Below, piece after piece: positions 1 to 64,000 of a stretch of DNA of 64,000 bases. Every line of letters begins with the position of its first letter. Position 1 is the first letter of the stretch. The stretch is taken from positions 1-64,000 of the forward strand of contig NZ_AVPS01000010.1 of the NCBI RefSeq assembly GCF_000768345.1, in the 5' to 3' direction. Position numbers and translations under genes: made by a program. The stretch comes from Lysobacter concretionis Ko07 = DSM 16239. Lineage in GTDB: Bacteria > Pseudomonadota > Gammaproteobacteria > Xanthomonadales > Xanthomonadaceae. The notes under the pieces are model-generated. The model searched no databases. It was not told the DNA's origin and was given only the letters and a program-made list of their open reading frames with translations.

Positions 1-1873
1 ATGCCTTTTCCGGCTTGAGGTTGATGACGGTCTCGAACATCTCCAGCGGTGCCGGATCGGTCGCGGTCAGCGCACGGCCGGCCTTGCCGAACACCGATTC
101 CACCTCGGGAAACGTCTTGATGATCCGGTCCTGCTGCTGCAGCAGTTCGGCGGCCTTGGTCACCGACATTCCGGGCAGCGACGCGGGCATGTACAGCAGG
201 GTGCCTTCGTTGAGGGTCGGCATGAACTCGCTGCCGAGCCGGGACGCCGGCCACAGGGTCAGCACCAGTGCCAGCGCGGCGATGCCCAGGGTCGCGGTCT
301 TGTGCCGCAGCACGACCGCAATGACCGGCCGGTACATCGCGATCAGGAACCGGTTCACCGGGTTCTTCTTCTCCGGCAGGATCTTGCCACGCACGAACAG
401 CAGCATCAGCACCGGCACCAGCGTGACCGAGAGCAGCGCGCCGGCGGCCATGACGAAGGTCTTGGTGAATGCCAGCGGCTTGAACAGCCGGCCCTCCTGG
501 TCTTCCAGCGCGAACACCGGCAGGAACGCCACGGTGATGATCAGCAGGCTGAAGAACAGCGGCGGCCCGACTTCGCGGCAGGCGTCGATGATCAGCTGCC
601 GGTGCGAGCGGCTGCCGTCGCTGTGTTCGATGTGCTTGTGCGCGTTCTCGATCATCACGATCGCCGCGTCGACCATCGCCCCGATCGCAATGGCGATGCC
701 GCCCAGGCTCATGATGTTGGAGTTCATGCCCAGCGCGCGCATGGCGATGAACGCGATGAGCACGCCGACCGGCAGCATCACGATCGCGACCAGCGCGCTG
801 CGGACGTGGAACAGGAACAGGATGCACACCAGCGCGACGATCAGGCTTTCCTCGATCAGCGTGGTGCGCAGCGTGGCGATCGCCTCCTGGATCAGCTCGG
901 AGCGGTCGTACACGGTCTGCAGGCTGACGCCTTCCGGCAGGCCCGACTGGATCTCGGCCATCTTCTCCTTCAGGCCCTCGATGACGGCAAGCGCGTTCTC
1001 GCCGTAGCGGGCGATGGCGATGCCGGCGACCACCTCACCTTCGCCATCGAGTTCGGCGATACCGCGCCGCTCCGCCGGGACCAGCTCGACGTGGGCGATA
1101 TCGGCGACCAGCACCGGCGTGCCGGCGTCGCTCTTGAGCACGAGGTTCTCGATGTCATCGATCCCGCGCAGATAGCCGCGGCTGCGGATCATGTACTCGG
1201 TTTCGGTCATCTCGATGACCCGGCCGCCGACGTCGCGGTTGCTCTGCGCGACCACCTCGGAGACCCGCGACAGCGGCACGCCGTACTGGCGCAGCTTGCC
1301 CGGGTCGACGGTGATCGAGTACTCGCGGACGAAGCCGCCGACACTGGCGACCTCGGCCACGCCGGGTGCCTTGGTCAACTGGTAGCGGACATACCAGTCC
1401 TGGATGGCGCGCAGTTCGTCGAGGGACTTCTGCTTGCCCTGCAGGACGTACTGGTACACCCAGCCCACGCCGGTCGCATCCGGCCCGAGCGTCGGCGTCA
1501 CCCCGGCGGGCATCTGTTTGGACGCGGTGTTGAGGTATTCCAGCACGCGCGCGCGGGCCCAGTAGATGTCGGTGCCGTCCTCGAAGATCACGTAGACGTA
1601 GGAGGCGCCGAACATCGAGATGCCGCGGACCACCTTGGCGTGGGGGACGGCGAGCATCGCGGTCGACAGCGGGTAGGTCACCTGGTCTTCGACCACCTGC
1701 GGGGCCTGCCCCGGCATGTCGGCGTAGACGATGACCTGCACATCGGACAGGTCCGGCTGGGCATCCAGCGGTGTGTTGAGCAGTGCGTAGATGCCGCCGC
1801 CGGTCACGGCGATGGCCATCACCAGCACCAGGAAGACGTTGCGGACGGACCATTCGATAAGACGCGCCAGCAT
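1..1873 (-). CDS. cusA: Copper/silver efflux RND pump CusA (partial, C-terminus beyond window)
   Basis: Inner-membrane proton-driven RND pump of the heavy-metal (HME) subfamily. It takes Cu(I)/Ag(I) and drives it out through the CusB adaptor and CusC channel. The visible frame starts at ATG 1873 (LIEWSVRNVFLVLVMAIAV, first membrane helix) and stays open to the window edge, giving 624 residues of a family that normally has about 1,040. Near residue 400 is GAMVDAAIVMIEN, carrying the HME-type charged residues of the fourth helix. LLYMPASLPG (about residue 561) and APLEMFET (about 608) match the places of the copper-binding methionines of E. coli CusA (M573, M623), which favours Cu/Ag over the Zn/Co/Cd pump CzcA. 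Only one base separates it from the cusB stop, so the two are co-transcribed. Confidence 0.93.
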   Translation of the reverse strand, partial: MLARLIEWSVRNVFLVLVMAIAVTGGGIYALLNTPLDAQPDLSDVQVIVYADMPGQAPQVVEDQVTYPLSTAMLAVPHAKVVRGISMFGASYVYVIFEDGTDIYWARARVLEYLNTASKQMPAGVTPTLGPDATGVGWVYQYVLQGKQKSLDELRAIQDWYVRYQLTKAPGVAEVASVGGFVREYSITVDPGKLRQYGVPLSRVSEVVAQSNRDVGGRVIEMTETEYMIRSRGYLRGIDDIENLVLKSDAGTPVLVADIAHVELVPAERRGIAELDGEGEVVAGIAIARYGENALAVIEGLKEKMAEIQSGLPEGVSLQTVYDRSELIQEAIATLRTTLIEESLIVALVCILFLFHVRSALVAIVMLPVGVLIAFIAMRALGMNSNIMSLGGIAIAIGAMVDAAIVMIENAHKHIEHSDGSRSHRQLIIDACREVGPPLFFSLLIITVAFLPVFALEDQEGRLFKPLAFTKTFVMAAGALLSVTLVPVLMLLFVRGKILPEKKNPVNRFLIAMYRPVIAVVLRHKTATLGIAALALVLTLWPASRLGSEFMPTLNEGTLLYMPASLPGMSVTKAAELLQQQDRIIKTFPEVESVFGKAGRALTATDPAPLEMFETVINLKPEKA

Positions 1874-1874
1874 G

Positions 1875-3275
1875 TCAGTGCTCCATCGCGTGCGAGTCGT
1901 GGGAGGCGTCCGCGTCGGCTGCGGGCTCGGAGGCCGGTGGCGTTTCGTGCTGGTGAGCGTCCTGAGCGGCGATTTCCGCCGGCATGGGCGAGCCCGAGCC
2001 GGTATCGCCTGCGTCATGCGCCTGCGAGGCCGTCAGTGCCTCCAGCGCGGCCTGCAGGTTGCTCTCGGCGTCGATCAGGAAATTGGCCGACACCACCACG
2101 CGCTCACCTTCGTGCAGGCCTTCGCGCACCTCGACCCGGTCGCCCGAGCGCTCGCCCAGAACCACGTCCCGTGGCTCGAAGCGGCCCTCGCCGACCTGCA
2201 CCAGCACCACCTGCCGCACACCGCTGTCGAGCACCGCGGAACGTGCAACGGTCAGCGCTTCGCCGGCGCTGTCCCGGCTCAGCACGACATCGCCGAACAG
2301 GCCGGGACGCAGGCTGCCGTCGGGGTTCGGCAACGCCACCCGCACCGCCAGGGTGCGCGTCTGCGGGTCGATGACCGGCTGGATGAAGGCGACTTCGCCC
2401 TCGAAGCTGCGACCCGGCAAAGACGGCGACTGGAAGCGGGCCTGCTGGCCGACCGATACCAGCCCGGCGCTGGTGGCCGGTACGTTGGCGATCAGCCACA
2501 CCGTCGACAGGTCGGCCAGGCGAAGGATGGTGTCGCCGGCGGCAAAGCGGTCACCCTGCACGATCGGTTTTTCGATCAGCACAGCGTCGGCGGGCGAACG
2601 GATCACCAGACTGCCCGCATCCCCGTGTGCGCCGTTTGCTGACTGGGTGGTGTCGATACCCCAGTTCTTCAGGCGTTGACGGGCGGCATCACGCAGGCGG
2701 GTCATCGTGGCGGCGCTGGCGGCATCGCCCGCGGCCAGCTTTCTGGCGGCGTCGTCGGCGACCCGGTATTCGTTTTGTGCGGCGAGCAGTTCGGGGCTGT
2801 ACACCGACAGCAGCGGCTGGCCCCGCCGCACCGCCATGCCGGTCTGGTTGGCATGCAACTGCTCGACCCAGCCTTCGAACTTCGGTGCGATCGCGTACTG
2901 GCGGGTCTCATCGACCTGCACGGTGGCGCTGGCGCGGATGCTCGGCGACAGGGCCTGCGCGCGGACGGCTTCGGTGCGCACACCCAGCTTCTGCACCTTC
3001 TCCGGCGACAGCACCACGGTGCCCGGCGCGGCGGGCGCTTCCCCGCCTTCGTAGACGGGCAGGTAGTCCATGCCCATCGAGTCCTTCTTGGGCACCGGCG
3101 AGGTGTCGGCCAGGCCCATCGGGTTGCGGTAGTAGAGGATCCTGCGGGGCTGCTCGGCACCATCGGCCGCTGACGGCAAGGGTGCATCGGAACGGAAGTG
3201 GCGGCCGCCCCACCAGCCGGCAGCAAGGGCGAGCAGGACCACGGCGAGGCCGGTGAGCCAATGGGAGGTTTTCAT
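1875..3275 (-). CDS. cusB: RND periplasmic adaptor CusB
   Basis: Membrane-fusion protein of 466 residues that links the CusA pump to the CusC channel and hands over metal in the periplasm. An N-terminal hydrophobic anchor (LTGLAVVLLALAAGWW) is followed at residues 49-77 by a heavy-metal-binding motif (YYRNPMG...SMGMDYLPVYEG), then the barrel-sandwich and beta-barrel parts of the HlyD/CusB family (for example GWVEQLHANQTGMAVRRGQ). The last 40 residues are His/Met/Asp-rich (AHQHE, SHDSHAMEH) and could act as an extra metal-loading tail. Its ATG overlaps the cusC stop (ATGA), and cusA follows after one base, giving cusC-cusB-cusA order. Confidence 0.92.
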   Translation of the reverse strand: MKTSHWLTGLAVVLLALAAGWWGGRHFRSDAPLPSAADGAEQPRRILYYRNPMGLADTSPVPKKDSMGMDYLPVYEGGEAPAAPGTVVLSPEKVQKLGVRTEAVRAQALSPSIRASATVQVDETRQYAIAPKFEGWVEQLHANQTGMAVRRGQPLLSVYSPELLAAQNEYRVADDAARKLAAGDAASAATMTRLRDAARQRLKNWGIDTTQSANGAHGDAGSLVIRSPADAVLIEKPIVQGDRFAAGDTILRLADLSTVWLIANVPATSAGLVSVGQQARFQSPSLPGRSFEGEVAFIQPVIDPQTRTLAVRVALPNPDGSLRPGLFGDVVLSRDSAGEALTVARSAVLDSGVRQVVLVQVGEGRFEPRDVVLGERSGDRVEVREGLHEGERVVVSANFLIDAESNLQAALEALTASQAHDAGDTGSGSPMPAEIAAQDAHQHETPPASEPAADADASHDSHAMEH

Positions 3276-4633
3276 GGGGTATCTCCGCTGATGGCGCGCA
3301 CGGCGGCGGCGCCCAGAAGTTCGTCACGGGTGGCATCCACCCGGGCCAGGTCGGCGCCCTGCCATTCGCGCAGGGCTTCCAGCAGGGTTGCGAAATCGAC
3401 TTCGCCGACCTGATAGCTCGCCAGCGCCGACTGGAAGTTCGCGTCCGACTGCGGCAGCAGGGTCTGTTCGATCAGTTCGCGCTGCTCGCGCGCACCCAGC
3501 CAGCGTCCCCGGGCGCTGCCGAGGCGGCCCTCCAGCTCGGTCTGTGCGGCTTCGGTGCGTGCCAGCGCGGCAGATTCCAGCAGCCGCGATGCGTTTTCAC
3601 GCCCGCGCCGTGCCTGCTGCTGAAACGGGATCTCCACCTGCAGCAACAGCGCGTAGCTGTCGACGCGATGGCCGGCCTGCATGACCCCGACGCCGAGGGT
3701 GATGTCCGGCAACCGCTTGCGCCGCTCCAGTTCGGCGTTGCGGTTGGCCGCGGCGGCCAGCGCGGTGCCGGCCTGCAGGGCGGGATGGCTGCCCGAGGCA
3801 ATCCGCTCGCGGGCGGTGTCGAACGCGCCTTCCCCAATGGCCAGGGCGGGAGCGGAAACCGGCTCGGCCAGCGGTGCATCGGCGCGGCGGCCGAGCAGGG
3901 CATTCAATGTCGATGCGGCTTCGCGCCGCAATGCCTGGCGCTCCAACCGTTGCCGCTGCATCGCGGTGCGTTCGACCTGGGCGCGGATCGCATCCTGCTG
4001 GGCGGCCAGGCCCAACGCGTAGCGGACCCCGGCGATTTCCTCCACCTGTTCCAGCAATCCGATCAGCCGGTCGATGACCACGGTGGCTTCGCGCGCATGC
4101 CAGTAGCGGACGTAGGCATCCTCGGCGTCCGCCAGCAGTTCCAGCGCGGCGGCGTCGTGCCCGTGACCGGCCGCTCGGGCCTGCTCACGGGCGATGTCGC
4201 GCGACAGACCACGCTTGCCCCACAGCGGGAAGGTCTGCTCCAGCATGTAGCTGGTGGCCCCCACGTTGGCGGGCAGCACGTTGGGGTTGGCGGGGTCGAT
4301 GCCCTGCCATTCCACCGTCGCCATCGGGTCGGGCAGGGCGGCGGCGGGCAGGATCAGCGCTTCGGCCGCCTCGGCCTCGGCCTGCAGGGCGCGCAGTTGC
4401 GGGTTGTGGTCGACCAGCCAGTGGCGGATCGAGGCGATGTCGCCGCCGGGGGCTTCCGGCTCCGCCGCGAAGGTGTTGGCGGTGTAGCCGGCGAATGGCA
4501 GCGCCAGGGCCATGCCCAGCGCCAGCGTCTTGAGCGGATGTGATTGTCGGGAGCGCGTGCCGGGTGCCGGGCTGCGCGGTCGCACTGACGCCCGGGAGCG
4601 GACGCCGTGCGGATTCGGATCTGGAGAAGTCAT
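3272..4633 (-). CDS. cusC: TolC-family outer-membrane channel CusC
   Basis: Outer-membrane efflux protein of 453 residues forming the exit duct of the Cus pump. It shows the typical alternation of long helices rich in Ala, Glu and Gln (LRALQAEAEAAEALILPAAALPDP near the N-terminus, LASYQVGEVDFATLLEALREW near the C-terminus). The ATG at 4633 puts about 35 polar, Arg-rich residues before a signal-like hydrophobic stretch (TLALGMALALPFAGYTANTFAAEP), so the true start may lie further in at a non-ATG codon. I kept the ATG. The stop overlaps the cusB start. The 132 bases upstream could hold a separate promoter. Confidence 0.88.
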   Translation of the reverse strand: MTSPDPNPHGVRSRASVRPRSPAPGTRSRQSHPLKTLALGMALALPFAGYTANTFAAEPEAPGGDIASIRHWLVDHNPQLRALQAEAEAAEALILPAAALPDPMATVEWQGIDPANPNVLPANVGATSYMLEQTFPLWGKRGLSRDIAREQARAAGHGHDAAALELLADAEDAYVRYWHAREATVVIDRLIGLLEQVEEIAGVRYALGLAAQQDAIRAQVERTAMQRQRLERQALRREAASTLNALLGRRADAPLAEPVSAPALAIGEGAFDTARERIASGSHPALQAGTALAAAANRNAELERRKRLPDITLGVGVMQAGHRVDSYALLLQVEIPFQQQARRGRENASRLLESAALARTEAAQTELEGRLGSARGRWLGAREQRELIEQTLLPQSDANFQSALASYQVGEVDFATLLEALREWQGADLARVDATRDELLGAAAVRAISGDTP

Positions 4634-4765
4634 GTCTCTGCCTTGCCAGGGCCGCCGTCGACGGAAGGCGGCAGGGCTTGCGGAAGCGACTTGCCGTACG
4701 GAAACGGCAGCGCCGACGGAAGTGGTGTCAGGCGCAGCGAAGCGCCCGACGGACCTCGGTCGGTA

Positions 4766-5188
4766 TCAGATCAACAGGATGCTGGCGGGGTGCAGCGTAG
4801 GCCGGTTCCACGACACCACCAGCGGCGTGGCGTGGTAGATCGCGGTGTGGTCTACCGGCGCCGCGATCAAGGCGATCGCATAGACCGGAGCCGGCAGGGA
4901 AGCAGGAACGGGCGGGATGCGGGTGATATCCCGGCTCTGGTCGCCCTGGCTGCAGTGGGGCTCGCAGACTGTTGCGTTGTCGGACGGCGTGTCGTCGGAC
5001 GGCGTGTCGTCGGACGGTGTGGGGTGCTGGCAGCCATGCTCCAGTCCGGCGGGTGGGCCGGCATCCAGTGCCGCGAATGCCATCGAGGCGGCCGGATGCC
5101 CCGCCAGCGCGAACTGCGACCACAGCAGCGCCAGGATCGTGAAGATCGTGATCCGTTGGCGCAGACGCTGGTGGCGGGAGGGTTTCAT
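4766..5188 (-). CDS. Small exported Cys/His protein of the copper island, function unknown
   Basis: A 140-residue protein with an N-terminal signal segment (ITIFTILALLWSQFALAGHP). The middle holds three Cys and two His in CQH and CEPHC-SQGD, suggesting a small periplasmic metal-binding or folding motif. Between them is a tandem PSDDT-PSDDT-PSDN stretch encoded by three 15-bp DNA repeats. A second hydrophobic stretch (YAIALIAAPV) lies near the end. Small secreted proteins like this commonly accompany cus/czc operons, but I do not recognise a named family. It sits between the P-type ATPase gene and cusC on the same strand, which is the only functional hint. Confidence 0.7.
   Translation of the reverse strand: MKPSRHQRLRQRITIFTILALLWSQFALAGHPAASMAFAALDAGPPAGLEHGCQHPTPSDDTPSDDTPSDNATVCEPHCSQGDQSRDITRIPPVPASLPAPVYAIALIAAPVDHTAIYHATPLVVSWNRPTLHPASILLI
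4980..5024 (-). repeat. Three tandem 15-bp repeats inside the small exported protein gene
   Basis: The unit TCGGACGGCGTGTCG (plus-strand reading) occurs at 4980, 4995 and 5010, the last with changes. The length is a multiple of three, so copy-number change would add or remove five residues (PSDDT) without breaking the reading frame. Confidence 0.9.
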
Positions 5189-5289
5189 GGACTATCCGAA
5201 GGTAGGTGCGACGCGCTGGCTGCGCCTTGATCCAGGTCAATTCATGGAGTGCTTTCCGCAGGTGGCGGCATGTCCCATCCGCTGCACCG

Positions 5290-7638
5290 TCAACCCCGCC
5301 GCTTCCGGCCCAACCGCAACGCATTGGCGACCACCGACACCGAGCTCAGGCTCATCGCCAGGGCGGCGATCATCGGGCTCAGCAACAGGCCGGTCAGCGG
5401 GTACAGCACACCGGCTGCGACTGGCACGCCCAGTGCGTTGTAGAGGAACGCAAAGCCCAGGTTCTGCTTCATGTTGGCGACGGTATCGCTGGAGATCGAC
5501 CGGGCCCGCACGATGCCGCGCAGGTCGCCCTTCACCAGCGTCACCTGCGCGCTCGACATCGCCACGTCGGTGCCGGTGCCCATCGCGATGCCGACATCCG
5601 CGCCGGCAAGCGCGGGGGCGTCGTTGATCCCGTCGCCCGCCATCGCGACCCGGTGGCCCTTGGCCTGCAGCTCCCGCACCAGGTCGATCTTGTCCTGCGG
5701 GCGGACCTCGCCATGGACTTCGTCGATGCCCAGCGTGCGGGCGACCGCATGCGCCGTGGTGACGCCGTCGCCGGTGGCCATCACGATGTTCAGGCCCGCA
5801 GCGTGCAGCGATGCGATGGCGTCTGCGGTGGTCGCCTTGATCGGGTCGGACACCGCAAGCAGGCCGGCCAGGAGGCCGTCCACCGACAGATACATCACGC
5901 TGGCGCCGGCCCGTCGCAGCTCCTCGGCCGGGATGGAAAGCACCGAGGCGTCTACCTCGACCTCGTCCATCAGCGCGGTATTGCCGATCGCCAGGGTGGC
6001 GCCTCCGACCTTGCCGCGTACGCCAATGCCGGTGGCCGATTCGAAGCTTTCCGGCGTTTCCAGCGTCAGATCACGACGGCGGGCTTCCGCGACGATCGCG
6101 TCGGCCAGCGGATGCTCGCTGCCCTGGTCGAGGCTGGCCGCCAGGCGCAGCACTTCTTCCGCACTGAAACCCTCGGCCGGCAACACGGTGTGGAACGTTG
6201 GGCGGCCCTCGGTCAACGTGCCGGTCTTGTCCACGATCAGGGTGTCGATTTTGCGCAGGTTCTCGATCGCCTCGGCATCGCGGAACAGCACGCCCTCGCC
6301 GGCGGCCCGGCCGGTCGCCACCATGATCGACATCGGCGTGGCCAGTCCCAGCGCGCAGGGGCAGGCGATGATCAGCACCGAGATCGCGTTGAGAACAGCG
6401 AACGTCCATGACGGTTCCGGGCCGAACAATCCCCACACGAAGAAGGTCGTGACGGCGATCGCGAGCACCGCCAGTACGAACCAGAAAGCCACCTTGTCGG
6501 CCATGCGCTGCATCGGTGCGCGCGAGCGTTGCGCCTGCGCGACCAGTTGCACGATCTGCGACAGCACCGTTGCCGAACCGACTTTTTCCGCCCGGATCAC
6601 CAGGCTGCCGGTGCCGTTGAGGGTTGCGCCGATCACGCTGGAACCGATGGTTTTCTCGACCGGGATCGGCTCGCCGGTCAGCATCGACTCGTCGACATGG
6701 GAGCGGCCTTCGATCACTTCGCCGTCCACCGGCACCTTTTCACCGGGACGCACCCGCAGGCGGTCACCGACATGGACGTGGCCGAGCTCGACATCCTCCT
6801 CGCTGCCGTCGTCGCGCAGGCGGCGCGCAGTCTTGGGTGCGAGCCCCAGCAGGGCTTTCAGCGCGGTCGAGGTCTTCGAGCGGGCACGCAGCTCCAGCAT
6901 CTGGCCAAGCAGGGTCAGCGAAACGATCACCACGGCGGCCTCGAAGTAGACGCCGACGCGGCCGTGCTGGTGGAATGACGCCGGGAACAGCTCCGGTGCG
7001 ACGGTGGCGACGACGCTGTAGCCGAACGCCGCACCGACGCCGATGCCGATCAGGGTCCACATGTTGGGACTGAGGTTGCGGACCGACTGCACGCAGCGGA
7101 CGAAGAACGGTGCGGCTGCCCACAGCACCACCGGGAGGGCCAGTACCAGTTCGATCCAGGTCCGCGTGACCACCGGCAACTGCGGAAAATAGTGACCAAA
7201 CATCGCCAGCACCGTTACCACTACGGTGGCTGGCAAAGTCCACCAGAAGCGGCGGCTGAAATCCCGCAGCTCGGGATTGTCCCCGTCGTCCAGCCCCGGC
7301 ATTTCCGGTTCCAGCGCCATGCCGCAGATCGGGCAGATGCCGGGGCCTTGCTGGCGGATCTGAGGGTGCATCGGGCAGGTGTAGATCGTCCCCGCCGGTG
7401 CCTGCACGGGAGCGTCGTCGGATCGCGGGGCCAGATACCTGGCCGGATCCGCCTCGAAGTGTTCCAGGCAACGCGCCGAGCAGAAGTGGTGCGTTACCCC
7501 GTCATGCACGGCGTGATGGGCGGTCTGGACAGGGTCGACCTGCATGCCGCAAACCGGATCGGCCACGGTGGTTCCTTCAGTGGCGTGAGTGTGATTCCCG
7601 CCGTTGTTGGCGTCCGTATGGTGATGGTTGGTGTTCAT
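5290..7638 (-). CDS. Cu+-exporting P1B-type ATPase
   Basis: Inner-membrane ATPase of 782 residues that exports Cu(I) (or Ag(I)) from the cytoplasm. The N-terminus is unusual in having no CxxC ferredoxin-like HMA domain. It has a His-rich leader ([15 protein letters not shown]), a YHS domain ([11 protein letters not shown]...[14 protein letters not shown]) and a heavy-metal-binding motif (YTCPMHPQI...[13 protein letters not shown]). Then come the conserved ATPase signatures: CPC in [20 protein letters not shown] phosphorylation site, EHPLAD, MATGDG and [10 protein letters not shown]. The last helices carry YN ([13 protein letters not shown]) and MSLSSVSVV, the Cu+-specific pattern. A clear GGAGG precedes the ATG. 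It lies between the DUF411 gene and the small Cys/His gene in one co-oriented run. Confidence 0.95.
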
Positions 7639-7683
7639 GCATCCTCCCGTGACGATGGCAATGGCTGGCGCTGGAGCAGTGCG

Positions 7684-8241
7684 TCAATCCGCGTGGTGAG
7701 CGAACGCGGACGTGGCGCCGTCGCGGGCGACGAGCTCGACGACATAGGGCTGGACGCGGCCATCGGGCAGTTCCATTCCCGGTGAGCCGGCCGGCATGCC
7801 CGGCAAGACCAGCCCCTTGCCCTCGGGCCGCTCGGTCAGCAGGCGTTTGATGTCATCCGCCGGAACATGCCCCTCGACGAAATAGCCATCCACTTCCGCG
7901 GTGTGGCAGGAGCCCTTGCCATACGGAATGCCCACCCGCTCCTTGATCGCATTCACGTTGTCGGTATTCACGACCTGGATCGTGAAACCGGCGTGTTCCA
8001 TGTGCTCCACCCACAACTGGCAACAGCCGCAGTTGGGGCTCTTGCTGACGACCATCAAAGGCAGGGCTGGCTGGGCGGGTACCGGACTTTGTCCGGGGGC
8101 GTCCAAGGCGGAGTGGGTTGCGAGTGCAGGTGTCGAAGACGACCTGCTGGCGACACCGCCATCAGGTGCACCGGCACATGCCGTAAGTGCATATGCAGAG
8201 GCCAGCGCGAGGATGACGAAGATGGGTTGATTGCGTTTCAT
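7684..8241 (-). CDS. DUF411 metal-binding lipoprotein
   Basis: A 185-residue DUF411 protein. The signal peptide ends in a lipobox-like LTAC, so it is probably a lipoprotein. The DUF411 core starts at about residue 64 (VVSKSPNCGCCQLWVEHME), with the CGCC cluster and later KGSCHTAEVDGYFVEGHVPA and LPGMPAGSPGME. The domain resembles a thioredoxin-like fold, and members are found beside copper resistance genes, where a copper-binding role is assumed rather than proven. It ends in HHAD. It lies 77 bases after the cytochrome c gene and 45 bases before the P-type ATPase gene, probably in the same transcript. Confidence 0.85.
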   Translation of the reverse strand: MKRNQPIFVILALASAYALTACAGAPDGGVASRSSSTPALATHSALDAPGQSPVPAQPALPLMVVSKSPNCGCCQLWVEHMEHAGFTIQVVNTDNVNAIKERVGIPYGKGSCHTAEVDGYFVEGHVPADDIKRLLTERPEGKGLVLPGMPAGSPGMELPDGRVQPYVVELVARDGATSAFAHHAD

Positions 8242-8318
8242 GGGTAGTACTCGGTGATTGGCTTGACACGACGGCCGCTGGGCGAACGATGGGGGCCTTG
8301 TGGAAGGCCGTGCTTCAC

Positions 8319-9101
8319 TCAGTGCTGGTGATCATGATCGGCATGGTCGTCGGGGCCGGGCGCTTCGGGCGCAGTTGCGTCGTTCGGGACCTTCTTGGCA
8401 GTGGGTGGCTGTCGATGCTCTGGCCCCCGGCCGTCGTGGGGATCGGGTTGGGCAGCGCCATGGTGGATGTTCTCCATGTCGTGATGCCCGCCGGCTTCAT
8501 TTCCGTCGCCGTGTGCGTCGCCGGCGTGGTGATCAGCACCGCCCGCTTCACCATGCAGGTTGGTCTCGCCGCCACCGTGTGAATGACCCCCACTGCTGGC
8601 CACCAGATCGTGGTAAGCCTTCGCATCGAGACCCGGAAGCTCCTGCAGGAACGCAGCCATGTTCCAGATGTACTCGTCGCCCATGCTCAAGCCCCAGGCG
8701 GGCATGCCAGACGCCTTGATCCCGTGCTTGATCACCCAGAACGCCTCGGCCTGGTCGACCGTGTTTGCAGTGAGGTCGGGCGGGGCGGGGTAAAGCCCGC
8801 GGCTTAGCTCGGTCCGGGATACCCCGGGAGCCAGATGGCAGGCGACGCACATCGCATCGTAGTTGCCTGCGCCCTCGCGGATCTGGGCTTCCGTGCCCAA
8901 GCCCATCGGAACCGTAAGTCTGTTGGCCCGTGTGCGGATGGATCGCTCCCTTGCAATATCCAGCAGGGCATGGACGGGGCGGATATGAGGCGCGTCGGCG
9001 GCCACGTTGTAGGCCCCCGACCAGATCGCTCCGCCGGCAATGATCGCTGCAGCTGGGAAAATCGAGCCGGCAAGTACTGCTTTGCGTGTTCCAGGCTTCA
9101 T
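8319..9101 (-). CDS. Mono-haem cytochrome c with a long His-rich tail
   Basis: A 260-residue exported cytochrome. A signal anchor (AVLAGSIFPAAAIIAGGAIW) is followed by a class I cytochrome c domain with the haem site CVACH (about residue 84) and a probable axial Met in IKASGMPAWGLSMGDEYIW. After about residue 165 the domain gives way to a low-complexity tail with more than 20 histidines, including GGHSHGGGETNLHGEAGG and DDHADHDHQH, which looks like a copper sponge. Cytochromes of this kind follow copAB in many resistance islands and could take electrons from, or hand copper to, CopA. It starts 11 bases after the copB stop, so co-expression with copAB is likely. Confidence 0.87.
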   Translation of the reverse strand: MKPGTRKAVLAGSIFPAAAIIAGGAIWSGAYNVAADAPHIRPVHALLDIARERSIRTRANRLTVPMGLGTEAQIREGAGNYDAMCVACHLAPGVSRTELSRGLYPAPPDLTANTVDQAEAFWVIKHGIKASGMPAWGLSMGDEYIWNMAAFLQELPGLDAKAYHDLVASSGGHSHGGGETNLHGEAGGADHHAGDAHGDGNEAGGHHDMENIHHGAAQPDPHDGRGPEHRQPPTAKKVPNDATAPEAPGPDDHADHDHQH

Positions 9102-9112
9102 GGTCGTTTCCC

Positions 9113-10444
9113 TCAGAACCAGATCCGCACGCCCGCCACGACGCGGGTATCGCGGGTGTCCTCGCCCTCGGCATGGCGGAAGTCCGCAGTGTTGCCGAAC
9201 GCGCGTTCGTGGACGACGCCGATGTACGGGGCGAACTTCCGGTCGATCTCGTAGCGCAGCCGGACGCCGGCCTCTACCGAACTCAGGCCGGAACCGATGC
9301 CGCGCGCCGGGTCATCCTTGCCAAAGGCAGTGACCTCGACCAGCGGCTGCAGGATCAGCCGGTTGGTCAGCAGCAGCTCGTATTCGACCTCCATGTTGGC
9401 CGCGGTCTGGCCGGATTCGCCGACGTAGGCGGTGGCCTTCATCTCGAACTTGTAGGGCGCCAGGCCCTGCACGCCGAACGCGGCCCAGGTCTGCGAGCCA
9501 CCCGGACTGAAGTCGTGCTTGATGCCGGCCAGCACATCCCACCAGGTCGACACGCTGCGCCCGTAGAACGCTTCGAGCTGGGCCGACTCGGTCTTGCCGC
9601 CGGTGCGTTCGCCTTCGGTGCGCAGCCACAACCGGTTGAGATCGCTGCCCACCCAGGCCTGGCCTTCCCACAGCTCGCCCGAACCGGGCTCGGCATCCCA
9701 CGCTTCCAGTCGGTTGAACGCGACGTAGTGGTTGATCTCGGGCGCGTGCGCCATCGGCAGCTTCAGTACCGGGAAGGCGGCCGCGCGGTCGGCATCGGTC
9801 ACCACCGGAATCGGCGTGATCGGTTCCGTGCGTGGTGGCGCGCCGTGCCCCATTGCGGCGTGATCCATCGCGCCGTGGTCCATGCCCGAGTGATCGGAAG
9901 CCTTGGCCGGCGATGCTGGAGCGGACTGGTGCGCAGCGTGGTCGGTGCTGCCGTGTCCCATGGCGGCATGATCCATCGCGCCGTGGTCCATGCCCGAGTG
10001 ATCGGAAGCCTTGGCCGGCGATGCCGGAGCGGGCTGGTGCGCGGCGTGGTCGGTGCTGCCGTGTCCCATGGCGGCGTGATCCACCGTGCCGTGATCCTTG
10101 CCCGAGTGATCGGAAGCCTTGGCAGGCGATGCCGGCACCGCCTGATGCGCGGCGTGATCGGAGCCGCCGTGCTCCATTGCGGCGTGATCCATCGCGCCGT
10201 GATCCATGCCCGAGTGGCTGGAGGCCTTGGCAGGTGGAACCGGAGCCGGGTGATGCACGGCGTGGTCCATGCCCGTGTGGTCGGTGTCCTTCCGGCTGGT
10301 GTCGTCGCCGTGGTTCATTGCCGAGTGGTCAACCGGCGTGGGCGCGGCATGGCCGTGATGATCCTGGGCGATGGCGGCGCCATGCAGGGCCAGGCTCAGT
10401 GCGGCTGCCAGTACGGTGCTGGCGGGAGAAAGAAAACGGCTCAT
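9113..10444 (-). CDS. copB: Copper resistance outer-membrane protein CopB
   Basis: A 443-residue outer-membrane protein thought to bind or store copper at the cell surface together with CopA. Start ATG 10444 overlaps the copA stop (ATGA); an open frame continues upstream but only as an antisense-like extension into copA. Signal peptide TVLAAALSLALHGAAIAQ. Residues about 28-201 are a His/Met-rich region built of HSGMDHGAMDHAAMGHGS-like repeats. The CopB beta-barrel domain follows from about residue 215 (PMAHAPEINHYVAFNRLEAW) and ends in VAGVRIWF with the terminal Phe typical of outer-membrane proteins. The repeat region is encoded by near-identical 108-bp units. Confidence 0.93.
   Translation of the reverse strand: MSRFLSPASTVLAAALSLALHGAAIAQDHHGHAAPTPVDHSAMNHGDDTSRKDTDHTGMDHAVHHPAPVPPAKASSHSGMDHGAMDHAAMEHGGSDHAAHQAVPASPAKASDHSGKDHGTVDHAAMGHGSTDHAAHQPAPASPAKASDHSGMDHGAMDHAAMGHGSTDHAAHQSAPASPAKASDHSGMDHGAMDHAAMGHGAPPRTEPITPIPVVTDADRAAAFPVLKLPMAHAPEINHYVAFNRLEAWDAEPGSGELWEGQAWVGSDLNRLWLRTEGERTGGKTESAQLEAFYGRSVSTWWDVLAGIKHDFSPGGSQTWAAFGVQGLAPYKFEMKATAYVGESGQTAANMEVEYELLLTNRLILQPLVEVTAFGKDDPARGIGSGLSSVEAGVRLRYEIDRKFAPYIGVVHERAFGNTADFRHAEGEDTRDTRVVAGVRIWF
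9842..10216 (-). repeat. 108-bp tandem repeats in copB (36-residue Met/His units)
   Basis: Matching points fall at 9862, 9970, 10078 and 10186, exactly 108 bases apart, so there are about 3.5 copies. Each unit encodes HSGMDHGAMDHAAMGHGS followed by TDHAAHQ.APASPAKASD. The two copies nearest the barrel domain are almost identical, pointing to recent duplication or gene conversion. Confidence 0.93.
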
Positions 10445-12273
10445 TCCTCGACCCTCACTTCGCGCATCATTCCGGCTTCCATGTGGTACAGCAGGTGGCA
10501 GTGGAAGGCCCAGCGGCCCAGGGCGTCGGCGCGGACGCGGTAGCTGCGTTTGGTGCCCGGCGGGATATCGACGGTGTGCTTGCGCAGGTGGAAATTGCCG
10601 TTCTCGTCCTCCAGGTCGCTCCACATGCCATGCAGGTGGATCGGGTGGCCCATCATCGTGTCGTTGACCAGCACGATCCGCATGCGCTCGCCGTAGTTGA
10701 GCCGCAGCGGTTCGACATCGGCGAACTTCTGGCCGTCGAACGACCAGGCGAACTTCTCCATGTGGCCGGTCAGGTGCAGCTCCACCTCGCGGCCGGGTTC
10801 GCGGCCGTCCGGATCGTCGAACAGGCTCTTCATCGCGCCGTAGGTCAGCACCGTGCGGCCGTTGTCGCGCAGTCCCATGCCGGGGTCGTCCAGCTTCGGC
10901 GCCAGTGACATCGCCTGCATGTCGACCAGCGGGTTGCCGGTCTCACTGGCGGGGTGTTGCTGCATGCCGCCGGCCGAGTGGTCCATGGCCTGCATGTCGT
11001 GGCCGGCGTGCCCCATGGCCGCATGGTCCGTGCCGGCTTGGCTGGTGCTTCCATGCCCCATGCTGCTGTGGTCCATCGCGCCATGATTCATACCACCGTG
11101 ATCCATGCCGCCATGCCCCATGCCGCCATGCCCCATGTCGTCCATGGTCAGCAGCGGGCGCGGGTCCAGTGGTGGTACGGGTGGTTGCAGGCCCTGGCGC
11201 ACCGCGAGGGTGCCGCGGGCGTAGCCGGTCCGGCCCATGTCCTGGGCAAAGATCGCAAACGCGTCCGCGCCGGCCGGCTCGACCAGCACGTCGAAGGTTT
11301 CGGCCACCGCGATGCGGAACTCGTCGACGGTGACGGGGTGGATGTACTGCCCGTCGGCGGCGACCACGGTCATCTTCAGGCCGGGGATGCGCACGTCGAA
11401 ATAGGTCATCGCCGAGCCGTTGATGAAGCGCAGCAGGATCTTCTCGCCGGGCTTGAACAGGCCGGTCCAGTTGCCGGCCGGCGCGGTGCCGTTCATCAGG
11501 AACGTATAGGTGTGGCCGTTGATGTCGGAGATGTCGGACGGCGTCATCCGCATCTGGCCCCACATCCTGCGGTCCTGCACCGTGGCCGACAGGCCATCGC
11601 GGCGTGCGTCACGCACGAAGTCGCCGACGGTGCGCTGGTAGTAGTTGTCGTAGCTGGCGTTCTTCTTCATGCGCCGGAACAGCGCGCCCGGGTCCATGTC
11701 GGTCCAGTCCGACAGCAGCACCACGTGCTCGCGGTCGTAGTGGTAAGGCGCCGGTGCGCGCGGCTCGACGATGATCGGGCCGTACAGACCGGCCTGCTCC
11801 TGGAACATCGAATGGCTGTGGTACCAGTAGGTGCCGGACTGCTGCAGCTGGAATTTGTAGGTGAAGGTCTCGCCGGGCGCGATGCCGTCGAAGCTCAGGC
11901 CGGGCACGCCGTCCATGTTGGCCGGCAGCAGGATGCCGTGCCAATGGATCGACGAATATGCATTGCGCAGGCGGTTGGCCACGCGCACGGTCACGGTGTC
12001 GCCCTCGCGCCAGCGCAGCAGCGGGGCCGGCAGCGTGCCATTGACGGTGACGGCGGGACGCGCGCGACCGGTGAAGTCGACCATCGAGCCGCCGATGGAC
12101 AGGTCGAAGTCGGTGCCGCTCAGGGTCTGCAACGGCCGGGGAGTGCCGCTGGCGGCCAGCGCCGGCAAGCGCCAGAGCCCCATGCCGGCAGCGAGGCCGC
12201 CGACGGCCAGGCCGGTGACAAAACGACGGCGGGAGGGCGCTGCCGGGGGGAGGCCGGAAGAATCGGTGGACAT
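10441..12273 (-). CDS. copA: Multicopper oxidase CopA (Tat-exported)
   Basis: A 610-residue periplasmic multicopper oxidase that detoxifies Cu(I) by oxidation and by binding. A twin-arginine signal (SRRRFVTGLAVGGLAAGMGL) shows it is exported folded. Cupredoxin copper ligands are all visible: IHWHGILLP, WYHSHSMF, HPIHLHGMW and the C-terminal HCHLLYHMEAGM carrying the type 1 Cys with its Met. Between about residues 374 and 406 lies a Met/His segment of GHGGMGHGGMDHGGMNHG type, as in plasmid and xanthomonad CopA. SD GGAG precedes ATG 12273. It is 133 bases after copL and overlaps copB by four bases, so copL-copA-copB is the likely transcript order. Confidence 0.96.
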   Translation of the reverse strand: MSTDSSGLPPAAPSRRRFVTGLAVGGLAAGMGLWRLPALAASGTPRPLQTLSGTDFDLSIGGSMVDFTGRARPAVTVNGTLPAPLLRWREGDTVTVRVANRLRNAYSSIHWHGILLPANMDGVPGLSFDGIAPGETFTYKFQLQQSGTYWYHSHSMFQEQAGLYGPIIVEPRAPAPYHYDREHVVLLSDWTDMDPGALFRRMKKNASYDNYYQRTVGDFVRDARRDGLSATVQDRRMWGQMRMTPSDISDINGHTYTFLMNGTAPAGNWTGLFKPGEKILLRFINGSAMTYFDVRIPGLKMTVVAADGQYIHPVTVDEFRIAVAETFDVLVEPAGADAFAIFAQDMGRTGYARGTLAVRQGLQPPVPPLDPRPLLTMDDMGHGGMGHGGMDHGGMNHGAMDHSSMGHGSTSQAGTDHAAMGHAGHDMQAMDHSAGGMQQHPASETGNPLVDMQAMSLAPKLDDPGMGLRDNGRTVLTYGAMKSLFDDPDGREPGREVELHLTGHMEKFAWSFDGQKFADVEPLRLNYGERMRIVLVNDTMMGHPIHLHGMWSDLEDENGNFHLRKHTVDIPPGTKRSYRVRADALGRWAFHCHLLYHMEAGMMREVRVEE

Positions 12274-12406
12274 GGAAACACTCCGTGAATTCGGGAAAGT
12301 CGGGCTCCGCCGGAAGGACGGAACCTGTCGCCTTCTGCCGCGTCGGCACCGGCAAGGGCGCGTCGTCAGGCAGGCGGTAGCGGGCGCCGGACAACGGCAC
12401 CCGGAC

Positions 12407-12808
12407 TCAGCGGATCGGAGGTCGGTAGCGGTCGTGGAGCGCGGGGGCCGGATGGTCGGCCAGGGTCGGGCGCACCGCCAGGATCTGTGGAGCGATCCGC
12501 CATCCCTGGGCCGGTGCCGTCAGCGTCGCCAGCAACCCGGCCGGGCAGGCGACATCACAGGACGTGCCTGTGCAGCAATCGGCTGTGGCGGAATGGTTGT
12601 CGGACAACGGCGCTCCGGTCGCGGGCGTTGCCGCGCTCGAATGCTCCATGCAGGTCGCGTGATCGGTCGGGGCGGGCAGCGGGTCCGATGTCGCAGCGGC
12701 CATCGCGGCATGCTGCACCTGCATCTGCGTGGCCGCCACCGCGAGTCCCGATCCGTTGAGGATCAGGGCGATGCAGAGCAGGACACGCAGGAGCAGGCGG
12801 GCGGACAT
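12407..12808 (-). CDS. copL: CopL-family metal-binding regulatory protein (first copy)
   Basis: A 133-residue protein with a signal-like N-terminus (LLLRVLLCIALILNGSGLAVA), His/Met pairs, a Cys cluster (HATCMEHSS, ADCCTGTSCDVACP) and the short C-terminal RPPI ending seen in CopL proteins. In Xanthomonas, copL immediately precedes copAB and is needed for copper-inducible copAB expression, though how it works is not settled. Here it has the same place and strand. It starts only 47 bases after the hutG stop, so a copper-responsive promoter would have to lie within those bases or inside the end of hutG. No copR/copS or cueR-like regulator is present in the window. Confidence 0.85.
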   Translation of the reverse strand: MSARLLLRVLLCIALILNGSGLAVAATQMQVQHAAMAAATSDPLPAPTDHATCMEHSSAATPATGAPLSDNHSATADCCTGTSCDVACPAGLLATLTAPAQGWRIAPQILAVRPTLADHPAPALHDRYRPPIR

Positions 12809-12855
12809 GACCGGCTACTCTAACCGGGAGCGTGCGGATACCGGTGAACGGGGAT

Positions 12856-13764
12856 TCACTGCGCCAGCCCGTGGATCAGCCGCGCTGCGACCTTGGCCGT
12901 GACGTTGTCCCGGTCCAGCGGTGGACACAGTTCCGCGATGTCGCAGAGCTTCAAGCGGCCCGTTCCCGCGACGGCGGCGATGAATGGTTCCAGCGTCTCC
13001 AGCGTGACGCCTCGCGGATTCGCGGCGCTGACACCCGGCGCCACCGCATGTGGCAGGACGTCCAGGCAGACGGTCAGGTAGATCGAGTCGGCCGGCTGCA
13101 GCCACTGCAGGAGTTGCTCGACCTGCGCGGCGGCGTTGGCCGGTGTCATGTCCACATCCATCAGGAACCGTGTGCCGGTCTCGGCGGCGGTGTGGAACAG
13201 GCGGCGCGTGTTGGAGGCTTTGCTGACCCCGAGGCAGAAATAATCCAGCGCGATGCCGTGTTCCGCGGCGTGGCGGAGGGCCTGCCGGAACGGGGTGCCG
13301 GAGGTGGCGACGGAGCTGTCGCGCAGGTCGAAGTGCGCGTCCAGGTTGACGATGGCGATGCGTCCGGCACCTGAGCTGTTTGCCAGTCCCAGGTAACTGG
13401 CAAACGCGATTTCATGTCCGCCGCCCATGCCGACCGGGAAGTGGCCGTCCGCCAGCAGCTCCGTCATGCGGTCCGCGTAGCGCTGTTGCGCACCTTCGAG
13501 GTCGCCGTCGGTGCAGGCGATGTCGCCCGTGTCATACAACGGGCGCGAATGGGCGACCGGCAGGCTGGCCAGCGCCTGCCGCAGCGCCGCCGGCCCCTGC
13601 GCCGCGCCGGTCCGGCCCTGGTTCCGGCGCACGCCTTCGTCGCTGGCGAATCCCAGCAGGGCGATGCCCGGCTCGGCGTGGCGCTCCACGGGACGCACGA
13701 TCTGGTGCCAGCGGAAGGTTTCCGGATCCGCTTCGTCGTCGACTCGACCGGTCCACTTGTCCAT
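12856..13764 (-). CDS. hutG: Formimidoylglutamase HutG
   Basis: A 302-residue ureohydrolase (arginase-family) enzyme that splits N-formimidoyl-glutamate into glutamate and formamide, the last step of the direct hut pathway. Manganese-ligand motifs are present: GMGGGHEIAF, NLDAHFDLR and CLDVLPHAVAPGVSA. An in-frame TTG directly precedes ATG 13764; I take the ATG because the GAGGGGAAC upstream is better spaced for it. It follows hutH with a 3-base gap. Its end is only 47 bases from copL, joining the hut and copper blocks. Confidence 0.93.
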   Translation of the reverse strand: MDKWTGRVDDEADPETFRWHQIVRPVERHAEPGIALLGFASDEGVRRNQGRTGAAQGPAALRQALASLPVAHSRPLYDTGDIACTDGDLEGAQQRYADRMTELLADGHFPVGMGGGHEIAFASYLGLANSSGAGRIAIVNLDAHFDLRDSSVATSGTPFRQALRHAAEHGIALDYFCLGVSKASNTRRLFHTAAETGTRFLMDVDMTPANAAAQVEQLLQWLQPADSIYLTVCLDVLPHAVAPGVSAANPRGVTLETLEPFIAAVAGTGRLKLCDIAELCPPLDRDNVTAKVAARLIHGLAQ

Positions 13765-13767
13765 CAA

Positions 13768-15297
13768 TCAGTTCCCCTCATCCGGAAATTCGGTGCGTAC
13801 CAGTTCGGCGAGCCGGCCGTTGGCGATCAGGGTATCGGCGGCGGCGATTTCCGGCGCGAAATAGCGGTCCTCGTCATATCGGGGGACGACGGATCGCACC
13901 AGGTCGAAGGCCTGTTCGAGCCGGGCGGAGGAGCGCAGCGGACGCAGGAAATCGATGCCCTGGCAGGCTGCCAGCAATTCGATGGCGACGATGCGACGCA
14001 CGTTGATCGCCACATCGCCTGCCTTGCGGGCTGCGAACGTGGCCATGCTGACGTGGTCCTCCTGGTTGGCCGAGGTCGGCATCGAGTCGATGCTGGCCGG
14101 ATGCGCCAGGGTCTTGTTCTCGCTGGCCAGTGCCGCCGCGGTCACGTGGGCGATCATGAAGCCGGAGTTGATGCCCGGGTTGGCGACCAGGAACGCCGGC
14201 AGCCCCGACAGATGGGCGTCGACGAGCAGTGCGATGCGGCGCTCGGAGAGCGCGCCGACCTCGGAGGTCGCGATGGCGATCTGGTCGGCCGCGAAGGCGA
14301 CCGGCTCGGCGTGGAAATTCCCGCCGGACAGGACTTCGCCGGTGTCCGGAAACAGCAGCGGATTGTCGGACACCGCATTGGCTTCGATCCACAGGGTGTT
14401 GGCCGATTGCCCCAGCAGGTCCCAGCACGCGCCCATCACCTGCGGCTGGCAGCGCAGGCTGTACGGGTCCTGCACGCGGGAGTCGCCGGTCCGGTGGGAC
14501 TCACGGATCGCGCTGTCGGTGAGCAAGTCGCGGTACAGGCCGGCGACGTGGATCTGGCCGGGCTGTCCGCGCAATGCGTGGATGCGTGCGTCGAAAGGCG
14601 TGTCCGAGCCGCGGGCGGCATCGACCGTCAAGGCGCCGGCCAGCACCGCGGCGGCGAACGCCTGCTCCGCCCGGAACAGCGCGACCAGTGCGATGGCGGT
14701 GGAAACCTGGGTGCCGTTGAGCAGCGCCAGACCCTCTTTGGCGCCCAGCTGGATCGGCGTGAGGCCGGCACGGCGCAGGCCTTCGTCGGCGGGCATGACC
14801 TCGCCGTCGACGCGGACCGAACCCTCGCCCATCAGCGCGAGGGTCAGATGGGCCAGTGGGGCCAGATCCCCGGATGCGCCGACCGAGCCTTGGGCCGGGA
14901 TACACGGCCAGACCTGCGCGTTGTACAGCCCGACCATGCTTTCCAGCAGTTCCCAGCGCACGCCGGAATGCCCGCGCGCGAGCGAGGCGATTTTCAGCGC
15001 GAGGATCAGGCGGACGGTGTCGTCGTCCAGCAAGGACCCGACGCCGACGGCATGCGAGCGCACGAGGTTGGTCTGCAGCTGTTCCAACTGGTCGGAGGGA
15101 ATGTGGATGCTGGCCAACAGGCCGAATCCGGTATTGATCCCGTAGGCCGGCGCGCCGGTGGCGACGATGGCCGCGACCGTGCAAGCCGCCTCGTCCACCC
15201 GGCTCTTCGCCGTCGGCGGTAGGGAAACCGGATCGAACTGCCTGGCAATGGAGCGCAACTGGGACAGTGGAATCCGTCCGGGGGTCAGCATGGGCAT
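13768..15297 (-). CDS. hutH: Histidine ammonia-lyase HutH
   Basis: Cytoplasmic enzyme of about 509 residues that deaminates L-histidine to trans-urocanate. The Ala-Ser-Gly triad that forms the MIO cofactor is seen in [15 protein letters not shown]. Other family signatures are [12 protein letters not shown] near residue 60 and [10 protein letters not shown]. The open frame continues upstream into hutU, but the recognisable protein starts at [17 protein letters not shown] 15297 or ATG 15291 are both possible, and neither has a strong SD. Length matches the family. It lies 7 bases after the hutU stop, so the two are translated from one message. Confidence 0.94.
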
Positions 15298-15304
15298 GGG
15301 TCGG

Positions 15305-16996
<1,692 letters not shown>

Positions 16997-17007
16997 CGAT
17001 AACTCCA

Positions 17008-17733
17008 TTACGAATGGGGCGTGTTGCCCACGTGGAAAGTGCCAACGAAGCGGTAGCTGGCAGCGGGGTGTGCAAGACGTACAAAGCTGGCCACCCGCCC
17101 GCGCGACCAGGTCCGCCGGGTCAGTGACAGCAGCGGATCGCCCGGACTGATCTGCAGCAGTTTTGCGGTGCCCTTGTTGGCCAGCTCGGCTTCGATCGTG
17201 TGTTCGGTCCGCTCCAGCGGCGCCGTGCGGGTCAGGTATTCGTGCGGGGTCTCGATGGTGAAATCCACCTCGAGATACTCCGGTGCACTGGCAGGATTGA
17301 CGAAGCGGTCCTCCAGCTGGAGGGGCTTGCCGTCCGCGAGGTGGAGCAGCCGTGAATGGAACAGCTCGCTGCCCGCCGCCAGGGAAAATTCCCGTGCCAA
17401 CGGCGCCCGCGCCTCGATCGTTTCGCGTACCAGGACGTTGACGACATGGAGCTGCCCACGCGCGCGGATATCGTCGCGGATCGAGCGGACCTCGAACATC
17501 GGCGACTCGACTTTCGGCACGGCGACAAAGGTGCCGACGCCCTGCACCCGGATGACCACGTCGGAGTCGCTGAGCTCGCGGATCGCACGGTTCACGGTCA
17601 TGCGCGAAACACCGAACTGGACGACCAGATCGTTCTCGCTCGGGATCCGGCTGTGCGGCGGCCAGACGCCGCTCGTGATCTGCCCGAGGATGTACTGTTT
17701 CAGCTTTGCGTATTCGGGCTGTGGCTTTTCCAT
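17008..17733 (-). CDS. hutC: Histidine utilisation repressor HutC (GntR family)
   Basis: A 241-residue GntR/HutC-family repressor. The N-terminal winged helix (residues 1-75) contains [26 protein letters not shown], with the recognition helix at SRMTVNRAI. The remainder is the UTRA ligand-binding domain, which in HutC binds urocanate and releases DNA. It is the first gene of the minus-strand hut run and starts 15 bases from an operator-like sequence, so autoregulation is likely. A similar half-site near the divergent promoter suggests that it also controls the copL2/TonB receptor operon (inference). ATG 17733 has only a weak SD. Confidence 0.92.
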
Positions 17734-17747
17734 GAGCTCAGCATGGC

Positions 17748-17759
17748 ATGTCTATACAT
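17748..17759. promoter_or_regulatory. HutC-like operator in front of hutC
   Basis: ATGTCTATACAT has palindromic ATGT/ACAT arms. On the minus strand its core reads TGTATAGACA, which matches the core of known HutC sites as I remember them (CTTGTATAGACAAG in Klebsiella). It lies just upstream of the hutC ATG, where a bound repressor would block hut transcription or initiation. Confidence 0.6.
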
Positions 17760-17820
17760 CCTGTGGAAGGTCCTGCCGGAACCATTCGCAGGGGTCTGGA
17801 AAAGTTCATCGGGAATCTGA

Positions 17821-17864
17821 TTGACACCTTCGCTACGGGCGTGGTACTTGGTGGTATAGACAAC
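17821..17864 (+). promoter_or_regulatory. Divergent promoter region with second HutC-like site
   Basis: A perfect TTGACA (17821-17826) could be a -35 box for the plus-strand operon; the best -10 candidate, TACTTG 18 bases on, is poor. GGTATAGACAAC follows at 17853-17864 and shares GTATAGACA with the core beside hutC. It lies 20-32 bases ahead of the copL2 ATG, a repressor-like position. Confidence 0.45.
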
Positions 17865-17884
17865 TGGAAATCCCGCCTTTCCCG

Positions 17885-18295
17885 ATGCGCCATCTCCCGC
17901 TACTGCTCCGTTGCCTGATCGTCCTGGCGTTCTGCCTCGACGGCAGCGCCATGGCGTGGCAGAAGAGCGCCATGGCGGCGGGAGCCGTGCATCATGGGCA
18001 CGACACCCACGTCACCAGTGACGGCCATAGAACGACCGGTCACGAGCCGGATCCGGTCGCGGTTCTGGCGGATGGTTCGGAGCATGCCGAGGCTGGTTCT
18101 CGGGGTGTCATCCATGAAAATTGCGATTGCACGGAAACCGGATGCGACTGTGCATGCGGCTTCGTTACCTTGGCGCTGGCCAGAGGTCTTCCGCTTGTCG
18201 ATGCGCCCTGGATCGGTTTTGTGCCGATCTCCGGTGATCTGACTACTGCCGGCAGAGGCGTACCGTCCTCGCTCTTTCGACCTCCCATCGGTTGA
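17885..18295 (+). CDS. CopL-family metal-binding protein (second copy)
   Basis: A 136-residue protein with a signal-like N-terminus (LPLLLRCLIVLAFCLDGSAMA), a His-rich part (AVHHGHDTHVTSDGHRTTGHE), a dense Cys cluster (ENCDCTETGCDCACGF) and the ending SLFRPPIG. This is the same overall plan and same terminal RPPI as the copL in front of copA, but with little other identity. It is the first gene of a plus-strand operon leading into a TonB receptor. By analogy with copL it may be a metal-responsive leader or a small metal carrier. The function is inferred only. Confidence 0.7.
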   Translation: MRHLPLLLRCLIVLAFCLDGSAMAWQKSAMAAGAVHHGHDTHVTSDGHRTTGHEPDPVAVLADGSEHAEAGSRGVIHENCDCTETGCDCACGFVTLALARGLPLVDAPWIGFVPISGDLTTAGRGVPSSLFRPPIG

Positions 18296-18405
18296 TCTTG
18301 TCAGGCTGCCCGGGTGGTGGCCTTCTTCAGTTGCGGGTGCGGCTGCAAAAAGCCGGCCCGAGCCATGCCGACAAGTTCTGACAATCACCGTTTGGGGAGT
18401 TCACC

Positions 18406-21123
18406 ATGTTCTGTAAGCGCAACCATCTCGCGCTGGTAATCGGCGTGTTGCTGTCCGCCGGTATCGCGACCCCTGCTTCTGCCCAGTCCGCTGATGCCGC
18501 TGAAAAGTCTGTGGCGGCCACGCTGGATTCAGTCACCGTGACCGGTAGCAACATCAAGGGCGCAGCCATTTCAGGTGTGGGTCCGGTTTCTATCATCGAT
18601 GCCGAAGCGATCGAGCGCTCCGGTGCGATCTCGGTGGAAACCCTGTTGCAGCGTATCCCCGCATCAGCGGGGTCCGCCGGTAGCCAGACCAGTGCGTACT
18701 GGACGGGCGATGGCTGGGGCACTGCGCAGGTGAATCTGCGTGGTCTCGGTGCGTCCAGGACCCTGGTCCTGATCAATGGCCGGCGCATGGTCAACGGCGG
18801 CACTGGCGCCAACAGCGCCGTGGACCTCAACACGATCCCGCTTTCCATGATCGAGCGGATCGAGGTCTTGAAGGACGGCGCATCTGCGATCTACGGCGCC
18901 GATGCGGTCGCCGGCGTCGTCAACATCATCACCAAGCGAAAGTTCGACGGGGCCAAGCTGGCCGTCATGTACGGGCAGACCGCCCAGGGCGACGGCGAGG
19001 AGACCAGTGCTGATTTGACCTTCGGGACGAACGGTGAGCGCGGTTCAATCCTGCTGGGCGTCACCTACAACGAAAGCAAGGCGGTTCCGATGGCCAGTCG
19101 TGCGCCATGCAACCTGGCCGAGCGAGGGGGTGAGCTGGTGTGCGTGGGCAGCTCAGCCACCACAGGAGGCCGGGCCGTCCTTGCCGACGGCACGATGGTC
19201 AATTTCAACCAGACACCGGGCGGCAACGGAGACGCCTATGAGCGGTATGACGGCAGCAAGCACAACGTCAACAACAATGGCTACCTCAATGCGGTCAATC
19301 CGGTGAAGCGCTATGGCGTCACCGCTCTGGGTGAGTACGACCTCACCGAAGATACGCGGCTGTATGGCGAATTTCTCTACACCAACCGCAGTTCCCACCA
19401 GTCGACGGCACCGGGCACGGTCGGCACTTTCCGCACCATCCGCATCGGCGCGAATCACCCGACCAACCCCACCGGGCAGGACCTGACCCTGATCCGCCGC
19501 AACCTGAAGGAGGCCGGTCCGCGCATCGCATTCCAGGACGTGGATACGTTCCGTGGAGTGCTCGGGCTGGAAGGCGCCTTTGGCGAAACATGGTCCTGGG
19601 ATGCGTCGATGAACTACGGACGCAACACCGCAGAGGACGGCTTCACCAACGTGGTCAACCTGGACCGGTTCGATGCCACGCTGGATCGCAGCCGCTGCAG
19701 CACCACGCCGGGCGCCGCGATCCCGTGCGCCGACTATCTTGGATATGGCGATCTCACCCAGGAGGCCATCGACTACATCACGTACAAGTCAATCAACAAC
19801 GGTGGCAACTCGATGATGGCCTTCCAGGGCAAGGTCTCGGGCCAATTGTTCGAGCTGCCGGCAGGCACAGTCGGCATGGCAGCAGGTGTGGAGGTGCGCA
19901 CGGAACGGGGCTGGCGCAATCCCGACATCCTGACCCAGCAGGGAATCGCCAATACCAACCGGGCCGACATCATTGCCGGCGAATACAAGGCCAAGGAGGC
20001 GTTTGTCGAATGGCTGGTTCCCCTGCTCGCCGACATGCCGCTGGTCCAGCGCCTGGACCTGAGTGCGGCGGTTCGCTATTCCGATTACGAGCTGTTCGGC
20101 GATGACACGAACTACAAGCTCGGTCTGGACTGGCAGATGACCGACAGCTTCAAGATCAGGGGGACCACGTCCACCGCATTCCGCGTTCCCAGCATTCCAC
20201 AGCTGTTCGGTGGCGTGACCACCGGCAACCTCACCACCACCGATCCCTGCAGCGGCTGGTCCTCGATGCCGTCTTCTTCGGTCGTGGCGCAGAACTGCAA
20301 GGCCGACGGAGTGCCGCCAGGCTATACGCAGCTGGGCAATATGGTCCTGACCTATGGCGGTGGCAACATCGACCTGAAGCCGGAGGACGCCAAGACGCTC
20401 ACTGTCGGCATGGCCTGGACGCCCACCTTCACCGACGGCCTGACCCTGACCCTGGATTACTACAAGATCGATATCAGCAACGCCGTCGCCAGTGTGGCGG
20501 GGTCAACCAAGCTGGCGATCTGCTACAACACGCCAGGAATGGCCCATCCGTTCTGTTCGGACAGCAACTTCACCCGCAACCCGGTGACCGGCGAGATCGA
20601 CTATCTGTCGAGCCGGCCAGTGAACGCTGCAGATGAAACGGCTTCTGGCGTCGATCTGGGATTGGTGTGGCAATTCCCCATCGGCGGCCTGCAGGCCCTT
20701 GTCGATCTGGATATGTCCTACCTCAAGGAATACAGCGTCCGTCCGTATGCGAACGCGAACCTGATCGAATATGCCGGGAAGATCACCGGCGGGAGAGGAA
20801 GTTACGCGCATTGGCGTGGCCTGGGCACCTTCGGCCTGACGGGCGACCGCTGGTCGGGCAACTACACCGTCCAGTTCATCGGCAAAGCCGAGGACATCAA
20901 TGCCAGCAAGGGGGATATCGGCGCATCCGTGGGGAATATTTTCTACCACAACCTCCAGGCCGACTACTCGCTCACCAAAGCGATCAAGGTCTCGGCCGGC
21001 ATTGACAACCTGTTCGACAAGTCCGCGCCTTTCATCCAGAGCTACACCGATGCCAACACGGACACGATGACCTACGACCTGCTCGGACGTCGCTGGAACC
21101 TTCGCTTCTCCTACAGCTGGTAA
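18406..21123 (+). CDS. TonB-dependent outer-membrane receptor
   Basis: A 905-residue TonB-dependent receptor. Signal peptide LALVIGVLLSAGIATPASAQ, then a TonB-box-like LDSVTVTGS and a plug domain at about residues 55-170 (ETLLQRIPASAG, VNLRGLGASRTLVLINGRRM, IERIEVLKDGASAIYGADAVAGVVNIITK). A long 22-strand barrel follows and ends in GRRWNLRFSYSW with the terminal aromatic residue. At about 900 residues without a carboxypeptidase-like N-extension it resembles the large xanthomonad receptors rather than the roughly 700-residue copper receptors OprC/NosA. GGGGAG lies before the ATG. The substrate is unknown; linked PepSY/reductase genes hint at a chelated metal, while the hut neighbours hint at histidine or urocanate. 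Confidence 0.93.
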   Translation: MFCKRNHLALVIGVLLSAGIATPASAQSADAAEKSVAATLDSVTVTGSNIKGAAISGVGPVSIIDAEAIERSGAISVETLLQRIPASAGSAGSQTSAYWTGDGWGTAQVNLRGLGASRTLVLINGRRMVNGGTGANSAVDLNTIPLSMIERIEVLKDGASAIYGADAVAGVVNIITKRKFDGAKLAVMYGQTAQGDGEETSADLTFGTNGERGSILLGVTYNESKAVPMASRAPCNLAERGGELVCVGSSATTGGRAVLADGTMVNFNQTPGGNGDAYERYDGSKHNVNNNGYLNAVNPVKRYGVTALGEYDLTEDTRLYGEFLYTNRSSHQSTAPGTVGTFRTIRIGANHPTNPTGQDLTLIRRNLKEAGPRIAFQDVDTFRGVLGLEGAFGETWSWDASMNYGRNTAEDGFTNVVNLDRFDATLDRSRCSTTPGAAIPCADYLGYGDLTQEAIDYITYKSINNGGNSMMAFQGKVSGQLFELPAGTVGMAAGVEVRTERGWRNPDILTQQGIANTNRADIIAGEYKAKEAFVEWLVPLLADMPLVQRLDLSAAVRYSDYELFGDDTNYKLGLDWQMTDSFKIRGTTSTAFRVPSIPQLFGGVTTGNLTTTDPCSGWSSMPSSSVVAQNCKADGVPPGYTQLGNMVLTYGGGNIDLKPEDAKTLTVGMAWTPTFTDGLTLTLDYYKIDISNAVASVAGSTKLAICYNTPGMAHPFCSDSNFTRNPVTGEIDYLSSRPVNAADETASGVDLGLVWQFPIGGLQALVDLDMSYLKEYSVRPYANANLIEYAGKITGGRGSYAHWRGLGTFGLTGDRWSGNYTVQFIGKAEDINASKGDIGASVGNIFYHNLQADYSLTKAIKVSAGIDNLFDKSAPFIQSYTDANTDTMTYDLLGRRWNLRFSYSW

Positions 21124-21130
21124 CCGGCTT

Positions 21131-21164
21131 GTTTCTCCCCGGCACACGCCTGCCGGGGAGAAAC
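21131..21164 (+). terminator. Perfect 14-bp hairpin after the TonB receptor gene
   Basis: GTTTCTCCCCGGCA pairs perfectly with TGCCGGGGAGAAAC around a six-base loop, eight bases after the stop codon. Only short T runs follow (AGGTTTCCCTTT), so it may be a leaky terminator or an mRNA 3'-end stabiliser that sets lower expression of the two downstream membrane genes. Confidence 0.6.
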
Positions 21165-21202
21165 AGGTTTCCCTTTGCCCATACCGGCAGGAACCCCTTT
21201 TT

Positions 21203-21895
21203 ATGAAACCCGCATTCTGGGCCCGTCGGGCCCACAAGTGGATCGCCCTGGTCATCGGCGTGCAGGCGCTGCTGTGGTCGATCGGCGGCCTGTACATGAC
21301 CGCCATGTCGATCGACTTCATCCATGGCGACCACCTCAATCACGTGGCGGCCGAACCGCTCCCGCAACAGGCCGACCTGGTCGATCCCGCCGTGGTTGCC
21401 GCGCGCTATCCGGCCATGACCGGCTTCCGCCTCAAGCGGCTGCTCGGTGAACCGGTCTACGAGGTCCATCACGCCGGTGGCGTCGACCTGGTCGATGCGG
21501 TCACCGGTCGGCCAGCCGGTCCGGTCGACGAGGAAAAGGCCAGCCAACTGGCGCTGTCGGCCTATCAGGGCAACGGACCGCTGGAATCGTTGCAGTTGCT
21601 CGACAAGGCGCCGCAGGAAGTGGGCACCCGGCCGGTGCCGATGTGGCAGGCGAAGTTCGATGACAGCGGCAATACCGCGCTGTATTTCTCGCCACAGACC
21701 GGAAACCTGCTGGCGACCCGGCATACCTATTGGCGGGTGTTCGACTTCCTCTGGATGCTCCACATCATGGATTACGAGCAGCGCTCGAACGTCAACAACA
21801 CCTTGCTGCGCGTTGCGTCCACCGTCGGCCTGCTGTTCATGCTCAGCGGCGTGTGGTTGCTGTTCTACAGCTTCCGCAGGAGGTCGGCGGCATGA
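21203..21895 (+). CDS. PepSY-associated transmembrane protein
   Basis: A 230-residue PepSY-domain membrane protein. The first helix is at residues 11-32 (HKWIALVIGVQALLWSIGGL), a periplasmic PepSY part lies in the middle, and a C-terminal helix spans about 200-222 (ASTVGLLFMLSGVWLLFYSF). Such proteins often sit beside TonB receptors and are linked to reduction or processing of iron-siderophore complexes in the periplasm. Conserved His residues near helices (HKW, LHIMDY) could bind haem, as in ferric-reductase-like relatives; this is inference. The next gene begins inside its stop codon (ATGA), and the two share the same N-terminal design, suggesting an ancient duplication and a heteromeric complex. 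Confidence 0.82.
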   Translation: MKPAFWARRAHKWIALVIGVQALLWSIGGLYMTAMSIDFIHGDHLNHVAAEPLPQQADLVDPAVVAARYPAMTGFRLKRLLGEPVYEVHHAGGVDLVDAVTGRPAGPVDEEKASQLALSAYQGNGPLESLQLLDKAPQEVGTRPVPMWQAKFDDSGNTALYFSPQTGNLLATRHTYWRVFDFLWMLHIMDYEQRSNVNNTLLRVASTVGLLFMLSGVWLLFYSFRRRSAA

Positions 21896-23724
21896 CTCCC
21901 TGGATGCGGACACTGCATAAATGGGTCGGCCTGATCATCGGACTGCAGTTCGTGATCTGGACGGCCAGCGGTCTGGTCATGAGCCTGCTGGACACGGCGA
22001 CCGTGAACAACCTGCACCACCTGGCGCCCGTGGCCGAGGCGCGGCCATGGCCGGCGGCGACGATCTCGCCCGCCGCCATCGTCGACCGGGAGAGTCGCGC
22101 GATCCAGACCGTCGAGACCCGCTGGCTGGCCGAGCGGCCGGTCTATCGCCTGAGCGACGGCACGGTCAGCTGGCTGGCTGATATCCGGGATGGCAGCCCG
22201 GTGCCCGTGACCGCGGCCGACGTCGCCGCCATCGCCACCCGGGATTACGTCGGCGATGGACGCGCCGGAGTGCCGGAGCTGATGCGCGAACCCACATGGG
22301 AAACGCGCAAGCGCGACGGGCCGATATGGCGCGTTGCGTTCTCCGACGACGATGCGACCACGCTGTACGTGTCCGGGCAGGACGGCGCCATCCTGGAGCG
22401 GCGCAATGACACGTGGCGATTGTTCGACTTCGCCATGATGCTGCACTTCATGGATTACACGAGGCAGCAGGATTTCAACAATCCGCTGATCGTGATGGCC
22501 GGTGCGGGTGGGCTGTGGCTCGCGCTGTCCGGCATCTGGCTGTTCTTCGCCAGTTTCCGCCTCGGCGAATTCGTTCCGGCCCGCTGGCGGCCACGCCGCG
22601 AATTGGCGGTGTATGGCGCCGACGGGAGCAAGTTGCGCTCGGTGGAGTCACACACCGGCGACACGGTGTACCTCGCGCTGGGACGCAACGGGTTGCAACT
22701 GCCGTCCAACTGCGGCGGGGGCCAGAGTTGCGGACTGTGCGTGGTGCGCGTTCGGGGCCATGCACCGCCGCCGACCAGCGCCGACCGGGCGCATATCGAC
22801 GCGACCCGCCTCCGGTCGGGCTATCGGCTGGCCTGCAACCTGCCGGTGACGTCGGATGGCCAGATCGAGGTGGCCGGAGGCGCGGCGCTGTGGACGGAAC
22901 GTGTCGCCACAGTGGTCAGCGCCACGGCGGTGACGCCGTTCCTGCGCGAGTTCGTGCTGGCGCCGGAGCAGCCGCTGGGACCGGAATTCCAGCCCGGTGC
23001 TTATCTGCAGGTGCATGTCCCCGGTTACCGCCTGCAGCGCGAGGATCTGGATCATCCGGAGCACCACCGGCAGGACTGGTTCGGTCTGAGCCTGCCCGAC
23101 AACCTGGTCTGCAAGGAGCCGGTCCGCCGCTCCTATTCGTTGTCGCTTCCGGTGGAGCAGGCCGGCGGGAATGTCACCCTGCTTGCGCGGTTCAGCCCCG
23201 GTCGGCAGGACAGGAAGCAACAGCCCGCCGGCAAGGGATCGACCTACCTCTACTCATTGAAGCCGGGCGATCGCGTCTGTTTCAGCGGACCGTTTGGCGA
23301 TTTTGCGATAAAGCCCGGCGCGAGGGAGAAGGTGTTCATCGGCGGTGGGGCCGGCATGGCGCCGCTGCGGGCGATGGTGCATTCCCTGCTCGAATCCGGC
23401 GCGCAGGAGCGCATCCACTTCTGGTACGGCGCGCGCAACCTGCGGGAGGCGCCGTATGTCGAGGAGATGGAGGCGCTGGCCGCGAAGCATGCGAACTTCA
23501 CCTGGCACCTGGTGCTGTCCGAGGCCGCGGAACATGGCGCGGGCCTGATCCGGGGACTGGTGCACGAAGCCACCGATGAAGGCTTGCTGCAGACGCATCC
23601 CGATCTGAAGTCCTGCGAGTTCTACCTTTGCGGTCCCCCGGCGATGCTTGCCGCGACCCGCAACCTGCTGAACCGTCTCGGCATTGCCGAGGAGCAGATT
23701 GCCTACGACGACTTCAAGATCTAG
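21892..23724 (+). CDS. PepSY membrane domain fused to NqrF-like ferredoxin/FAD/NAD(P)H reductase
   Basis: A 610-residue fusion. Residues 1-225 repeat the PepSY membrane plan (LHKWVGLIIGLQFVIWTASG; AGAGGLWLALSGIWLFFASF). Residues about 245-320 form a plant-type 2Fe-2S ferredoxin domain with Cys in NCGGGQSCGLCVV and LACNLPV. Residues 330-610 form a flavin reductase with the FAD motif RRSYSLSLP, nucleotide-binding GGGAGMAPLRAM and the terminal FYLCGPPAML, closest to the NqrF subunit of Na+-NQR. The likely role is to pass electrons from cytosolic NAD(P)H across the membrane to a periplasmic metal complex brought in by the upstream receptor. Start ATG 21892 overlaps the previous stop; an upstream open extension is not part of the protein. 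Confidence 0.88.
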   Translation: MTPWMRTLHKWVGLIIGLQFVIWTASGLVMSLLDTATVNNLHHLAPVAEARPWPAATISPAAIVDRESRAIQTVETRWLAERPVYRLSDGTVSWLADIRDGSPVPVTAADVAAIATRDYVGDGRAGVPELMREPTWETRKRDGPIWRVAFSDDDATTLYVSGQDGAILERRNDTWRLFDFAMMLHFMDYTRQQDFNNPLIVMAGAGGLWLALSGIWLFFASFRLGEFVPARWRPRRELAVYGADGSKLRSVESHTGDTVYLALGRNGLQLPSNCGGGQSCGLCVVRVRGHAPPPTSADRAHIDATRLRSGYRLACNLPVTSDGQIEVAGGAALWTERVATVVSATAVTPFLREFVLAPEQPLGPEFQPGAYLQVHVPGYRLQREDLDHPEHHRQDWFGLSLPDNLVCKEPVRRSYSLSLPVEQAGGNVTLLARFSPGRQDRKQQPAGKGSTYLYSLKPGDRVCFSGPFGDFAIKPGAREKVFIGGGAGMAPLRAMVHSLLESGAQERIHFWYGARNLREAPYVEEMEALAAKHANFTWHLVLSEAAEHGAGLIRGLVHEATDEGLLQTHPDLKSCEFYLCGPPAMLAATRNLLNRLGIAEEQIAYDDFKI

Positions 23725-23746
23725 CCGCGGAGTTGTATCTGGCGAG

Positions 23747-23780
23747 GGTGCCGGTGGTTCCATTCGTGGACACCGGCACC
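23747..23780 (+). terminator. Hairpin with TTCG loop ending the receptor/reductase operon
   Basis: GGTGCCGGTG pairs with CACCGGCACC. Inside it TCCA pairs with TGGA around a TTCG tetraloop, leaving a two-base bulge. It begins 22 bases after the reductase stop. No T tract follows, so it may stop transcription only with help or mark the 3' end of the message. Confidence 0.5.
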
Positions 23781-23985
23781 GGTCGTAAGCTGGAGGGAAC
23801 GACAAGGTTATGGGCGGTCATGCTCGTGACCTGCTTCAAGTGGTCGACATCGGCCTCCATCGCCGGGCAGGCGTGAACCGTTCACGCTGCGCTACGCGCC
23901 TGTCGGTACCAATCGACGGGTCGGCTCCCGGCCTGGACCAGTTCGGACAGGCCCCTCGCGTCGATCCGGACAGGAGGTTCCGTCA

Positions 23986-25359
23986 ATGCCGTATCCAGCG
24001 TTCGATCCTCGGTCCATCGCCAGACATGCAAGGCCCCGCACATCAGTGCTTTCGTTGCTCTACGCCGCCATCGTCGGCGTGACACTGATACCGCTCATCG
24101 CGCAGGCCCAGCCGGCGGCGCCGCTGTCCGCTGCCGACTCCAACCCGGCGAAGCTCGGCTGGATGGTGGGCTCGCCGCCACCGGCGGACAAAATCATCCG
24201 CTTTTCCGACCCGGACTATTTCAGCTTTCCCAAGCTGCGCTGGACCGTCTGCCACTTCCGCCAACTTATGCCGACGGTGAACGTCAGCCGGGGACTGGGC
24301 GCACCGGTGCCGCTCAAACGCAGCATCGACGACGCGATCGACGCCGTCACCTTCACCCCGCTGGGCGGTGACACGCCGATGACCTGGGAGCAATCGCTGG
24401 CGGCCAACTACACCGACGGCATCGTCGTCCTCCACCACGGCGTGGTGGTCTATGAACGCTACAACGGCTGTCTCGACGAAGCCGGCCAGCACGGCGCGAT
24501 GTCGGTGACCAAATCGCTGACCGGACTGCTCGGGGAAATGCTGGTGGCCGAGGGCACGCTCGATGCCACCGCGAAGGTCGACACGATCGTGCCCGAACTG
24601 GCCCGCAGCGCGTTCGGCGATGCCACCGTCCGGCAGGTGCTCGACATGGCCACCGGGCTGCATTACGACGAGAACTACGCCGATCCGGAGTCGGAAGTCT
24701 GGCGCTACGCGGCCGCCGGCAACCCGCTGCCCAAACCTGCCGATTACACCGGCCCGCGTACCTACTACGAGTACCTCGAAACCGTGCGCAAGCAAGGCCG
24801 GCACGGCGTGGCCTTCGGCTACAAGACGATCAACAGCGATGCGCTCGGCTGGATCATCGCGCGGGTCAGCGGCAAGTCCGTCGCGCAACTGCTGTCCGAG
24901 CGTATCTGGAGCCGGATGGGCGCCGAGCAGGACGGGTACTACACCGTGGACTCCATCGGCACGCCCTTCGCCGGTGGCGGCTTCAACGCCGGTCTGCGCG
25001 ACATGGCCCGCCTCGGCCAGTTGCTGCTCGACGACGGCGTGGTCAACGGCCAGCGCCTGCTGCCCAAAGCCGCCATTGACGACATCCGCAGTGGCGGCGA
25101 CAAGGCCGCCTTCACGAAGGCCGGTTACCCGCTGCTCAAGGGCTGGAGCTACCGCAACATGTGGTGGGTCACCCACAACCGGCACGGTGCGTTCATGGCC
25201 CGCGGTGTGCACGGGCAGGCCCTCTACATTGACCCCACGGCCGACGTGGTCATCGCCCGCTTCAGCTCGCACCCGGTTGCCGGCAACGCCATCAACGACC
25301 CGACCACGCTGCCGGCGTTTGCGGCGGTGGCGGAGTATCTGGTGGAGCAGCGTGATTGA
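23986..25359 (+). CDS. Secreted SxxK serine hydrolase (class C beta-lactamase/NylB-like fold)
   Basis: A 457-residue exported hydrolase of the beta-lactamase/transpeptidase-like family. A signal segment (LLYAAIVGVTLIPLIAQAQ) follows about 25 charged residues. The nucleophile motif SVTK is at about residue 173, the Tyr motif in FGYKTINSDALGW, and HGVHGQALYIDP near the end fits the third conserved element. The closest resemblance is to 6-aminohexanoate-dimer hydrolase and esterase relatives rather than to true AmpC. Substrate unknown. AGGAGG is placed before the ATG. It stands alone: 261 bases separate it from the reductase gene, with only the hairpin in between, and the next gene is convergent. 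Confidence 0.85.
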   Translation: MPYPAFDPRSIARHARPRTSVLSLLYAAIVGVTLIPLIAQAQPAAPLSAADSNPAKLGWMVGSPPPADKIIRFSDPDYFSFPKLRWTVCHFRQLMPTVNVSRGLGAPVPLKRSIDDAIDAVTFTPLGGDTPMTWEQSLAANYTDGIVVLHHGVVVYERYNGCLDEAGQHGAMSVTKSLTGLLGEMLVAEGTLDATAKVDTIVPELARSAFGDATVRQVLDMATGLHYDENYADPESEVWRYAAAGNPLPKPADYTGPRTYYEYLETVRKQGRHGVAFGYKTINSDALGWIIARVSGKSVAQLLSERIWSRMGAEQDGYYTVDSIGTPFAGGGFNAGLRDMARLGQLLLDDGVVNGQRLLPKAAIDDIRSGGDKAAFTKAGYPLLKGWSYRNMWWVTHNRHGAFMARGVHGQALYIDPTADVVIARFSSHPVAGNAINDPTTLPAFAAVAEYLVEQRD

Positions 25360-25459
25360 TTGGGCTTGCTTGTGACCCGTGCGTTTTCGGATCGAGGGGA
25401 GGTTTTGACCCCCGGCTTTTCAGCTGATTTTGGACTTCACGGCGAGGGCCAGTTGAAGA

Positions 25460-28675
<3,216 letters not shown>

Positions 28676-28789
28676 GTGCGTGCTCTCACCCGTCGTTTCC
28701 GCGGGGGCGGGAGTCCAGCGTCATTGGCGCTGCCGGCAGCAGAGGCACTGGATCTCCGCCTTCGCACGGGTGACCGAGGGGGTATCGGT
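28676..28789 (-). repeat. Degenerate copy of the same repeat between imuB and dnaE2
   Basis: On the minus strand the gap reads GTGCGAAGGCGGAGATCCAG and later CTGGACTCCCGCCCCCGCGG followed by AAACGACG. This resembles two inverted arms of the GGATTCCCGCCTTCGCGGGA family. It may affect the mRNA between the two genes. Confidence 0.55.
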
Positions 28790-30211
28790 TCATCCGAACC
28801 AGCCATGCAGCATGAAGCCGCCGCGTTCGTCGACCGGGTCACCCGCCGGCCGGAATGCCCAGGCCCGCTGGCCGAGGCTGGTCTGGACCAGGTAGTAGTC
28901 GCGGCGCACGTCGCCGTCCCACCAGCCGGTCTCGATGCGCTCGGGGCCGGCGAGGACGCGCAGATGGTGGTCGCGCAACGGCACGGGCCGCGGCAGCAGC
29001 CAGCCCGGTCGCGGTACGTCGGGTGCCGTCTGGACCACACGGCCCGGTTCGACCTGCCACGCGCGTTCGGGGCGATGGTCGGCGCGCACCGCCAGGCCGT
29101 GCACCGCGTCGTCGCCGAGGCGCGCACGCAGGCGTTCGCGCAACTGCTCCCAGGGCACCGCCTGCTGCGGACGCGCGTCGAACAGATCGCGCCCGGCCGG
29201 CACGAACGGCGGCAGCTCGCGGGCGACCAGTTGCACGCCGCGCACCGGTGCCGGTACCCGCGCCTGCTCCAGCCGGCTGCGGGCGAGCTCGAACAGCATC
29301 GCGGGTTGCCGCTCCGGTGCCAGCAGACCGACCACCACCTCGGTGTCGGCGCAGCGTTCGTGCTCCAGCACCAGACTGAAACGTTGCACCCCGCCGTCGC
29401 GGCCGGCGAGGTAGGCGGCCAGGTCGCCCGTCAGCCGCCGCAGCGGGAACAGCAGCGCCTGGCTGGATTCGACGTCGTAATTGAGCTCGATCCGCGACGT
29501 GAACGCATCCGGCGGCTGGTAATAGCGCAGCGGTGTCGGCAGTGCGCCGGTCAGCCGGTCCAGGTGGGCCAGCGCGTCCTTGCCGACCCGTTTGCCCAGT
29601 GCCGCACGCGGCAGCGCCAACACCTGACCGAGTCTGCGCAGGCCCATCCGGCGCAAGCTGGTGGACACGTCCGTCGCCAGCCCGCTGCGCTCGACGGGCA
29701 ACTGCCCCAGCGCGTTGTGCAGCGGCGTGTCATGGGTTATCGCCAGGCCGTCATGCACGTTCGCCAATGCGCGGGCGGCATACGGATTGGGCGCGAGGGT
29801 GATGCGGTGGCGGAAGCCCAGCTCGCCCAGCTCGGCGCGCAGTTGCGCCTCGAACCGGGGCCACGGACCGAACAGCTTGAAGCTGGCCTCGACCTCCAGC
29901 AGCAGCGCCGAGGGCATCGTGCGGTTGACCAGCGAACTGTAGCGGTACGCCCAGGCGGCGAGGAAATCGTGCCAGCGCTCGTCCTCGGCGGGATCGTGCG
30001 CGACCGCGTCGAACCGGCTGCACAGGGCCTGGGCGGCCCCGAGCGATTGTCCGGCACGCAGGCCGGCGGCTTTCGCTGCGTTATTGACCGCGCGCAGCAC
30101 ACGCCGCTGCGCCGGCCCGGTCACCAGCGCCAGCGGCGAGGCGGGATCAGGATGGCGCCGCAGGACGCCGTCGAGCGCCAGTTGCGGCAACAGGATGCAG
30201 GCCCAGAGCAT
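28790..30211 (-). CDS. imuB: Mutasome protein ImuB (catalytically inactive Y-family polymerase homologue)
   Basis: A 473-residue Y-family polymerase-like protein that bridges ImuA, DnaE2 and the sliding clamp. The N-terminus (MLWACILLPQLALD) lacks the paired acidic residues of active DinB polymerases (DxD replaced by hydrophobic or neutral residues), as is typical for ImuB. Fingers/palm remnants are visible in AAKAAGLRAGQSLGAAQALC and VEASFKLFGPW. Helix-hairpin-helix-type sequence (LRRMGLRRLGQVLALPRAALGKR) lies near residue 180. The C-terminal part is ImuB-specific. It begins 9 bases after the imuA stop. Confidence 0.92.
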   Translation of the reverse strand: MLWACILLPQLALDGVLRRHPDPASPLALVTGPAQRRVLRAVNNAAKAAGLRAGQSLGAAQALCSRFDAVAHDPAEDERWHDFLAAWAYRYSSLVNRTMPSALLLEVEASFKLFGPWPRFEAQLRAELGELGFRHRITLAPNPYAARALANVHDGLAITHDTPLHNALGQLPVERSGLATDVSTSLRRMGLRRLGQVLALPRAALGKRVGKDALAHLDRLTGALPTPLRYYQPPDAFTSRIELNYDVESSQALLFPLRRLTGDLAAYLAGRDGGVQRFSLVLEHERCADTEVVVGLLAPERQPAMLFELARSRLEQARVPAPVRGVQLVARELPPFVPAGRDLFDARPQQAVPWEQLRERLRARLGDDAVHGLAVRADHRPERAWQVEPGRVVQTAPDVPRPGWLLPRPVPLRDHHLRVLAGPERIETGWWDGDVRRDYYLVQTSLGQRAWAFRPAGDPVDERGGFMLHGWFG

Positions 30212-30220
30212 CGTCGGGCC

Positions 30221-30943
30221 TCACTGCGTCCGGATCGGCAGGAGGTGGGGGCGGAACAGGGGGCTTCCGGCTGTGGCGGGGTCGCGCAGGGGCTGGCCGA
30301 TGGTCATTGGCGACCGCGTCGATCCACGCCCGGCTGGCGGAAACGCAATCGGCCGGGTCGGTGGATTGCCGCCGCGGCACTTGAGCACGCGTAGCTGCGA
30401 CGGCTCGGCTTCGACCGCGATCCGCAGCGCCGCCGGCGACGGGTTCGCCGCCGCCTTCATCGGCCGCATCGCAAAACCCAGGCATTGGCCGGCCTCCGCG
30501 GCGACCTGCAACCGGCGCAGGGCGCGATCGTCGGCCTGCTGCGGCCAGCACAGCACGGCGGAGCAGGCCGCCGAGCGCAGGCATTGCTCGGTCGCCCACA
30601 ACGCATTGCGTGCATCGGCACGGATCACCTGCAAGCGACTCAACTGCACCCCCGTCTGCGCCCACGCGACCGCGAACGGCAGGTAGGGCGGAGCGATCAG
30701 CACCACCATGCCGTCAGCGCGCGACAGCCGCGCCAGGGTCGGCCACAGCAGGCGCAACTCGCCCACGCCATCGGCGGCCAGCAGCAGCTCGGTCAGCGCG
30801 TTGTCGGGCCAGCCGCCACCGGGCAGGGCGTCGTCCAGTGCGGCAAAGCCGGTGGGTTGTTTTGACGGCGCACGCGGTGCCGGCTGGCCGCGCCAGACCT
30901 GGCGCGATTCCAGCAACGCATCCAAGGCCAACACATTGCCCAT
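30221..30943 (-). CDS. imuA: SOS mutasome protein ImuA (SulA/RecA-like)
   Basis: A 240-residue ImuA protein, distantly RecA/SulA-like and part of the damage-inducible ImuA-ImuB-DnaE2 complex. TGFAALDDALPGGGWPDNALTELLLAADGVGEL is the remnant of a RecA-type N-terminal fold, and VLCWPQQADDRALRRLQVAAEAG lies in the core. Its ATG shares one base with the lexA stop (TGATG), so the two are translationally coupled. Placement directly behind lexA is typical of the SOS-controlled lexA2-imuA-imuB-dnaE2 operons of Xanthomonas and Pseudomonas. Confidence 0.9.
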   Translation of the reverse strand: MGNVLALDALLESRQVWRGQPAPRAPSKQPTGFAALDDALPGGGWPDNALTELLLAADGVGELRLLWPTLARLSRADGMVVLIAPPYLPFAVAWAQTGVQLSRLQVIRADARNALWATEQCLRSAACSAVLCWPQQADDRALRRLQVAAEAGQCLGFAMRPMKAAANPSPAALRIAVEAEPSQLRVLKCRGGNPPTRPIAFPPAGRGSTRSPMTIGQPLRDPATAGSPLFRPHLLPIRTQ

Positions 30944-31572
30944 CAGCCGGGCCGGACCAGTCCGGCAAACAGGCCTTCAATCGCGAAATCGACCACGGTC
31001 CGGTCGATCTCGATGGCCGCATACGCCGGATTGCGCGGCAGCAGGCGCAGGTGGCGGGGGCCGCTGTCGAGACGCTTGACCGTCAACTCGCCCTCGATGC
31101 GCGCGACCACGGTCTGGCCGTTGCGCGCCTGCGGCGTGCGATGCACACCGATCAGGTCGCCCGGCAGGATCGCATCGAGCAGCATCGATTCGCCCTCGAC
31201 CTCCAGCAGGTAATCCGGGCGCAGGCGGAACAGCGACGGATCCAGGGTGAGCTCCCGCCGCACCTCCGGATCCGAGCCGATCGGCGAGCCCGCCGCGACC
31301 CGGCCCAGCAGCGGCACCTGCAGGAGCCCGTCAGGCATGGCTGACGCAGCCGCTTCGGAGTCGGAGAAGGTCAGCCGGATGCCGCGCGCACGCCCGGTCG
31401 ACAGCTCGATCAACCCGGCCTGGGCCAAGGCTTCCAGGTGGTAGCGCGCCGAGCGGTTCTGGCGGAATCCGAACGCCCCCGCGATCTCCATCTGCGAGGG
31501 CGGATAGCCGTGTCGGGCGATGTGTTCGCGCAGGAACGCGAGCAGGCGGCGCTGGGTATCGGTCAGGTTCAT
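30943..31572 (-). CDS. lexA: LexA repressor of the imuA-imuB-dnaE2 operon (LexA2 type)
   Basis: A 209-residue LexA. The N-terminal winged helix (QRRLLAFLREHIARHGYPPSQMEIAGAFGF) is followed by the self-cleavage site A94-G95 (VAAGSPIG) and the peptidase dyad S129 (EGESMLL) and K166 (LTVKRLD), 37 residues apart as in E. coli LexA. RecA filaments on damaged DNA would trigger cleavage and derepress its own operon. I start at MNLTDTQRRL (31572); the frame stays open upstream for 34 residues without homology. As first gene of the cassette it is probably a second, specialised LexA; the main lexA-recA locus is not in the window. Confidence 0.92.
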   Translation of the reverse strand: MNLTDTQRRLLAFLREHIARHGYPPSQMEIAGAFGFRQNRSARYHLEALAQAGLIELSTGRARGIRLTFSDSEAAASAMPDGLLQVPLLGRVAAGSPIGSDPEVRRELTLDPSLFRLRPDYLLEVEGESMLLDAILPGDLIGVHRTPQARNGQTVVARIEGELTVKRLDSGPRHLRLLPRNPAYAAIEIDRTVVDFAIEGLFAGLVRPG

Positions 31573-31576
31573 GGTG

Positions 31577-31590
31577 CTAATTGTAGTAAC
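31577..31590 (-). promoter_or_regulatory. Possible LexA operator upstream of lexA
   Basis: GTTACTACAATTAG (minus strand), directly ahead of the lexA ATG, contains TTACTA, an element of xanthomonad LexA boxes (TTAG-N6-TACTA and variants), but spacing and symmetry are imperfect. It is a candidate only, based mainly on its place. Confidence 0.25.
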
Positions 31591-31863
31591 AAACCGGTGC
31601 GAGCAGGGGCCGGCACAAACCGAAAGACGTCCGTCTGCCCAAAGCGCATGGACGCAACGGTTACTGCTAGCCAAACCGGTTGCTACGACGAGAAGTGGAG
31701 TGCCAGCTCCGGTCGGATCTGGTCATTTCCATGGCCTTTGTCCGGCTTTCCCCGTCAGAGTTGGGCATGGAATCGGGCGCAGAGGGCGCAAGAGCGATTT
31801 CATCACCGATCGAGATGCGGCGAAGTGGAGGCTGGCGAGGAAAGCCGGAGATCCAGCGCGCAC
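31591..31863. other. Non-coding stretch between lexA and the tRNA terminator
   Basis: This part of the 355-base gap between lexA and tRNA-Met holds no ORF I would accept. Two similar motifs occur, ACAAACCGGT near 31590 and CAAACCGGTTGCTACG near 31673, and could belong to the lexA promoter. Nothing else is recognisable. Confidence 0.5.
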
Positions 31864-31889
31864 AAAAAACCCCGCAGTTACGCGGGGTT
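31864..31889 (-). terminator. Rho-independent terminator of the tRNA-Met gene
   Basis: On the minus strand AACCCCGC, a six-base loop, GCGGGGTT and a run of T form a canonical intrinsic terminator about 39 bases downstream of the tRNA CCA end. Confidence 0.9.
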
Positions 31890-31927
31890 GGCTGTGTTTC
31901 CGGTCTCGCTCCGGAGTGATCGCCGCA

Positions 31928-32004
31928 TGGTGGCTATGGGTGGACTCGAACCACCGACCCCAGCATTATGAGTGCTGTGCTCTAACCGGCTGAGCTACAT
32001 AGCC
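31928..32004 (-). tRNA. tRNA-Met (CAT anticodon, elongator type)
   Basis: The minus strand reads GGCTATGTAGCTCAGCCGG, and the acceptor stem GGCTATG pairs with CATAGCC before ACCA. The anticodon loop CTCATAA gives CAT, and the T arm is GGTGGTTCGAGTCCACC. The encoded CCA end is included. The first base pair G-C argues for elongator rather than initiator tRNA; an AUA-reading tRNA-Ile with modified CAT cannot be excluded by anticodon alone. A terminator follows. Confidence 0.93.
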
Positions 32005-32151
32005 GACGATCTGCCGCCACGGAACCGCGGCGAGCCGCAAATTTTGCTTGGGCCGGCCGGCGTTGTCAAACGTCCCGCCGGATCGGCCGTCGGCTTGTCG
32101 TGGCCGGAAGCGCGTGGCAGAGTCGGAGGCAGTCAATTCGGAGTCCGCATC

Positions 32152-32760
32152 GTGATCGATCCGGACGGTTATCGACCCAATGTAGGCATCGTGCTGATGC
32201 ATTCCGATGGTCGCCTGTTCTGGGCGCGGCGGGTGCATCGCGACGGCTGGCAGTTCCCGCAGGGCGGGATGAACACCGACGAGACGCCGGTGGAGGCGAT
32301 GTACCGCGAGCTGCGCGAGGAAACCGGGCTGCGTCCCGAGCACGTCGAAGTGCTGGGCGCGACGCCGGGCTGGCTGCGCTATCGGCTGCCGCAGCGCTCC
32401 ATCCGCCGCAATGACCGGCTGGTCTGCATCGGCCAGAAGCAGGTCTGGTTCCTGTTGCGCCTGACCGGTCAGGAGACCGATCTGCAGTTGGACGTGACCG
32501 ACAAGCCCGAGTTCGACCATTGGCGCTGGGTCGATTTCTGGTACCCGCTGGAGCATGTGGTGTTGTTCAAGCGCGATGTCTACGCGAGTGCCCTGCAGCA
32601 TCTGGCGCCGTTTGCCCAGCACGTGGCCGGCGACCAGGCGGTGCCGCTGCCGGGGCCGACCTTGACGGGCTGGAACCGGCAACGCCCACGCACCATGGGC
32701 ACAGGACGGCCATTCCGGGCGCCGTTGCGGGGCGGCGGCAAAGGCGACAATTCTAATTGA
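32152..32760 (+). CDS. rppH: RNA pyrophosphohydrolase RppH
   Basis: A Nudix hydrolase of 202 residues that removes pyrophosphate from 5'-triphosphorylated RNA and so starts mRNA decay. Typical N-terminus [15 protein letters not shown], with GTG 32152 as start and CGGAG nearby. The Nudix box is [20 protein letters not shown] plus [18 protein letters not shown] and [20 protein letters not shown] match RppH. The open frame reaches upstream over the tRNA, but nothing there is RppH-like. The basic C-terminal extension ([20 protein letters not shown]) is longer than in E. coli and common in xanthomonads. Its stop codon lies in the Fur-box region of the next gene. Confidence 0.93.
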
Positions 32761-32785
32761 CAATCATTCTCATTCGTAGTTGAAT
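32757..32785 (+). promoter_or_regulatory. bfd promoter overlapped by a Fur box
   Basis: TTGACAATCATTCTCATTC at 32757-32775 resembles the 19-bp Fur box (AATCATTCTCATT core). The same TTGACA could be a -35 box with TTGAAT 17 bases further as -10. Fur-Fe bound here would block transcription, so bfd should be turned on in iron shortage. Confidence 0.65.
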
Positions 32786-32827
32786 GGCGCCTGCAGCCGA
32801 TCCGGCTGCTTGTCCGGTCCAGTCAAC

Positions 32828-33031
32828 GTGTACGTCTGCATCTGCAACGGGGTAACCGACCATGACATCCGCCAGGCGGCGGAAGCCGGTTGCAAGTCCA
32901 TGGCCGAACTGACCATGCGCACCGGCGCCGGCTCCTGTTGCGGCAGTTGCGTGGACATGGCGACCGCCTTGCTGGAAGAGGCCTGCGTCACCCGCAGTCT
33001 GCCGTTACCGGTCTTGCGCCAGGCCGCCTGA
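32828..33031 (+). CDS. bfd: Bacterioferritin-associated ferredoxin Bfd
   Basis: A 67-residue 2Fe-2S protein that delivers electrons to bacterioferritin so that stored iron is released. The four cluster Cys are in YVCICNGVTDHDI and GAGSCCGSCVDMA. GTG 32828 gives the standard length and N-terminus; the frame is open 16 residues further up without homology. A Fur-box-like promoter stands 50 bases ahead. The storage partner bfr follows on the same strand 138 bases later, an arrangement in which both genes may be separately controlled by iron. Confidence 0.92.
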   Translation: MYVCICNGVTDHDIRQAAEAGCKSMAELTMRTGAGSCCGSCVDMATALLEEACVTRSLPLPVLRQAA

Positions 33032-33169
33032 TCAGCTCGAGGTCTTCCGGCGGTGGGTGCGCCCCTGCAAACGCCAATGGTTCGCGCTTGCGGTCGCATC
33101 TGATACGCGTTTAGCCGACGTGGCCGGAACCGTCTAGAGTGGGTCATCCCCAGCTGATGGAGCATGACC

Positions 33170-33640
33170 ATGAAGGGCGACGCGAAGGTCATCGAATTTC
33201 TCAACAAGGCGCTCTACAACGAGCTGACCGCGATCAACCAGTACTTCCTGCACGCCAAGATGCTGAAGAACTGGGGCCTGAAGGAGCTCGCCGAGCACGA
33301 GTACGAGGAATCGATCGACGAGATGAAACACGCCGACAAGCTGTCGGAGCGGATCCTGTTCCTCGACGGCCTGCCGAACTTCCAGGCGCTGGGCAAGCTG
33401 CGCATCGGTGAGAACCCGCGTGAGGTGCTCAACTGCGATCTCGCCCTGGAGCTGGACGGGTTGCCGCTGCTGCGCGAGGCGATCGCGCATTGCGAGAGCG
33501 TCAGCGACTACGTCAGCCGCGAGTTGTTCGTCGACATCCTGGAGTCCGAGGAAGAGCACATCGACTGGATCGAGACGCAGCTCAGCCTGATGGATCGCCT
33601 GGGCGACCAGAACTACCTGCTGACCCGCACCGGGAGCTGA
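33170..33640 (+). CDS. bfr: Bacterioferritin
   Basis: A 156-residue iron-storage subunit that forms a 24-mer shell. All dinuclear ferroxidase ligands are present in E. coli numbering: E18, E51, H54, E94, E127 and H130. The haem-ligand Met is also kept (M52 in [11 protein letters not shown]), so this is a haem-binding Bfr and not a plain ferritin. Of two in-frame ATGs, 33170 is preferred because GGAG (33159-33162) is seven bases away; for ATG 33164 the same SD would be only one base away. It lies downstream of bfd, its redox partner. Confidence 0.95.
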
Positions 33641-33737
33641 TCGGATTTCCCGTTCCACCAGATGATCCGCGCCTGCGGCCGGGTCGTCAGGCCGGCGCCT
33701 GCGTTGTCATCGCGATGCGGTTCAAGCCTTGGTGTGG

Positions 33738-34319
33738 TCAGGGATGGGTGGGTTTGGGCCGGCGGCGGAACAGCTTGCGCCACAACCACCACAGGCCCGC
33801 CGCCATGGTCGCGCTGATCAGTACCGCGATCGCCAACGCGACCCACGGATAGCTGAAGACCAGTGCCAGCCCGCCAACGGTGGCGACGTCTTCGGTGAGG
33901 CTCGCGGTCCAGTTGGTGACGGGCTCCGGCGAGGTGTTGAGCAAGGCACGGGAGCCGGATTTCAACAGGTGGCTGGTCAATGCCACGCCGGCACCGGTCG
34001 CCAGTGCACCGGCCCCGAGACTGCCGTCGGGCGACAGGGTGGCAGCGGCGAGAAACGCGCCGGCGGGCACCCGGGCCAGCGTTTGCAACAGATCCCAGAG
34101 GGAGTCGACGCCGGGGATCTTGTCGGCGAAGAATTCGGTGGCGGCCAGCACGCCCGACACGCCCATGACCCAGGGCGAGGCGGTGACCTCCAGCGCCTGC
34201 GGCAGGTCCAGCCAGCCGAAAAAGCCGGCCAGGCCGATGCCGAATACGGTCATGTAGACCCGGATGCCCGCCAGCCACGCGAGAACCACGCCAATTGCGA
34301 ACAGGTGCGCATCCGTCAT
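33738..34319 (-). CDS. DUF4126 membrane protein
   Basis: A 193-residue inner-membrane protein of the DUF4126 family with four to five hydrophobic segments: LFAIGVVLAWLAGIRVYMTVFGIGLAGFFG, a central AGAFLAAATLSPDGSLGAGALATGAGVALT, and ATVGGLALVFSYPWVALAIAVLISATMAAGLWWLW before a basic tail. FFADKIPGVDSLWDLLQTLARVPAG is a family hallmark. I start at MTDAHLF (34319); a longer open frame overlaps the divergent gene. Function unknown. It is convergent with bfr and divergent from the DUF6776 gene. Confidence 0.8.
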   Translation of the reverse strand: MTDAHLFAIGVVLAWLAGIRVYMTVFGIGLAGFFGWLDLPQALEVTASPWVMGVSGVLAATEFFADKIPGVDSLWDLLQTLARVPAGAFLAAATLSPDGSLGAGALATGAGVALTSHLLKSGSRALLNTSPEPVTNWTASLTEDVATVGGLALVFSYPWVALAIAVLISATMAAGLWWLWRKLFRRRPKPTHP

Positions 34320-34390
34320 CGGGCAACCTCGGTAGACTCGGGGGCGCTTACGAGTATAGGGAGCTTCGGCGGCGGCATCGCCATTGCACC

Positions 34391-35128
34391 ATGGGGAAAA
34401 CAGACCATCCGCGTTATGTGATCGTGCCGCATCGGCCCGGCCGGCGTCCGCTGTTGCTGGCGGTGCTGGTGCTGGCATGGCTGCTGACGCTCGCGGCTGC
34501 CTGGCTGGCCGCCAGTTGGTACGCCGCGCCGCAGTTGCCGGGCCTGAGCTCGTCGCTGGAATCCGCCCGCAGCGAGCTGAAGCAGGCCCGCAGCCAGTTG
34601 CAGGCGTTGAGCCAGCGGCAGGCCATCCTGGAGCGCTCGGATCAGATCAGCCGGGCGGCCAACCTCGAGGTCCAGCAGACGCTGGCCGAGCGCGATGAGG
34701 AGATCGGCGATCTGCGCGCCAATCTGGCGTTCTATGAGCGCCTGGCCGGGGCGACGGGACAGCCGAAGGGCCTGAACGTGCATTCGGCGGAATTCAGCGC
34801 CGAGGAAGGCGGCACCTGGCGTTATCAGATCGTGCTGACCCAGACCCTCCAGCGCGGGGCGATCAGCGCCGGCAAGCTGCGCTTCGCGGTTGAAGGCGTG
34901 CGCAACGGCAAGCTCGCCAGCATCCCCTGGGAGGACCTGCACCAGCGTGCGGGTGCGCCGTCGCAGGCGTATTCGTTCCGCTATTTCCAACAGCTCAAGG
35001 GCAGCGTGATGTTGCCGCCAGGCTTTACGCCACAGCGGGTGCGGGTGTCGTTGCGGGGCGAGGGTTCCTCCCCCTCCGTCGACCAGGCGCTGGCGTGGAC
35101 CCAACCTTCGCAAACAGGAGACACCTGA
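34391..35128 (+). CDS. DUF6776 membrane-anchored coiled-coil protein (first copy)
   Basis: A 245-residue protein: a short cytoplasmic N-terminus, one membrane helix at about residues 20-42 (LLLAVLVLAWLLTLAAAWLA), a coiled coil at 55-110 (SARSELKQARSQLQALSQRQ... LAERDEEIGDLRANLAFYERL), then a globular beta-rich domain ending at the C-terminus. It matches the DUF6776 pattern (ERDEEI..LRA...FYERL.GAT) that I know from xanthomonads. Its stop overlaps the bactofilin ATG (TGATG), so the two proteins are made together. A second copy lies on the other side of the bactofilin. Probable role: periplasmic cell-shape or envelope partner of the bactofilin scaffold (inference). Confidence 0.8.
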   Translation: MGKTDHPRYVIVPHRPGRRPLLLAVLVLAWLLTLAAAWLAASWYAAPQLPGLSSSLESARSELKQARSQLQALSQRQAILERSDQISRAANLEVQQTLAERDEEIGDLRANLAFYERLAGATGQPKGLNVHSAEFSAEEGGTWRYQIVLTQTLQRGAISAGKLRFAVEGVRNGKLASIPWEDLHQRAGAPSQAYSFRYFQQLKGSVMLPPGFTPQRVRVSLRGEGSSPSVDQALAWTQPSQTGDT

Positions 35129-35559
35129 TGTTGTCCAAGAAAAAGACCAGCCTGCCGGCGAGCCAGATCGATACGCTGATCGGGCCGCAAGTGGTGATCC
35201 GCGGTGATTTCCACTTCAGCGGCGGGCTGTATGTCGAAGGCCGGGTGATCGGCAAACTGATCGCCGAGGAAGGCCAGAAGGCGATGCTCACCCTGGCCGA
35301 CAACGGCAGTATCGAAGGGGAGGTGCGCGCGCCGGTGATGGTCATCAATGGCCGGGTCGATGGCGACATCCATTCCAGCGAGCGGATCGAGCTGGGTGCA
35401 AAGGCGAGGGTGGAAGGCAACGTCTACTACAAGGTGGTCCAGATGACGGCCGGCTCGGTTCTCACCGGTCGCCTGCTGCACGTGGAAGCCGCCGAAGCAC
35501 GCATCGCCGAGCTGTCCGAAGCTGAAGGGATCGCCGGGTTCGCCGTCGCCGCCGGCTGA
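35128..35559 (+). CDS. Bactofilin-family cytoskeletal protein
   Basis: A 143-residue bactofilin (DUF583), a cytoplasmic polymer-forming protein with a right-handed beta-helix core. Core: QIDTLIGPQVVIRGDFHFSG, GLYVEGRVIGKLIAEEG, then turns with GSIEGEVRAPVMVINGRVDGD and ARVEGNVYYKVVQMTAGSVLTGRL. Short basic N-terminal (SKKKTSLPAS) and Ala-rich C-terminal tails flank the helix, as usual. CAGGAG precedes ATG 35128. In other bacteria bactofilins position cell-wall enzymes. Here it sits between two homologous single-pass coiled-coil genes, which are good candidates for its membrane anchors. Confidence 0.92.
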   Translation: MLSKKKTSLPASQIDTLIGPQVVIRGDFHFSGGLYVEGRVIGKLIAEEGQKAMLTLADNGSIEGEVRAPVMVINGRVDGDIHSSERIELGAKARVEGNVYYKVVQMTAGSVLTGRLLHVEAAEARIAELSEAEGIAGFAVAAG

Positions 35560-35624
35560 CCGGGGTATTGGTGGCGTTGTAGGCTGGTCGCCGCGCACCA
35601 CGTCGCGCGCTTACCGCAGCCGTC

Positions 35625-36458
35625 ATGATCCCCACCGAACCTGCATCGGCCTCCGAAAAATCCGGCGACGACAGCCAGCCTGCTTCCAGTCCGCCAGGCG
35701 GCAAGCCGCCCGGTGCCGCCAAAAAGCCCGCGGTCCATCCACCGCTAGCCGGCTGGTTTGCCCGTGGGCCGGCTGTGCTGCTGGGAGTCTTCGTGCTCGC
35801 GCTGGTGTTCGGCGGCTGGGGGCTGTGGCGGACCGTGTCACCGGCCTCGACCGATGTGCGGGCCCGGCTGGCTGCCAGCGAAGACGCGCACGGGCAGTTG
35901 CAGGCCCGTTTCGATGATCTGAAACAGCAGGTAGCGACCCTCGGCCGCTCCGACCAGATCAGCCGCGACGCCAACCGCGACCTGCAGGGAACCCTGTCCG
36001 AGCGCGACGAGGAAATCGCCGGCCTGCGCGCGGATGTCGCGTTCTACGAGCGCCTGGTCGGTGCGACCTCGCAGCGCCGCGGCCTGACCGTGCATGCGCT
36101 GAAGATGGAACCGCAGAATGACAGCGCGTGGCAGTTCCAGGCGACCCTGACCCAGAACCTCAACCGCGGTGCGGTAAGCAGCGGCCAGCTGAGCCTGTCG
36201 ATCGAAGGCTCCAGCAACGGCAAGCTGCAGACGCTGGACTGGGACGGTCTGCGGCAGCACGACAAGGCCGAGCGGGTGCCGTTCTCGTTCAAGTATTTCC
36301 AGCAGGTGAAGGGCGATGTGTTCCTGCCGGAAGGTTTCAGCCCGGTGCGGGTGACAGTGAGCCTGCAGCCGCGCTCGGGCGCTGCGATCACCCAATCCTT
36401 CTCCTGGGCCGAGGTGACCGCGGCGAATCCGCCCGCCGCAACGACGGCGATGGAATGA
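35625..36458 (+). CDS. DUF6776 membrane-anchored coiled-coil protein (second copy)
   Basis: A 277-residue paralogue of the protein encoded upstream of the bactofilin. It has a longer Pro/Ser/Lys-rich N-terminus (about 45 residues), one membrane helix (VLLGVFVLALVFGGWGLW), the coiled coil (ASEDAHGQLQARFDDLKQQV, SERDEEIAGLRADVAFYERL) and the same C-terminal domain (TLTQNLNRGAVSSGQLSLSI; FSFKYFQQVKGDVFLPEGF). Shared blocks such as GRSDQISR/ERSDQISR and FRYFQQLKG/FKYFQQVKG show clear duplication, although the sequences have diverged enough for separate roles. It lies 65 bases after the bactofilin gene and 54 bases ahead of erpA. Confidence 0.8.
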   Translation: MIPTEPASASEKSGDDSQPASSPPGGKPPGAAKKPAVHPPLAGWFARGPAVLLGVFVLALVFGGWGLWRTVSPASTDVRARLAASEDAHGQLQARFDDLKQQVATLGRSDQISRDANRDLQGTLSERDEEIAGLRADVAFYERLVGATSQRRGLTVHALKMEPQNDSAWQFQATLTQNLNRGAVSSGQLSLSIEGSSNGKLQTLDWDGLRQHDKAERVPFSFKYFQQVKGDVFLPEGFSPVRVTVSLQPRSGAAITQSFSWAEVTAANPPAATTAME

Positions 36459-36512
36459 ATCGTCGCCCGCCAAGCGCTTGAATGCCCGGCGCGAACCCCC
36501 CATCCTGAGCAG

Positions 36513-36902
36513 ATGGAAAGCCAGATCATCCCGTTGCCCGGCCTCGACAGTGCGCCGGATTACCAATCGCTCGACAGCCCCCTGCAGTTCACCTCCGCCG
36601 CTGCCGCCAAGGCCGCCGAGCTGGTGGTGGAAGAGGGCAATCCGGCGCTCAAGTTGCGGGTCTATATCCAGGGTGGAGGCTGTTCCGGCTTCCAGTACGG
36701 CTTCGAGTTCGACGAGGAACAGGCCGAGGACGACCTTGCGGTGAAGACCGACGGCGTCACCCTGCTGGTCGATCCGCTGAGCCTGCAGTACCTGATGGGC
36801 GCGGTGGTCGATTACACCGAAAGCCTGCACGGCGCGCAGTTCGTGATCCGCAATCCGAACGCGAAGACCACCTGCGGCTGCGGTTCGTCGTTCGCTGCGT
36901 GA
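36513..36902 (+). CDS. erpA: Iron-sulfur cluster insertion protein ErpA (A-type carrier)
   Basis: A 129-residue A-type Fe-S carrier that passes clusters to target proteins such as those of isoprenoid synthesis. The three cluster Cys are C57 ([11 protein letters not shown]), C121 and C123 ([10 protein letters not shown]). The N-terminus (residues 1-25) is slightly longer than in E. coli ErpA. The nudC start codon lies inside its stop (GTGA), so nudC is translationally coupled. With bfd and bfr upstream the region has an iron theme, although the genes are not one operon. Confidence 0.93.
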
Positions 36903-37897
36903 CAGCGGACGGTGCGCCCTTCGCGTTCGTCGAAGCCGGCGCGTTCACCGACGTCGATGCGCGTTTTTCCGGTGATTGGTCGGCGCTGATTCCCGCCCGA
37001 GACGATCCGTCCTGCCACGGCGCGCTCGATCGCGCCGACCTGTTGCGCGCTGATCCGCAGGCGCTGTCGGCGCTGTGGGCGCAATCGCGGGTGCTGCTGC
37101 TTGACGAGGCCGGTTTCGCGCTTGCCGATGAGGCCGGCGCGGTGTTCGCGCCGTTGGGCGAGCAGATCAGCCAGGGGCCGGGCGGCACCGGCGCGGCGAT
37201 CTTCCTGGGGCTGGATGGCGAGCGGCGCGGCTGGTTCGCGCTGGACGCCCGCCTGACCGCGGTCGAGGCGCCCGGCCGGGTCGACCTGCGCACCGCCGCC
37301 GCGCACTGGTCGGCCTTCCACGCCAGCGTGTACGCGCAGGCGCGTGCGCTGCAGCACTGGCGCAGCCGCTACCGGTACTGCAACGTGTGCGCGGGCGAGA
37401 TCGGGTTCGAGCGCGGTGGCTGGCTCGGCCGTTGTGGCCAGTGCGGCCAGGAGCACTATCCGCGCACCGATCCGGCGGTGATCGTGGCGGTGACCGATGG
37501 CGAGCGCCTGCTGCTGGGGCGCCAGCCGGGCTGGGCGCCACGGCGGTATTCAGTGCTGGCAGGTTTTGTCGAGCCGGGTGAAACGCTGGAGCAGACCGTC
37601 GCGCGCGAAGTGCTGGAGGAGTCGCGCGTGCGCGTGCGCGCGTGCCGCTACCTGGCCTCGCAGCCGTGGCCGTTCCCGGGTCAGTTGATGCTCGGCTTCA
37701 TCGCGCTGGCCCATCCCGACCCGCCGCAGGTGGACGACGAGCTCGAAGACGCGCGCTGGTTCACTGCCGATGAGGTGCGCGCGGCCAGCGCCGCGGACAG
37801 TGACGACGGCGTGGGCCTGCGGCTGTCGCCGACGATCTCGATCTCTCGCTGGCTGACCGATTGCTGGCTGGCGGCGATGGCGTCCAGGTCCCGCTGA
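36899..37897 (+). CDS. nudC: NAD+ diphosphatase/NAD-cap hydrolase NudC
   Basis: A 332-residue Nudix enzyme that hydrolyses NADH and NAD-capped RNA. The zinc ribbon is visible in [15 protein letters not shown] and [18 protein letters not shown], followed by the Nudix box [20 protein letters not shown] and the NADH-specific [11 protein letters not shown]. Start GTG 36899 overlaps the erpA stop. The length is above E. coli NudC (257) because of a longer N-terminal domain, as in other high-GC proteobacteria. The product acts as a homodimer in the cytoplasm and complements RppH, encoded 5 kb upstream, in 5'-end processing. Confidence 0.93.
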
Positions 37898-38020
37898 GGC
37901 CGGGCGCCATCGGTGGAATCCCCGCCTCGTCGAGGGGCGTTGCAGGACACTTCCAGCCGTTAGAATCGGGTCATCTGCGTGTTCGACCGCGCGCATCGCG
38001 ATCCCGGGAGGGAAACCAGC

Positions 38021-38992
38021 ATGTCCATCACCCTGATCGCCACCATCGTGGCGCTCGTGCTCGGCCACTTGGCGCCGTCGCTCGCCGTCGCGGTGCGCCA
38101 GTTCGGCTGGTACGCGGACCTGGTCGGCTGGCTCAACGACCGCTTTGGCGAAGGCAGTTTCTGGCGCGGGCGCTGGGGCATCGTGCTGGCATTGCTGCCG
38201 CCGGTGCTGGTGGTCGGCTTCTTCCAACTGGCCCTGGACGGGCGCTTGCTGGGCATCGCCCAACTGGTATTCGGCATCGCGGTATTGTTTTTCGTGTGGG
38301 GCCCGCGCGACCTCGACCGCGATGTCGATGCGATCCTCGACGCCCCCGATGCGGCCAGCCGGCGCGAGCGGATGGTGCGTTTGACGGACAGCGCGGACGG
38401 ATCGGGCGGACGCTCCGACCTGGTCGAAGCCGTGTTCCGCAATGCCCTGCGGCGCTGGTTCGGCGTGCTGTTCTGGTTCCTGGTGCTCGGCCCGGTGGGC
38501 GCGGTGTTGTATCGCCTGAGCGCGCTGGCCGCGGTGGGCGACATCGCCTCCCGGGTGCCGGCCACCACCCGGCAGGGCGCGCGCACCTGGCTGGCGGTGC
38601 TGGAATGGCCGGTCGCCCAGCTGATGACCCTCGCGCTCGCGCTGGTGGGCAATTTCGACGCCGTGCTGGGCGCGTGGCGTTCGGCCGGCGGGGCATCGTT
38701 CGGGGTGGACAACCGCTTCCTCGGTGCCGCGGCGCGCGCCAGCGTTCGCCGCGAGATGGCCGATGACGGGAGGACCGATGAGGGCATGGCCGATGAGGGA
38801 AGCGACTACGCCGTCGGCGATGGCGGCATCGACGATGACAGCTTCAGCGGAAGCGGGTCGGGTACGGCGTCAGCCGGACTGGGACTGGCCGACCTGCCCG
38901 AACTGCGCGACGCGATGAGCCTGGTCTGGCGCAGCCTGCTGGCGTGGCTGGCGGTGCTGGCGCTGTTCGTGATCGCCGGCTTTGTGAGCTGA
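38021..38992 (+). CDS. AmpE-like inner-membrane protein
   Basis: A 323-residue membrane protein resembling AmpE, the regulatory signalling protein of the ampDE locus related to cobalamin-synthesis protein CobD/CbiB. Helices: SITLIATIVALVLGHLAPSL, IVLALLPPVLVVGFFQLA, LVFGIAVLFFVWGP, WFGVLFWFLVLGPVGAVLY and a C-terminal LLAWLAVLALFVIAGF. The motif FRNALRRWFGVLFWFLVLGP is typical. A Gly/Asp/Ser-rich loop at about residues 248-290 has a short internal duplication (ADDGRTDEGMADEG). GGGAGG precedes ATG 38021. No ampD is adjacent, so the link to beta-lactamase control is not testable here. Confidence 0.75.
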   Translation: MSITLIATIVALVLGHLAPSLAVAVRQFGWYADLVGWLNDRFGEGSFWRGRWGIVLALLPPVLVVGFFQLALDGRLLGIAQLVFGIAVLFFVWGPRDLDRDVDAILDAPDAASRRERMVRLTDSADGSGGRSDLVEAVFRNALRRWFGVLFWFLVLGPVGAVLYRLSALAAVGDIASRVPATTRQGARTWLAVLEWPVAQLMTLALALVGNFDAVLGAWRSAGGASFGVDNRFLGAAARASVRREMADDGRTDEGMADEGSDYAVGDGGIDDDSFSGSGSGTASAGLGLADLPELRDAMSLVWRSLLAWLAVLALFVIAGFVS

Positions 38993-39002
38993 GCCGAGCC
39001 GA

Positions 39003-40919
39003 TCAGGCCGCGTCGCCACGCAGCGCACGCACCCTGGCTTCCAGCATCGCGGCGTCCACCTGCATGCCATCCAATGGCGCATCGGCAACGACCCCGACCT
39101 GAGCACGGAAGCGGCGCGGCACACGCATCCGGGCCAGCCGGCCATCGCGTCGGCTCCACATGCTGGTCCACATCCCGCGCAATGCCATCGGGATCACCGG
39201 TACCGGTCGCCGTTCCAGGATCTTCTCGACGCCGGACTTGAACGCCGAGATCTCCCCGTCCCGGGTCAGCGCGCCCTCCGGGAAGATGCACACGATCTCG
39301 CCTTCGGCCAGTGCGGCATCGATCTCGTCGAACGCGCGCTGCATCAGCGCCGGGTCCTCGCGCGCACCGGCGATCGGGATCGCCTTGGCGGTGCGGAAGA
39401 TCCAGCGCATCACCGGCACGTTGAAGATCCGGTAATACATGACGAACCGCACCGGCCGCGGGATGCAGGCGGCCAGGATCAGCGCGTCCATGTAGCTGAC
39501 GTGGTTGCACACCACCAGCGCCGCGCCCTCGTCGGGAATGTGGTGGATGCCGCCCGGGCGCAGCCGGTACAGCGTGCGCACCAGCACCCAGCTGAGGAAG
39601 CGCATCAGGAACTCCGGCACGATCGTGAAGATCCAGATCGCCACCGCAGCGTTTGCGATCGCCAGCGCCAGGAACACCTGCGGGATGTCCAGCTCCGGCA
39701 TCGGCACGCGCACCCCGCCCAGCTCGAACGAGGGCAATTGCAATGCCAGCCCGAGCACCGCCGCCAGCACGATGAAGCCGGAGTTCTGGATGTTGAGCCC
39801 GGCGAACACGCGCGACATTTCGGATTTGGGCGTGCGGCTCTGGATCAGCGCGAACAGCGGCACCACGAAGAAGCCGGTGAACAGGCCGATGCCGAGCAGG
39901 TCGACCACCGTGCGCCACCCGCCGGGCTGCTGCAGGAAGCCGGCAACGTCCAGGCCCGTCAGCGTCGCCGCGCCGGTGCGGGTCAGCGCCAGGTCGAGCA
40001 TGAAGGCGGTCATGCCGAACGCACCCAGCGGCACCAGGCCGATCTCGACCGTCCGTGCCGACAGCTTTTCGCACAGCATCGAGCCGACCCCGGTGCCGAC
40101 CGAGAACAACGCCAGCGCGAAGATGTACAGCGTCGCCGAGCCGCCCAGGTTGACCTCGGCGTAGGTCGGCAACTGCGAGGTCAGCACGGTGCCGACGAAC
40201 CAGAACCACGACACCCCGAGCACCGCGTTGCGCACCGCCAGCTGCTTCTTAGCCAGCCGCAGGACCGCGAACGATTCGGGGATCGGGTTCCAGCGGACCG
40301 TCAGCTCCGGCGCACCGGCACCGGCCTTCGGAATGGCGCGGCTCACCAGGTGCCCGGTGACCGCCAGCGTGACCACCAGCAACCCCGCCACCCACGGCCC
40401 GCTGTCGCCGGCGGTGCTGAACACCATGCCGCCGATGATCATCCCGGCGAGGATCGAGATCGACGTGCCCATCTCGACCAGCCCGTTGCCGCCGGTCAGC
40501 TCGCGCGGGTGCAGCACCGCCGGCAGGATCGAATACTTCACCGGCCCGAACAACGTCGACTGCAACCCGGTGCAGAACAGCGCCGCCAGCAGCACGATCA
40601 GGTTCTGGGTCACGAAGCCGACCGCCGCCAGCGACATGATCGCGATCTCCATCGCCGTGGTGATCCGGATCAGGGTCGACTTTTCCACCTTCTCCGCGAT
40701 CTGCCCGGCCAGCGCCGAGAACAGGAAGTACGGCAGGATGAACAGCGCCGGCGCGAGGTTGGTGTACAGCGTCTTGTCGGCGCTGCTGACCCCCAGCCAG
40801 AACAGCATCCCGATGATCGCCTGGCGGTAGACGTTGTCGTTGAACGCCCCCAGCGACTGGGTCAGGAAGAACGGCAGAAAGCGGCGTTGCCCAAGCAACG
40901 CGTACTGGTTGTGCGACAT
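39003..40919 (-). CDS. Fused lysophospholipid-transporter-like MFS and PlsC acyltransferase
   Basis: A 638-residue fusion. Residues 1-420 form an MFS transporter of the LplT kind (FFLTQSLGAFNDNVYRQAIIGML; CTGLQSTLFGPVKYSILPAVL). Residues 430-638 form a 1-acyl-glycerol-3-phosphate acyltransferase (PlsC) with NHVSYMDALIL (NHxxxxD catalytic motif) and FPEGALTRDGE. The likely role is remodelling of phospholipids: flipping lysophospholipid inward and re-acylating it on the cytoplasmic face. It resembles the Aas/LplT pair of E. coli but lacks the acyl-ACP synthetase domain that follows in the larger three-domain fusions, so it must use acyl-ACP or acyl-CoA made elsewhere. It is convergent with ampE. 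Confidence 0.88.
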   Translation of the reverse strand: MSHNQYALLGQRRFLPFFLTQSLGAFNDNVYRQAIIGMLFWLGVSSADKTLYTNLAPALFILPYFLFSALAGQIAEKVEKSTLIRITTAMEIAIMSLAAVGFVTQNLIVLLAALFCTGLQSTLFGPVKYSILPAVLHPRELTGGNGLVEMGTSISILAGMIIGGMVFSTAGDSGPWVAGLLVVTLAVTGHLVSRAIPKAGAGAPELTVRWNPIPESFAVLRLAKKQLAVRNAVLGVSWFWFVGTVLTSQLPTYAEVNLGGSATLYIFALALFSVGTGVGSMLCEKLSARTVEIGLVPLGAFGMTAFMLDLALTRTGAATLTGLDVAGFLQQPGGWRTVVDLLGIGLFTGFFVVPLFALIQSRTPKSEMSRVFAGLNIQNSGFIVLAAVLGLALQLPSFELGGVRVPMPELDIPQVFLALAIANAAVAIWIFTIVPEFLMRFLSWVLVRTLYRLRPGGIHHIPDEGAALVVCNHVSYMDALILAACIPRPVRFVMYYRIFNVPVMRWIFRTAKAIPIAGAREDPALMQRAFDEIDAALAEGEIVCIFPEGALTRDGEISAFKSGVEKILERRPVPVIPMALRGMWTSMWSRRDGRLARMRVPRRFRAQVGVVADAPLDGMQVDAAMLEARVRALRGDAA

Positions 40920-41002
40920 GCGAGACCCCGGAAGCCCGGCGCGAGCCTAGCAGACGCGAGTGTGGCGGCAACGGCCAACCAGACGCTTCACGGGAGCGCC
41001 TT

Positions 41003-41224
41003 TGCAGGAGCGACGTCAGCCGCGAACACGCATCCCATCAACCGCGGCGTCGGCGGCCAGCCACACCTGCAGGAGCGACGTCAGCCGCGAACGCGCGGCG
41101 TTGGCGAGGGCGACGGGCTCGCCATCGTTCGTGCACGCGGGAAGGCAGATCCCGTGGCACGACACAGGTGAGCGATCGGTTGCTCGGACTCCATGTACAG
41201 GTCGCGACTGACGTCGCTCCTACA
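41003..41224. repeat. Cluster of TGCAGGAGCGACGTCAGCCG repeats
   Basis: Direct copies lie at about 41003-41027 and 41068-41093 and an inverted, slightly diverged copy at 41202-41224. They fill most of the 355-base gap between the MFS-PlsC gene and purD (40920-41274); no gene is visible there. The inverted pair could fold at the 3' end of the purD message. Confidence 0.85.
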
Positions 41225-41274
41225 GGTGGGCTTTCGCGTGCAGAGACGGCTTGCAGCCAATGCAGTGGACCGAT

Positions 41275-42591
41275 TCAGCCCCTGGCGACTTCCCGCTCGA
41301 TCGCACGCCAGCCGATATCGTGGCGGTGGAACTCGCCTTGCCAGGAGATCTCGGCCACCGTTTCGTAGGCGCGTCGTTGCGCGTCCGCGACGGTATCGCC
41401 CAGCGCGCACACGCACAGCACGCGGCCGCCGGCGGTGACGATCTGGCCATCGACGAGCCGGGTGCCGGCGTGGAAGACCTTGGCGCTTGCCGGCCCGTGT
41501 GCCGCATCCGTCGCGGGCAGGTGGATCACATCGCCGGTGCGCGGGGTGTCGGGGTAATGCTCGGCGGCCATCACCACGCCCAGCGACGGGCGCGGGTCCC
41601 AGTGCGCGGTGACCTCGTGCAGACGCGCGTCGATCGCGGCCTCGACCAGCTCGAGCAGGTCGGACTGCAGGCGCATCAGGATCGGCTGGGTTTCCGGGTC
41701 GCCGAAGCGCACGTTGAACTCGATCACCTTGGGCGCGCCCTCGGCATCGATCATCAGTCCGGCGTACAGGAAGCCGGTGAACGGGATGCCGTCCTTGATC
41801 ATGCCGGCCACGGTCGGCTCGACCACCTCGCGCATCACCCGCGCGTGCACGGCGTCGGTGACCACCGGCGCGGGCGAGTACGCGCCCATGCCGCCGGTGT
41901 TGGGGCCGGTATCGCCGTCGAACACCCGCTTGTGGTCCTGGCTGGTGGCCATCGGCAGGGCGGTGGTGCCGTCGACCATCGAGATGAAGCTGGCCTCCTC
42001 GCCGTCGAGGAATTCCTCGATCACCACCCGCGCGCCGGCCGTGCCGAACGCATTGCCGTCGAGCATGTCGATGATCGCGGCCTCGGCCTCGGCCAAAGTC
42101 ATGGCCACGATCACACCCTTGCCGGCGGCCAGGCCATCGGCCTTGATCACGATCGGTGCGCCCCCGCTCTCAATGGATTTGGCGCGGACGTAGGCCAATG
42201 CGGCATCGACCTCGGTATGCACCGCGTAGTAGGCGGTCGGGATGCCGTGGCGGGCGAGGAAGTCCTTGGCGAACGCCTTGCTGCCTTCCAGCTGCGCGGC
42301 GGCGGCGGTGGGGCCGAAGATGCGGTGGCCGGCGGCGCGGAAGCGATCGACCACGCCGGCCACCAGTGGCGCCTCGGGGCCGACGATGGTCACTGCAACG
42401 CCCTCGCGCTCGACCAGTGCGAGCAGGGCGTCGATGTCGGTCGCGGCGATGTCCACGTTGCGGCACCTGCCCTCGGTCGCGGTGCCGGCGTTGCCGGGGG
42501 CGACCAGCACCTCGTCCACGCGCGGCGATTGCGCGAGTTTCCAGGCCAGTGCGTGCTCGCGGCCGCCGGAGCCGATGACGAGGATTTTCAT
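41275..42591 (-). CDS. purD: Phosphoribosylamine-glycine ligase PurD
   Basis: A 438-residue ATP-grasp enzyme, the second step of de novo purine synthesis (5-phosphoribosylamine + glycine + ATP to GAR). N-terminus MKILVIGSGGREHALAWKL, ATP-binding GGAPIVIKADGLAAGKGVIV, TGPNTGGMGAYSPAP and catalytic/metal-binding VIEFNVRFGDPETQPIL are all intact and the length is normal. It is single in this place. purH lies 7.5 kb away on the same strand but is separated by the type VI unit, so this pathway is scattered, as usual in this group. Confidence 0.96.
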   Translation of the reverse strand: MKILVIGSGGREHALAWKLAQSPRVDEVLVAPGNAGTATEGRCRNVDIAATDIDALLALVEREGVAVTIVGPEAPLVAGVVDRFRAAGHRIFGPTAAAAQLEGSKAFAKDFLARHGIPTAYYAVHTEVDAALAYVRAKSIESGGAPIVIKADGLAAGKGVIVAMTLAEAEAAIIDMLDGNAFGTAGARVVIEEFLDGEEASFISMVDGTTALPMATSQDHKRVFDGDTGPNTGGMGAYSPAPVVTDAVHARVMREVVEPTVAGMIKDGIPFTGFLYAGLMIDAEGAPKVIEFNVRFGDPETQPILMRLQSDLLELVEAAIDARLHEVTAHWDPRPSLGVVMAAEHYPDTPRTGDVIHLPATDAAHGPASAKVFHAGTRLVDGQIVTAGGRVLCVCALGDTVADAQRRAYETVAEISWQGEFHRHDIGWRAIEREVARG

Positions 42592-42661
42592 TGCGTGGTG
42601 GTCCTTGATGGGTGGGTCTGGTCCGCCGGCGGTGCAGTAGTCCGACGGGATGTCCTGCGGT

Positions 42662-42742
42662 CTGTAGGGGCGGCTTCAGCCGCGGTCTGGGATCGGTGCG
42701 GACAAGCCACCTTCCGATCGCGGCTGAAGCCGCTCCTGCAAA
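42662..42742. repeat. Inverted repeat pair between purD and alsT
   Basis: CTGTAGGGGCGGCTTCAGCC at 42662 and its inverted partner ending GGCTGAAGCCGCTCCTGCAA at 42742 form a long stem around about 28 bases, a BIME-like unit. It lies between the divergent starts of purD and alsT, so it sits in the promoter-containing 276-base gap. Confidence 0.85.
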
Positions 42743-42867
42743 CGGGACGGTCCGCTCGATTTTACCGGAGCCCGGGAGGTCGCGGCCGGCTGCCGGCATT
42801 GGCCGGCGGGAGGGATCGCCAAAACCGGCTGCTAGGATCGGTCGTTTCGAACTGGAACGACGATCCG

Positions 42868-44346
42868 ATGGAATTCCTGCTCGGCGGCATCGAGGCGTTG
42901 CTGGCGCCGGTGATCGGCCTGATCAACCAGGTGCTGTGGAACTACGTGCTGGTGTACGGCCTGCTCGCGGTCGGGGTGTTCTTCACCGTGCGCCTGCGGT
43001 TCCTGCAGCTGCGCCGCTTCCCCCACATGCTGCACGTGATCGGCCGCGGCACCGCGGGCGACGATGCCGGCATCTCGCCGTTCCAGGCGCTATGCACGAG
43101 CCTGGCGGCGCGGGTCGGCACCGGCAATCTGGTGGGCGTGGCGATTGCGCTGGGCGTCGGTGGCCCGGGGGCGCTGTTCTGGATGTGGTGCACGGCGGTG
43201 CTCGGCATGGCGACCGCCTATGCGGAAAGCGCGCTCGCGCAGCTGTACAAGGTGCGCGACGAGAACGGCCAGTACCGCGGCGGGCCGGCGTTCTACATGA
43301 CGCTCGGGCTGAAGAAGCCGTGGATGGGCGTGGCGTTCGCGCTGTGCCTGCTGCTGACCTACGGGCTGATCTTCAGTGGCGTGCATGCCAATGCGATGGC
43401 GCAGGCGCTGGGCGATGCGTTCGGCTTCAGCCGTGCACAGATTGCGACCGGTCTGGTGGTGCTGACCGCGGCGATCATCTTCGGCGGCCTGCGCAGCGTC
43501 GCGCGGTTTGCCGAGTGGGCGGTGCCGTTCATGGCGCTGGGGTATCTGGGGCTGGCCGGCTGGGTGGTGCTCACCCATATCGCCGAGGTGCCGGCGGTGC
43601 TGTCGCTGGTGCTGCGCGGCGCGTTCGGTCTGGATGCGGCGACCGGCGGCGTGTTCGGCGGCATTGCCGCGGCGTTGCTCAACGGCGTCAAGCGCGGCCT
43701 GTATTCCAACGAGGCGGGCATGGGCAGCGCACCCAACATCGCCGCGGCGGCGACGCCGGTGCCGCATCACCCGGCCAGCCAGGGACTGGTGCAGGCGCTG
43801 GGTGTGTTCATCGATACCTTGCTGATCTGCAGCGCGACCGGTTTCGTGATCCTGCTGTCGGGCGTGCTGGGCGCGGACGGCAGCGACGGCGTGCTGGTCA
43901 CCCAGCAGGCGATGACGGTGTTCTTCGGCGGCGCGGGGACCTACTTCGTCGCGATCGCGCTGTTCTTCTTCGCCTTCACCACGATCCTGGGCAACTACAC
44001 GTATGCCGAGAACAACCTGCTGTACCTGGGCGGCGGGCGGGTCGGGCTGTTCGCATTGCGGGTGTCGGCGCTGGGCGTGATCGTCTGGGGCGTGTACTCG
44101 AAGGTGCAGCTGGTGTGGGATGCGGCCGATGCGGCGATGGCGCTGATGGCGTCGATCAACCTGGTCGCGATCGTGATGCTGTCGGGCGTGGTGATCAAGC
44201 TGACCCGCGATTACGACCGCCAGCTGGACGCGGGCAAGTCGCCGGTGTTCCACATCGCCGATTACCCCGAGTTGGGCGACGGCGTGGATCACGGGATCTG
44301 GCGCGAGCCGCTGGCGAAGCAGGACGCGCCAGGCGTGCCGCGATAG
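42868..44346 (+). CDS. Sodium:alanine (AGCS-family) symporter
   Basis: A 492-residue inner-membrane amino acid carrier of the alanine/glycine:cation symporter family (AlsT/AgcS). About 11 membrane helices. Family signatures: SPFQALCTSLAARVGTGNLVGVAIA near residue 75 (Na+/substrate site), RGGPAFYM, and GVKRGLYSNEAGMGSAPNIAA near residue 290. It imports small neutral amino acids with Na+. I start at MEFLLGGIEALLAPV (ATG 42868); the frame stays open far upstream antisense to purD without meaning. There is only a weak SD. A repeat pair lies in its upstream region. Confidence 0.92.
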   Translation: MEFLLGGIEALLAPVIGLINQVLWNYVLVYGLLAVGVFFTVRLRFLQLRRFPHMLHVIGRGTAGDDAGISPFQALCTSLAARVGTGNLVGVAIALGVGGPGALFWMWCTAVLGMATAYAESALAQLYKVRDENGQYRGGPAFYMTLGLKKPWMGVAFALCLLLTYGLIFSGVHANAMAQALGDAFGFSRAQIATGLVVLTAAIIFGGLRSVARFAEWAVPFMALGYLGLAGWVVLTHIAEVPAVLSLVLRGAFGLDAATGGVFGGIAAALLNGVKRGLYSNEAGMGSAPNIAAAATPVPHHPASQGLVQALGVFIDTLLICSATGFVILLSGVLGADGSDGVLVTQQAMTVFFGGAGTYFVAIALFFFAFTTILGNYTYAENNLLYLGGGRVGLFALRVSALGVIVWGVYSKVQLVWDAADAAMALMASINLVAIVMLSGVVIKLTRDYDRQLDAGKSPVFHIADYPELGDGVDHGIWREPLAKQDAPGVPR

Positions 44347-44350
44347 CGAA

Positions 44351-44374
44351 AGCGCCGAGGTGCCCGGCGTTCGC
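44351..44374 (+). terminator. Weak stem-loop after alsT
   Basis: CGCCG pairs with CGGCG around AGGTGCC, with an outer GAA/TTC extension interrupted by a bulge. There is no T tract, so it may be only a partial barrier between alsT and vgrG. Confidence 0.3.
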
Positions 44375-44411
44375 CCATGCGCTAGGATTCGCGCAGTCTA
44401 TGGAGAGACGA

Positions 44412-47405
44412 ATGAACAGCGGAGCTTCTGTTGCGCGCGGGCTGCTGGCCGCGCTGTCGCGGTACCGGGACGCCGATCGGCTGTATGCGCTGAAGGTCGA
44501 CGGGTTCGCCGCCGATCTGGTGGTGGAGCGCTGGCAGGGCCGGGAATCGTTGTCGTCCGGGTACGAATGGCGGGTCGACGCACTGTCGACCGACGCCCAC
44601 CTGTCGCTGGACGCCTGGCTCGGCCAGTGCGCCACGCTGACCACCCGCGGCGCCCGTGGCGAGTCGATCCCGCGGTCCGGTCTGGTACGCGAAGCCGAGT
44701 GCGTCGGCTCCGACGGCGGGCTGGCGCGCTACCGGCTGCACCTGGTGCCGTGGACGTGGCTGCTGACCCAGGGCCGACACAGCCGGGTATTCCAGGACCG
44801 GAGCGTCCTCGGGATCGTCGAGACGGTATTCACCGACTACGCGCCGCTGGCGAGCTGGCAATTGGGCGATGAGGTCGGCCCGTTCCTGTCCGAGGCCCGC
44901 CCGCGCAGCTACTGCGTGCAATACCGCGAAACCGATTTTGCGTTCGTAAGCCGCCTGTTGGCCGAGGAGGGCCTGGGCTGGCGGTTGGAAGAGGCGACCG
45001 ATGCACCCGGCGGACACCGGATGGTGATTTTCGCCGGCAGCGGTGACGGTCCGCAGGATGCCAGCGCCGAGGCCGGCGGCGGCATCCGCTTCCACCGTGC
45101 CGACGGAACCGAGTCCAGCGATACCGTGCAGGCGCTGGGCACGATGCAGGCGATCGGATCGACCGCGCTGAGCCTGCTCAGCCACGACTACAAGGGCGGT
45201 GTGGTTGCGGCGCAGGTGTCGCTGGCCGATGCCGGTAACGGCGCTGCGTCATTGGAGGTCTACGACCCGTCGGGCGCGTATGCGTTCGCCGGTCAGGACG
45301 AGGCCGGCCGCTACGCCCGGCTGCTGGCACAGGCGCGTGACGCCGCAGGCCGGTGCTGGCTGGGCCGCTCCACGGTGCGAAGTTTCCGCGAAGGGCACTG
45401 GTTCGAGGTCACCGGTGCGCCGTCGGCGGTTGGCGTCCCGATCGGACTGTTGCTGACTGGCGTGCAGCATGCGGGCGTCAACAACCTGCCCGACGTCGTG
45501 CGGGAGCAACTGGCCTTGTGGCAGGACGATGGCGTCGTCCTGCAAACCGGGTCGCTCACGCCGCTTGAAGGCGTGTCGGACAGCAGTTGGGCCGAAGTGC
45601 TGGCGTCCGCTGAACGGGTCGGCTACGCCAACGCCTTTACCGCCGTCCCGCGCGAACTGCCATGGCGGCGGGTTCTCCATGACGGCACTGGCGCGCTGCT
45701 CAACCCGCGGCCGACCGCATACGGCTACCAAAGCGCCATTGTGGTTGGCGACGACGGCGCGACGCAGCCCTCAAACCGCCGGGAACTGCACAGCGACGCG
45801 CTGGGCCGGGTTCGCGTGCGCTTTCACTTCCAGTCGGCGGAGCAAGGCGATGCCGCGGCCAACGACAGCTGCTGGTTGCGCGTCAGCCAGCGCTATGCCG
45901 GCTCCGGCGTGGGCAGCCAGTTCCTGCCGCGGATCGGGCAGGAAGTGCTGGTCGGCTTTCTCGATGGCGATATCGATCGGCCGTTGGTGGTCGGTGCGCT
46001 GTACAACGGCCACGGCGAGGGCGGCATCGCGCCCACCCCGGGCGGCGCCGATGCCGCCGCCAATACAGCCGACCTGTTCGCCCAGGCCGGCGACCATCGC
46101 CCCAGCGCGCAAGGCAACCGGGCCGGCGGCAACGCCCCGCCGTGGCACGGCATGAGCGGCGACGCCGACGGCCACCGCAACGCGGCGGCGCTGAGCGGGG
46201 TCAAATCGAAGGAATTTGGCGGAAGTGGCCACAACCGGCTGGTGTTCGACGACAGCGACGGCCAGCTGCGGCTGCAACTGGCGACCACCCATGCCGCCAG
46301 TGAATTGAATCTCGGTCACCTGATCCATCAGGCCGACAACTACCGCGGCAGCTTCCGTGGCGAGGGCTTCGAGCTGCGCACCGACCAGTGGGGCGCGGTG
46401 CGCGGCGAGCGCGGCCTGTGGATCAGCGCCAGCGCGAACGACGCCGAAGCCCCGGCCGGTGAACACATCGCCGCCACCGCCCTGATCCGGCAGGCCGGGC
46501 AACTGGCTGAGGTGTTCAATGATGCCGCTGGTACCCATCTCACCGTCCGGCTGGCCGCCCATCAGGGCGAGACGGCGGCGAACCGGTCGCGCCTGATCGC
46601 CGACCAATCACCGCTGGCGGCGTTGTTGACCAGTGCCAGCACCGTGGTGGCGGGCGAAAACCACGCCGATGCCGTCTCCGAAGTACCCGAGCGCAGCAGT
46701 GCCGCCGGCGAAGGCCGGGTACCGCACACCGGCGACGCCCTGCTGGGCCTGACCGCACCGGCCGGCATCGGTCTTGTCGCGGGAACCAGCCTGCACTGGA
46801 GCGTCGGCGAGACCCTGACCGTTGCCAGCGGCCAGGCCGGCAATGCCGCGATCGCCGGCGACCTGCGCATCCACGCCGGCCAGGCGATCGGCTGGCTGGC
46901 CGGTGCCGGGGACGGCAACGTCACCTGCAAACACGCGCTGGCGCTGGTCGCCGGTGAAGGCGAGCTGGACCTGCAGGCCCAGCAAGGCGACATCGCGCTG
47001 CAGTCGAAAGACCCACTGGCCGTCATCAGCGCCAATGCCGAAGTCGAACTCGCCGCCGGCAAAACCGTCCACCTCGCCACCAGCGGCGGAGCAGGCATCA
47101 CCATTGAAGGCGGCAACATCCGCATCGTCTGTCCGGGCACCATCACCGTGCATGCGGGGAAGAAGTCGTTCGTGGGACCGACGCAGTTGAGTCGGGAAAT
47201 GAATGCCTGGCCCGAGACGAAGTTCGATCAGAAGTACGTGGTCCGCCATCGTGCGACAGGTGAGCCGATGGCAAACATGCGCGTGGAGCTAGTCCGTGCC
47301 GACGGAGCGCGATTGTCGTTGATGACCGACGCGGCAGGGAGGCTGCCAGTCCAGAAGGGAATGGGCCCTGAGCAGGTGGTGATCAAGCTCATCGGAAAGG
47401 GATGA
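44412..47405 (+). CDS. vgrG: Type VI secretion spike protein VgrG with DUF2345 and C-terminal extension
   Basis: A 997-residue VgrG/Rhs-family spike protein. Residues about 20-400 correspond to the gp27-like part (SGYEWRVDALSTDAHLSLDAWLG; YCVQYRETDFAFVSRLLAEEGL), 420-560 to the gp5 OB-fold and start of the needle (SDALGRVRVRFHF; FLPRIGQEVLVGFLDGDIDR), and about 640-900 to the DUF2345 beta-helix. The last 65 residues (KYVVRHRATGEPMANMRVEL) look like a transthyretin-like domain, as used by other VgrGs to carry lipase effectors. ATG 44412 is chosen because GGAG lies six bases upstream; an ATG four codons earlier has no SD. The effector gene follows after 7 bases. No other T6SS structural gene is present. 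Confidence 0.93.
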   Translation: MNSGASVARGLLAALSRYRDADRLYALKVDGFAADLVVERWQGRESLSSGYEWRVDALSTDAHLSLDAWLGQCATLTTRGARGESIPRSGLVREAECVGSDGGLARYRLHLVPWTWLLTQGRHSRVFQDRSVLGIVETVFTDYAPLASWQLGDEVGPFLSEARPRSYCVQYRETDFAFVSRLLAEEGLGWRLEEATDAPGGHRMVIFAGSGDGPQDASAEAGGGIRFHRADGTESSDTVQALGTMQAIGSTALSLLSHDYKGGVVAAQVSLADAGNGAASLEVYDPSGAYAFAGQDEAGRYARLLAQARDAAGRCWLGRSTVRSFREGHWFEVTGAPSAVGVPIGLLLTGVQHAGVNNLPDVVREQLALWQDDGVVLQTGSLTPLEGVSDSSWAEVLASAERVGYANAFTAVPRELPWRRVLHDGTGALLNPRPTAYGYQSAIVVGDDGATQPSNRRELHSDALGRVRVRFHFQSAEQGDAAANDSCWLRVSQRYAGSGVGSQFLPRIGQEVLVGFLDGDIDRPLVVGALYNGHGEGGIAPTPGGADAAANTADLFAQAGDHRPSAQGNRAGGNAPPWHGMSGDADGHRNAAALSGVKSKEFGGSGHNRLVFDDSDGQLRLQLATTHAASELNLGHLIHQADNYRGSFRGEGFELRTDQWGAVRGERGLWISASANDAEAPAGEHIAATALIRQAGQLAEVFNDAAGTHLTVRLAAHQGETAANRSRLIADQSPLAALLTSASTVVAGENHADAVSEVPERSSAAGEGRVPHTGDALLGLTAPAGIGLVAGTSLHWSVGETLTVASGQAGNAAIAGDLRIHAGQAIGWLAGAGDGNVTCKHALALVAGEGELDLQAQQGDIALQSKDPLAVISANAEVELAAGKTVHLATSGGAGITIEGGNIRIVCPGTITVHAGKKSFVGPTQLSREMNAWPETKFDQKYVVRHRATGEPMANMRVELVRADGARLSLMTDAAGRLPVQKGMGPEQVVIKLIGKG

Positions 47406-47412
47406 AACAGCG

Positions 47413-49038
47413 ATGCCAAGGAATGATGAAATACGGATTACATCCGATCAAATTGACCGGGGCGGGCGTCCAGCCCTACAGACCCGATTGACCCCGGCTG
47501 CCGACGTGCGCCAGTGCGCCATCCTGGCCCAGCCAACCGCCGTGATACCAGTGGTTTTTCTGCCTGGAATCATGGGCACCAACCTGATGTCGGATACCGG
47601 ATCCAAGGTGTGGCGACCGCCGAACACGGATGGCGTCGTTCCGGTTCTCGGTGCCATCGGGCAGATGTTTGCCTATATCTTCCGGGGGCCGGCCACCCGG
47701 CAGCGCATGCTCGATCCCGAAACGGTTCAGGTGGATGGTCGCGGCGCGATCGACACGGAAGGAAGTCTCGACAAGCAGGCCGCAAGGGATCGTGGCTGGG
47801 GGGCGTTGATGCGATCGGCCTACCACCCCGTGATGAGCCAGATGCAACGCAGGCTCAACAACATCATGGAGTCCTGTGAGCTGCTGGAATGGTGGAACGC
47901 GGAGGCGCAAAGAGTGCCAGCCGATTACGGTGACGAAAAAGTTAATCCTGCCTTGGATGTCGACGATTTGAAGCATGCTGCGACCTTCCGCTATGAGGTC
48001 TGGGGAGGCGGATACAACTGGCTGCAGTCCAACGAGGACTCCGGGCAGGACCTGATCGACTACATCGAGGACGTAGTCTTGGCCCACCATCACTCGCTGG
48101 GCGAAGCGGCCGAGAAGGTCATCCTGGTGACCCACTCGATGGGTGGTCTGGTGGGTCGGTCTATCGCCAGGCTTCACGACTACGGAAAATTGCTGGGTGT
48201 TGTGCACGGTGTCATGCCGGCCACCGGCGCACCCGCCACCTATCACCATTGCCGTTGCGGATACGAAGGCGTCTCCCAACTGATTCTTGGACGCAATGCC
48301 AAGGAAGTCACCGCAATCGTCGCCAATGCTCCCGGTGCCCTCGAACTTCTACCCAGCACCGACTATGGCGAGGGCCGGGCCTGGCTGAAGCTGGGCGGCC
48401 CAGCGGACCGGCCTTCCCACGCGCTACCGGTCGCGGATCCATATGTAGAGATTTACCAGAGCCGTGAATGGTATGGGCTGGTGCCGGAAGTGAATGCGGA
48501 GATGCTGGATCCGGCCGGGTTGAACGGGATCGAGGGAGTCGAAGGTATTGGCGTGGATCCTTTTGACCGCTTTGACCTGAAGGTGGATGACGTCAAATCG
48601 TTCCACAGTTCCATCAGCGGCAAGTACCCGGAGCCGGCTTATGTCCATTACGGTGCCGATACGCGTAGGCAAGGCTGGACCGACGTGCACTGGCAAGGGC
48701 CCGAGGTGGTCGATCCGGCTCGTATCCGCTTGGAAGATGACGACGGCAACGGCAAGTTGCGCGTCACCGATGGCTCAGCCGACTTCCGGTTGCGCTTCGG
48801 AAGCGCAACCCAACCGGGCGACGGCACGGTTCCCACTGTGTCGGGCGCTGCGCCCGGCTTGGTTGCCGTACAGGCATGTTTCCGTCAGGGCGATGAAGGC
48901 GAGGGCGAGCACGTGAAGTTAAATGGGAAACGCAAGGACAAAGGCTACGAGCATCAGGACAGCTACAACGACGTGCGCAGCCAATGGGCGACGCTGTATA
49001 GCGTGGTGAGGCTGTCTCGCGGGGCGGATTGGGCATGA
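47413..49038 (+). CDS. Putative type VI lipase effector, Tle4/PGAP1-like alpha/beta hydrolase
   Basis: A 541-residue alpha/beta hydrolase with no signal peptide, as expected for a T6SS cargo. IPVVFLPGIMGTNLMSD near residue 46 is the oxyanion-hole strand of PGAP1/LCAT-like lipases. The nucleophile is S242 in VTHSMGGLVGRS, the likely acid D470 in GDGTVP, and the likely base H514 in YEHQDSYND. It is encoded directly after vgrG and directly before a Tli4-like immunity gene (stop/start ATGA overlap), which argues for a Tle4-type phospholipase that attacks membranes of rival cells. The subfamily call rests mainly on the immunity protein; other Tle families are possible. Confidence 0.75.
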   Translation: MPRNDEIRITSDQIDRGGRPALQTRLTPAADVRQCAILAQPTAVIPVVFLPGIMGTNLMSDTGSKVWRPPNTDGVVPVLGAIGQMFAYIFRGPATRQRMLDPETVQVDGRGAIDTEGSLDKQAARDRGWGALMRSAYHPVMSQMQRRLNNIMESCELLEWWNAEAQRVPADYGDEKVNPALDVDDLKHAATFRYEVWGGGYNWLQSNEDSGQDLIDYIEDVVLAHHHSLGEAAEKVILVTHSMGGLVGRSIARLHDYGKLLGVVHGVMPATGAPATYHHCRCGYEGVSQLILGRNAKEVTAIVANAPGALELLPSTDYGEGRAWLKLGGPADRPSHALPVADPYVEIYQSREWYGLVPEVNAEMLDPAGLNGIEGVEGIGVDPFDRFDLKVDDVKSFHSSISGKYPEPAYVHYGADTRRQGWTDVHWQGPEVVDPARIRLEDDDGNGKLRVTDGSADFRLRFGSATQPGDGTVPTVSGAAPGLVAVQACFRQGDEGEGEHVKLNGKRKDKGYEHQDSYNDVRSQWATLYSVVRLSRGADWA

Positions 49039-50048
49039 ACCATGTTCATCGCTGGACCGTGGCTCTTGTGTTTGCGCTGCTCTCGTCAATGGCTGCTGCG
49101 GCCATACAGAAGGAAGGAGATGTCATGAAGTATGGAAACTCCGGGCAACCGGTCATGCATTGCCTCGGACGACATCTGCTGGATCTTCCGACTGGATCGA
49201 CAGTGGATGCGACCTTCAAGGTGGGCGGGGCGAAAATCAGTACCCGGCGCGGCATATCGCGGGAGGAGTTCGGCGATCTGCGCGCTGGCCGCGAAGCGAG
49301 TCTGATGGCTCAGCCTCACACCCCGACCGGCCAGCGGTTTGTCGACCGGCGGGAGTTTTCCGACGACCGGGTGTTGATCACTTCCTGGCTCAGTCCAAAC
49401 AGCACCCGGATGTACCTGACCGAGCTGTATGCGCTGCTGCCAGAATCGCAGGTTCTGGTGGTGGTGGAGGGGGAATCCAGCGCCAAGCTGCACGACAAGA
49501 CGCTCCAGTATTTTTCATCGCTTGCGCAGAGCCTGCGCGATCGCGTCCCCGCTGAAATCCCTTCAGTACCGGGTTTTTGCATCGATTCGGTTCTGGTGGC
49601 CCGCAGTGCGCTGAACCAGGAAGAGGTCTCCGCGACGATCCGCGTTCCGGGTCGGCCGGGGCTGATGCTGAGCTACACCGCCTATGTGACGGGCAAGCCG
49701 GACGTCGATCTCCTGCAGCGGGTTTCCGGCGTGCCACCGGGCTACGAGGGCGCAGTGGCGGCAATGAAAACGCTGCGGCGTGGAGAGCGCCACATCGGGC
49801 CGATCCGCGGGCAGGAGTTGCTGGTACGCGGGGACAGCGACGGCACGCGCAGCTACGAGTTCCTGTGGGAAAGCCAGGGTCAGCGCGCATCCATCGAGCA
49901 CCCGTTCCTGTCGCTGCGAATGAGTACCACCGACGAAAGCGGCCCGGACGGCGAAACGATGGAAGCGCCGTTCGTGGATGACAAGGAGGCGCTTGAGGTG
50001 TGGGACGGGATCCTCGGCAGTCTCCGGCTGCGGCCGCGAGCGATCTGA
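49035..50048 (+). CDS. Tli4-like type VI lipase immunity protein
   Basis: A 337-residue protein with signal peptide [20 protein letters not shown] and thus a periplasmic place, where a membrane-attacking lipase would act. The mature N-terminus [15 protein letters not shown] resembles the conserved C.GR...D.P motif of Tli4 N-terminal domains. A two-domain layout with a second half from about residue 190 ([21 protein letters not shown]) also fits. ATG 49035 lies within the effector stop codon; a TTG two codons earlier is less likely. Its expression is coupled to the toxin, as needed for self-protection. It is convergent with purH. Confidence 0.75.
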
Positions 50049-50126
50049 ATTCAATCGCCGGCAGGTTCACAAGGACTGCGGACGGTGCTGCCGGGGTTGT
50101 CTACCGTGCCGGCCCGCCGCGATCCA

Positions 50127-51725
50127 TCAATGCCGGAAGTGCCGCACCCCGGTAAACACCATCGCGATGCCGTGCTCGTCGGCGGCGGCGATCACTTCCT
50201 TGTCGCGCATCGAGCCGCCGGGCTGGATCACTGCCTTGATGCCGGCGGCTGCAGCGGCGTCGATGCCGTCGCGGAACGGGAAGAACGCGTCGCTGGCCAT
50301 CACCGAACCGGGCACCACGAGCCCGGCTTCCTCGGCCTTCAGTCCGGCGATCTTCGCCGACACCACGCGGCTCATCTGGCCGGCACCGATGCCGATGCTG
50401 CGCTGGTCTTTCGCGTAGACGATCGCGTTGGACTTCACGAACTTCGCGATCCGCCAGGCGAACATCAGGTCGGCCATCTGCGCCTCGGTCGGTGCCAGCT
50501 TGGTGACTACTTCCAGCTCGTCGCGGGTCACCTCGCGGATGTCGCTGGTCTGCATCAGCAGGCCCGAACCGACGCGCTTGACGTCGAAGTTGTTGCGGCC
50601 GTCGCCGTGCGGAATCTTCAGCACGCGGACGTTGGCCTTTTTGGTGCAGTAGTCCAGCGCGGCGGGATCGAAGTCCGGTGCGATCAGCACTTCGACGAAC
50701 TGGCGGTCGAGGATCGACTTCGTGGTCGCCTCGTCGAGGGTGTGGTTGAACGCGAGGATGCCGCCGAAGGCCGAGGTCGGGTCGGTGGCGAAGGCTGCCT
50801 CGTACGCGTCGCTGTTGTTGGCGGCTACCGCCACACCGCAGGGGTTGGCGTGCTTGACGATCACGCAGGCCGGGGCGTCGAACTGGCGCACGCATTCCCA
50901 CGCGGCGTCGGCATCGGCGAGGTTGTTGTAGCTCAGCTCCTTGCCCTGCAATTGGGTGAACGTGGCCAGGGTGCCGGGCACCGGCCACAGGTCGCGGTAG
51001 AACGCGCCGGCCTGGTGCGGGTTCTCGCCGTAGCGCAGGTCCATGACCTTGACGAAATTGCTGTTGTTCTGCGCCGGGAACAGCGCGCGGCTGCCGTCGT
51101 CGTTGATCGCCGACAGGTAATTGCTGATGCAGGCGTCGTAGAAGGCGACGCGGTTGAAGGCAGCGACCGAGAGCGCGAAACGCGTCTTCGCCGACAGCGC
51201 GCCGTCATGGGCGGCCAGTTCGTCGAGCAGTCCGGGGTACTGGGCCGGGTCGGTGGCGACGGCGACGCGGGCGAAGTTCTTCGCCGCCGAGCGCAGCATC
51301 GCCGGGCCGCCGATGTCGATGTTCTCGATGATCTGTTCCATCGAGCTGTCGGGGTCGGCGGAGACCTTCTCGAACGGGTACAGGTTCAGCACCAGCAGGT
51401 CGATCGCGTCGATGCCGTGCTGCGCCATCACCACCTCGTCGATGCCGGCGCGGCCGAGCAGACCGCCGTGCACGACGGGATGCAGGGTCTTGACCCGGCC
51501 GTCCATCATTTCCGGAAAGCCTGTTGCCTCCGATACGTCGATGACCGCCAGACCCGCCTCGCGGATCGCCTTCGCGGTGCCGCCGGTGGACAGCAGCTGC
51601 ACGCCGTGGCCGGCCAGCGCGGTGGCCAGTTCGATCAGGCCGGTCTTGTCGGAGACGGACAACAGGGCGCGGCGGATCTTGACCGGACGGTCGTGCACCG
51701 GGCTGGAGGCGGGAGCGGAGGTCAT
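50127..51725 (-). CDS. purH: Bifunctional AICAR transformylase/IMP cyclohydrolase PurH
   Basis: A 532-residue enzyme for the last two steps of IMP synthesis. The N-terminal MGS-like IMP cyclohydrolase domain covers residues 1-200 ([50 protein letters not shown]). The AICAR transformylase domain follows ([28 protein letters not shown] with the active-site KHxNPCG; AIQPGGS-type ending [19 protein letters not shown]). Length and motifs are normal. A TATAAT lies upstream within a short palindrome. Confidence 0.96.
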
Positions 51726-51748
51726 GGCGGCAGCTTCGAGCGGGAAAG

Positions 51749-51767
51749 CCGCCGATTATACCGGCGG
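51749..51767 (-). promoter_or_regulatory. purH -10 box inside a palindrome
   Basis: The minus strand reads CCGCCGGTATAATCGGCGG: a perfect TATAAT flanked by CCGCCG and CGGCGG. A protein bound to this palindrome would cover the -10 box. The -35 place 17 bases up (GCCTCG) is poor. The start codon is 24 bases downstream. Confidence 0.55.
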
Positions 51768-51854
51768 TGGTCCGGGCCGAGGCCGGGTGGGTCACGCGTG
51801 ATGGGCTACCCGCGCACCGGGGTAGGGCAGTCGGGAGCGGAGGCCATTCAAACG

Positions 51855-51934
51855 TGACGTGCTTCAGGCCTGGCGTGCTTCAAGCCTGACGTGCATCAAG
51901 CCTGACGTGCTTCAAGCCTGACGTGCTTCAGGCC
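51855..51934. repeat. Five 16-bp tandem repeats at the fis 3' end
   Basis: TGACGTGCTTCAGGCC and close variants repeat five times without gaps. The last copy contains the final codons and the TGA of fis, so the array begins in the gene and extends into the intergenic region towards purH. Confidence 0.93.
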
Positions 51935-52218
51935 AGACCGTACTCGCGCAGCTTCTTGCGCAGCGTGGCGCGGTGGATGCCCAGCATCGTGGCCGCGCGG
52001 CTCTGGTTGCCTTCGCAGTGGTCGAGTACTTCGGCGAACAGCGGGATTTCCAGTTCACGCAGGGCGATCTCGTACAGGTCGCCGTTGTCGGAGCCGTCGA
52101 GGTCGCCGAGGTAGCGGCGGATCGAGGTGGCGACATGGTCGCGCAGCGGTACGCGCGGTCCGGGGCGGGCAGGGTCGGTGCGGTTGGCGGCTGCGTTCAA
52201 GTCTGTCCCCCCAGACAT
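51928..52218 (-). CDS. fis: Fis-family DNA-binding protein
   Basis: A 96-residue nucleoid protein of the Fis family. The C-terminal helix-turn-helix is complete ([20 protein letters not shown], then [10 protein letters not shown]), and residues 25-60 ([18 protein letters not shown]) form the dimer helices. It bends DNA and regulates rRNA and growth genes. In enterics fis follows dusB; here it lies 139 bases after a DUF3426 gene in the prmA-DUF3426-fis order common in Xanthomonadaceae. The end of the gene is made of a 16-bp repeat. Confidence 0.93.
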
Positions 52219-52357
52219 CGGATGACGGTCGAGCGAGTGTGCTGATGATGCCCGCCGTGGTGCGCGAGGCGACGGCGGTCTGGAAGTCTACCACCGCGGT
52301 TTGGCCGGAGTTTCGCCGGGATTTCGTTCCGTGCGGTTGCGGGGCCGCGACGGGGTG

Positions 52358-53146
52358 TCAGCGGAAATCGAAAGTGAAGGCGACGATCGGCGATGCCGGT
52401 TCCAGGATCTCGAAGTTCACGCTGGCGCTCTGGCCGGGGGCGAGCTCCGTCGACAGGGCCGCATCGGCGGGTCGGTAGTCCTGCGCCGTGAACACCCGCC
52501 GGGCGACGGTTTGTCCGTTGATGTCCGACAGGTTCAGCTGCAGCGCCGGCCAGGCCTGCGGCCAGCGCGCGTCGTTGCGGAAGCTGGCCTGCACGTTGAG
52601 GACGCCTTGCTTGCCGCTGGCCGGTTGCACGCTGCGCGCGAGCATCGTGTACGCGGCCGGCTCGTGCCAGGGCGGCAGCCGGCAGGCCATTGCCTTGCAC
52701 ACGGTGCCGATGGTGGGCCGCCAGCGCGCATCGGCGGCGAGTTCATTGCGCTGTGCCAGCAGCAGTTGGCCGAGCAGCAGGACCGCCAACAGGCCGACGG
52801 CCAGCAGGCCTGGCCAGCGTGGGCCGGTGCTGCGGGGGCGCCGGAGGGTGCGTACAAAGCTGGGCGCGTGGCGTTTGTCGCGGCGTGATTGCGACGAGGT
52901 GATGTCGCGCACCGATGCCACGGGGGCAGCCGGCGGCATATCGGATGAGGAGGCTTCCGGCCCGGCCGACGGCAGCTCGTTGCTGGTGGCTTCAAGCGGC
53001 GTTTCGCCGGCAGGAGCGACGCCGGTGCCGTCGCCGTCGTTCTCCCGCAGCAGTTCGTTGTCGCAACGCGGGCAGCGCTGCGGCGGGCCGTCCGCGGCGA
53101 TGATCAGGGCGACCAGGAAACCGCAGTGGGGGCAGGGCACGAACAT
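52358..53146 (-). CDS. Zinc-ribbon/DUF3426 single-pass membrane protein
   Basis: A 262-residue protein with an N-terminal zinc ribbon (CPHCGFLV...QRCPRCDNELL, residues 5-31), a Pro/Ser/Ala-rich linker, one membrane helix at about 116-134 (LLAVGLLAVLLLGQLLLAQR) and a periplasmic DUF3426 domain (IGTVCKAMACRLPPWHEPAAYTML; ASFRNDARWPQAWPALQLNL). Function unknown. The association with prmA and fis is widespread. It begins 87 bases after prmA. Confidence 0.85.
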   Translation of the reverse strand: MFVPCPHCGFLVALIIAADGPPQRCPRCDNELLRENDGDGTGVAPAGETPLEATSNELPSAGPEASSSDMPPAAPVASVRDITSSQSRRDKRHAPSFVRTLRRPRSTGPRWPGLLAVGLLAVLLLGQLLLAQRNELAADARWRPTIGTVCKAMACRLPPWHEPAAYTMLARSVQPASGKQGVLNVQASFRNDARWPQAWPALQLNLSDINGQTVARRVFTAQDYRPADAALSTELAPGQSASVNFEILEPASPIVAFTFDFR

Positions 53147-53233
53147 CGGGCCAGTCTAGCCGAGGCCGCCCGCTGGTCTGCGCGGTGGGATGCACCGTGC
53201 TTTCGCGACGCCTGTCACAATTCCACGCTGCCG

Positions 53234-54157
53234 TCAGCGGCGCCGCACGCCGCTGATCCGGATCCAGTCGTCCAGCTGCGCGACCTGCAACTGCTCGAAG
53301 TCGGCGTCATAGCGCGCCAGCACCTCGTCCTCCTGCCCGGCGAGGATGCCCGACAGCGCGATCCTCCCGCCCGGCGCGACCCGTGCGGCAAGCGCGTCGG
53401 CCAGCGCGACCAGGGCCGAGGCGAGGATGTTGGCGACCACCACCGGGTAACGGATGCCGGCGGGCTCGTCTTCGGGCAGGTACACCGCCAGGCGCGCGGC
53501 CAGATCGTTGCGCTGGGCGTTGTCGGCGGTGGCGGTCAGCGCCTGCGGATCGTTGTCGACCCCGACCGCGCCGGCGGCGCCGAGCTTCAGGGCCGCCAAC
53601 GCGAGGATGCCGGAGCCGCAACCGAAGTCCAGCACGGTCGCACCGCGCAGCAGCCCTTCGCCGGCGAGGCCGTCGAGCCACTGCAGGCACAGCGCGGTGG
53701 TCTGGTGGGTGCCCGAGCCGAACGCGAGGCCGGGGTCGAGCCGCACGACGGCCGCGTCGGGTGCATCCGCGCCTTCGGGCAGGTCGTGGTTCCACGGCAC
53801 GATCCAGGTGCGCTGGCCGAATTTCAGCGGCTCGTACTGGTCCATCCACGAGCGCTCCCAGTCCTGGTCGGCGACCTCGCGGAACTCCACATGCGACCAG
53901 TCGACGCCCTCGTCGACCGCCGCCAGTGCGTGCAGCAGCAACTCCGGCAGGGTGCCGCCGGGGAACAGCGCCGTCAGGGTCAGTTCGGCCCACAGCGGCA
54001 TCGCGCCGACGCCGGGCTCGAAGATCGCCTGCTCGTCGGCGGCATCGGCGTGGGCGTCGGTCAGGGTGACCGCCAGCGCGCCGACGTCTTCCAGTGCGCG
54101 CTCGTAACGCGGCTGGTCGGCCTGGGTGCAGGGCAGGGTGAGTTCGAGGAAGGGCAT
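53234..54157 (-). CDS. prmA: Ribosomal protein L11 methyltransferase PrmA
   Basis: A 307-residue SAM-dependent enzyme that trimethylates ribosomal protein L11. An N-terminal substrate-recognition domain (residues 1-90) precedes [21 protein letters not shown] and the SAM-binding [23 protein letters not shown]-like motif is in [18 protein letters not shown] start at [10 protein letters not shown] (ATG 54157), which gives the family length; the frame remains open for 80 residues into the upstream gene without homology. It lies 5 bases after the yqaE stop. Confidence 0.94.
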
Positions 54158-54162
54158 GGCGG

Positions 54163-54351
54163 TCAGCGCTGCATCGCGCGCGCGATCTTCTGGTCGGTCG
54201 TGTACTGGCTCAGCGCATACACCGCCCAGAGGGTGGCCGGGAGCCAGCCCAGCACGGTGATCTGCAACAACAGGCAGACCAGGCCGGCAATCGGGCGGCC
54301 GATGGTGAAGAAGGTCAGCCAGGGCAGGATCAGGGCGATCAACAGGCGCAT
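54163..54351 (-). CDS. YqaE/Pmp3-family small membrane protein
   Basis: A 62-residue protein with two membrane helices ([41 protein letters not shown]) and an ending [13 protein letters not shown]. The LILPWLTFF...GW.PA..WA.Y pattern is that of the YqaE/Pmp3 stress-related membrane proteins. It is followed after 5 bases by prmA and preceded by accC by 85 bases. Confidence 0.8.
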
Positions 54352-54436
54352 CGTGGGGTCCGGGGTGGGTGCATGGAGGAAGTCCGGGACGTGGCATTCC
54401 CCGCCCCTGGATTGGAGGCGGGAGCGGGGCCCGGGC

Positions 54437-55804
54437 TCAGGTGATCGAGAGCGACTTCTCCTTCTGCTCCTTCAGCCGCTTTTCCAGGTAGTGGATGTTC
54501 TGCCCGCCCTGCTGGAAGCCGACGTCGGCCAGGATGCGCTGGTGCAGCGGGATGTTGGTCTTGATGCCGTCGATCACCATCTCGCTGAGCGCCACGCGCA
54601 TGCGGGCGATCGCGGTTTCGCGGTCGGGGCCGTGCACGATCAGCTTGCCGATCATCGAGTCGTAGTTCGGCGGCACGCGGTAGCCGGCGTAGATGTGGCT
54701 GTCCACGCGCACGCCCGGGCCGCCCGGGGCGTGGAACTCCTGGATCAGCCCGGGGCTGGGCATGAAGGTTTCCGGGTCCTCGGCGTTGATCCGGCACTCG
54801 ATCGAGTGGCCGTTGACCACGATGTCTTCCTGCCTGATCCGCAGCTTCTGGCCGCTGGCGATCATCAGCTGTTCGCGGATCAGGTCGATGCCGGTGATCA
54901 TCTCGGTGACCGGGTGCTCGACCTGGATGCGGGTGTTCATCTCGATGAAGTAGAACCGGCCGTCCTCGTACAGGAACTCGAACGTGCCCGCGCCGCGGTA
55001 GCCGATGCGGATGCAGGCATCGACGCAGACCTGGCCGATGTCGGCGCGCTGCTGGTCGCTGATGCCGGGCGCCGGCGCTTCCTCGACCACTTTCTGGTGG
55101 CGGCGCTGCATCGAGCAGTCGCGCTCGCCCAGATGGATCGCGCCGCCCTGGCCGTCGGCGAGGACCTGGATCTCCACGTGGCGGGGGTTCTCCAGGAACT
55201 TCTCCATGTAGACCATGTCGTTGCCGAACGCGGCCTTGGCCTCGGCCTTGGTGGTCTGGATCGCGGTGACCAGCGCGGCCTCGGTGTGGACCACGCGCAT
55301 GCCGCGTCCGCCGCCGCCGCCGGAGGCCTTCACGATGACCGGGTAGCCGATCTCGCGGGCGATCTTGATGTTGGTCTGCGGGTCGTCCCCCAGCGGGCCG
55401 CCGCTGCCGGGCACGCAGGGCACGCCGGCTTCTTTCATGGCCCGGATCGCCTCGACCTTGTCGCCCATCAGGCGGATCGTCTCGGCCTTGGGGCCGATGA
55501 AGATGAAGCCCGACTCCTCCACGCGTTCGGCGAAGTCCGCGTTCTCGGCCAGGAAGCCGTAGCCGGGATGGATCGCCTGGGCGTCGGTGACTTCGGCCGC
55601 GGCGATCAGCGAGGCCATATTGAGATAGCTGTCGGTCGACGGCGCCGGGCCGATGCAGACCGACTCGTCGGCCATGGCGACGTGCTTGAGGTTGCGGTCG
55701 ACGGTGGAATGCACCGCGACCGTGTGGATGCCCAGCGCGTGGCAGGCGCGCAGGATGCGCAGCGCGATTTCGCCCCGGTTGGCGATGACGACTTTATCCA
55801 GCAT
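54437..55804 (-). CDS. accC: Acetyl-CoA carboxylase biotin carboxylase subunit AccC
   Basis: A 455-residue ATP-grasp enzyme that carboxylates biotin on AccB for fatty acid synthesis. It has the canonical N-terminus ([20 protein letters not shown]), the ATP-binding Gly-rich loop [34 protein letters not shown] and the catalytic [20 protein letters not shown]. Full length. It follows accB by 10 bases, giving the standard accBC operon with aroQ in front. Confidence 0.97.
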
Positions 55805-55814
55805 CGACCCGGCC

Positions 55815-56303
55815 TCAGCCGATCACGAACAGGGGCTGGTCGAACTCGACCGGCTGGCCGCTCTCGGCGACGACCTTGAGGATGGTCCCGGAGGCGTCGG
55901 CCTCGATCGGGTTGAACATCTTCATCGCCTCGATGATGCCGATGGTCTCGCCGGCGGCGACCGTCTGGCCGACGGTGACGAAGGGCGGCTTGTCCGGCGC
56001 GGGAGACGCGTAGAAGGTGCCGACCATCGGTGCGCGCACGACGTGGCCATCGGGCAGGTCGCTGCCGGCCGCGACGGCGGCGATGGACGGCTTGCCGCCG
56101 CCGGTGGCGGCGTCCACCGGCGAGGCCATCGGCATCGGCTGCAGGGGCACGGCCGGGGCGGCGGCGTAGTTGACCGCCGCGGCGACACCGCCACGCGGCG
56201 TGCGGGCCAGGCGGACGGACTCTTCGCCTTCCTTGATCTCGATCTCGGACAGGTTGGACTCTTCCAGCAGGTCAATCAGTTTCTTGATCTTTCGCAGGTC
56301 CAT
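55815..56303 (-). CDS. accB: Biotin carboxyl carrier protein AccB
   Basis: A 162-residue carrier. The N-terminal dimerisation segment ([20 protein letters not shown]) is followed by an Ala/Pro/Met-rich flexible linker (residues 40-85) and the biotinyl domain with biotin-accepting K128 in [13 protein letters not shown]. The thumb-containing sequence [16 protein letters not shown] is present, as in E. coli AccB. Start ATG 56303 is set by the conserved N-terminus. It lies 54 bases behind aroQ. Confidence 0.96.
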
Positions 56304-56357
56304 GGTGGGCCTCTCGGTTGGTCCAGGGAGCCGCACGGGGCGGCAGGATGGGGTGGT

Positions 56358-56807
56358 TCAGGCCGCGGTGGCGGCCAGGCGTGCCAAGGCGGCATCCAGG
56401 GCGTAACGGTAGCTGTCGGCGCCGAAGCCGGCGACCACGCCGACCGCCAGGTCGCTGAAATAGCTGTGGTGGCGGAACGGCTCGCGGGTGTGCGGATTGG
56501 ACAGGTGGATCTCGTAGAACGGTAGCGCGACCGCCGCGAGCGCATCGCGCAGGGCCACGCTGGTGTGGGTGAACGCGGCCGGGTTGAGCAGGATCAGTGC
56601 GGTGCCGTCGGCGCCGGCGGCCTGCACCCGCTCGACCAGTTCGTGCTCGGCATTGGACTGCAGGCTGTCGAGCTGGTGGCCGGCCGCCGTGGCGGTGGCG
56701 CGCAGGGCCGCGTCGATCTCGGTCAGGGTGGTGCGGCCGTAGATCGACGGCTCGCGTTCGCCCAGCAGATTGAGGTTGGGACCGTGCAGGACCAGCAGCT
56801 TTGCCAT
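56358..56807 (-). CDS. aroQ: 3-dehydroquinate dehydratase, type II (AroQ)
   Basis: A 149-residue type II dehydroquinase of the shikimate pathway. Active-site features: [14 protein letters not shown] (with the catalytic Tyr and loop Arg), [28 protein letters not shown] and [18 protein letters not shown]. It acts as a dodecamer in the cytoplasm. It is first in the aroQ-accB-accC run, and a palindrome lies about 100 bases upstream. Confidence 0.96.
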
Positions 56808-56907
56808 GGGGTGTCGGCGGGTGCCGGAACGGTGGAAAGCTCGGGAGTGTGGCGGAGCGGGACGCCGCTGTCCAGAATTTAAGCGTCGTTTCGCCGAAGT
56901 TATCGCG

Positions 56908-56927
56908 TTTTAAACGACCGTTTGAAA
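56908..56927 (-). promoter_or_regulatory. AT-rich palindrome upstream of aroQ-accBC
   Basis: TTTTAAACGACCGTTTGAAA is an almost perfect inverted repeat (one mismatch) in the only AT-rich part of the 158-base gap between tlpA and aroQ. It is a good candidate for an operator/promoter of the fatty-acid operon; which regulator would use it is unknown. Confidence 0.4.
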
Positions 56928-56965
56928 TTCGCCCGGTGCGCTCCGGCAGCAGTTGCGGGGTGGTG

Positions 56966-57562
56966 TCAGGGCCGGGCCCACGCGTCGATCTCGCCGTGCT
57001 GGAACGGGCCGATCTTCTGTTTGACCAGCCGCCCCTGCGCATCGACCAGCACCGTATAAGGCAGCACGCCTTTCAGGTTGCCCAGTTGCACGCCGGAATC
57101 GGCCGGGCCGGCGGCGTCGATCAGGATCGGGTAATCGACCGGGATCCGCTGCAGGAAGGCGCGCACCGCGTCGGCGTCGTCCAGCGCGATGCCGACCACC
57201 TGCACGCCGTTGCCGTCCTGGCTGGCGGCAAAACGGTCCAGCTCGGGCATCTCCTCGATGCAGGGGCCGCACCAGCTGGCCCAGAAGTTGATCAGTTGCG
57301 GGCGGCCGAGGTGGGCGGCGGGCAATGCGAGCGGCTGCCCGTCCAGGTCCGGCAACTGCAGGGTCGGGATCACCTGGCCGCGCTCGGCGACCGCCAGCCC
57401 GGCGGGTGCGGCCGGGGCGGTAGCCGAGAGCACGTCCTGCAACGCGCGTTGGCCGACTTCACTGCGCAACAGTGGTGCGGCGCCGTTGAACCACAGGCCG
57501 ACCCCGGCGCCGATCACGCCGGCCGCCAGTGCCACCAACACGATGCGGGTGTTCGACTTCAT
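56966..57562 (-). CDS. TlpA-like periplasmic thiol-disulfide protein
   Basis: A 198-residue membrane-anchored thioredoxin of the TlpA/ResA kind. N-terminal anchor IVLVALAAGVIGAGVGLWF, thioredoxin fold from about residue 65, and active site CGPC in LINFWASWCGPCIEEMPEL. cis-Pro region in GVLPYTVLVDAQG. It probably reduces periplasmic disulfides, for example during cytochrome c maturation, with electrons from DsbD. Its ATG overlaps the dsbD stop (ATGA), which supports that partnership. Confidence 0.9.
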   Translation of the reverse strand: MKSNTRIVLVALAAGVIGAGVGLWFNGAAPLLRSEVGQRALQDVLSATAPAAPAGLAVAERGQVIPTLQLPDLDGQPLALPAAHLGRPQLINFWASWCGPCIEEMPELDRFAASQDGNGVQVVGIALDDADAVRAFLQRIPVDYPILIDAAGPADSGVQLGNLKGVLPYTVLVDAQGRLVKQKIGPFQHGEIDAWARP

Positions 57563-60156
57563 TGCGAGATTTCCGCGGCGGCGCGGGCGCGGCTTGCACG
57601 CTCGGCGAACCTGTCGGCCTTTTCGAAGCCGAACAGCCGCAGTTCGCGTCGTTCAACGCCGTCGACGTAATACAGCGTGGCCGGCGGGCCGATGATGCCG
57701 AGCGCCTTCATCAATGACTGGTCGATGGCGTCATTGGCGGTGACATCGGCCTTGAGCAGGACGAAGCCGTCCAGCGCGGCGTGCACCTGAGGCTCGGGGA
57801 AGGTGTACTTCTCCATCTCCTTGCAGGCCACGCACCAGTCGGCATAGAAGTCGAACATCACCGGCTGGCCCGCGTCCCGGGCGGCGGCGACTTCGCGGTC
57901 GAGGTCGTCCAGCGACTTGATCCTGCGGAATGGCAGCTCGCGGGTTTCCGCGGCGACGCCCGTGTTCAGACCGGCCAGTGGCCGCATCGGGTCGTTGCTG
58001 CCGGCGATGGCACCGACGATCTGGGTCGCGCCGACCACGCCGAACAGGGCGGCGGCGGTCCAGGTCAGCACGCGCAGCCCCTCGTGCGCGGCGGGCTTGC
58101 TCGCGGCCAGCGCGAGGGTGGCCGCCGAGCCGAGCAGCAGCACGCCCCACAGGCCCAGGGTCACCGGCCCTGGCAGCACCCGCGCCAGCATCCAGATCGC
58201 CAGCCCGAGGAACACGAAGCCGAACACGCGCTGCACCGCCACCATCCACGGCCCGCTGGTCGGCAGGCCCTTGCCGGCGGCGACGCCGAACGCGAGCAGC
58301 GGCACGCCCATGCCCATCGCCAGCAGGAACAGCGCGACACCACCGAACACCGGGTCCTGGGTCTGGCCGATGTACAGCACGGCCGCAGCCAGCGGCGGCG
58401 CCACGCAGGGCCCGACGATCAGCGCCGACAACGCACCCATCACCGCCACCCCGGCCAGTGAACCGCCGCGCTGCCGGTCGCTCAGCGAACCCAGCCGGTT
58501 GCGCAGGCCGGACGGCAACTGCATCTCGAACAGGCCGAAGCTCGACAGCGCCAGGGCGACGAACACGGCCGCGAACGCCGCCAGCACCCACGGGTTCTGG
58601 AACGCGATCTGCAGGTTCGCGCCGACCAGTCCGGCGACCACGCCGGCCACGGTGAATACCAGCGCGCTGGCGAACACGTACACGAACGACAGGCCGAACG
58701 CGCGCGCCGCGCCCAGACCGCGCTCGTGACCGGCCGACGCGCCCGCGATCAGTCCCGACAGGATCGGGATCATCGGCAGCACGCAGGGCGTGAACGCCAG
58801 CAGCAGGCCGAAGCCGAAGAAACTCAGCAACGCCCACCAGCGGTCCGGCCCCGACAGGGCGGCGGCCAGCAGGCTGTCTTCGGCGAGGTTGGTGGTTTCC
58901 GCGTCGGTGCTGCCGCGCGCGTCCACTCCTGCAGGAGCGGCTTCAGCCGCGACCTCTTGCCCGCCCGAAGCCGTCGCGACTTTACTGCCGTCATTCAACG
59001 TCGAAGCGATGGGGCCTGCATTGTCCGCAGCACCCTCCGCGTCCTGCGCTACGCCGGCTGCGTTGATCGCGGCTGCAGCCGCTCCTGCAGCCGGCTGCGG
59101 GGGCGCTGCAACACCAGCCGTGTCGGCCGGCAACGCGATCTCGACCGTGCGCGTCATCGGCGGGTAGCAGATGCCGTCGTTCTGGCAGCCCTGGAAACTG
59201 GCAGTCAGGCGCACGGTGGCGGCATCGGCCTGTCGGCGCTGCAGCGGAACCGGCACGTCGATCTGGTCGAAATACACCACCGTGTCGCCAAAGTAGCCGT
59301 CACGGTGCCGGACGCCGCGCGGCCATTGCGGCTTGCCCAGTGCGATGCCGGCCGGATCGCTGCTCAGCGTCAGGCTGGTGTTGTCGCGATACAGGTAGTA
59401 GCCGGGCGCCGGAGTGAAGCGCAGCAGCAGGGTGTTGCCATCGCCCGCGATCGCCTCGAACCCGAACGCCTGCCCGGGAGGCAAGGGCAGCGCATCGGTG
59501 CCGGTGCCGCCGAGATTTCCGAGCAGCGAAGGGCGTGCGTTTCCCACCAGCGGACTGGTGCCGGGTACGCCAAGGCGGGCCAGGCCGGCGTTGCCCGTGG
59601 CGGTCGGTGAGGTCGCCGGTGCCGCCGCGGGCGTTGCGGCGCTGGCGGGCAGGGCCACCGTCAGCTTGCGGGTCTGCGGCGGGTAGCAGATGCCGGCATC
59701 GGCGCAACCCTGGTACTTGACCGTCAGCGTGGTGCTGGCCGCGTGCGCCTGGCCCGGCAACCGGGCGGTGAGGCTTTTGCGGTAGGTCTCGACCTTGCCG
59801 AAGAACTCGTCTTCATACGCCTCGCCCTTGGGCAACTGCAGCGCCCCGGCCTCGAAGCCGGCATCGGTCTGGGCGGACGTCCGGTGGCGATACAGGTAAT
59901 AGCCGTCGGCGATCTTCCAGTGGATCGCGATCGCACCGTCGCCGTCGGCGCGCGCATCCAGCGCAAATGCCTGGTCGACCGGCAACAGGTCGTCGGGGTT
60001 GATCGCAGCGCCGGCGGGCAAGACGAGCACGGCCAGCAGGGCCAGACCGGTGAGGCAGGCGGCGAGCCATCGGGCGCGCGCCGGGGCGTGTGGAGGTCGG
60101 CGTGGGAGCGCGTCGGCTTGAAGCATGTTGGTTTGAAGCGCGTTGGTTTCAGTCAT
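57559..60156 (-). CDS. dsbD: Thiol:disulfide interchange protein DsbD with duplicated N-terminal domain
   Basis: An 865-residue DsbD, far longer than the 565 of E. coli. It carries electrons from cytosolic thioredoxin to the periplasm. After a signal segment (LTGLALLAVLVLPAGAA) there are two DsbD-alpha domains in tandem, each with its CysCys site: CADAGICYPPQ (about residue 152) and CQNDGICYPPM (about 323). Then comes an Ala-rich linker (about 345-430), an eight-helix beta domain (PCVLPMIPILSGLIAGAS...VGPCVAPPLAAAVLY) and a C-terminal thioredoxin domain with YADWCVACKEME. The linker is partly encoded by a repeat pair. The N-terminal cytoplasmic residues contain five-residue repeats. It overlaps tlpA and cutA genes at either end. 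Confidence 0.94.
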   Translation of the reverse strand: MTETNALQTNMLQADALPRRPPHAPARARWLAACLTGLALLAVLVLPAGAAINPDDLLPVDQAFALDARADGDGAIAIHWKIADGYYLYRHRTSAQTDAGFEAGALQLPKGEAYEDEFFGKVETYRKSLTARLPGQAHAASTTLTVKYQGCADAGICYPPQTRKLTVALPASAATPAAAPATSPTATGNAGLARLGVPGTSPLVGNARPSLLGNLGGTGTDALPLPPGQAFGFEAIAGDGNTLLLRFTPAPGYYLYRDNTSLTLSSDPAGIALGKPQWPRGVRHRDGYFGDTVVYFDQIDVPVPLQRRQADAATVRLTASFQGCQNDGICYPPMTRTVEIALPADTAGVAAPPQPAAGAAAAAINAAGVAQDAEGAADNAGPIASTLNDGSKVATASGGQEVAAEAAPAGVDARGSTDAETTNLAEDSLLAAALSGPDRWWALLSFFGFGLLLAFTPCVLPMIPILSGLIAGASAGHERGLGAARAFGLSFVYVFASALVFTVAGVVAGLVGANLQIAFQNPWVLAAFAAVFVALALSSFGLFEMQLPSGLRNRLGSLSDRQRGGSLAGVAVMGALSALIVGPCVAPPLAAAVLYIGQTQDPVFGGVALFLLAMGMGVPLLAFGVAAGKGLPTSGPWMVAVQRVFGFVFLGLAIWMLARVLPGPVTLGLWGVLLLGSAATLALAASKPAAHEGLRVLTWTAAALFGVVGATQIVGAIAGSNDPMRPLAGLNTGVAAETRELPFRRIKSLDDLDREVAAARDAGQPVMFDFYADWCVACKEMEKYTFPEPQVHAALDGFVLLKADVTANDAIDQSLMKALGIIGPPATLYYVDGVERRELRLFGFEKADRFAERASRARAAAEISQ
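58930..59089. repeat. Inverted repeat pair translated inside the dsbD linker
   Basis: TGCAGGAGCGGCTTCAGCCG (58930 on) and the inverted GGCTGCAGCCGCTCCTGCA (to 59089) are the same element as found between purD and alsT. About 110 bases separate the arms. The region is read in frame as Ala/Gly-rich linker between the DsbD domains. Confidence 0.85.
60108..60152 (-). repeat. Three 15-bp repeats at the cutA/dsbD junction
   Basis: Units starting at 60108, 60123 and 60138 share GCNNGTYGGYTTGAA. They encode the N-terminal TNALQ-TNMLQ-ADALP of DsbD, and the last one contains the cutA stop codon. Confidence 0.8.
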
Positions 60157-60472
60157 CGTCTCGGGTCTGTTGCGCCACCCAGGCCAGGTACGGGGCCAGG
60201 CCGCCGATGGCCTCGACCGCGATCAGTTCGGGCAATTCGTAGGGATGCAGCGCGGCCAGCCGTGCGCCAAGCGCGTCCAGCCGGTCGGAGGTGGTCTTGA
60301 TCATCAGCAGCACTTCCTCGCCCTGCTCGACGCTGCCCTGCCAGCGGTAGGTCGAGCGCACGGACGGCAACTCGCTGACGCAGGCGGCCAATCGCTCCTC
60401 GACCAGGGCGCGGGCGAGGACGCCGGCGCTGCGGGCATCCGGGCAGGAGCAGTACGCGATGACGACAGACAT
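60149..60472 (-). CDS. cutA: Divalent-cation tolerance protein CutA
   Basis: A 107-residue CutA1 protein, a very stable trimer. Signatures: CSCPDARSAGVLARALVEER, YRWQGSVEQGEEVLLMIKT and HPYELPELIAVEA. CutA was first linked to copper tolerance in E. coli, partly through the neighbouring dsbD gene; its own role remains uncertain. Start ATG 60472 is set by the conserved N-terminus. Its stop overlaps the dsbD start region by eight bases, so cutA-dsbD-tlpA form one transcript. Confidence 0.93.
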   Translation of the reverse strand: MSVVIAYCSCPDARSAGVLARALVEERLAACVSELPSVRSTYRWQGSVEQGEEVLLMIKTTSDRLDALGARLAALHPYELPELIAVEAIGGLAPYLAWVAQQTRDDD

Positions 60473-60696
60473 GGCGGCGATTGTACCGACGCGGGATTGC
60501 CGGCGTTGATGCCGTCCGCGTCGACACCCTTCGCCATGCTTCGGTGGGCAGGTGCCGCGACCCGAATGTCCGGCTGTCGGGTAGCGCGTCGTGTATGAGG
60601 GGAGTGGAGACATTCTCACGGCCGCTGCCGGTGGCAGGGGCGGACCGCAGGCGCCCGTCGGGGCAGTACTGGACATAGGAACAGGAGAAAGCGGGC

Positions 60697-61614
60697 ATGA
60701 AGCGAAATCACTGGTGGTTGGCGGCAATCCTGGGCGGCGTGGTCCTGGCCTCGTCGATGGCGGCGTGTGCGGCAGGGGGCGATGCCGCCTTCCTGCCGGG
60801 CCCCGGTTATGCCGAGGTCGATGTGGACGCGCTGGATGGCGAGGCGTACTACACGCCTGCGCGCTTCCCAGACATGGCCGGATCGGTGTTCCTTCCCGAT
60901 GCCGACCTGGCCGCGCCGGTGCGCGCGATGTTGCTGGTGGAAAGCCGCGAGGGCCTGTTGCCGCACGCCCGATACCGGGTCACGTACCAGCTGACCAGTG
61001 CAGCGGACGATCCGGACCTGACGCGCAGTCATGTCGAAGTCACCCGCTTCAACCTCGGCCCGGCGTTCCGCGAGTCACTGCTTGATTCGGTACCGGCCGA
61101 GCATCTGGCGGGGCCGGAGGAGTTCGGGGTCGGGCCGGATGTCAGCTGGCGTTTCGAGATGTCGCCGATGCGCGCCATGACCGCCGGCATCGATCGGGCC
61201 AGCCGGAAGGAATTGTCGGTGGCCGAAGCCGCCGCGATGGATTGCCTCGGAGTGCCGTGCAACGGACAGGCATCCGCGGACGGCCCGCAGGGCGCATGGA
61301 CGCCGCAGGACGCGCCGTCGCTGCCGGTCAAGTACCGGCTGTCGATCGACGAAAGCCCGAATCCGGCCCGCGTGGTGGAGGAGCTGCTCGCGGTAATGGG
61401 TGAGGACGCCGAGCAGCCGACCGGGTTCGTCGCCGGCTCGCCGCGTCTGGTGTTCGTGGTGTCGGCCAATGCGGAAGGCCAGGACCTGATGACCACGGCG
61501 CTGGGCCGCAACTCGGTGGTGTTTGACGACGAGATCGGCACGATGTGGGTCCGCTCGCTGCAGATGCCCGGCCTGCCGGTGGACATCAGCACCTTCATGC
61601 AGCCGCGCGAATGA
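60697..61614 (+). CDS. Exported protein of unknown function (first of cluster)
   Basis: A 305-residue protein with signal/lipobox-like N-terminus (WLAAILGGVVLASSMAACA), so probably a lipoprotein with Cys at residue 24. The rest is acidic with even secondary-structure potential; SWRFEMSPMRAMTAGIDRAS and MDCLGVPCNG (two Cys) are the only landmarks. I do not recognise the family. ACAGGAG is well placed before the ATG. It opens a group of four co-oriented exported-protein genes that ends beside an ECF-type sigma factor gene. Confidence 0.75.
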   Translation: MKRNHWWLAAILGGVVLASSMAACAAGGDAAFLPGPGYAEVDVDALDGEAYYTPARFPDMAGSVFLPDADLAAPVRAMLLVESREGLLPHARYRVTYQLTSAADDPDLTRSHVEVTRFNLGPAFRESLLDSVPAEHLAGPEEFGVGPDVSWRFEMSPMRAMTAGIDRASRKELSVAEAAAMDCLGVPCNGQASADGPQGAWTPQDAPSLPVKYRLSIDESPNPARVVEELLAVMGEDAEQPTGFVAGSPRLVFVVSANAEGQDLMTTALGRNSVVFDDEIGTMWVRSLQMPGLPVDISTFMQPRE

Positions 61615-61736
61615 CTGCCCGCGCGCGTCTTGCGCAGCGCGAGAGCGTGCCCGCAACGAGGCCGCGCGCCATGAATCCACGTGCCGGCGACCGGCCCGTC
61701 ACGGAAGTGCTTTTCATCAATCAAAGGAGTCTGTGG

Positions 61737-62273
61737 ATGCGAATGTCCATTCTGGGATCGACCCTCGCCGCTCTGGCCTTGCTGGCCGCCGGCTGTGCCA
61801 ACGGTGAAGCCGACGCCCCACTGGCGATGGGTGCGCTGGATGTCGCCGACAGCGTGCCGCCCGCCGCGGCGTCGCCGTCGGCACAGGTCGGGATCGTGAC
61901 CGATGCCGGCACGTTCTGGTTCGCCCCATCGCGTTGCATGGTGGGGCCCGACAACGACGTGGTGAGCTACATGATTTCCGGTGCGGGCAGCGCGCCCGAC
62001 GGGCAACCGGTCTTCGTGGAGTTGGCCGGCGACGACGGCAGCCAGACCGACGGCCCCGACCTGCGTATCAACGTCGGTGTCGACCGGGCGTTCAAGCCTG
62101 GCGATCCGCAGTGGATCGCGAACGATGGCATGGCGCATGCACTGGGCGTTGCCCCGGCGACGGGGCAGATCGACGGCCAGGTCGTGACCCTGGCCGGCGT
62201 GGTGTTCAGCACGGACAGCAGCACCCGCCTGACGGTGGAAGCGCCGATCCGCATCGACTGCAGCGGCGGCTAG
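61737..62273 (+). CDS. Putative lipoprotein of unknown function
   Basis: A 178-residue protein with lipobox LLAAGCAN (Cys about residue 20). The mature part resembles a small beta-rich domain (GTFWFAPSRCMVGPDND; VVTLAGVVFSTDSSTRLTVE) that ends in RIDCSGG; two Cys could form a disulfide between residues about 67 and 176. AAAGGAG lies six bases before ATG 61737, which decides the start; the frame is open upstream. Family not recognised. Confidence 0.72.
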   Translation: MRMSILGSTLAALALLAAGCANGEADAPLAMGALDVADSVPPAAASPSAQVGIVTDAGTFWFAPSRCMVGPDNDVVSYMISGAGSAPDGQPVFVELAGDDGSQTDGPDLRINVGVDRAFKPGDPQWIANDGMAHALGVAPATGQIDGQVVTLAGVVFSTDSSTRLTVEAPIRIDCSGG

Positions 62274-62289
62274 GCCAGGGGAGGGAGTC

Positions 62290-62907
62290 ATGTCCGGGGG
62301 GAATGGATCGATGCGTCGCATCGGGTGGGCAACCGGTGGGTTCCGGTTGTTGTGCGTGGCCGGGCTGGTGGCGCTGCTGGCGGCGTGCGGGTCCGGGCGC
62401 GATGCGGAAACGCAGTCCAGGGTCGAGCCGGGCGAAGGCACCGGCCTGATGGCAAAAGCGCGGAACCTGGCATTGGAGCAGGTGTGCAAACGCAGTTCGG
62501 CCTGTGACGACAAGGAGTCCAGGGAGGTGGTCAAGGCCTTGGATGAAGTCCTTCGGCAACTGCCCCGGGAGGCCCGGCGCCAGCTGGCCGAAGCGGACAT
62601 GGACGATGCCGCTGTCATCGGGGCCGGGGCCGGTGCCGATACCGATGACGCGTCCCGGCTCTCCGGTGCCGCCCTGGCGGGCTTGATGGACATGGCGCGG
62701 AGCATGCTGGAAGCCAACGCCGCGCAGCAGACGGCGAGCACTTCCATGGACGCCGCTTCATCCGGCGCCATTTCCACCGATGTCATCGGTCCGGAAACCA
62801 CCGGCCGGGAACTCGTGGCCCGGCTGGACGGCATTCCGGTCAGGACCGGCGCCCTGACGCCGGCCGAGTTGCTGTCCCGCATCGCACCGCCCCCGGCCGA
62901 GGACTGA
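62290..62907 (+). CDS. Putative lipoprotein of unknown function, helical
   Basis: A 205-residue protein; after a Gly/Ser-rich start the signal VAGLVALLAACGSG ends in a lipobox. The mature part is mainly helical and charged (ALDEVLRQLPREARRQLAEA; ALAGLMDMARSMLEANAAQQ), with one Cys pair (VCKRSSACDD). GAGGGAG precedes ATG 62290. It begins 16 bases after the previous stop and ends 3 bases before the next gene, so the genes form a tight unit. No known family recognised. Confidence 0.72.
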   Translation: MSGGNGSMRRIGWATGGFRLLCVAGLVALLAACGSGRDAETQSRVEPGEGTGLMAKARNLALEQVCKRSSACDDKESREVVKALDEVLRQLPREARRQLAEADMDDAAVIGAGAGADTDDASRLSGAALAGLMDMARSMLEANAAQQTASTSMDAASSGAISTDVIGPETTGRELVARLDGIPVRTGALTPAELLSRIAPPPAED

Positions 62908-62910
62908 CCG

Positions 62911-63660
62911 ATGATCGATATCCGCGTCCTGTCGGCGGTCATGTTTGGACTGGCCGGCCTGTTGGCCGCACCCGGCGCCCAGGCGCAGAAAAAGGTGATG
63001 GTCGCGGACTGCGGGGTGGGCGGTTGTCGCTGCATGCTTTCCGCCACGACCGTCATGGATATCGAGACCCTGACCGGCCAGGCGGCGCCGCCTGGCGCAG
63101 CGGGCATGACGCTGGTGGTGGCCTTCGACGAAATGGTCTGGAGCCCGAAGACGCCAAAGGAGCTCCACCGGATATTCGGTGGCAGCGGCGAGTGCCCGAT
63201 CGAGGTGTTTCCCGCGGCGGGCAACGCCAGGGGCCCGCGCGACGGCATCTGGGTGTTCGAGGATCACCCGGCGGACATGTCGCGATGCCCGCTGATGAAG
63301 ATGGGCGGCGCAATCGCTGGCGCCGAGATCGACGGTCCGAAGGGAGGGGACGTGCCCATTCGCTGGGGCGGGCAGTTCCATCCCGGCAAGTACTTTCCCG
63401 AGGTGCCGGGCGCGCTCCGCTGGATCCGGATCGACGACAGGAACTGGCGCGGCGAACTCGACGGCGTCAACACCACGGCCGCAGTCGATATCCTCTCCGT
63501 CGTCCTGCACTCGTCTCTGGTGCGTGACGACCTGATCCGTGGATCGCTCAGCTACAGATCGAACATGGACAAACTCATGAAAGACATCCCGCAAGTGGCC
63601 GGGATGTACAAGTGCGAGTTCCGCACGGAGTACACCGGACGCTGGAAGTCCGGCTTCTGA
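62911..63660 (+). CDS. Periplasmic protein of unknown function with Cys-rich N-terminus
   Basis: A 249-residue protein with signal peptide ending PGAQAQ, followed at once by CGVGGCRCMLS, a compact four-residue-spaced Cys group that could bind a metal or form a disulfide. More Cys appear in GECPIEVF, SRCPLMKMG and YKCEFRTEY. Trp/Gly-rich segments (IRWGGQFHPGKYF) suggest a beta domain. Three bases separate it from the preceding lipoprotein gene, so they are probably co-translated. Function unknown. Confidence 0.72.
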   Translation: MIDIRVLSAVMFGLAGLLAAPGAQAQKKVMVADCGVGGCRCMLSATTVMDIETLTGQAAPPGAAGMTLVVAFDEMVWSPKTPKELHRIFGGSGECPIEVFPAAGNARGPRDGIWVFEDHPADMSRCPLMKMGGAIAGAEIDGPKGGDVPIRWGGQFHPGKYFPEVPGALRWIRIDDRNWRGELDGVNTTAAVDILSVVLHSSLVRDDLIRGSLSYRSNMDKLMKDIPQVAGMYKCEFRTEYTGRWKSGF

Positions 63661-63671
63661 CGAGGCTGCGG

Positions 63672-63710
63672 GCGCGTCATCTCCTGACGTATGCTCAGGT
63701 GATCACGCGC
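63672..63710 (+). terminator. Long imperfect hairpin between the exported-protein cluster and the sigma gene
   Basis: GCGCGT-c-ATC-t-CCTGA pairs with TCAGG-t-GAT-c-ACGCGC around CGTATGC, starting 12 bases after the stop codon. There is no T tract. It could end the cluster message or be a palindromic operator ahead of the sigma gene. Confidence 0.45.
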
Positions 63711-63756
63711 CGGCAACACAACAGGACTGGCGCACTTTTCAGGGAACGATGCGCCT

Positions 63757-64000
63757 ATGTACAACCCACCGGGGCCGGATGCCGGCCTGACGGAAGAGAT
63801 CTGCGCCAGCGCGGTGGAGCTGGCGCCCTTGCTGTATCCGGAATTGCGGCAGGCGGCCCGCGGGATCCGTGCCCGGATGCCGCGCAGCGAAACGATCGTG
63901 ACCACCGCCTTGATCCACGAGGCCTATCTCAAGCTCGCGCGCGGCGGCCAGTGGAGCAGTCGCCGCCATTTCCTCGCGGCCGCGGCCGTGGCGATGCGCC
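63757..64000 (+). CDS. ECF-type RNA polymerase sigma factor (partial, C-terminus beyond window)
   Basis: The first 81 residues from ATG 63757 are visible. LLYPELRQAARGIRARMPRS, then TALIHEAYLKLARGGQWSSR and HFLAAAAVAMR, are characteristic of the ECF-type sigma factors of the TIGR02999 group (region 2 with HEAYLKL). In related bacteria these are often followed by a serine/threonine kinase gene that acts as partner; here the window ends. The position directly after four exported-protein genes makes these possible targets. Confidence 0.88.
   Translation, partial: MYNPPGPDAGLTEEICASAVELAPLLYPELRQAARGIRARMPRSETIVTTALIHEAYLKLARGGQWSSRRHFLAAAAVAMR

Follow-up and report, generated by a model that had tools for sequence, protein, structure and literature searches.

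To our knowledge, few routes of copper acquisition are known in bacteria. In Bordetella pertussis the upstream open reading frame CruR heads an operon encoding a TonB copper transporter, CrtA, and a PepSY_TM protein, CrpH (PMC9426467, PMC12914433), and copper shuts this operon off. Related arrangements have been described: the genes reported most often next to CutF-like leaders include those for TonB-like proteins (PMC9973294), and arrest peptides of the RAPP/RGPP type have been placed 5' of genes for TonB receptors and PepSY proteins (PMC12992588). In Xanthomonas, CopL is described as required for copper-regulated expression of copA (PMC9973294). A TonB receptor of Caulobacterales and Sphingomonadales has been placed in the HutC regulon with histidine proposed as cargo, and the published section on it is silent about copper and about any PepSY reductase (PMC5343134). 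Finally, 1077 PepSY-like genes with an NAD-binding domain have been reported from flavinylation clusters, with a suggested use of cytosolic NADH; they are discussed for iron, and the word copper is absent from that text (PMC8238504). Each of these pieces is in print on its own: CruR–CrtA–CrpH, TonB receptors under HutC, and PepSY proteins that carry an NAD-binding domain. Among the open-licence PMC papers listed, none was found to connect HutC with both copper and PepSY.

The window, the whole stretch of 64,000 nucleotides of Lysobacter concretionis DNA that was analysed, carries four genes on the forward strand that open reading frames and profile matches identify as a leader of the CopL family, a TonB receptor and a pair of PepSY_TM proteins of half size. 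They diverge from hutC-hutU-hutH-hutG, with HutC-type operators in between. The features are as follows.

9113–10624, minus strand: copB (PF05275 CopB, 290.7 bits); the listed frame overlaps copA, and because the Pfam match spans residues 299–503 translation may begin at a more internal start
10441–12273, minus strand: copA, encoding the multicopper oxidase of the resistance operon next door (TIGR01480, 1023.2 bits)
12407–12808, minus strand: second CopL-family leader, heading copAB and ending RYRPPIR (NF033807, 91.6 bits)
12856–13767, minus strand: hutG, formimidoylglutamase (TIGR01227, 302.2 bits)
13768–15420, minus strand: hutH, histidine ammonia-lyase (TIGR01225, 705.3 bits); coordinates of the frame as listed, whose GTG start is probably too far upstream
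15305–17008, minus strand: hutU, urocanase (TIGR01228, 917.2 bits)
17008–17733, minus strand: hutC, repressor (TIGR02018, 289.7 bits, cut-off 220)
17749–17758, no strand assigned: HutC-type operator 1, TGTCTATACA, on the hutC side, one base off the published consensus
17853–17862, no strand assigned: HutC-type operator 2, GGTATAGACA, 22 bases 5' of the copL start, two bases off the consensus
17885–18295, plus strand: copL, 136 amino acids, Cys/His-rich, ending FRPPIG (NCBIfam NF033807, CopL_fam, 81 bits, cut-off 40)
18278–18289, plus strand: RPPI codons CGA CCT CCC ATC, a candidate arrest motif and anti-Shine–Dalgarno segment
18296–18405, plus strand: 110-base leader from copL to the receptor gene, whose predicted fold pairs CCTCCC with the receptor Shine–Dalgarno region
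18406–21123, plus strand: TonB receptor gene, 905 amino acids (Pfam Plug 83.8 bits, barrel 117.7 bits), with a copper/histidine complex as proposed cargo
21203–21895, plus strand: pepA, 230 amino acids (PepSY_TM, 35.6 bits), a TM-PepSY-TM half reductase
21892–23724, plus strand: pepR, 610 amino acids from the ATG at 21892 (PepSY_TM, Fer2, FAD_binding_6 and NAD_binding_1)

The initial annotation had described four genes on one strand, two of them overlapping, and all are present. pepA and pepR share 4 bases (ATGA), gaps of 110 and 79 bases separate copL from the receptor gene and the latter from pepA, and the four are probably transcribed together. The window as a whole holds many metal genes. 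That the four genes should recur together elsewhere, on which the initial annotation had staked its reading, is what we observe: an RPPI-ending leader lies 5' of the receptor gene in 26 of the 26 related loci read, and both PepSY genes lie 3' of it in all 24 loci with downstream DNA, the other two ending at contig ends. This arrangement is not due to chance. The genome itself contains the locus twice, the second copy being L024. Identity between the copies is 93% for PepA and 91% for PepR but falls to 65% for the receptor. In a FastTree tree the twin receptor sits in a clade of 23 rows and the window receptor lies outside it, on a long branch whose placement is unsure. The view that the window receptor is the normal orthologue is therefore rejected.

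When the receptor sequence is searched against the PDB, 21 chains are retrieved, being Cir, BtuB, FepA-type and a few others. High-scoring receptor orthologues lie with or near a PepSY pair, whereas lower-scoring receptors do not. The controls for the latter were 12 stretches covering 13 of the 23 lower-scoring matches. With the line for copper genes drawn at 100 bits, neither pepA nor hutC nor any copper gene occurs in the 12; a weak match to a P-type ATPase in L141 reaches 90 bits and so falls below it.

PepA and PepR both exceed the Pfam PepSY_TM gathering score of 28.8, the latter with 36.6 bits, and each spans about half of the 295-position profile (positions 1–162 and 2–172). Their membrane parts each model as helix–PepSY–helix, and neither chain alone contains two PepSY domains with at least four TM helices. 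The pair thus differs from the single-chain FoxB and CrpH in being split into two separate halves, one of which has its own 2Fe–2S/FAD/NAD arm. It shares with them the PepSY_TM family, conserved histidines near both ends of the PepSY part and, probably, the periplasmic location of the PepSY domains. In PepA the IHGDH motif (residues 40–44) and His187 are invariant in 20 sequences and His11 is nearly so, while in PepR His9, His185 and the four Fer2 cysteines (Cys274, Cys280, Cys283 and Cys315) are invariant in 19 sequences. The conserved histidines are candidate haem ligands. By structure, PepA matches FoxB weakly (Z = 5.6, r.m.s.d. of 10.6 over 145 residues, Foldseek E = 0.13). A relation to FoxB at the sequence level was dropped, as the PepA profile searched against the PDB gave a single, unrelated chain (E = 0.57).

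The C-terminal arm of PepR resembles NqrF in its 2Fe–2S, FAD and NAD domains (model residues 232–610, Z = 37.3), but PepR carries an N-terminal PepSY membrane part and scores below the family cut-off. The PepSY–NqrF fusion of the initial annotation therefore stands as a statement about domains (TIGR01941, 270.6 bits over residues 249–608) and not as an assignment to nqrF (equivalog cut-off 295). The electron input is encoded here in the second half, whereas the donor of FoxB is called unknown (PMC13038864). Since this donor arm is in the same polypeptide, two genes could suffice to rebuild the entire path that leads from NADH to a metal in the periplasm.

The leader has the Cys-bearing character and the C-terminal Arg-..-Pro-Pro motif of CruR, and the locus shares with cruR-crtA-crpH the TonB receptor, the PepSY_TM protein and the copper theme. 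In contrast to CruR (DUF2946, RAPP), it belongs to the CopL family, ends in FRPPI and is preceded by HutC-type operators. A Pfam search at E = 0.001 gave no family and hence no DUF2946 match, and the RAPP motif of the CruR type is absent from the 26 loci read, where no Ala separates Arg and Pro. FRPPI is found in all 26, although picking the leaders itself required RPP near the end. Xanthomonas copLAB is another close counterpart among known systems, and the NF033807 family and the RPPI ending are also those of the copAB leader in the window. The initial annotation considered it unexpected to find a CopL-like protein beside an uptake receptor. CruR, the CutF-like leaders and the RAPP/RGPP peptides are all precedents; such leaders are reported to precede TonB and PepSY genes, as here (PMC9973294, PMC12992588), and the present locus differs from the arrest peptides in its FRPPI ending and HutC-type operators, placed before a receptor and a split reductase.

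From its position, its Cys-rich motif and its RPPI codons, CopL may act in cis on the downstream gene upon copper. Any sign assigned to this control would be by analogy, and Xanthomonas CopL and CruR point in opposite directions. The motif codons are CGA in 25 and CCT in 23 of the 26 loci, counts that are not independent events because the loci are related. Within the receptor genes CGA makes up 2.8% of Arg codons and CCT 5.0% of Pro codons, as against 13.5% and 12.3%, respectively, in the rest of the copL genes. Arrest, RNA pairing or both may cause this bias. The leader fold in the window has an MFE of −54.6, and its CCTCCC/Shine–Dalgarno pairing is equalled by none of 121 in-frame control windows. 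The CCTCC tail pairs with the Shine–Dalgarno region in many MFE folds across the loci and ranks first among in-frame copL windows in the window locus, L024, L014 and L091. In five Stenotrophomonas loci 8 to 58 of 129–171 in-frame windows pair as well as the tail, and because the pairing is ordinary there it is only suggestive. A promoter scan 5' of copL found no sigma-70-type site.

The most unusual feature of the locus, which the initial annotation did not name, is the divergent hut operon with its HutC operators. The CrtA paper was checked for hut and Xanthomonad terms and contains neither. The published consensus is TGTA-N2-TACA (PMC12977541), and both operator-like sites of the window are conserved across the lineage. 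The exact 10-mer TGTCTATACA occurs at two places in the genome, both of them hutC–copL intergenic regions; when one mismatch is allowed there are 10 such sites versus 11 for the reversed control, and only the exact sites are specific. Five Stenotrophomonas carry the operon far from hut and still retain the operator, with the exact consensus 5' of copL. Across these five genomes the 11-mer TGTATATACAA is found at nine places, five hut and four copL promoters, versus none for its reversed control, and the fifth copL promoter has the 10-mer instead.

We scanned the 800 bases 5' of the receptor in 26 loci for TGTATATACA, TGTCTATACA or TGTATAGACA, tolerating no more than a single mismatch. A box is found in all 21 loci with HutC in the genome and in none of the five without. 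In the same scan of further receptor orthologues, L129, L130 and L131 have an adjacent HutC and an exact box, L134 has HutC elsewhere in the genome and an exact box, L122 and L132 have an adjacent HutC and a box with one mismatch, and L133 has neither. In L127 HutC adjoins a truncated receptor, and there is no box. The lower-scoring receptors have none (0/13). Orthologues of the receptor that adjoin HutC and have a PepSY pair nearby thus recur in other lineages, one of them another class. In L129–L131, which belong to that other class of the phylum, the exact consensus lies 5' of the receptor, and these may be the HutC-regulated receptors of PMC5343134. The pattern suggests that the operon belongs to the HutC regulon, in which HutC would bind these sites and urocanate would relieve repression. 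Six genomes carry the receptor and the PepSY pair without HutC, and none of these has a box; histidine control is as a consequence not essential to the receptor and PepSY pair.

As to the metal, a strong copper-gene match is present in 31 of the 44 PepA-homologue loci, within the stretch fetched for each; inclusion of weaker Cus-type matches raises this to 37, and seven loci have none of any kind. The order CusCBA–pepA–pepR–CopC–CopD is seen in L020 (Alteromonadaceae), L119–L121 and L125. That the copAB operon of the window is headed by a CopL leader too also speaks for copper. The initial annotation left the substrate as Cu(II) or Fe(III); genomic context makes copper the likely metal, in a scored set that excluded iron genes.

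Taken together, the locus is consistent with a HutC-controlled, CopL-gated operon that imports chelated Cu(II) and reduces it with a split, NADH-fed FoxB/CrpH-like enzyme, an explanation for which our belief and our doubt are about evenly balanced. HutC would repress copL, the receptor gene, pepA and pepR together with the hut operon, so that histidine, through urocanate, would switch the operon on. The nascent CopL leader would report periplasmic copper and set the level of receptor and reductase. The cargo that the receptor moves into the periplasm would be chelated Cu(II), probably the Cu(II)–histidine complex, and there PepA and PepR would act as one enzyme. Electrons would pass from NADH through FAD, 2Fe–2S and two haems between the chains to Cu(II) near the PepA motif IHGDH. 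Formation of Cu(I) would break the complex; the freed histidine could enter the Hut pathway and the freed copper would go to cuproenzymes or to CopA/CopB/Cus systems, often encoded next door. The part of the initial interpretation that saw a receptor joined to a transmembrane electron path to a periplasmic metal is supported, in contrast to its view of the CopL–receptor pairing as unprecedented. Acquisition, as it proposed, is one of two readings, and freeing histidine from copper for use fits equally. In a stricter form, which we consider rather unlikely, HutC (histidine) and CopL (copper) would form a two-key lock in which both are required, the imported complex being split by the NADH-driven haem enzyme, the histidine eaten and the copper sent to efflux.

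The locus could instead serve copper acquisition under shortage, with any small Cu(II) chelate as cargo and not histidine, and with copper turning the operon off via CopL; HutC control would then exist for the sole reason that histidine, when abundant, ties up copper and leaves the cell short of it. The leader–receptor–PepSY order is that of Bordetella, where CrtA is reported to import chelated copper for haem-copper oxidases (PMC12914433, PMC13038864), and the receptor and PepSY pair are kept in genomes without HutC. We nevertheless consider this unlikely: the nearby copper genes are efflux and resistance genes, with oxidase assembly genes outside the scoring, and the copAB leader is of the family whose Xanthomonas member is needed for copA expression (PMC9973294). 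Import of metal-free histidine or a histidine peptide for hut, with the PepSY pair serving another need, would agree with the operators found here and with the HutC-controlled receptor for potential histidine uptake predicted by Leyn et al. (2016) (PMC5343134), but is improbable given that high-scoring orthologues, and not lower-scoring receptors, lie with or near the PepSY pair, which stays with the receptor even where HutC is lacking. An iron system of the FoxB and VciB kind, taking up ferric chelates and reducing Fe(III), has a similarly low probability. The few characterised PepSY_TM enzymes are named ferrisiderophore reductases (PMC13038864), and PepSY clusters, some with an NAD-binding domain, are discussed for iron (PMC8238504), but the copper genes at 31 of 44 loci and the CopL-family leader oppose iron, whose genes were outside the scoring. 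A generic receptor operon lying beside hut and cop genes by accident could be suspected from the abundance of metal genes in the window. This is very improbable, and chance adjacency to hut is rejected: operators are retained in the unlinked Stenotrophomonas operons, the HutC association recurs in L122, L127 and L129–L132, and genomes without HutC have no box.

The HutC-controlled, CopL-gated operon would tie feeding on an amino acid to the handling of a toxic metal, and through the HutC link histidine becomes a concrete candidate for what such a copper receptor binds. In rich medium, copper is reported to have lowered the histidine degradation pathway of Caulobacter; the authors' idea is that copper titrates histidine from uptake, an indirect effect of which they knew no description (PMC8224329). 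If general, the lowering would work against copper–histidine switching on a HutC operon, and the present operon makes the idea of titration testable. Should the two-key lock be true, the joint presence of histidine and copper would be the signature of copper–histidine itself, copper would be an obstacle to feeding, and the operon would recover a nutrient that a toxic metal had sequestered.

In the window, the operon runs divergently from hutC-hutU-hutH-hutG and consists of the following genes.

17885-18295, + strand: copL, a CopL-like leader ORF
18406-21123, + strand: TonB receptor
21203-21895, + strand: pepA, a PepSY protein
21892-23724, + strand: pepR, a PepSY-NqrF fusion

All four members of the set claimed in the initial annotation are thus found, and they are also kept together elsewhere: in all 26 loci read upstream, the receptor gene follows a small ORF whose product ends in RPPI, the gap between the two being 93-131 bases (some start codons were assigned automatically and make the ORF too long), and both PepSY genes lie 3' of the receptor in all 24 of these loci for which downstream DNA was available. 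Eighteen loci came from a search of genome contigs. In a family survey of 149 genomes, strong PepR matches (at least 955 bits) occur in 14, one being cut by a contig end and our own genome being counted once although it holds two. More distant full-length PepR (614-670 bits) is found in four further genomes and a short remnant in one, while PepR is absent from the five other same-genus genomes drawn in this survey. The module is real and conserved. An additional receptor of this family, about 60% identical to that of the window, lies a few kilobases downstream in a Pseudoxanthomonas locus (L010, at 14614-17250) and in a MAG locus (L009, at 6842-9439). In the window the operon is followed by a beta-lactamase-fold (PF00144) protein (23986-25359).

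PepA and PepR each correspond to about half of one PepSY_TM protein, and in PepR this half runs on into a 2Fe-2S, FAD and NAD module. The AlphaFold models (16 sequences apiece) are helix-PepSY-helix for PepA (mean pLDDT 80.6) and helix-PepSY-helix plus reductase for PepR (mean pLDDT 79.5). In structure comparisons the reductase part of PepR matches NqrF (Z = 37.3 across 368 residues) and the PepSY core of PepA matches YpmB (Z = 8.7 across 61 residues); the match of PepA to the PepSY_TM reductase FoxB is weak (Z = 5.6, r.m.s.d. 10.6). H9, H185 and the four cysteines of the 2Fe-2S site are invariant among 19 PepR sequences, as are H187 and IHGDH 40-44 among 20 PepA sequences. The related reductase CrpH of Bordetella is reported to require haem-binding motifs, and its model puts His pairs at each membrane face (PMC13038864). 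By analogy, two haems would be held between the PepA and PepR halves.

HutC control of the module has strong signs in its favour. The hutC gene adjoins the operon in 16 of the 26 loci, and in 14 of these the stretch contains further hut genes; L071 and L074 have hutC only, with no other hut genes beside it within the 18 kb read. In five Stenotrophomonas genomes hut lies at a different site from the operon. In five genomes the similarity search reached no more than 69.2 bits (30-31% identity), compared with 126-142 bits for Stenotrophomonas HutC, and by this measure they lack HutC. HutC-type boxes with at most one mismatch precede the receptor in 21/21 loci with HutC versus 0/5 without it, and all ten HutC proteins submitted to NCBIfam passed TIGR02018. 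The exact 11-mer TGTATATACAA has nine sites in the Stenotrophomonas genomes, namely five hut promoters and four copL promoters; the fifth copL box differs at the eleventh base, and the reversed control pattern has zero sites in these genomes. In our own genome exact TGTCTATACA is limited to the two hutC-copL intergenic regions; allowing one mismatch gives 10 sites versus 11 for the control, so that looser matching is powerless there. The operator (published HutC consensus TGTA-N2-TACA) varies by lineage, each copL promoter resembling the hut promoter of the same lineage.

The search for receptor orthologues covered 398 genomes from the phylum and 385 from the class to which G381 belongs. Receptors of at least 1146 bits occur in our own genome G000 (two), G023, G036, G366, G381, G501, G470, G468, G392 and G646; that of G411 is truncated. 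The profile already included G366, G381, G470, both own copies and near-identical kin of G023 and G036, which leaves four high-scoring receptors outside it. L131 (G501) has copB, hutC, both PepSY halves, CopD, a CopA-type ATPase and an exact box. L132 (G468) has a divergent HutC, a box with one mismatch and an adjoining CusCBA-pepA-pepR cluster (L124). L134 (G646) has the PepSY pair and an exact box, with HutC at another genome site (286 bits). L133 (G392) carries the PepSY pair and lacks both a box and a HutC above the cut-off (best 54 bits). Around lower-scoring receptors, none of 12 stretches holds pepA, hutC or a copper gene at 100 bits, and none of 13 has a box in the 800 bases upstream. 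Another PF00144 protein adjoins HutC in L132 (10788-11951). In L129, L130 and L131 the second PepSY half matches just the PepSY part of PepR, an exact HutC box lies 40-122 bases upstream of the receptor match, and an RPPI leader is not evident by eye.

A PepA homologue at 100 bits is present in 44 distinct loci. In 31 of them the stretch fetched contains a strong copper-gene match (copA, copB, CopC, CopD or the CopA ATPase at 100 bits, or CusA at 800), a number that rises to 37 once weaker CusA/CusB matches are included. Since the stretches vary in length from about 9.5 to 25.5 kb, the counts are not a per-kilobase rate, and some of the loci are closely related. No copper match lies in the stretches of L016, L071, L072, L074, L123, L133 and L134. 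In distant relatives (L020, L119, L120, L121 and L125) the PepSY pair sits within CusCBA-pepA-pepR-CopC-CopD. In two Kangiellaceae loci the pair precedes an adjoining CusCBA, and the PepR relatives (L021, 10681-11688; L022, 3869-4900) stop after 2Fe-2S with no FAD/NAD part seen, so that electrons would have to come from a different protein.

Past the hut genes of the window lie copAB, headed by their own CopL-family leader, followed by a P-type ATPase of the copper type and by an RND adaptor. Two CopL leaders thus fall within 6 kb, one ahead of resistance genes and the other ahead of the receptor operon, and each of them terminates with RPPI and one further residue. Copper is reported to relieve the arrest of CruR at RAPP, leading to Rho termination (PMC9426467), whereas CutF is described as having the opposite sign, with CopL suggested to be CutF-like (PMC9973294). 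The RPPI of the window leader is compatible with both schemes. We lean weakly towards copper turning the operon on, since copAB in the window is headed by a leader of this family too.

The whole locus, hut plus copL-receptor-PepSY, is present twice in our own genome (window 12001-23750 and L024 on contig C22). Nucleotide identity between the copies, computed per 250-base block, is 86-94% for hutC, hutU and hutH, 57-81% for copL and the receptor and 80-90% for pepA and pepR. The L024 receptor shares 90% identity with its counterpart in Lysobacter A03; the window receptor shares 61-65% with the family members compared and, on a long branch of unsure placement, falls outside their clade. Given this branching and the low copL/receptor identity, the leader and receptor of the window copy seem to have been exchanged, the receptor perhaps having another ligand.

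Histidine is a strong ligand of Cu(II). In Pseudomonas the response of HutC to histidine is known to be mediated by urocanate (PMC12977541), and HutC-controlled TonB receptors of other lineages were predicted by Leyn et al. to be histidine receptors (PMC5343134). In Caulobacter in rich medium, copper is reported to lower the histidine degradation pathway, and the authors propose that it could titrate histidine away from uptake (PMC8224329). By analogy with this lowered pathway, copper may also silence HutC targets. Kin of each part of the module are known, including PepSY proteins with NAD-binding domains, which have been reported already (PMC8238504); as far as the literature was searched, the novelty lies in finding HutC control combined with a CopL leader, a receptor and a split, NADH-fed PepSY reductase in a copper context. 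We propose HutC-controlled, CopL-gated import and reduction of chelated Cu(II), probably Cu(II)-histidine; histidine titrated by copper would be a problem that calls for a HutC-controlled receptor together with a copper reductase.
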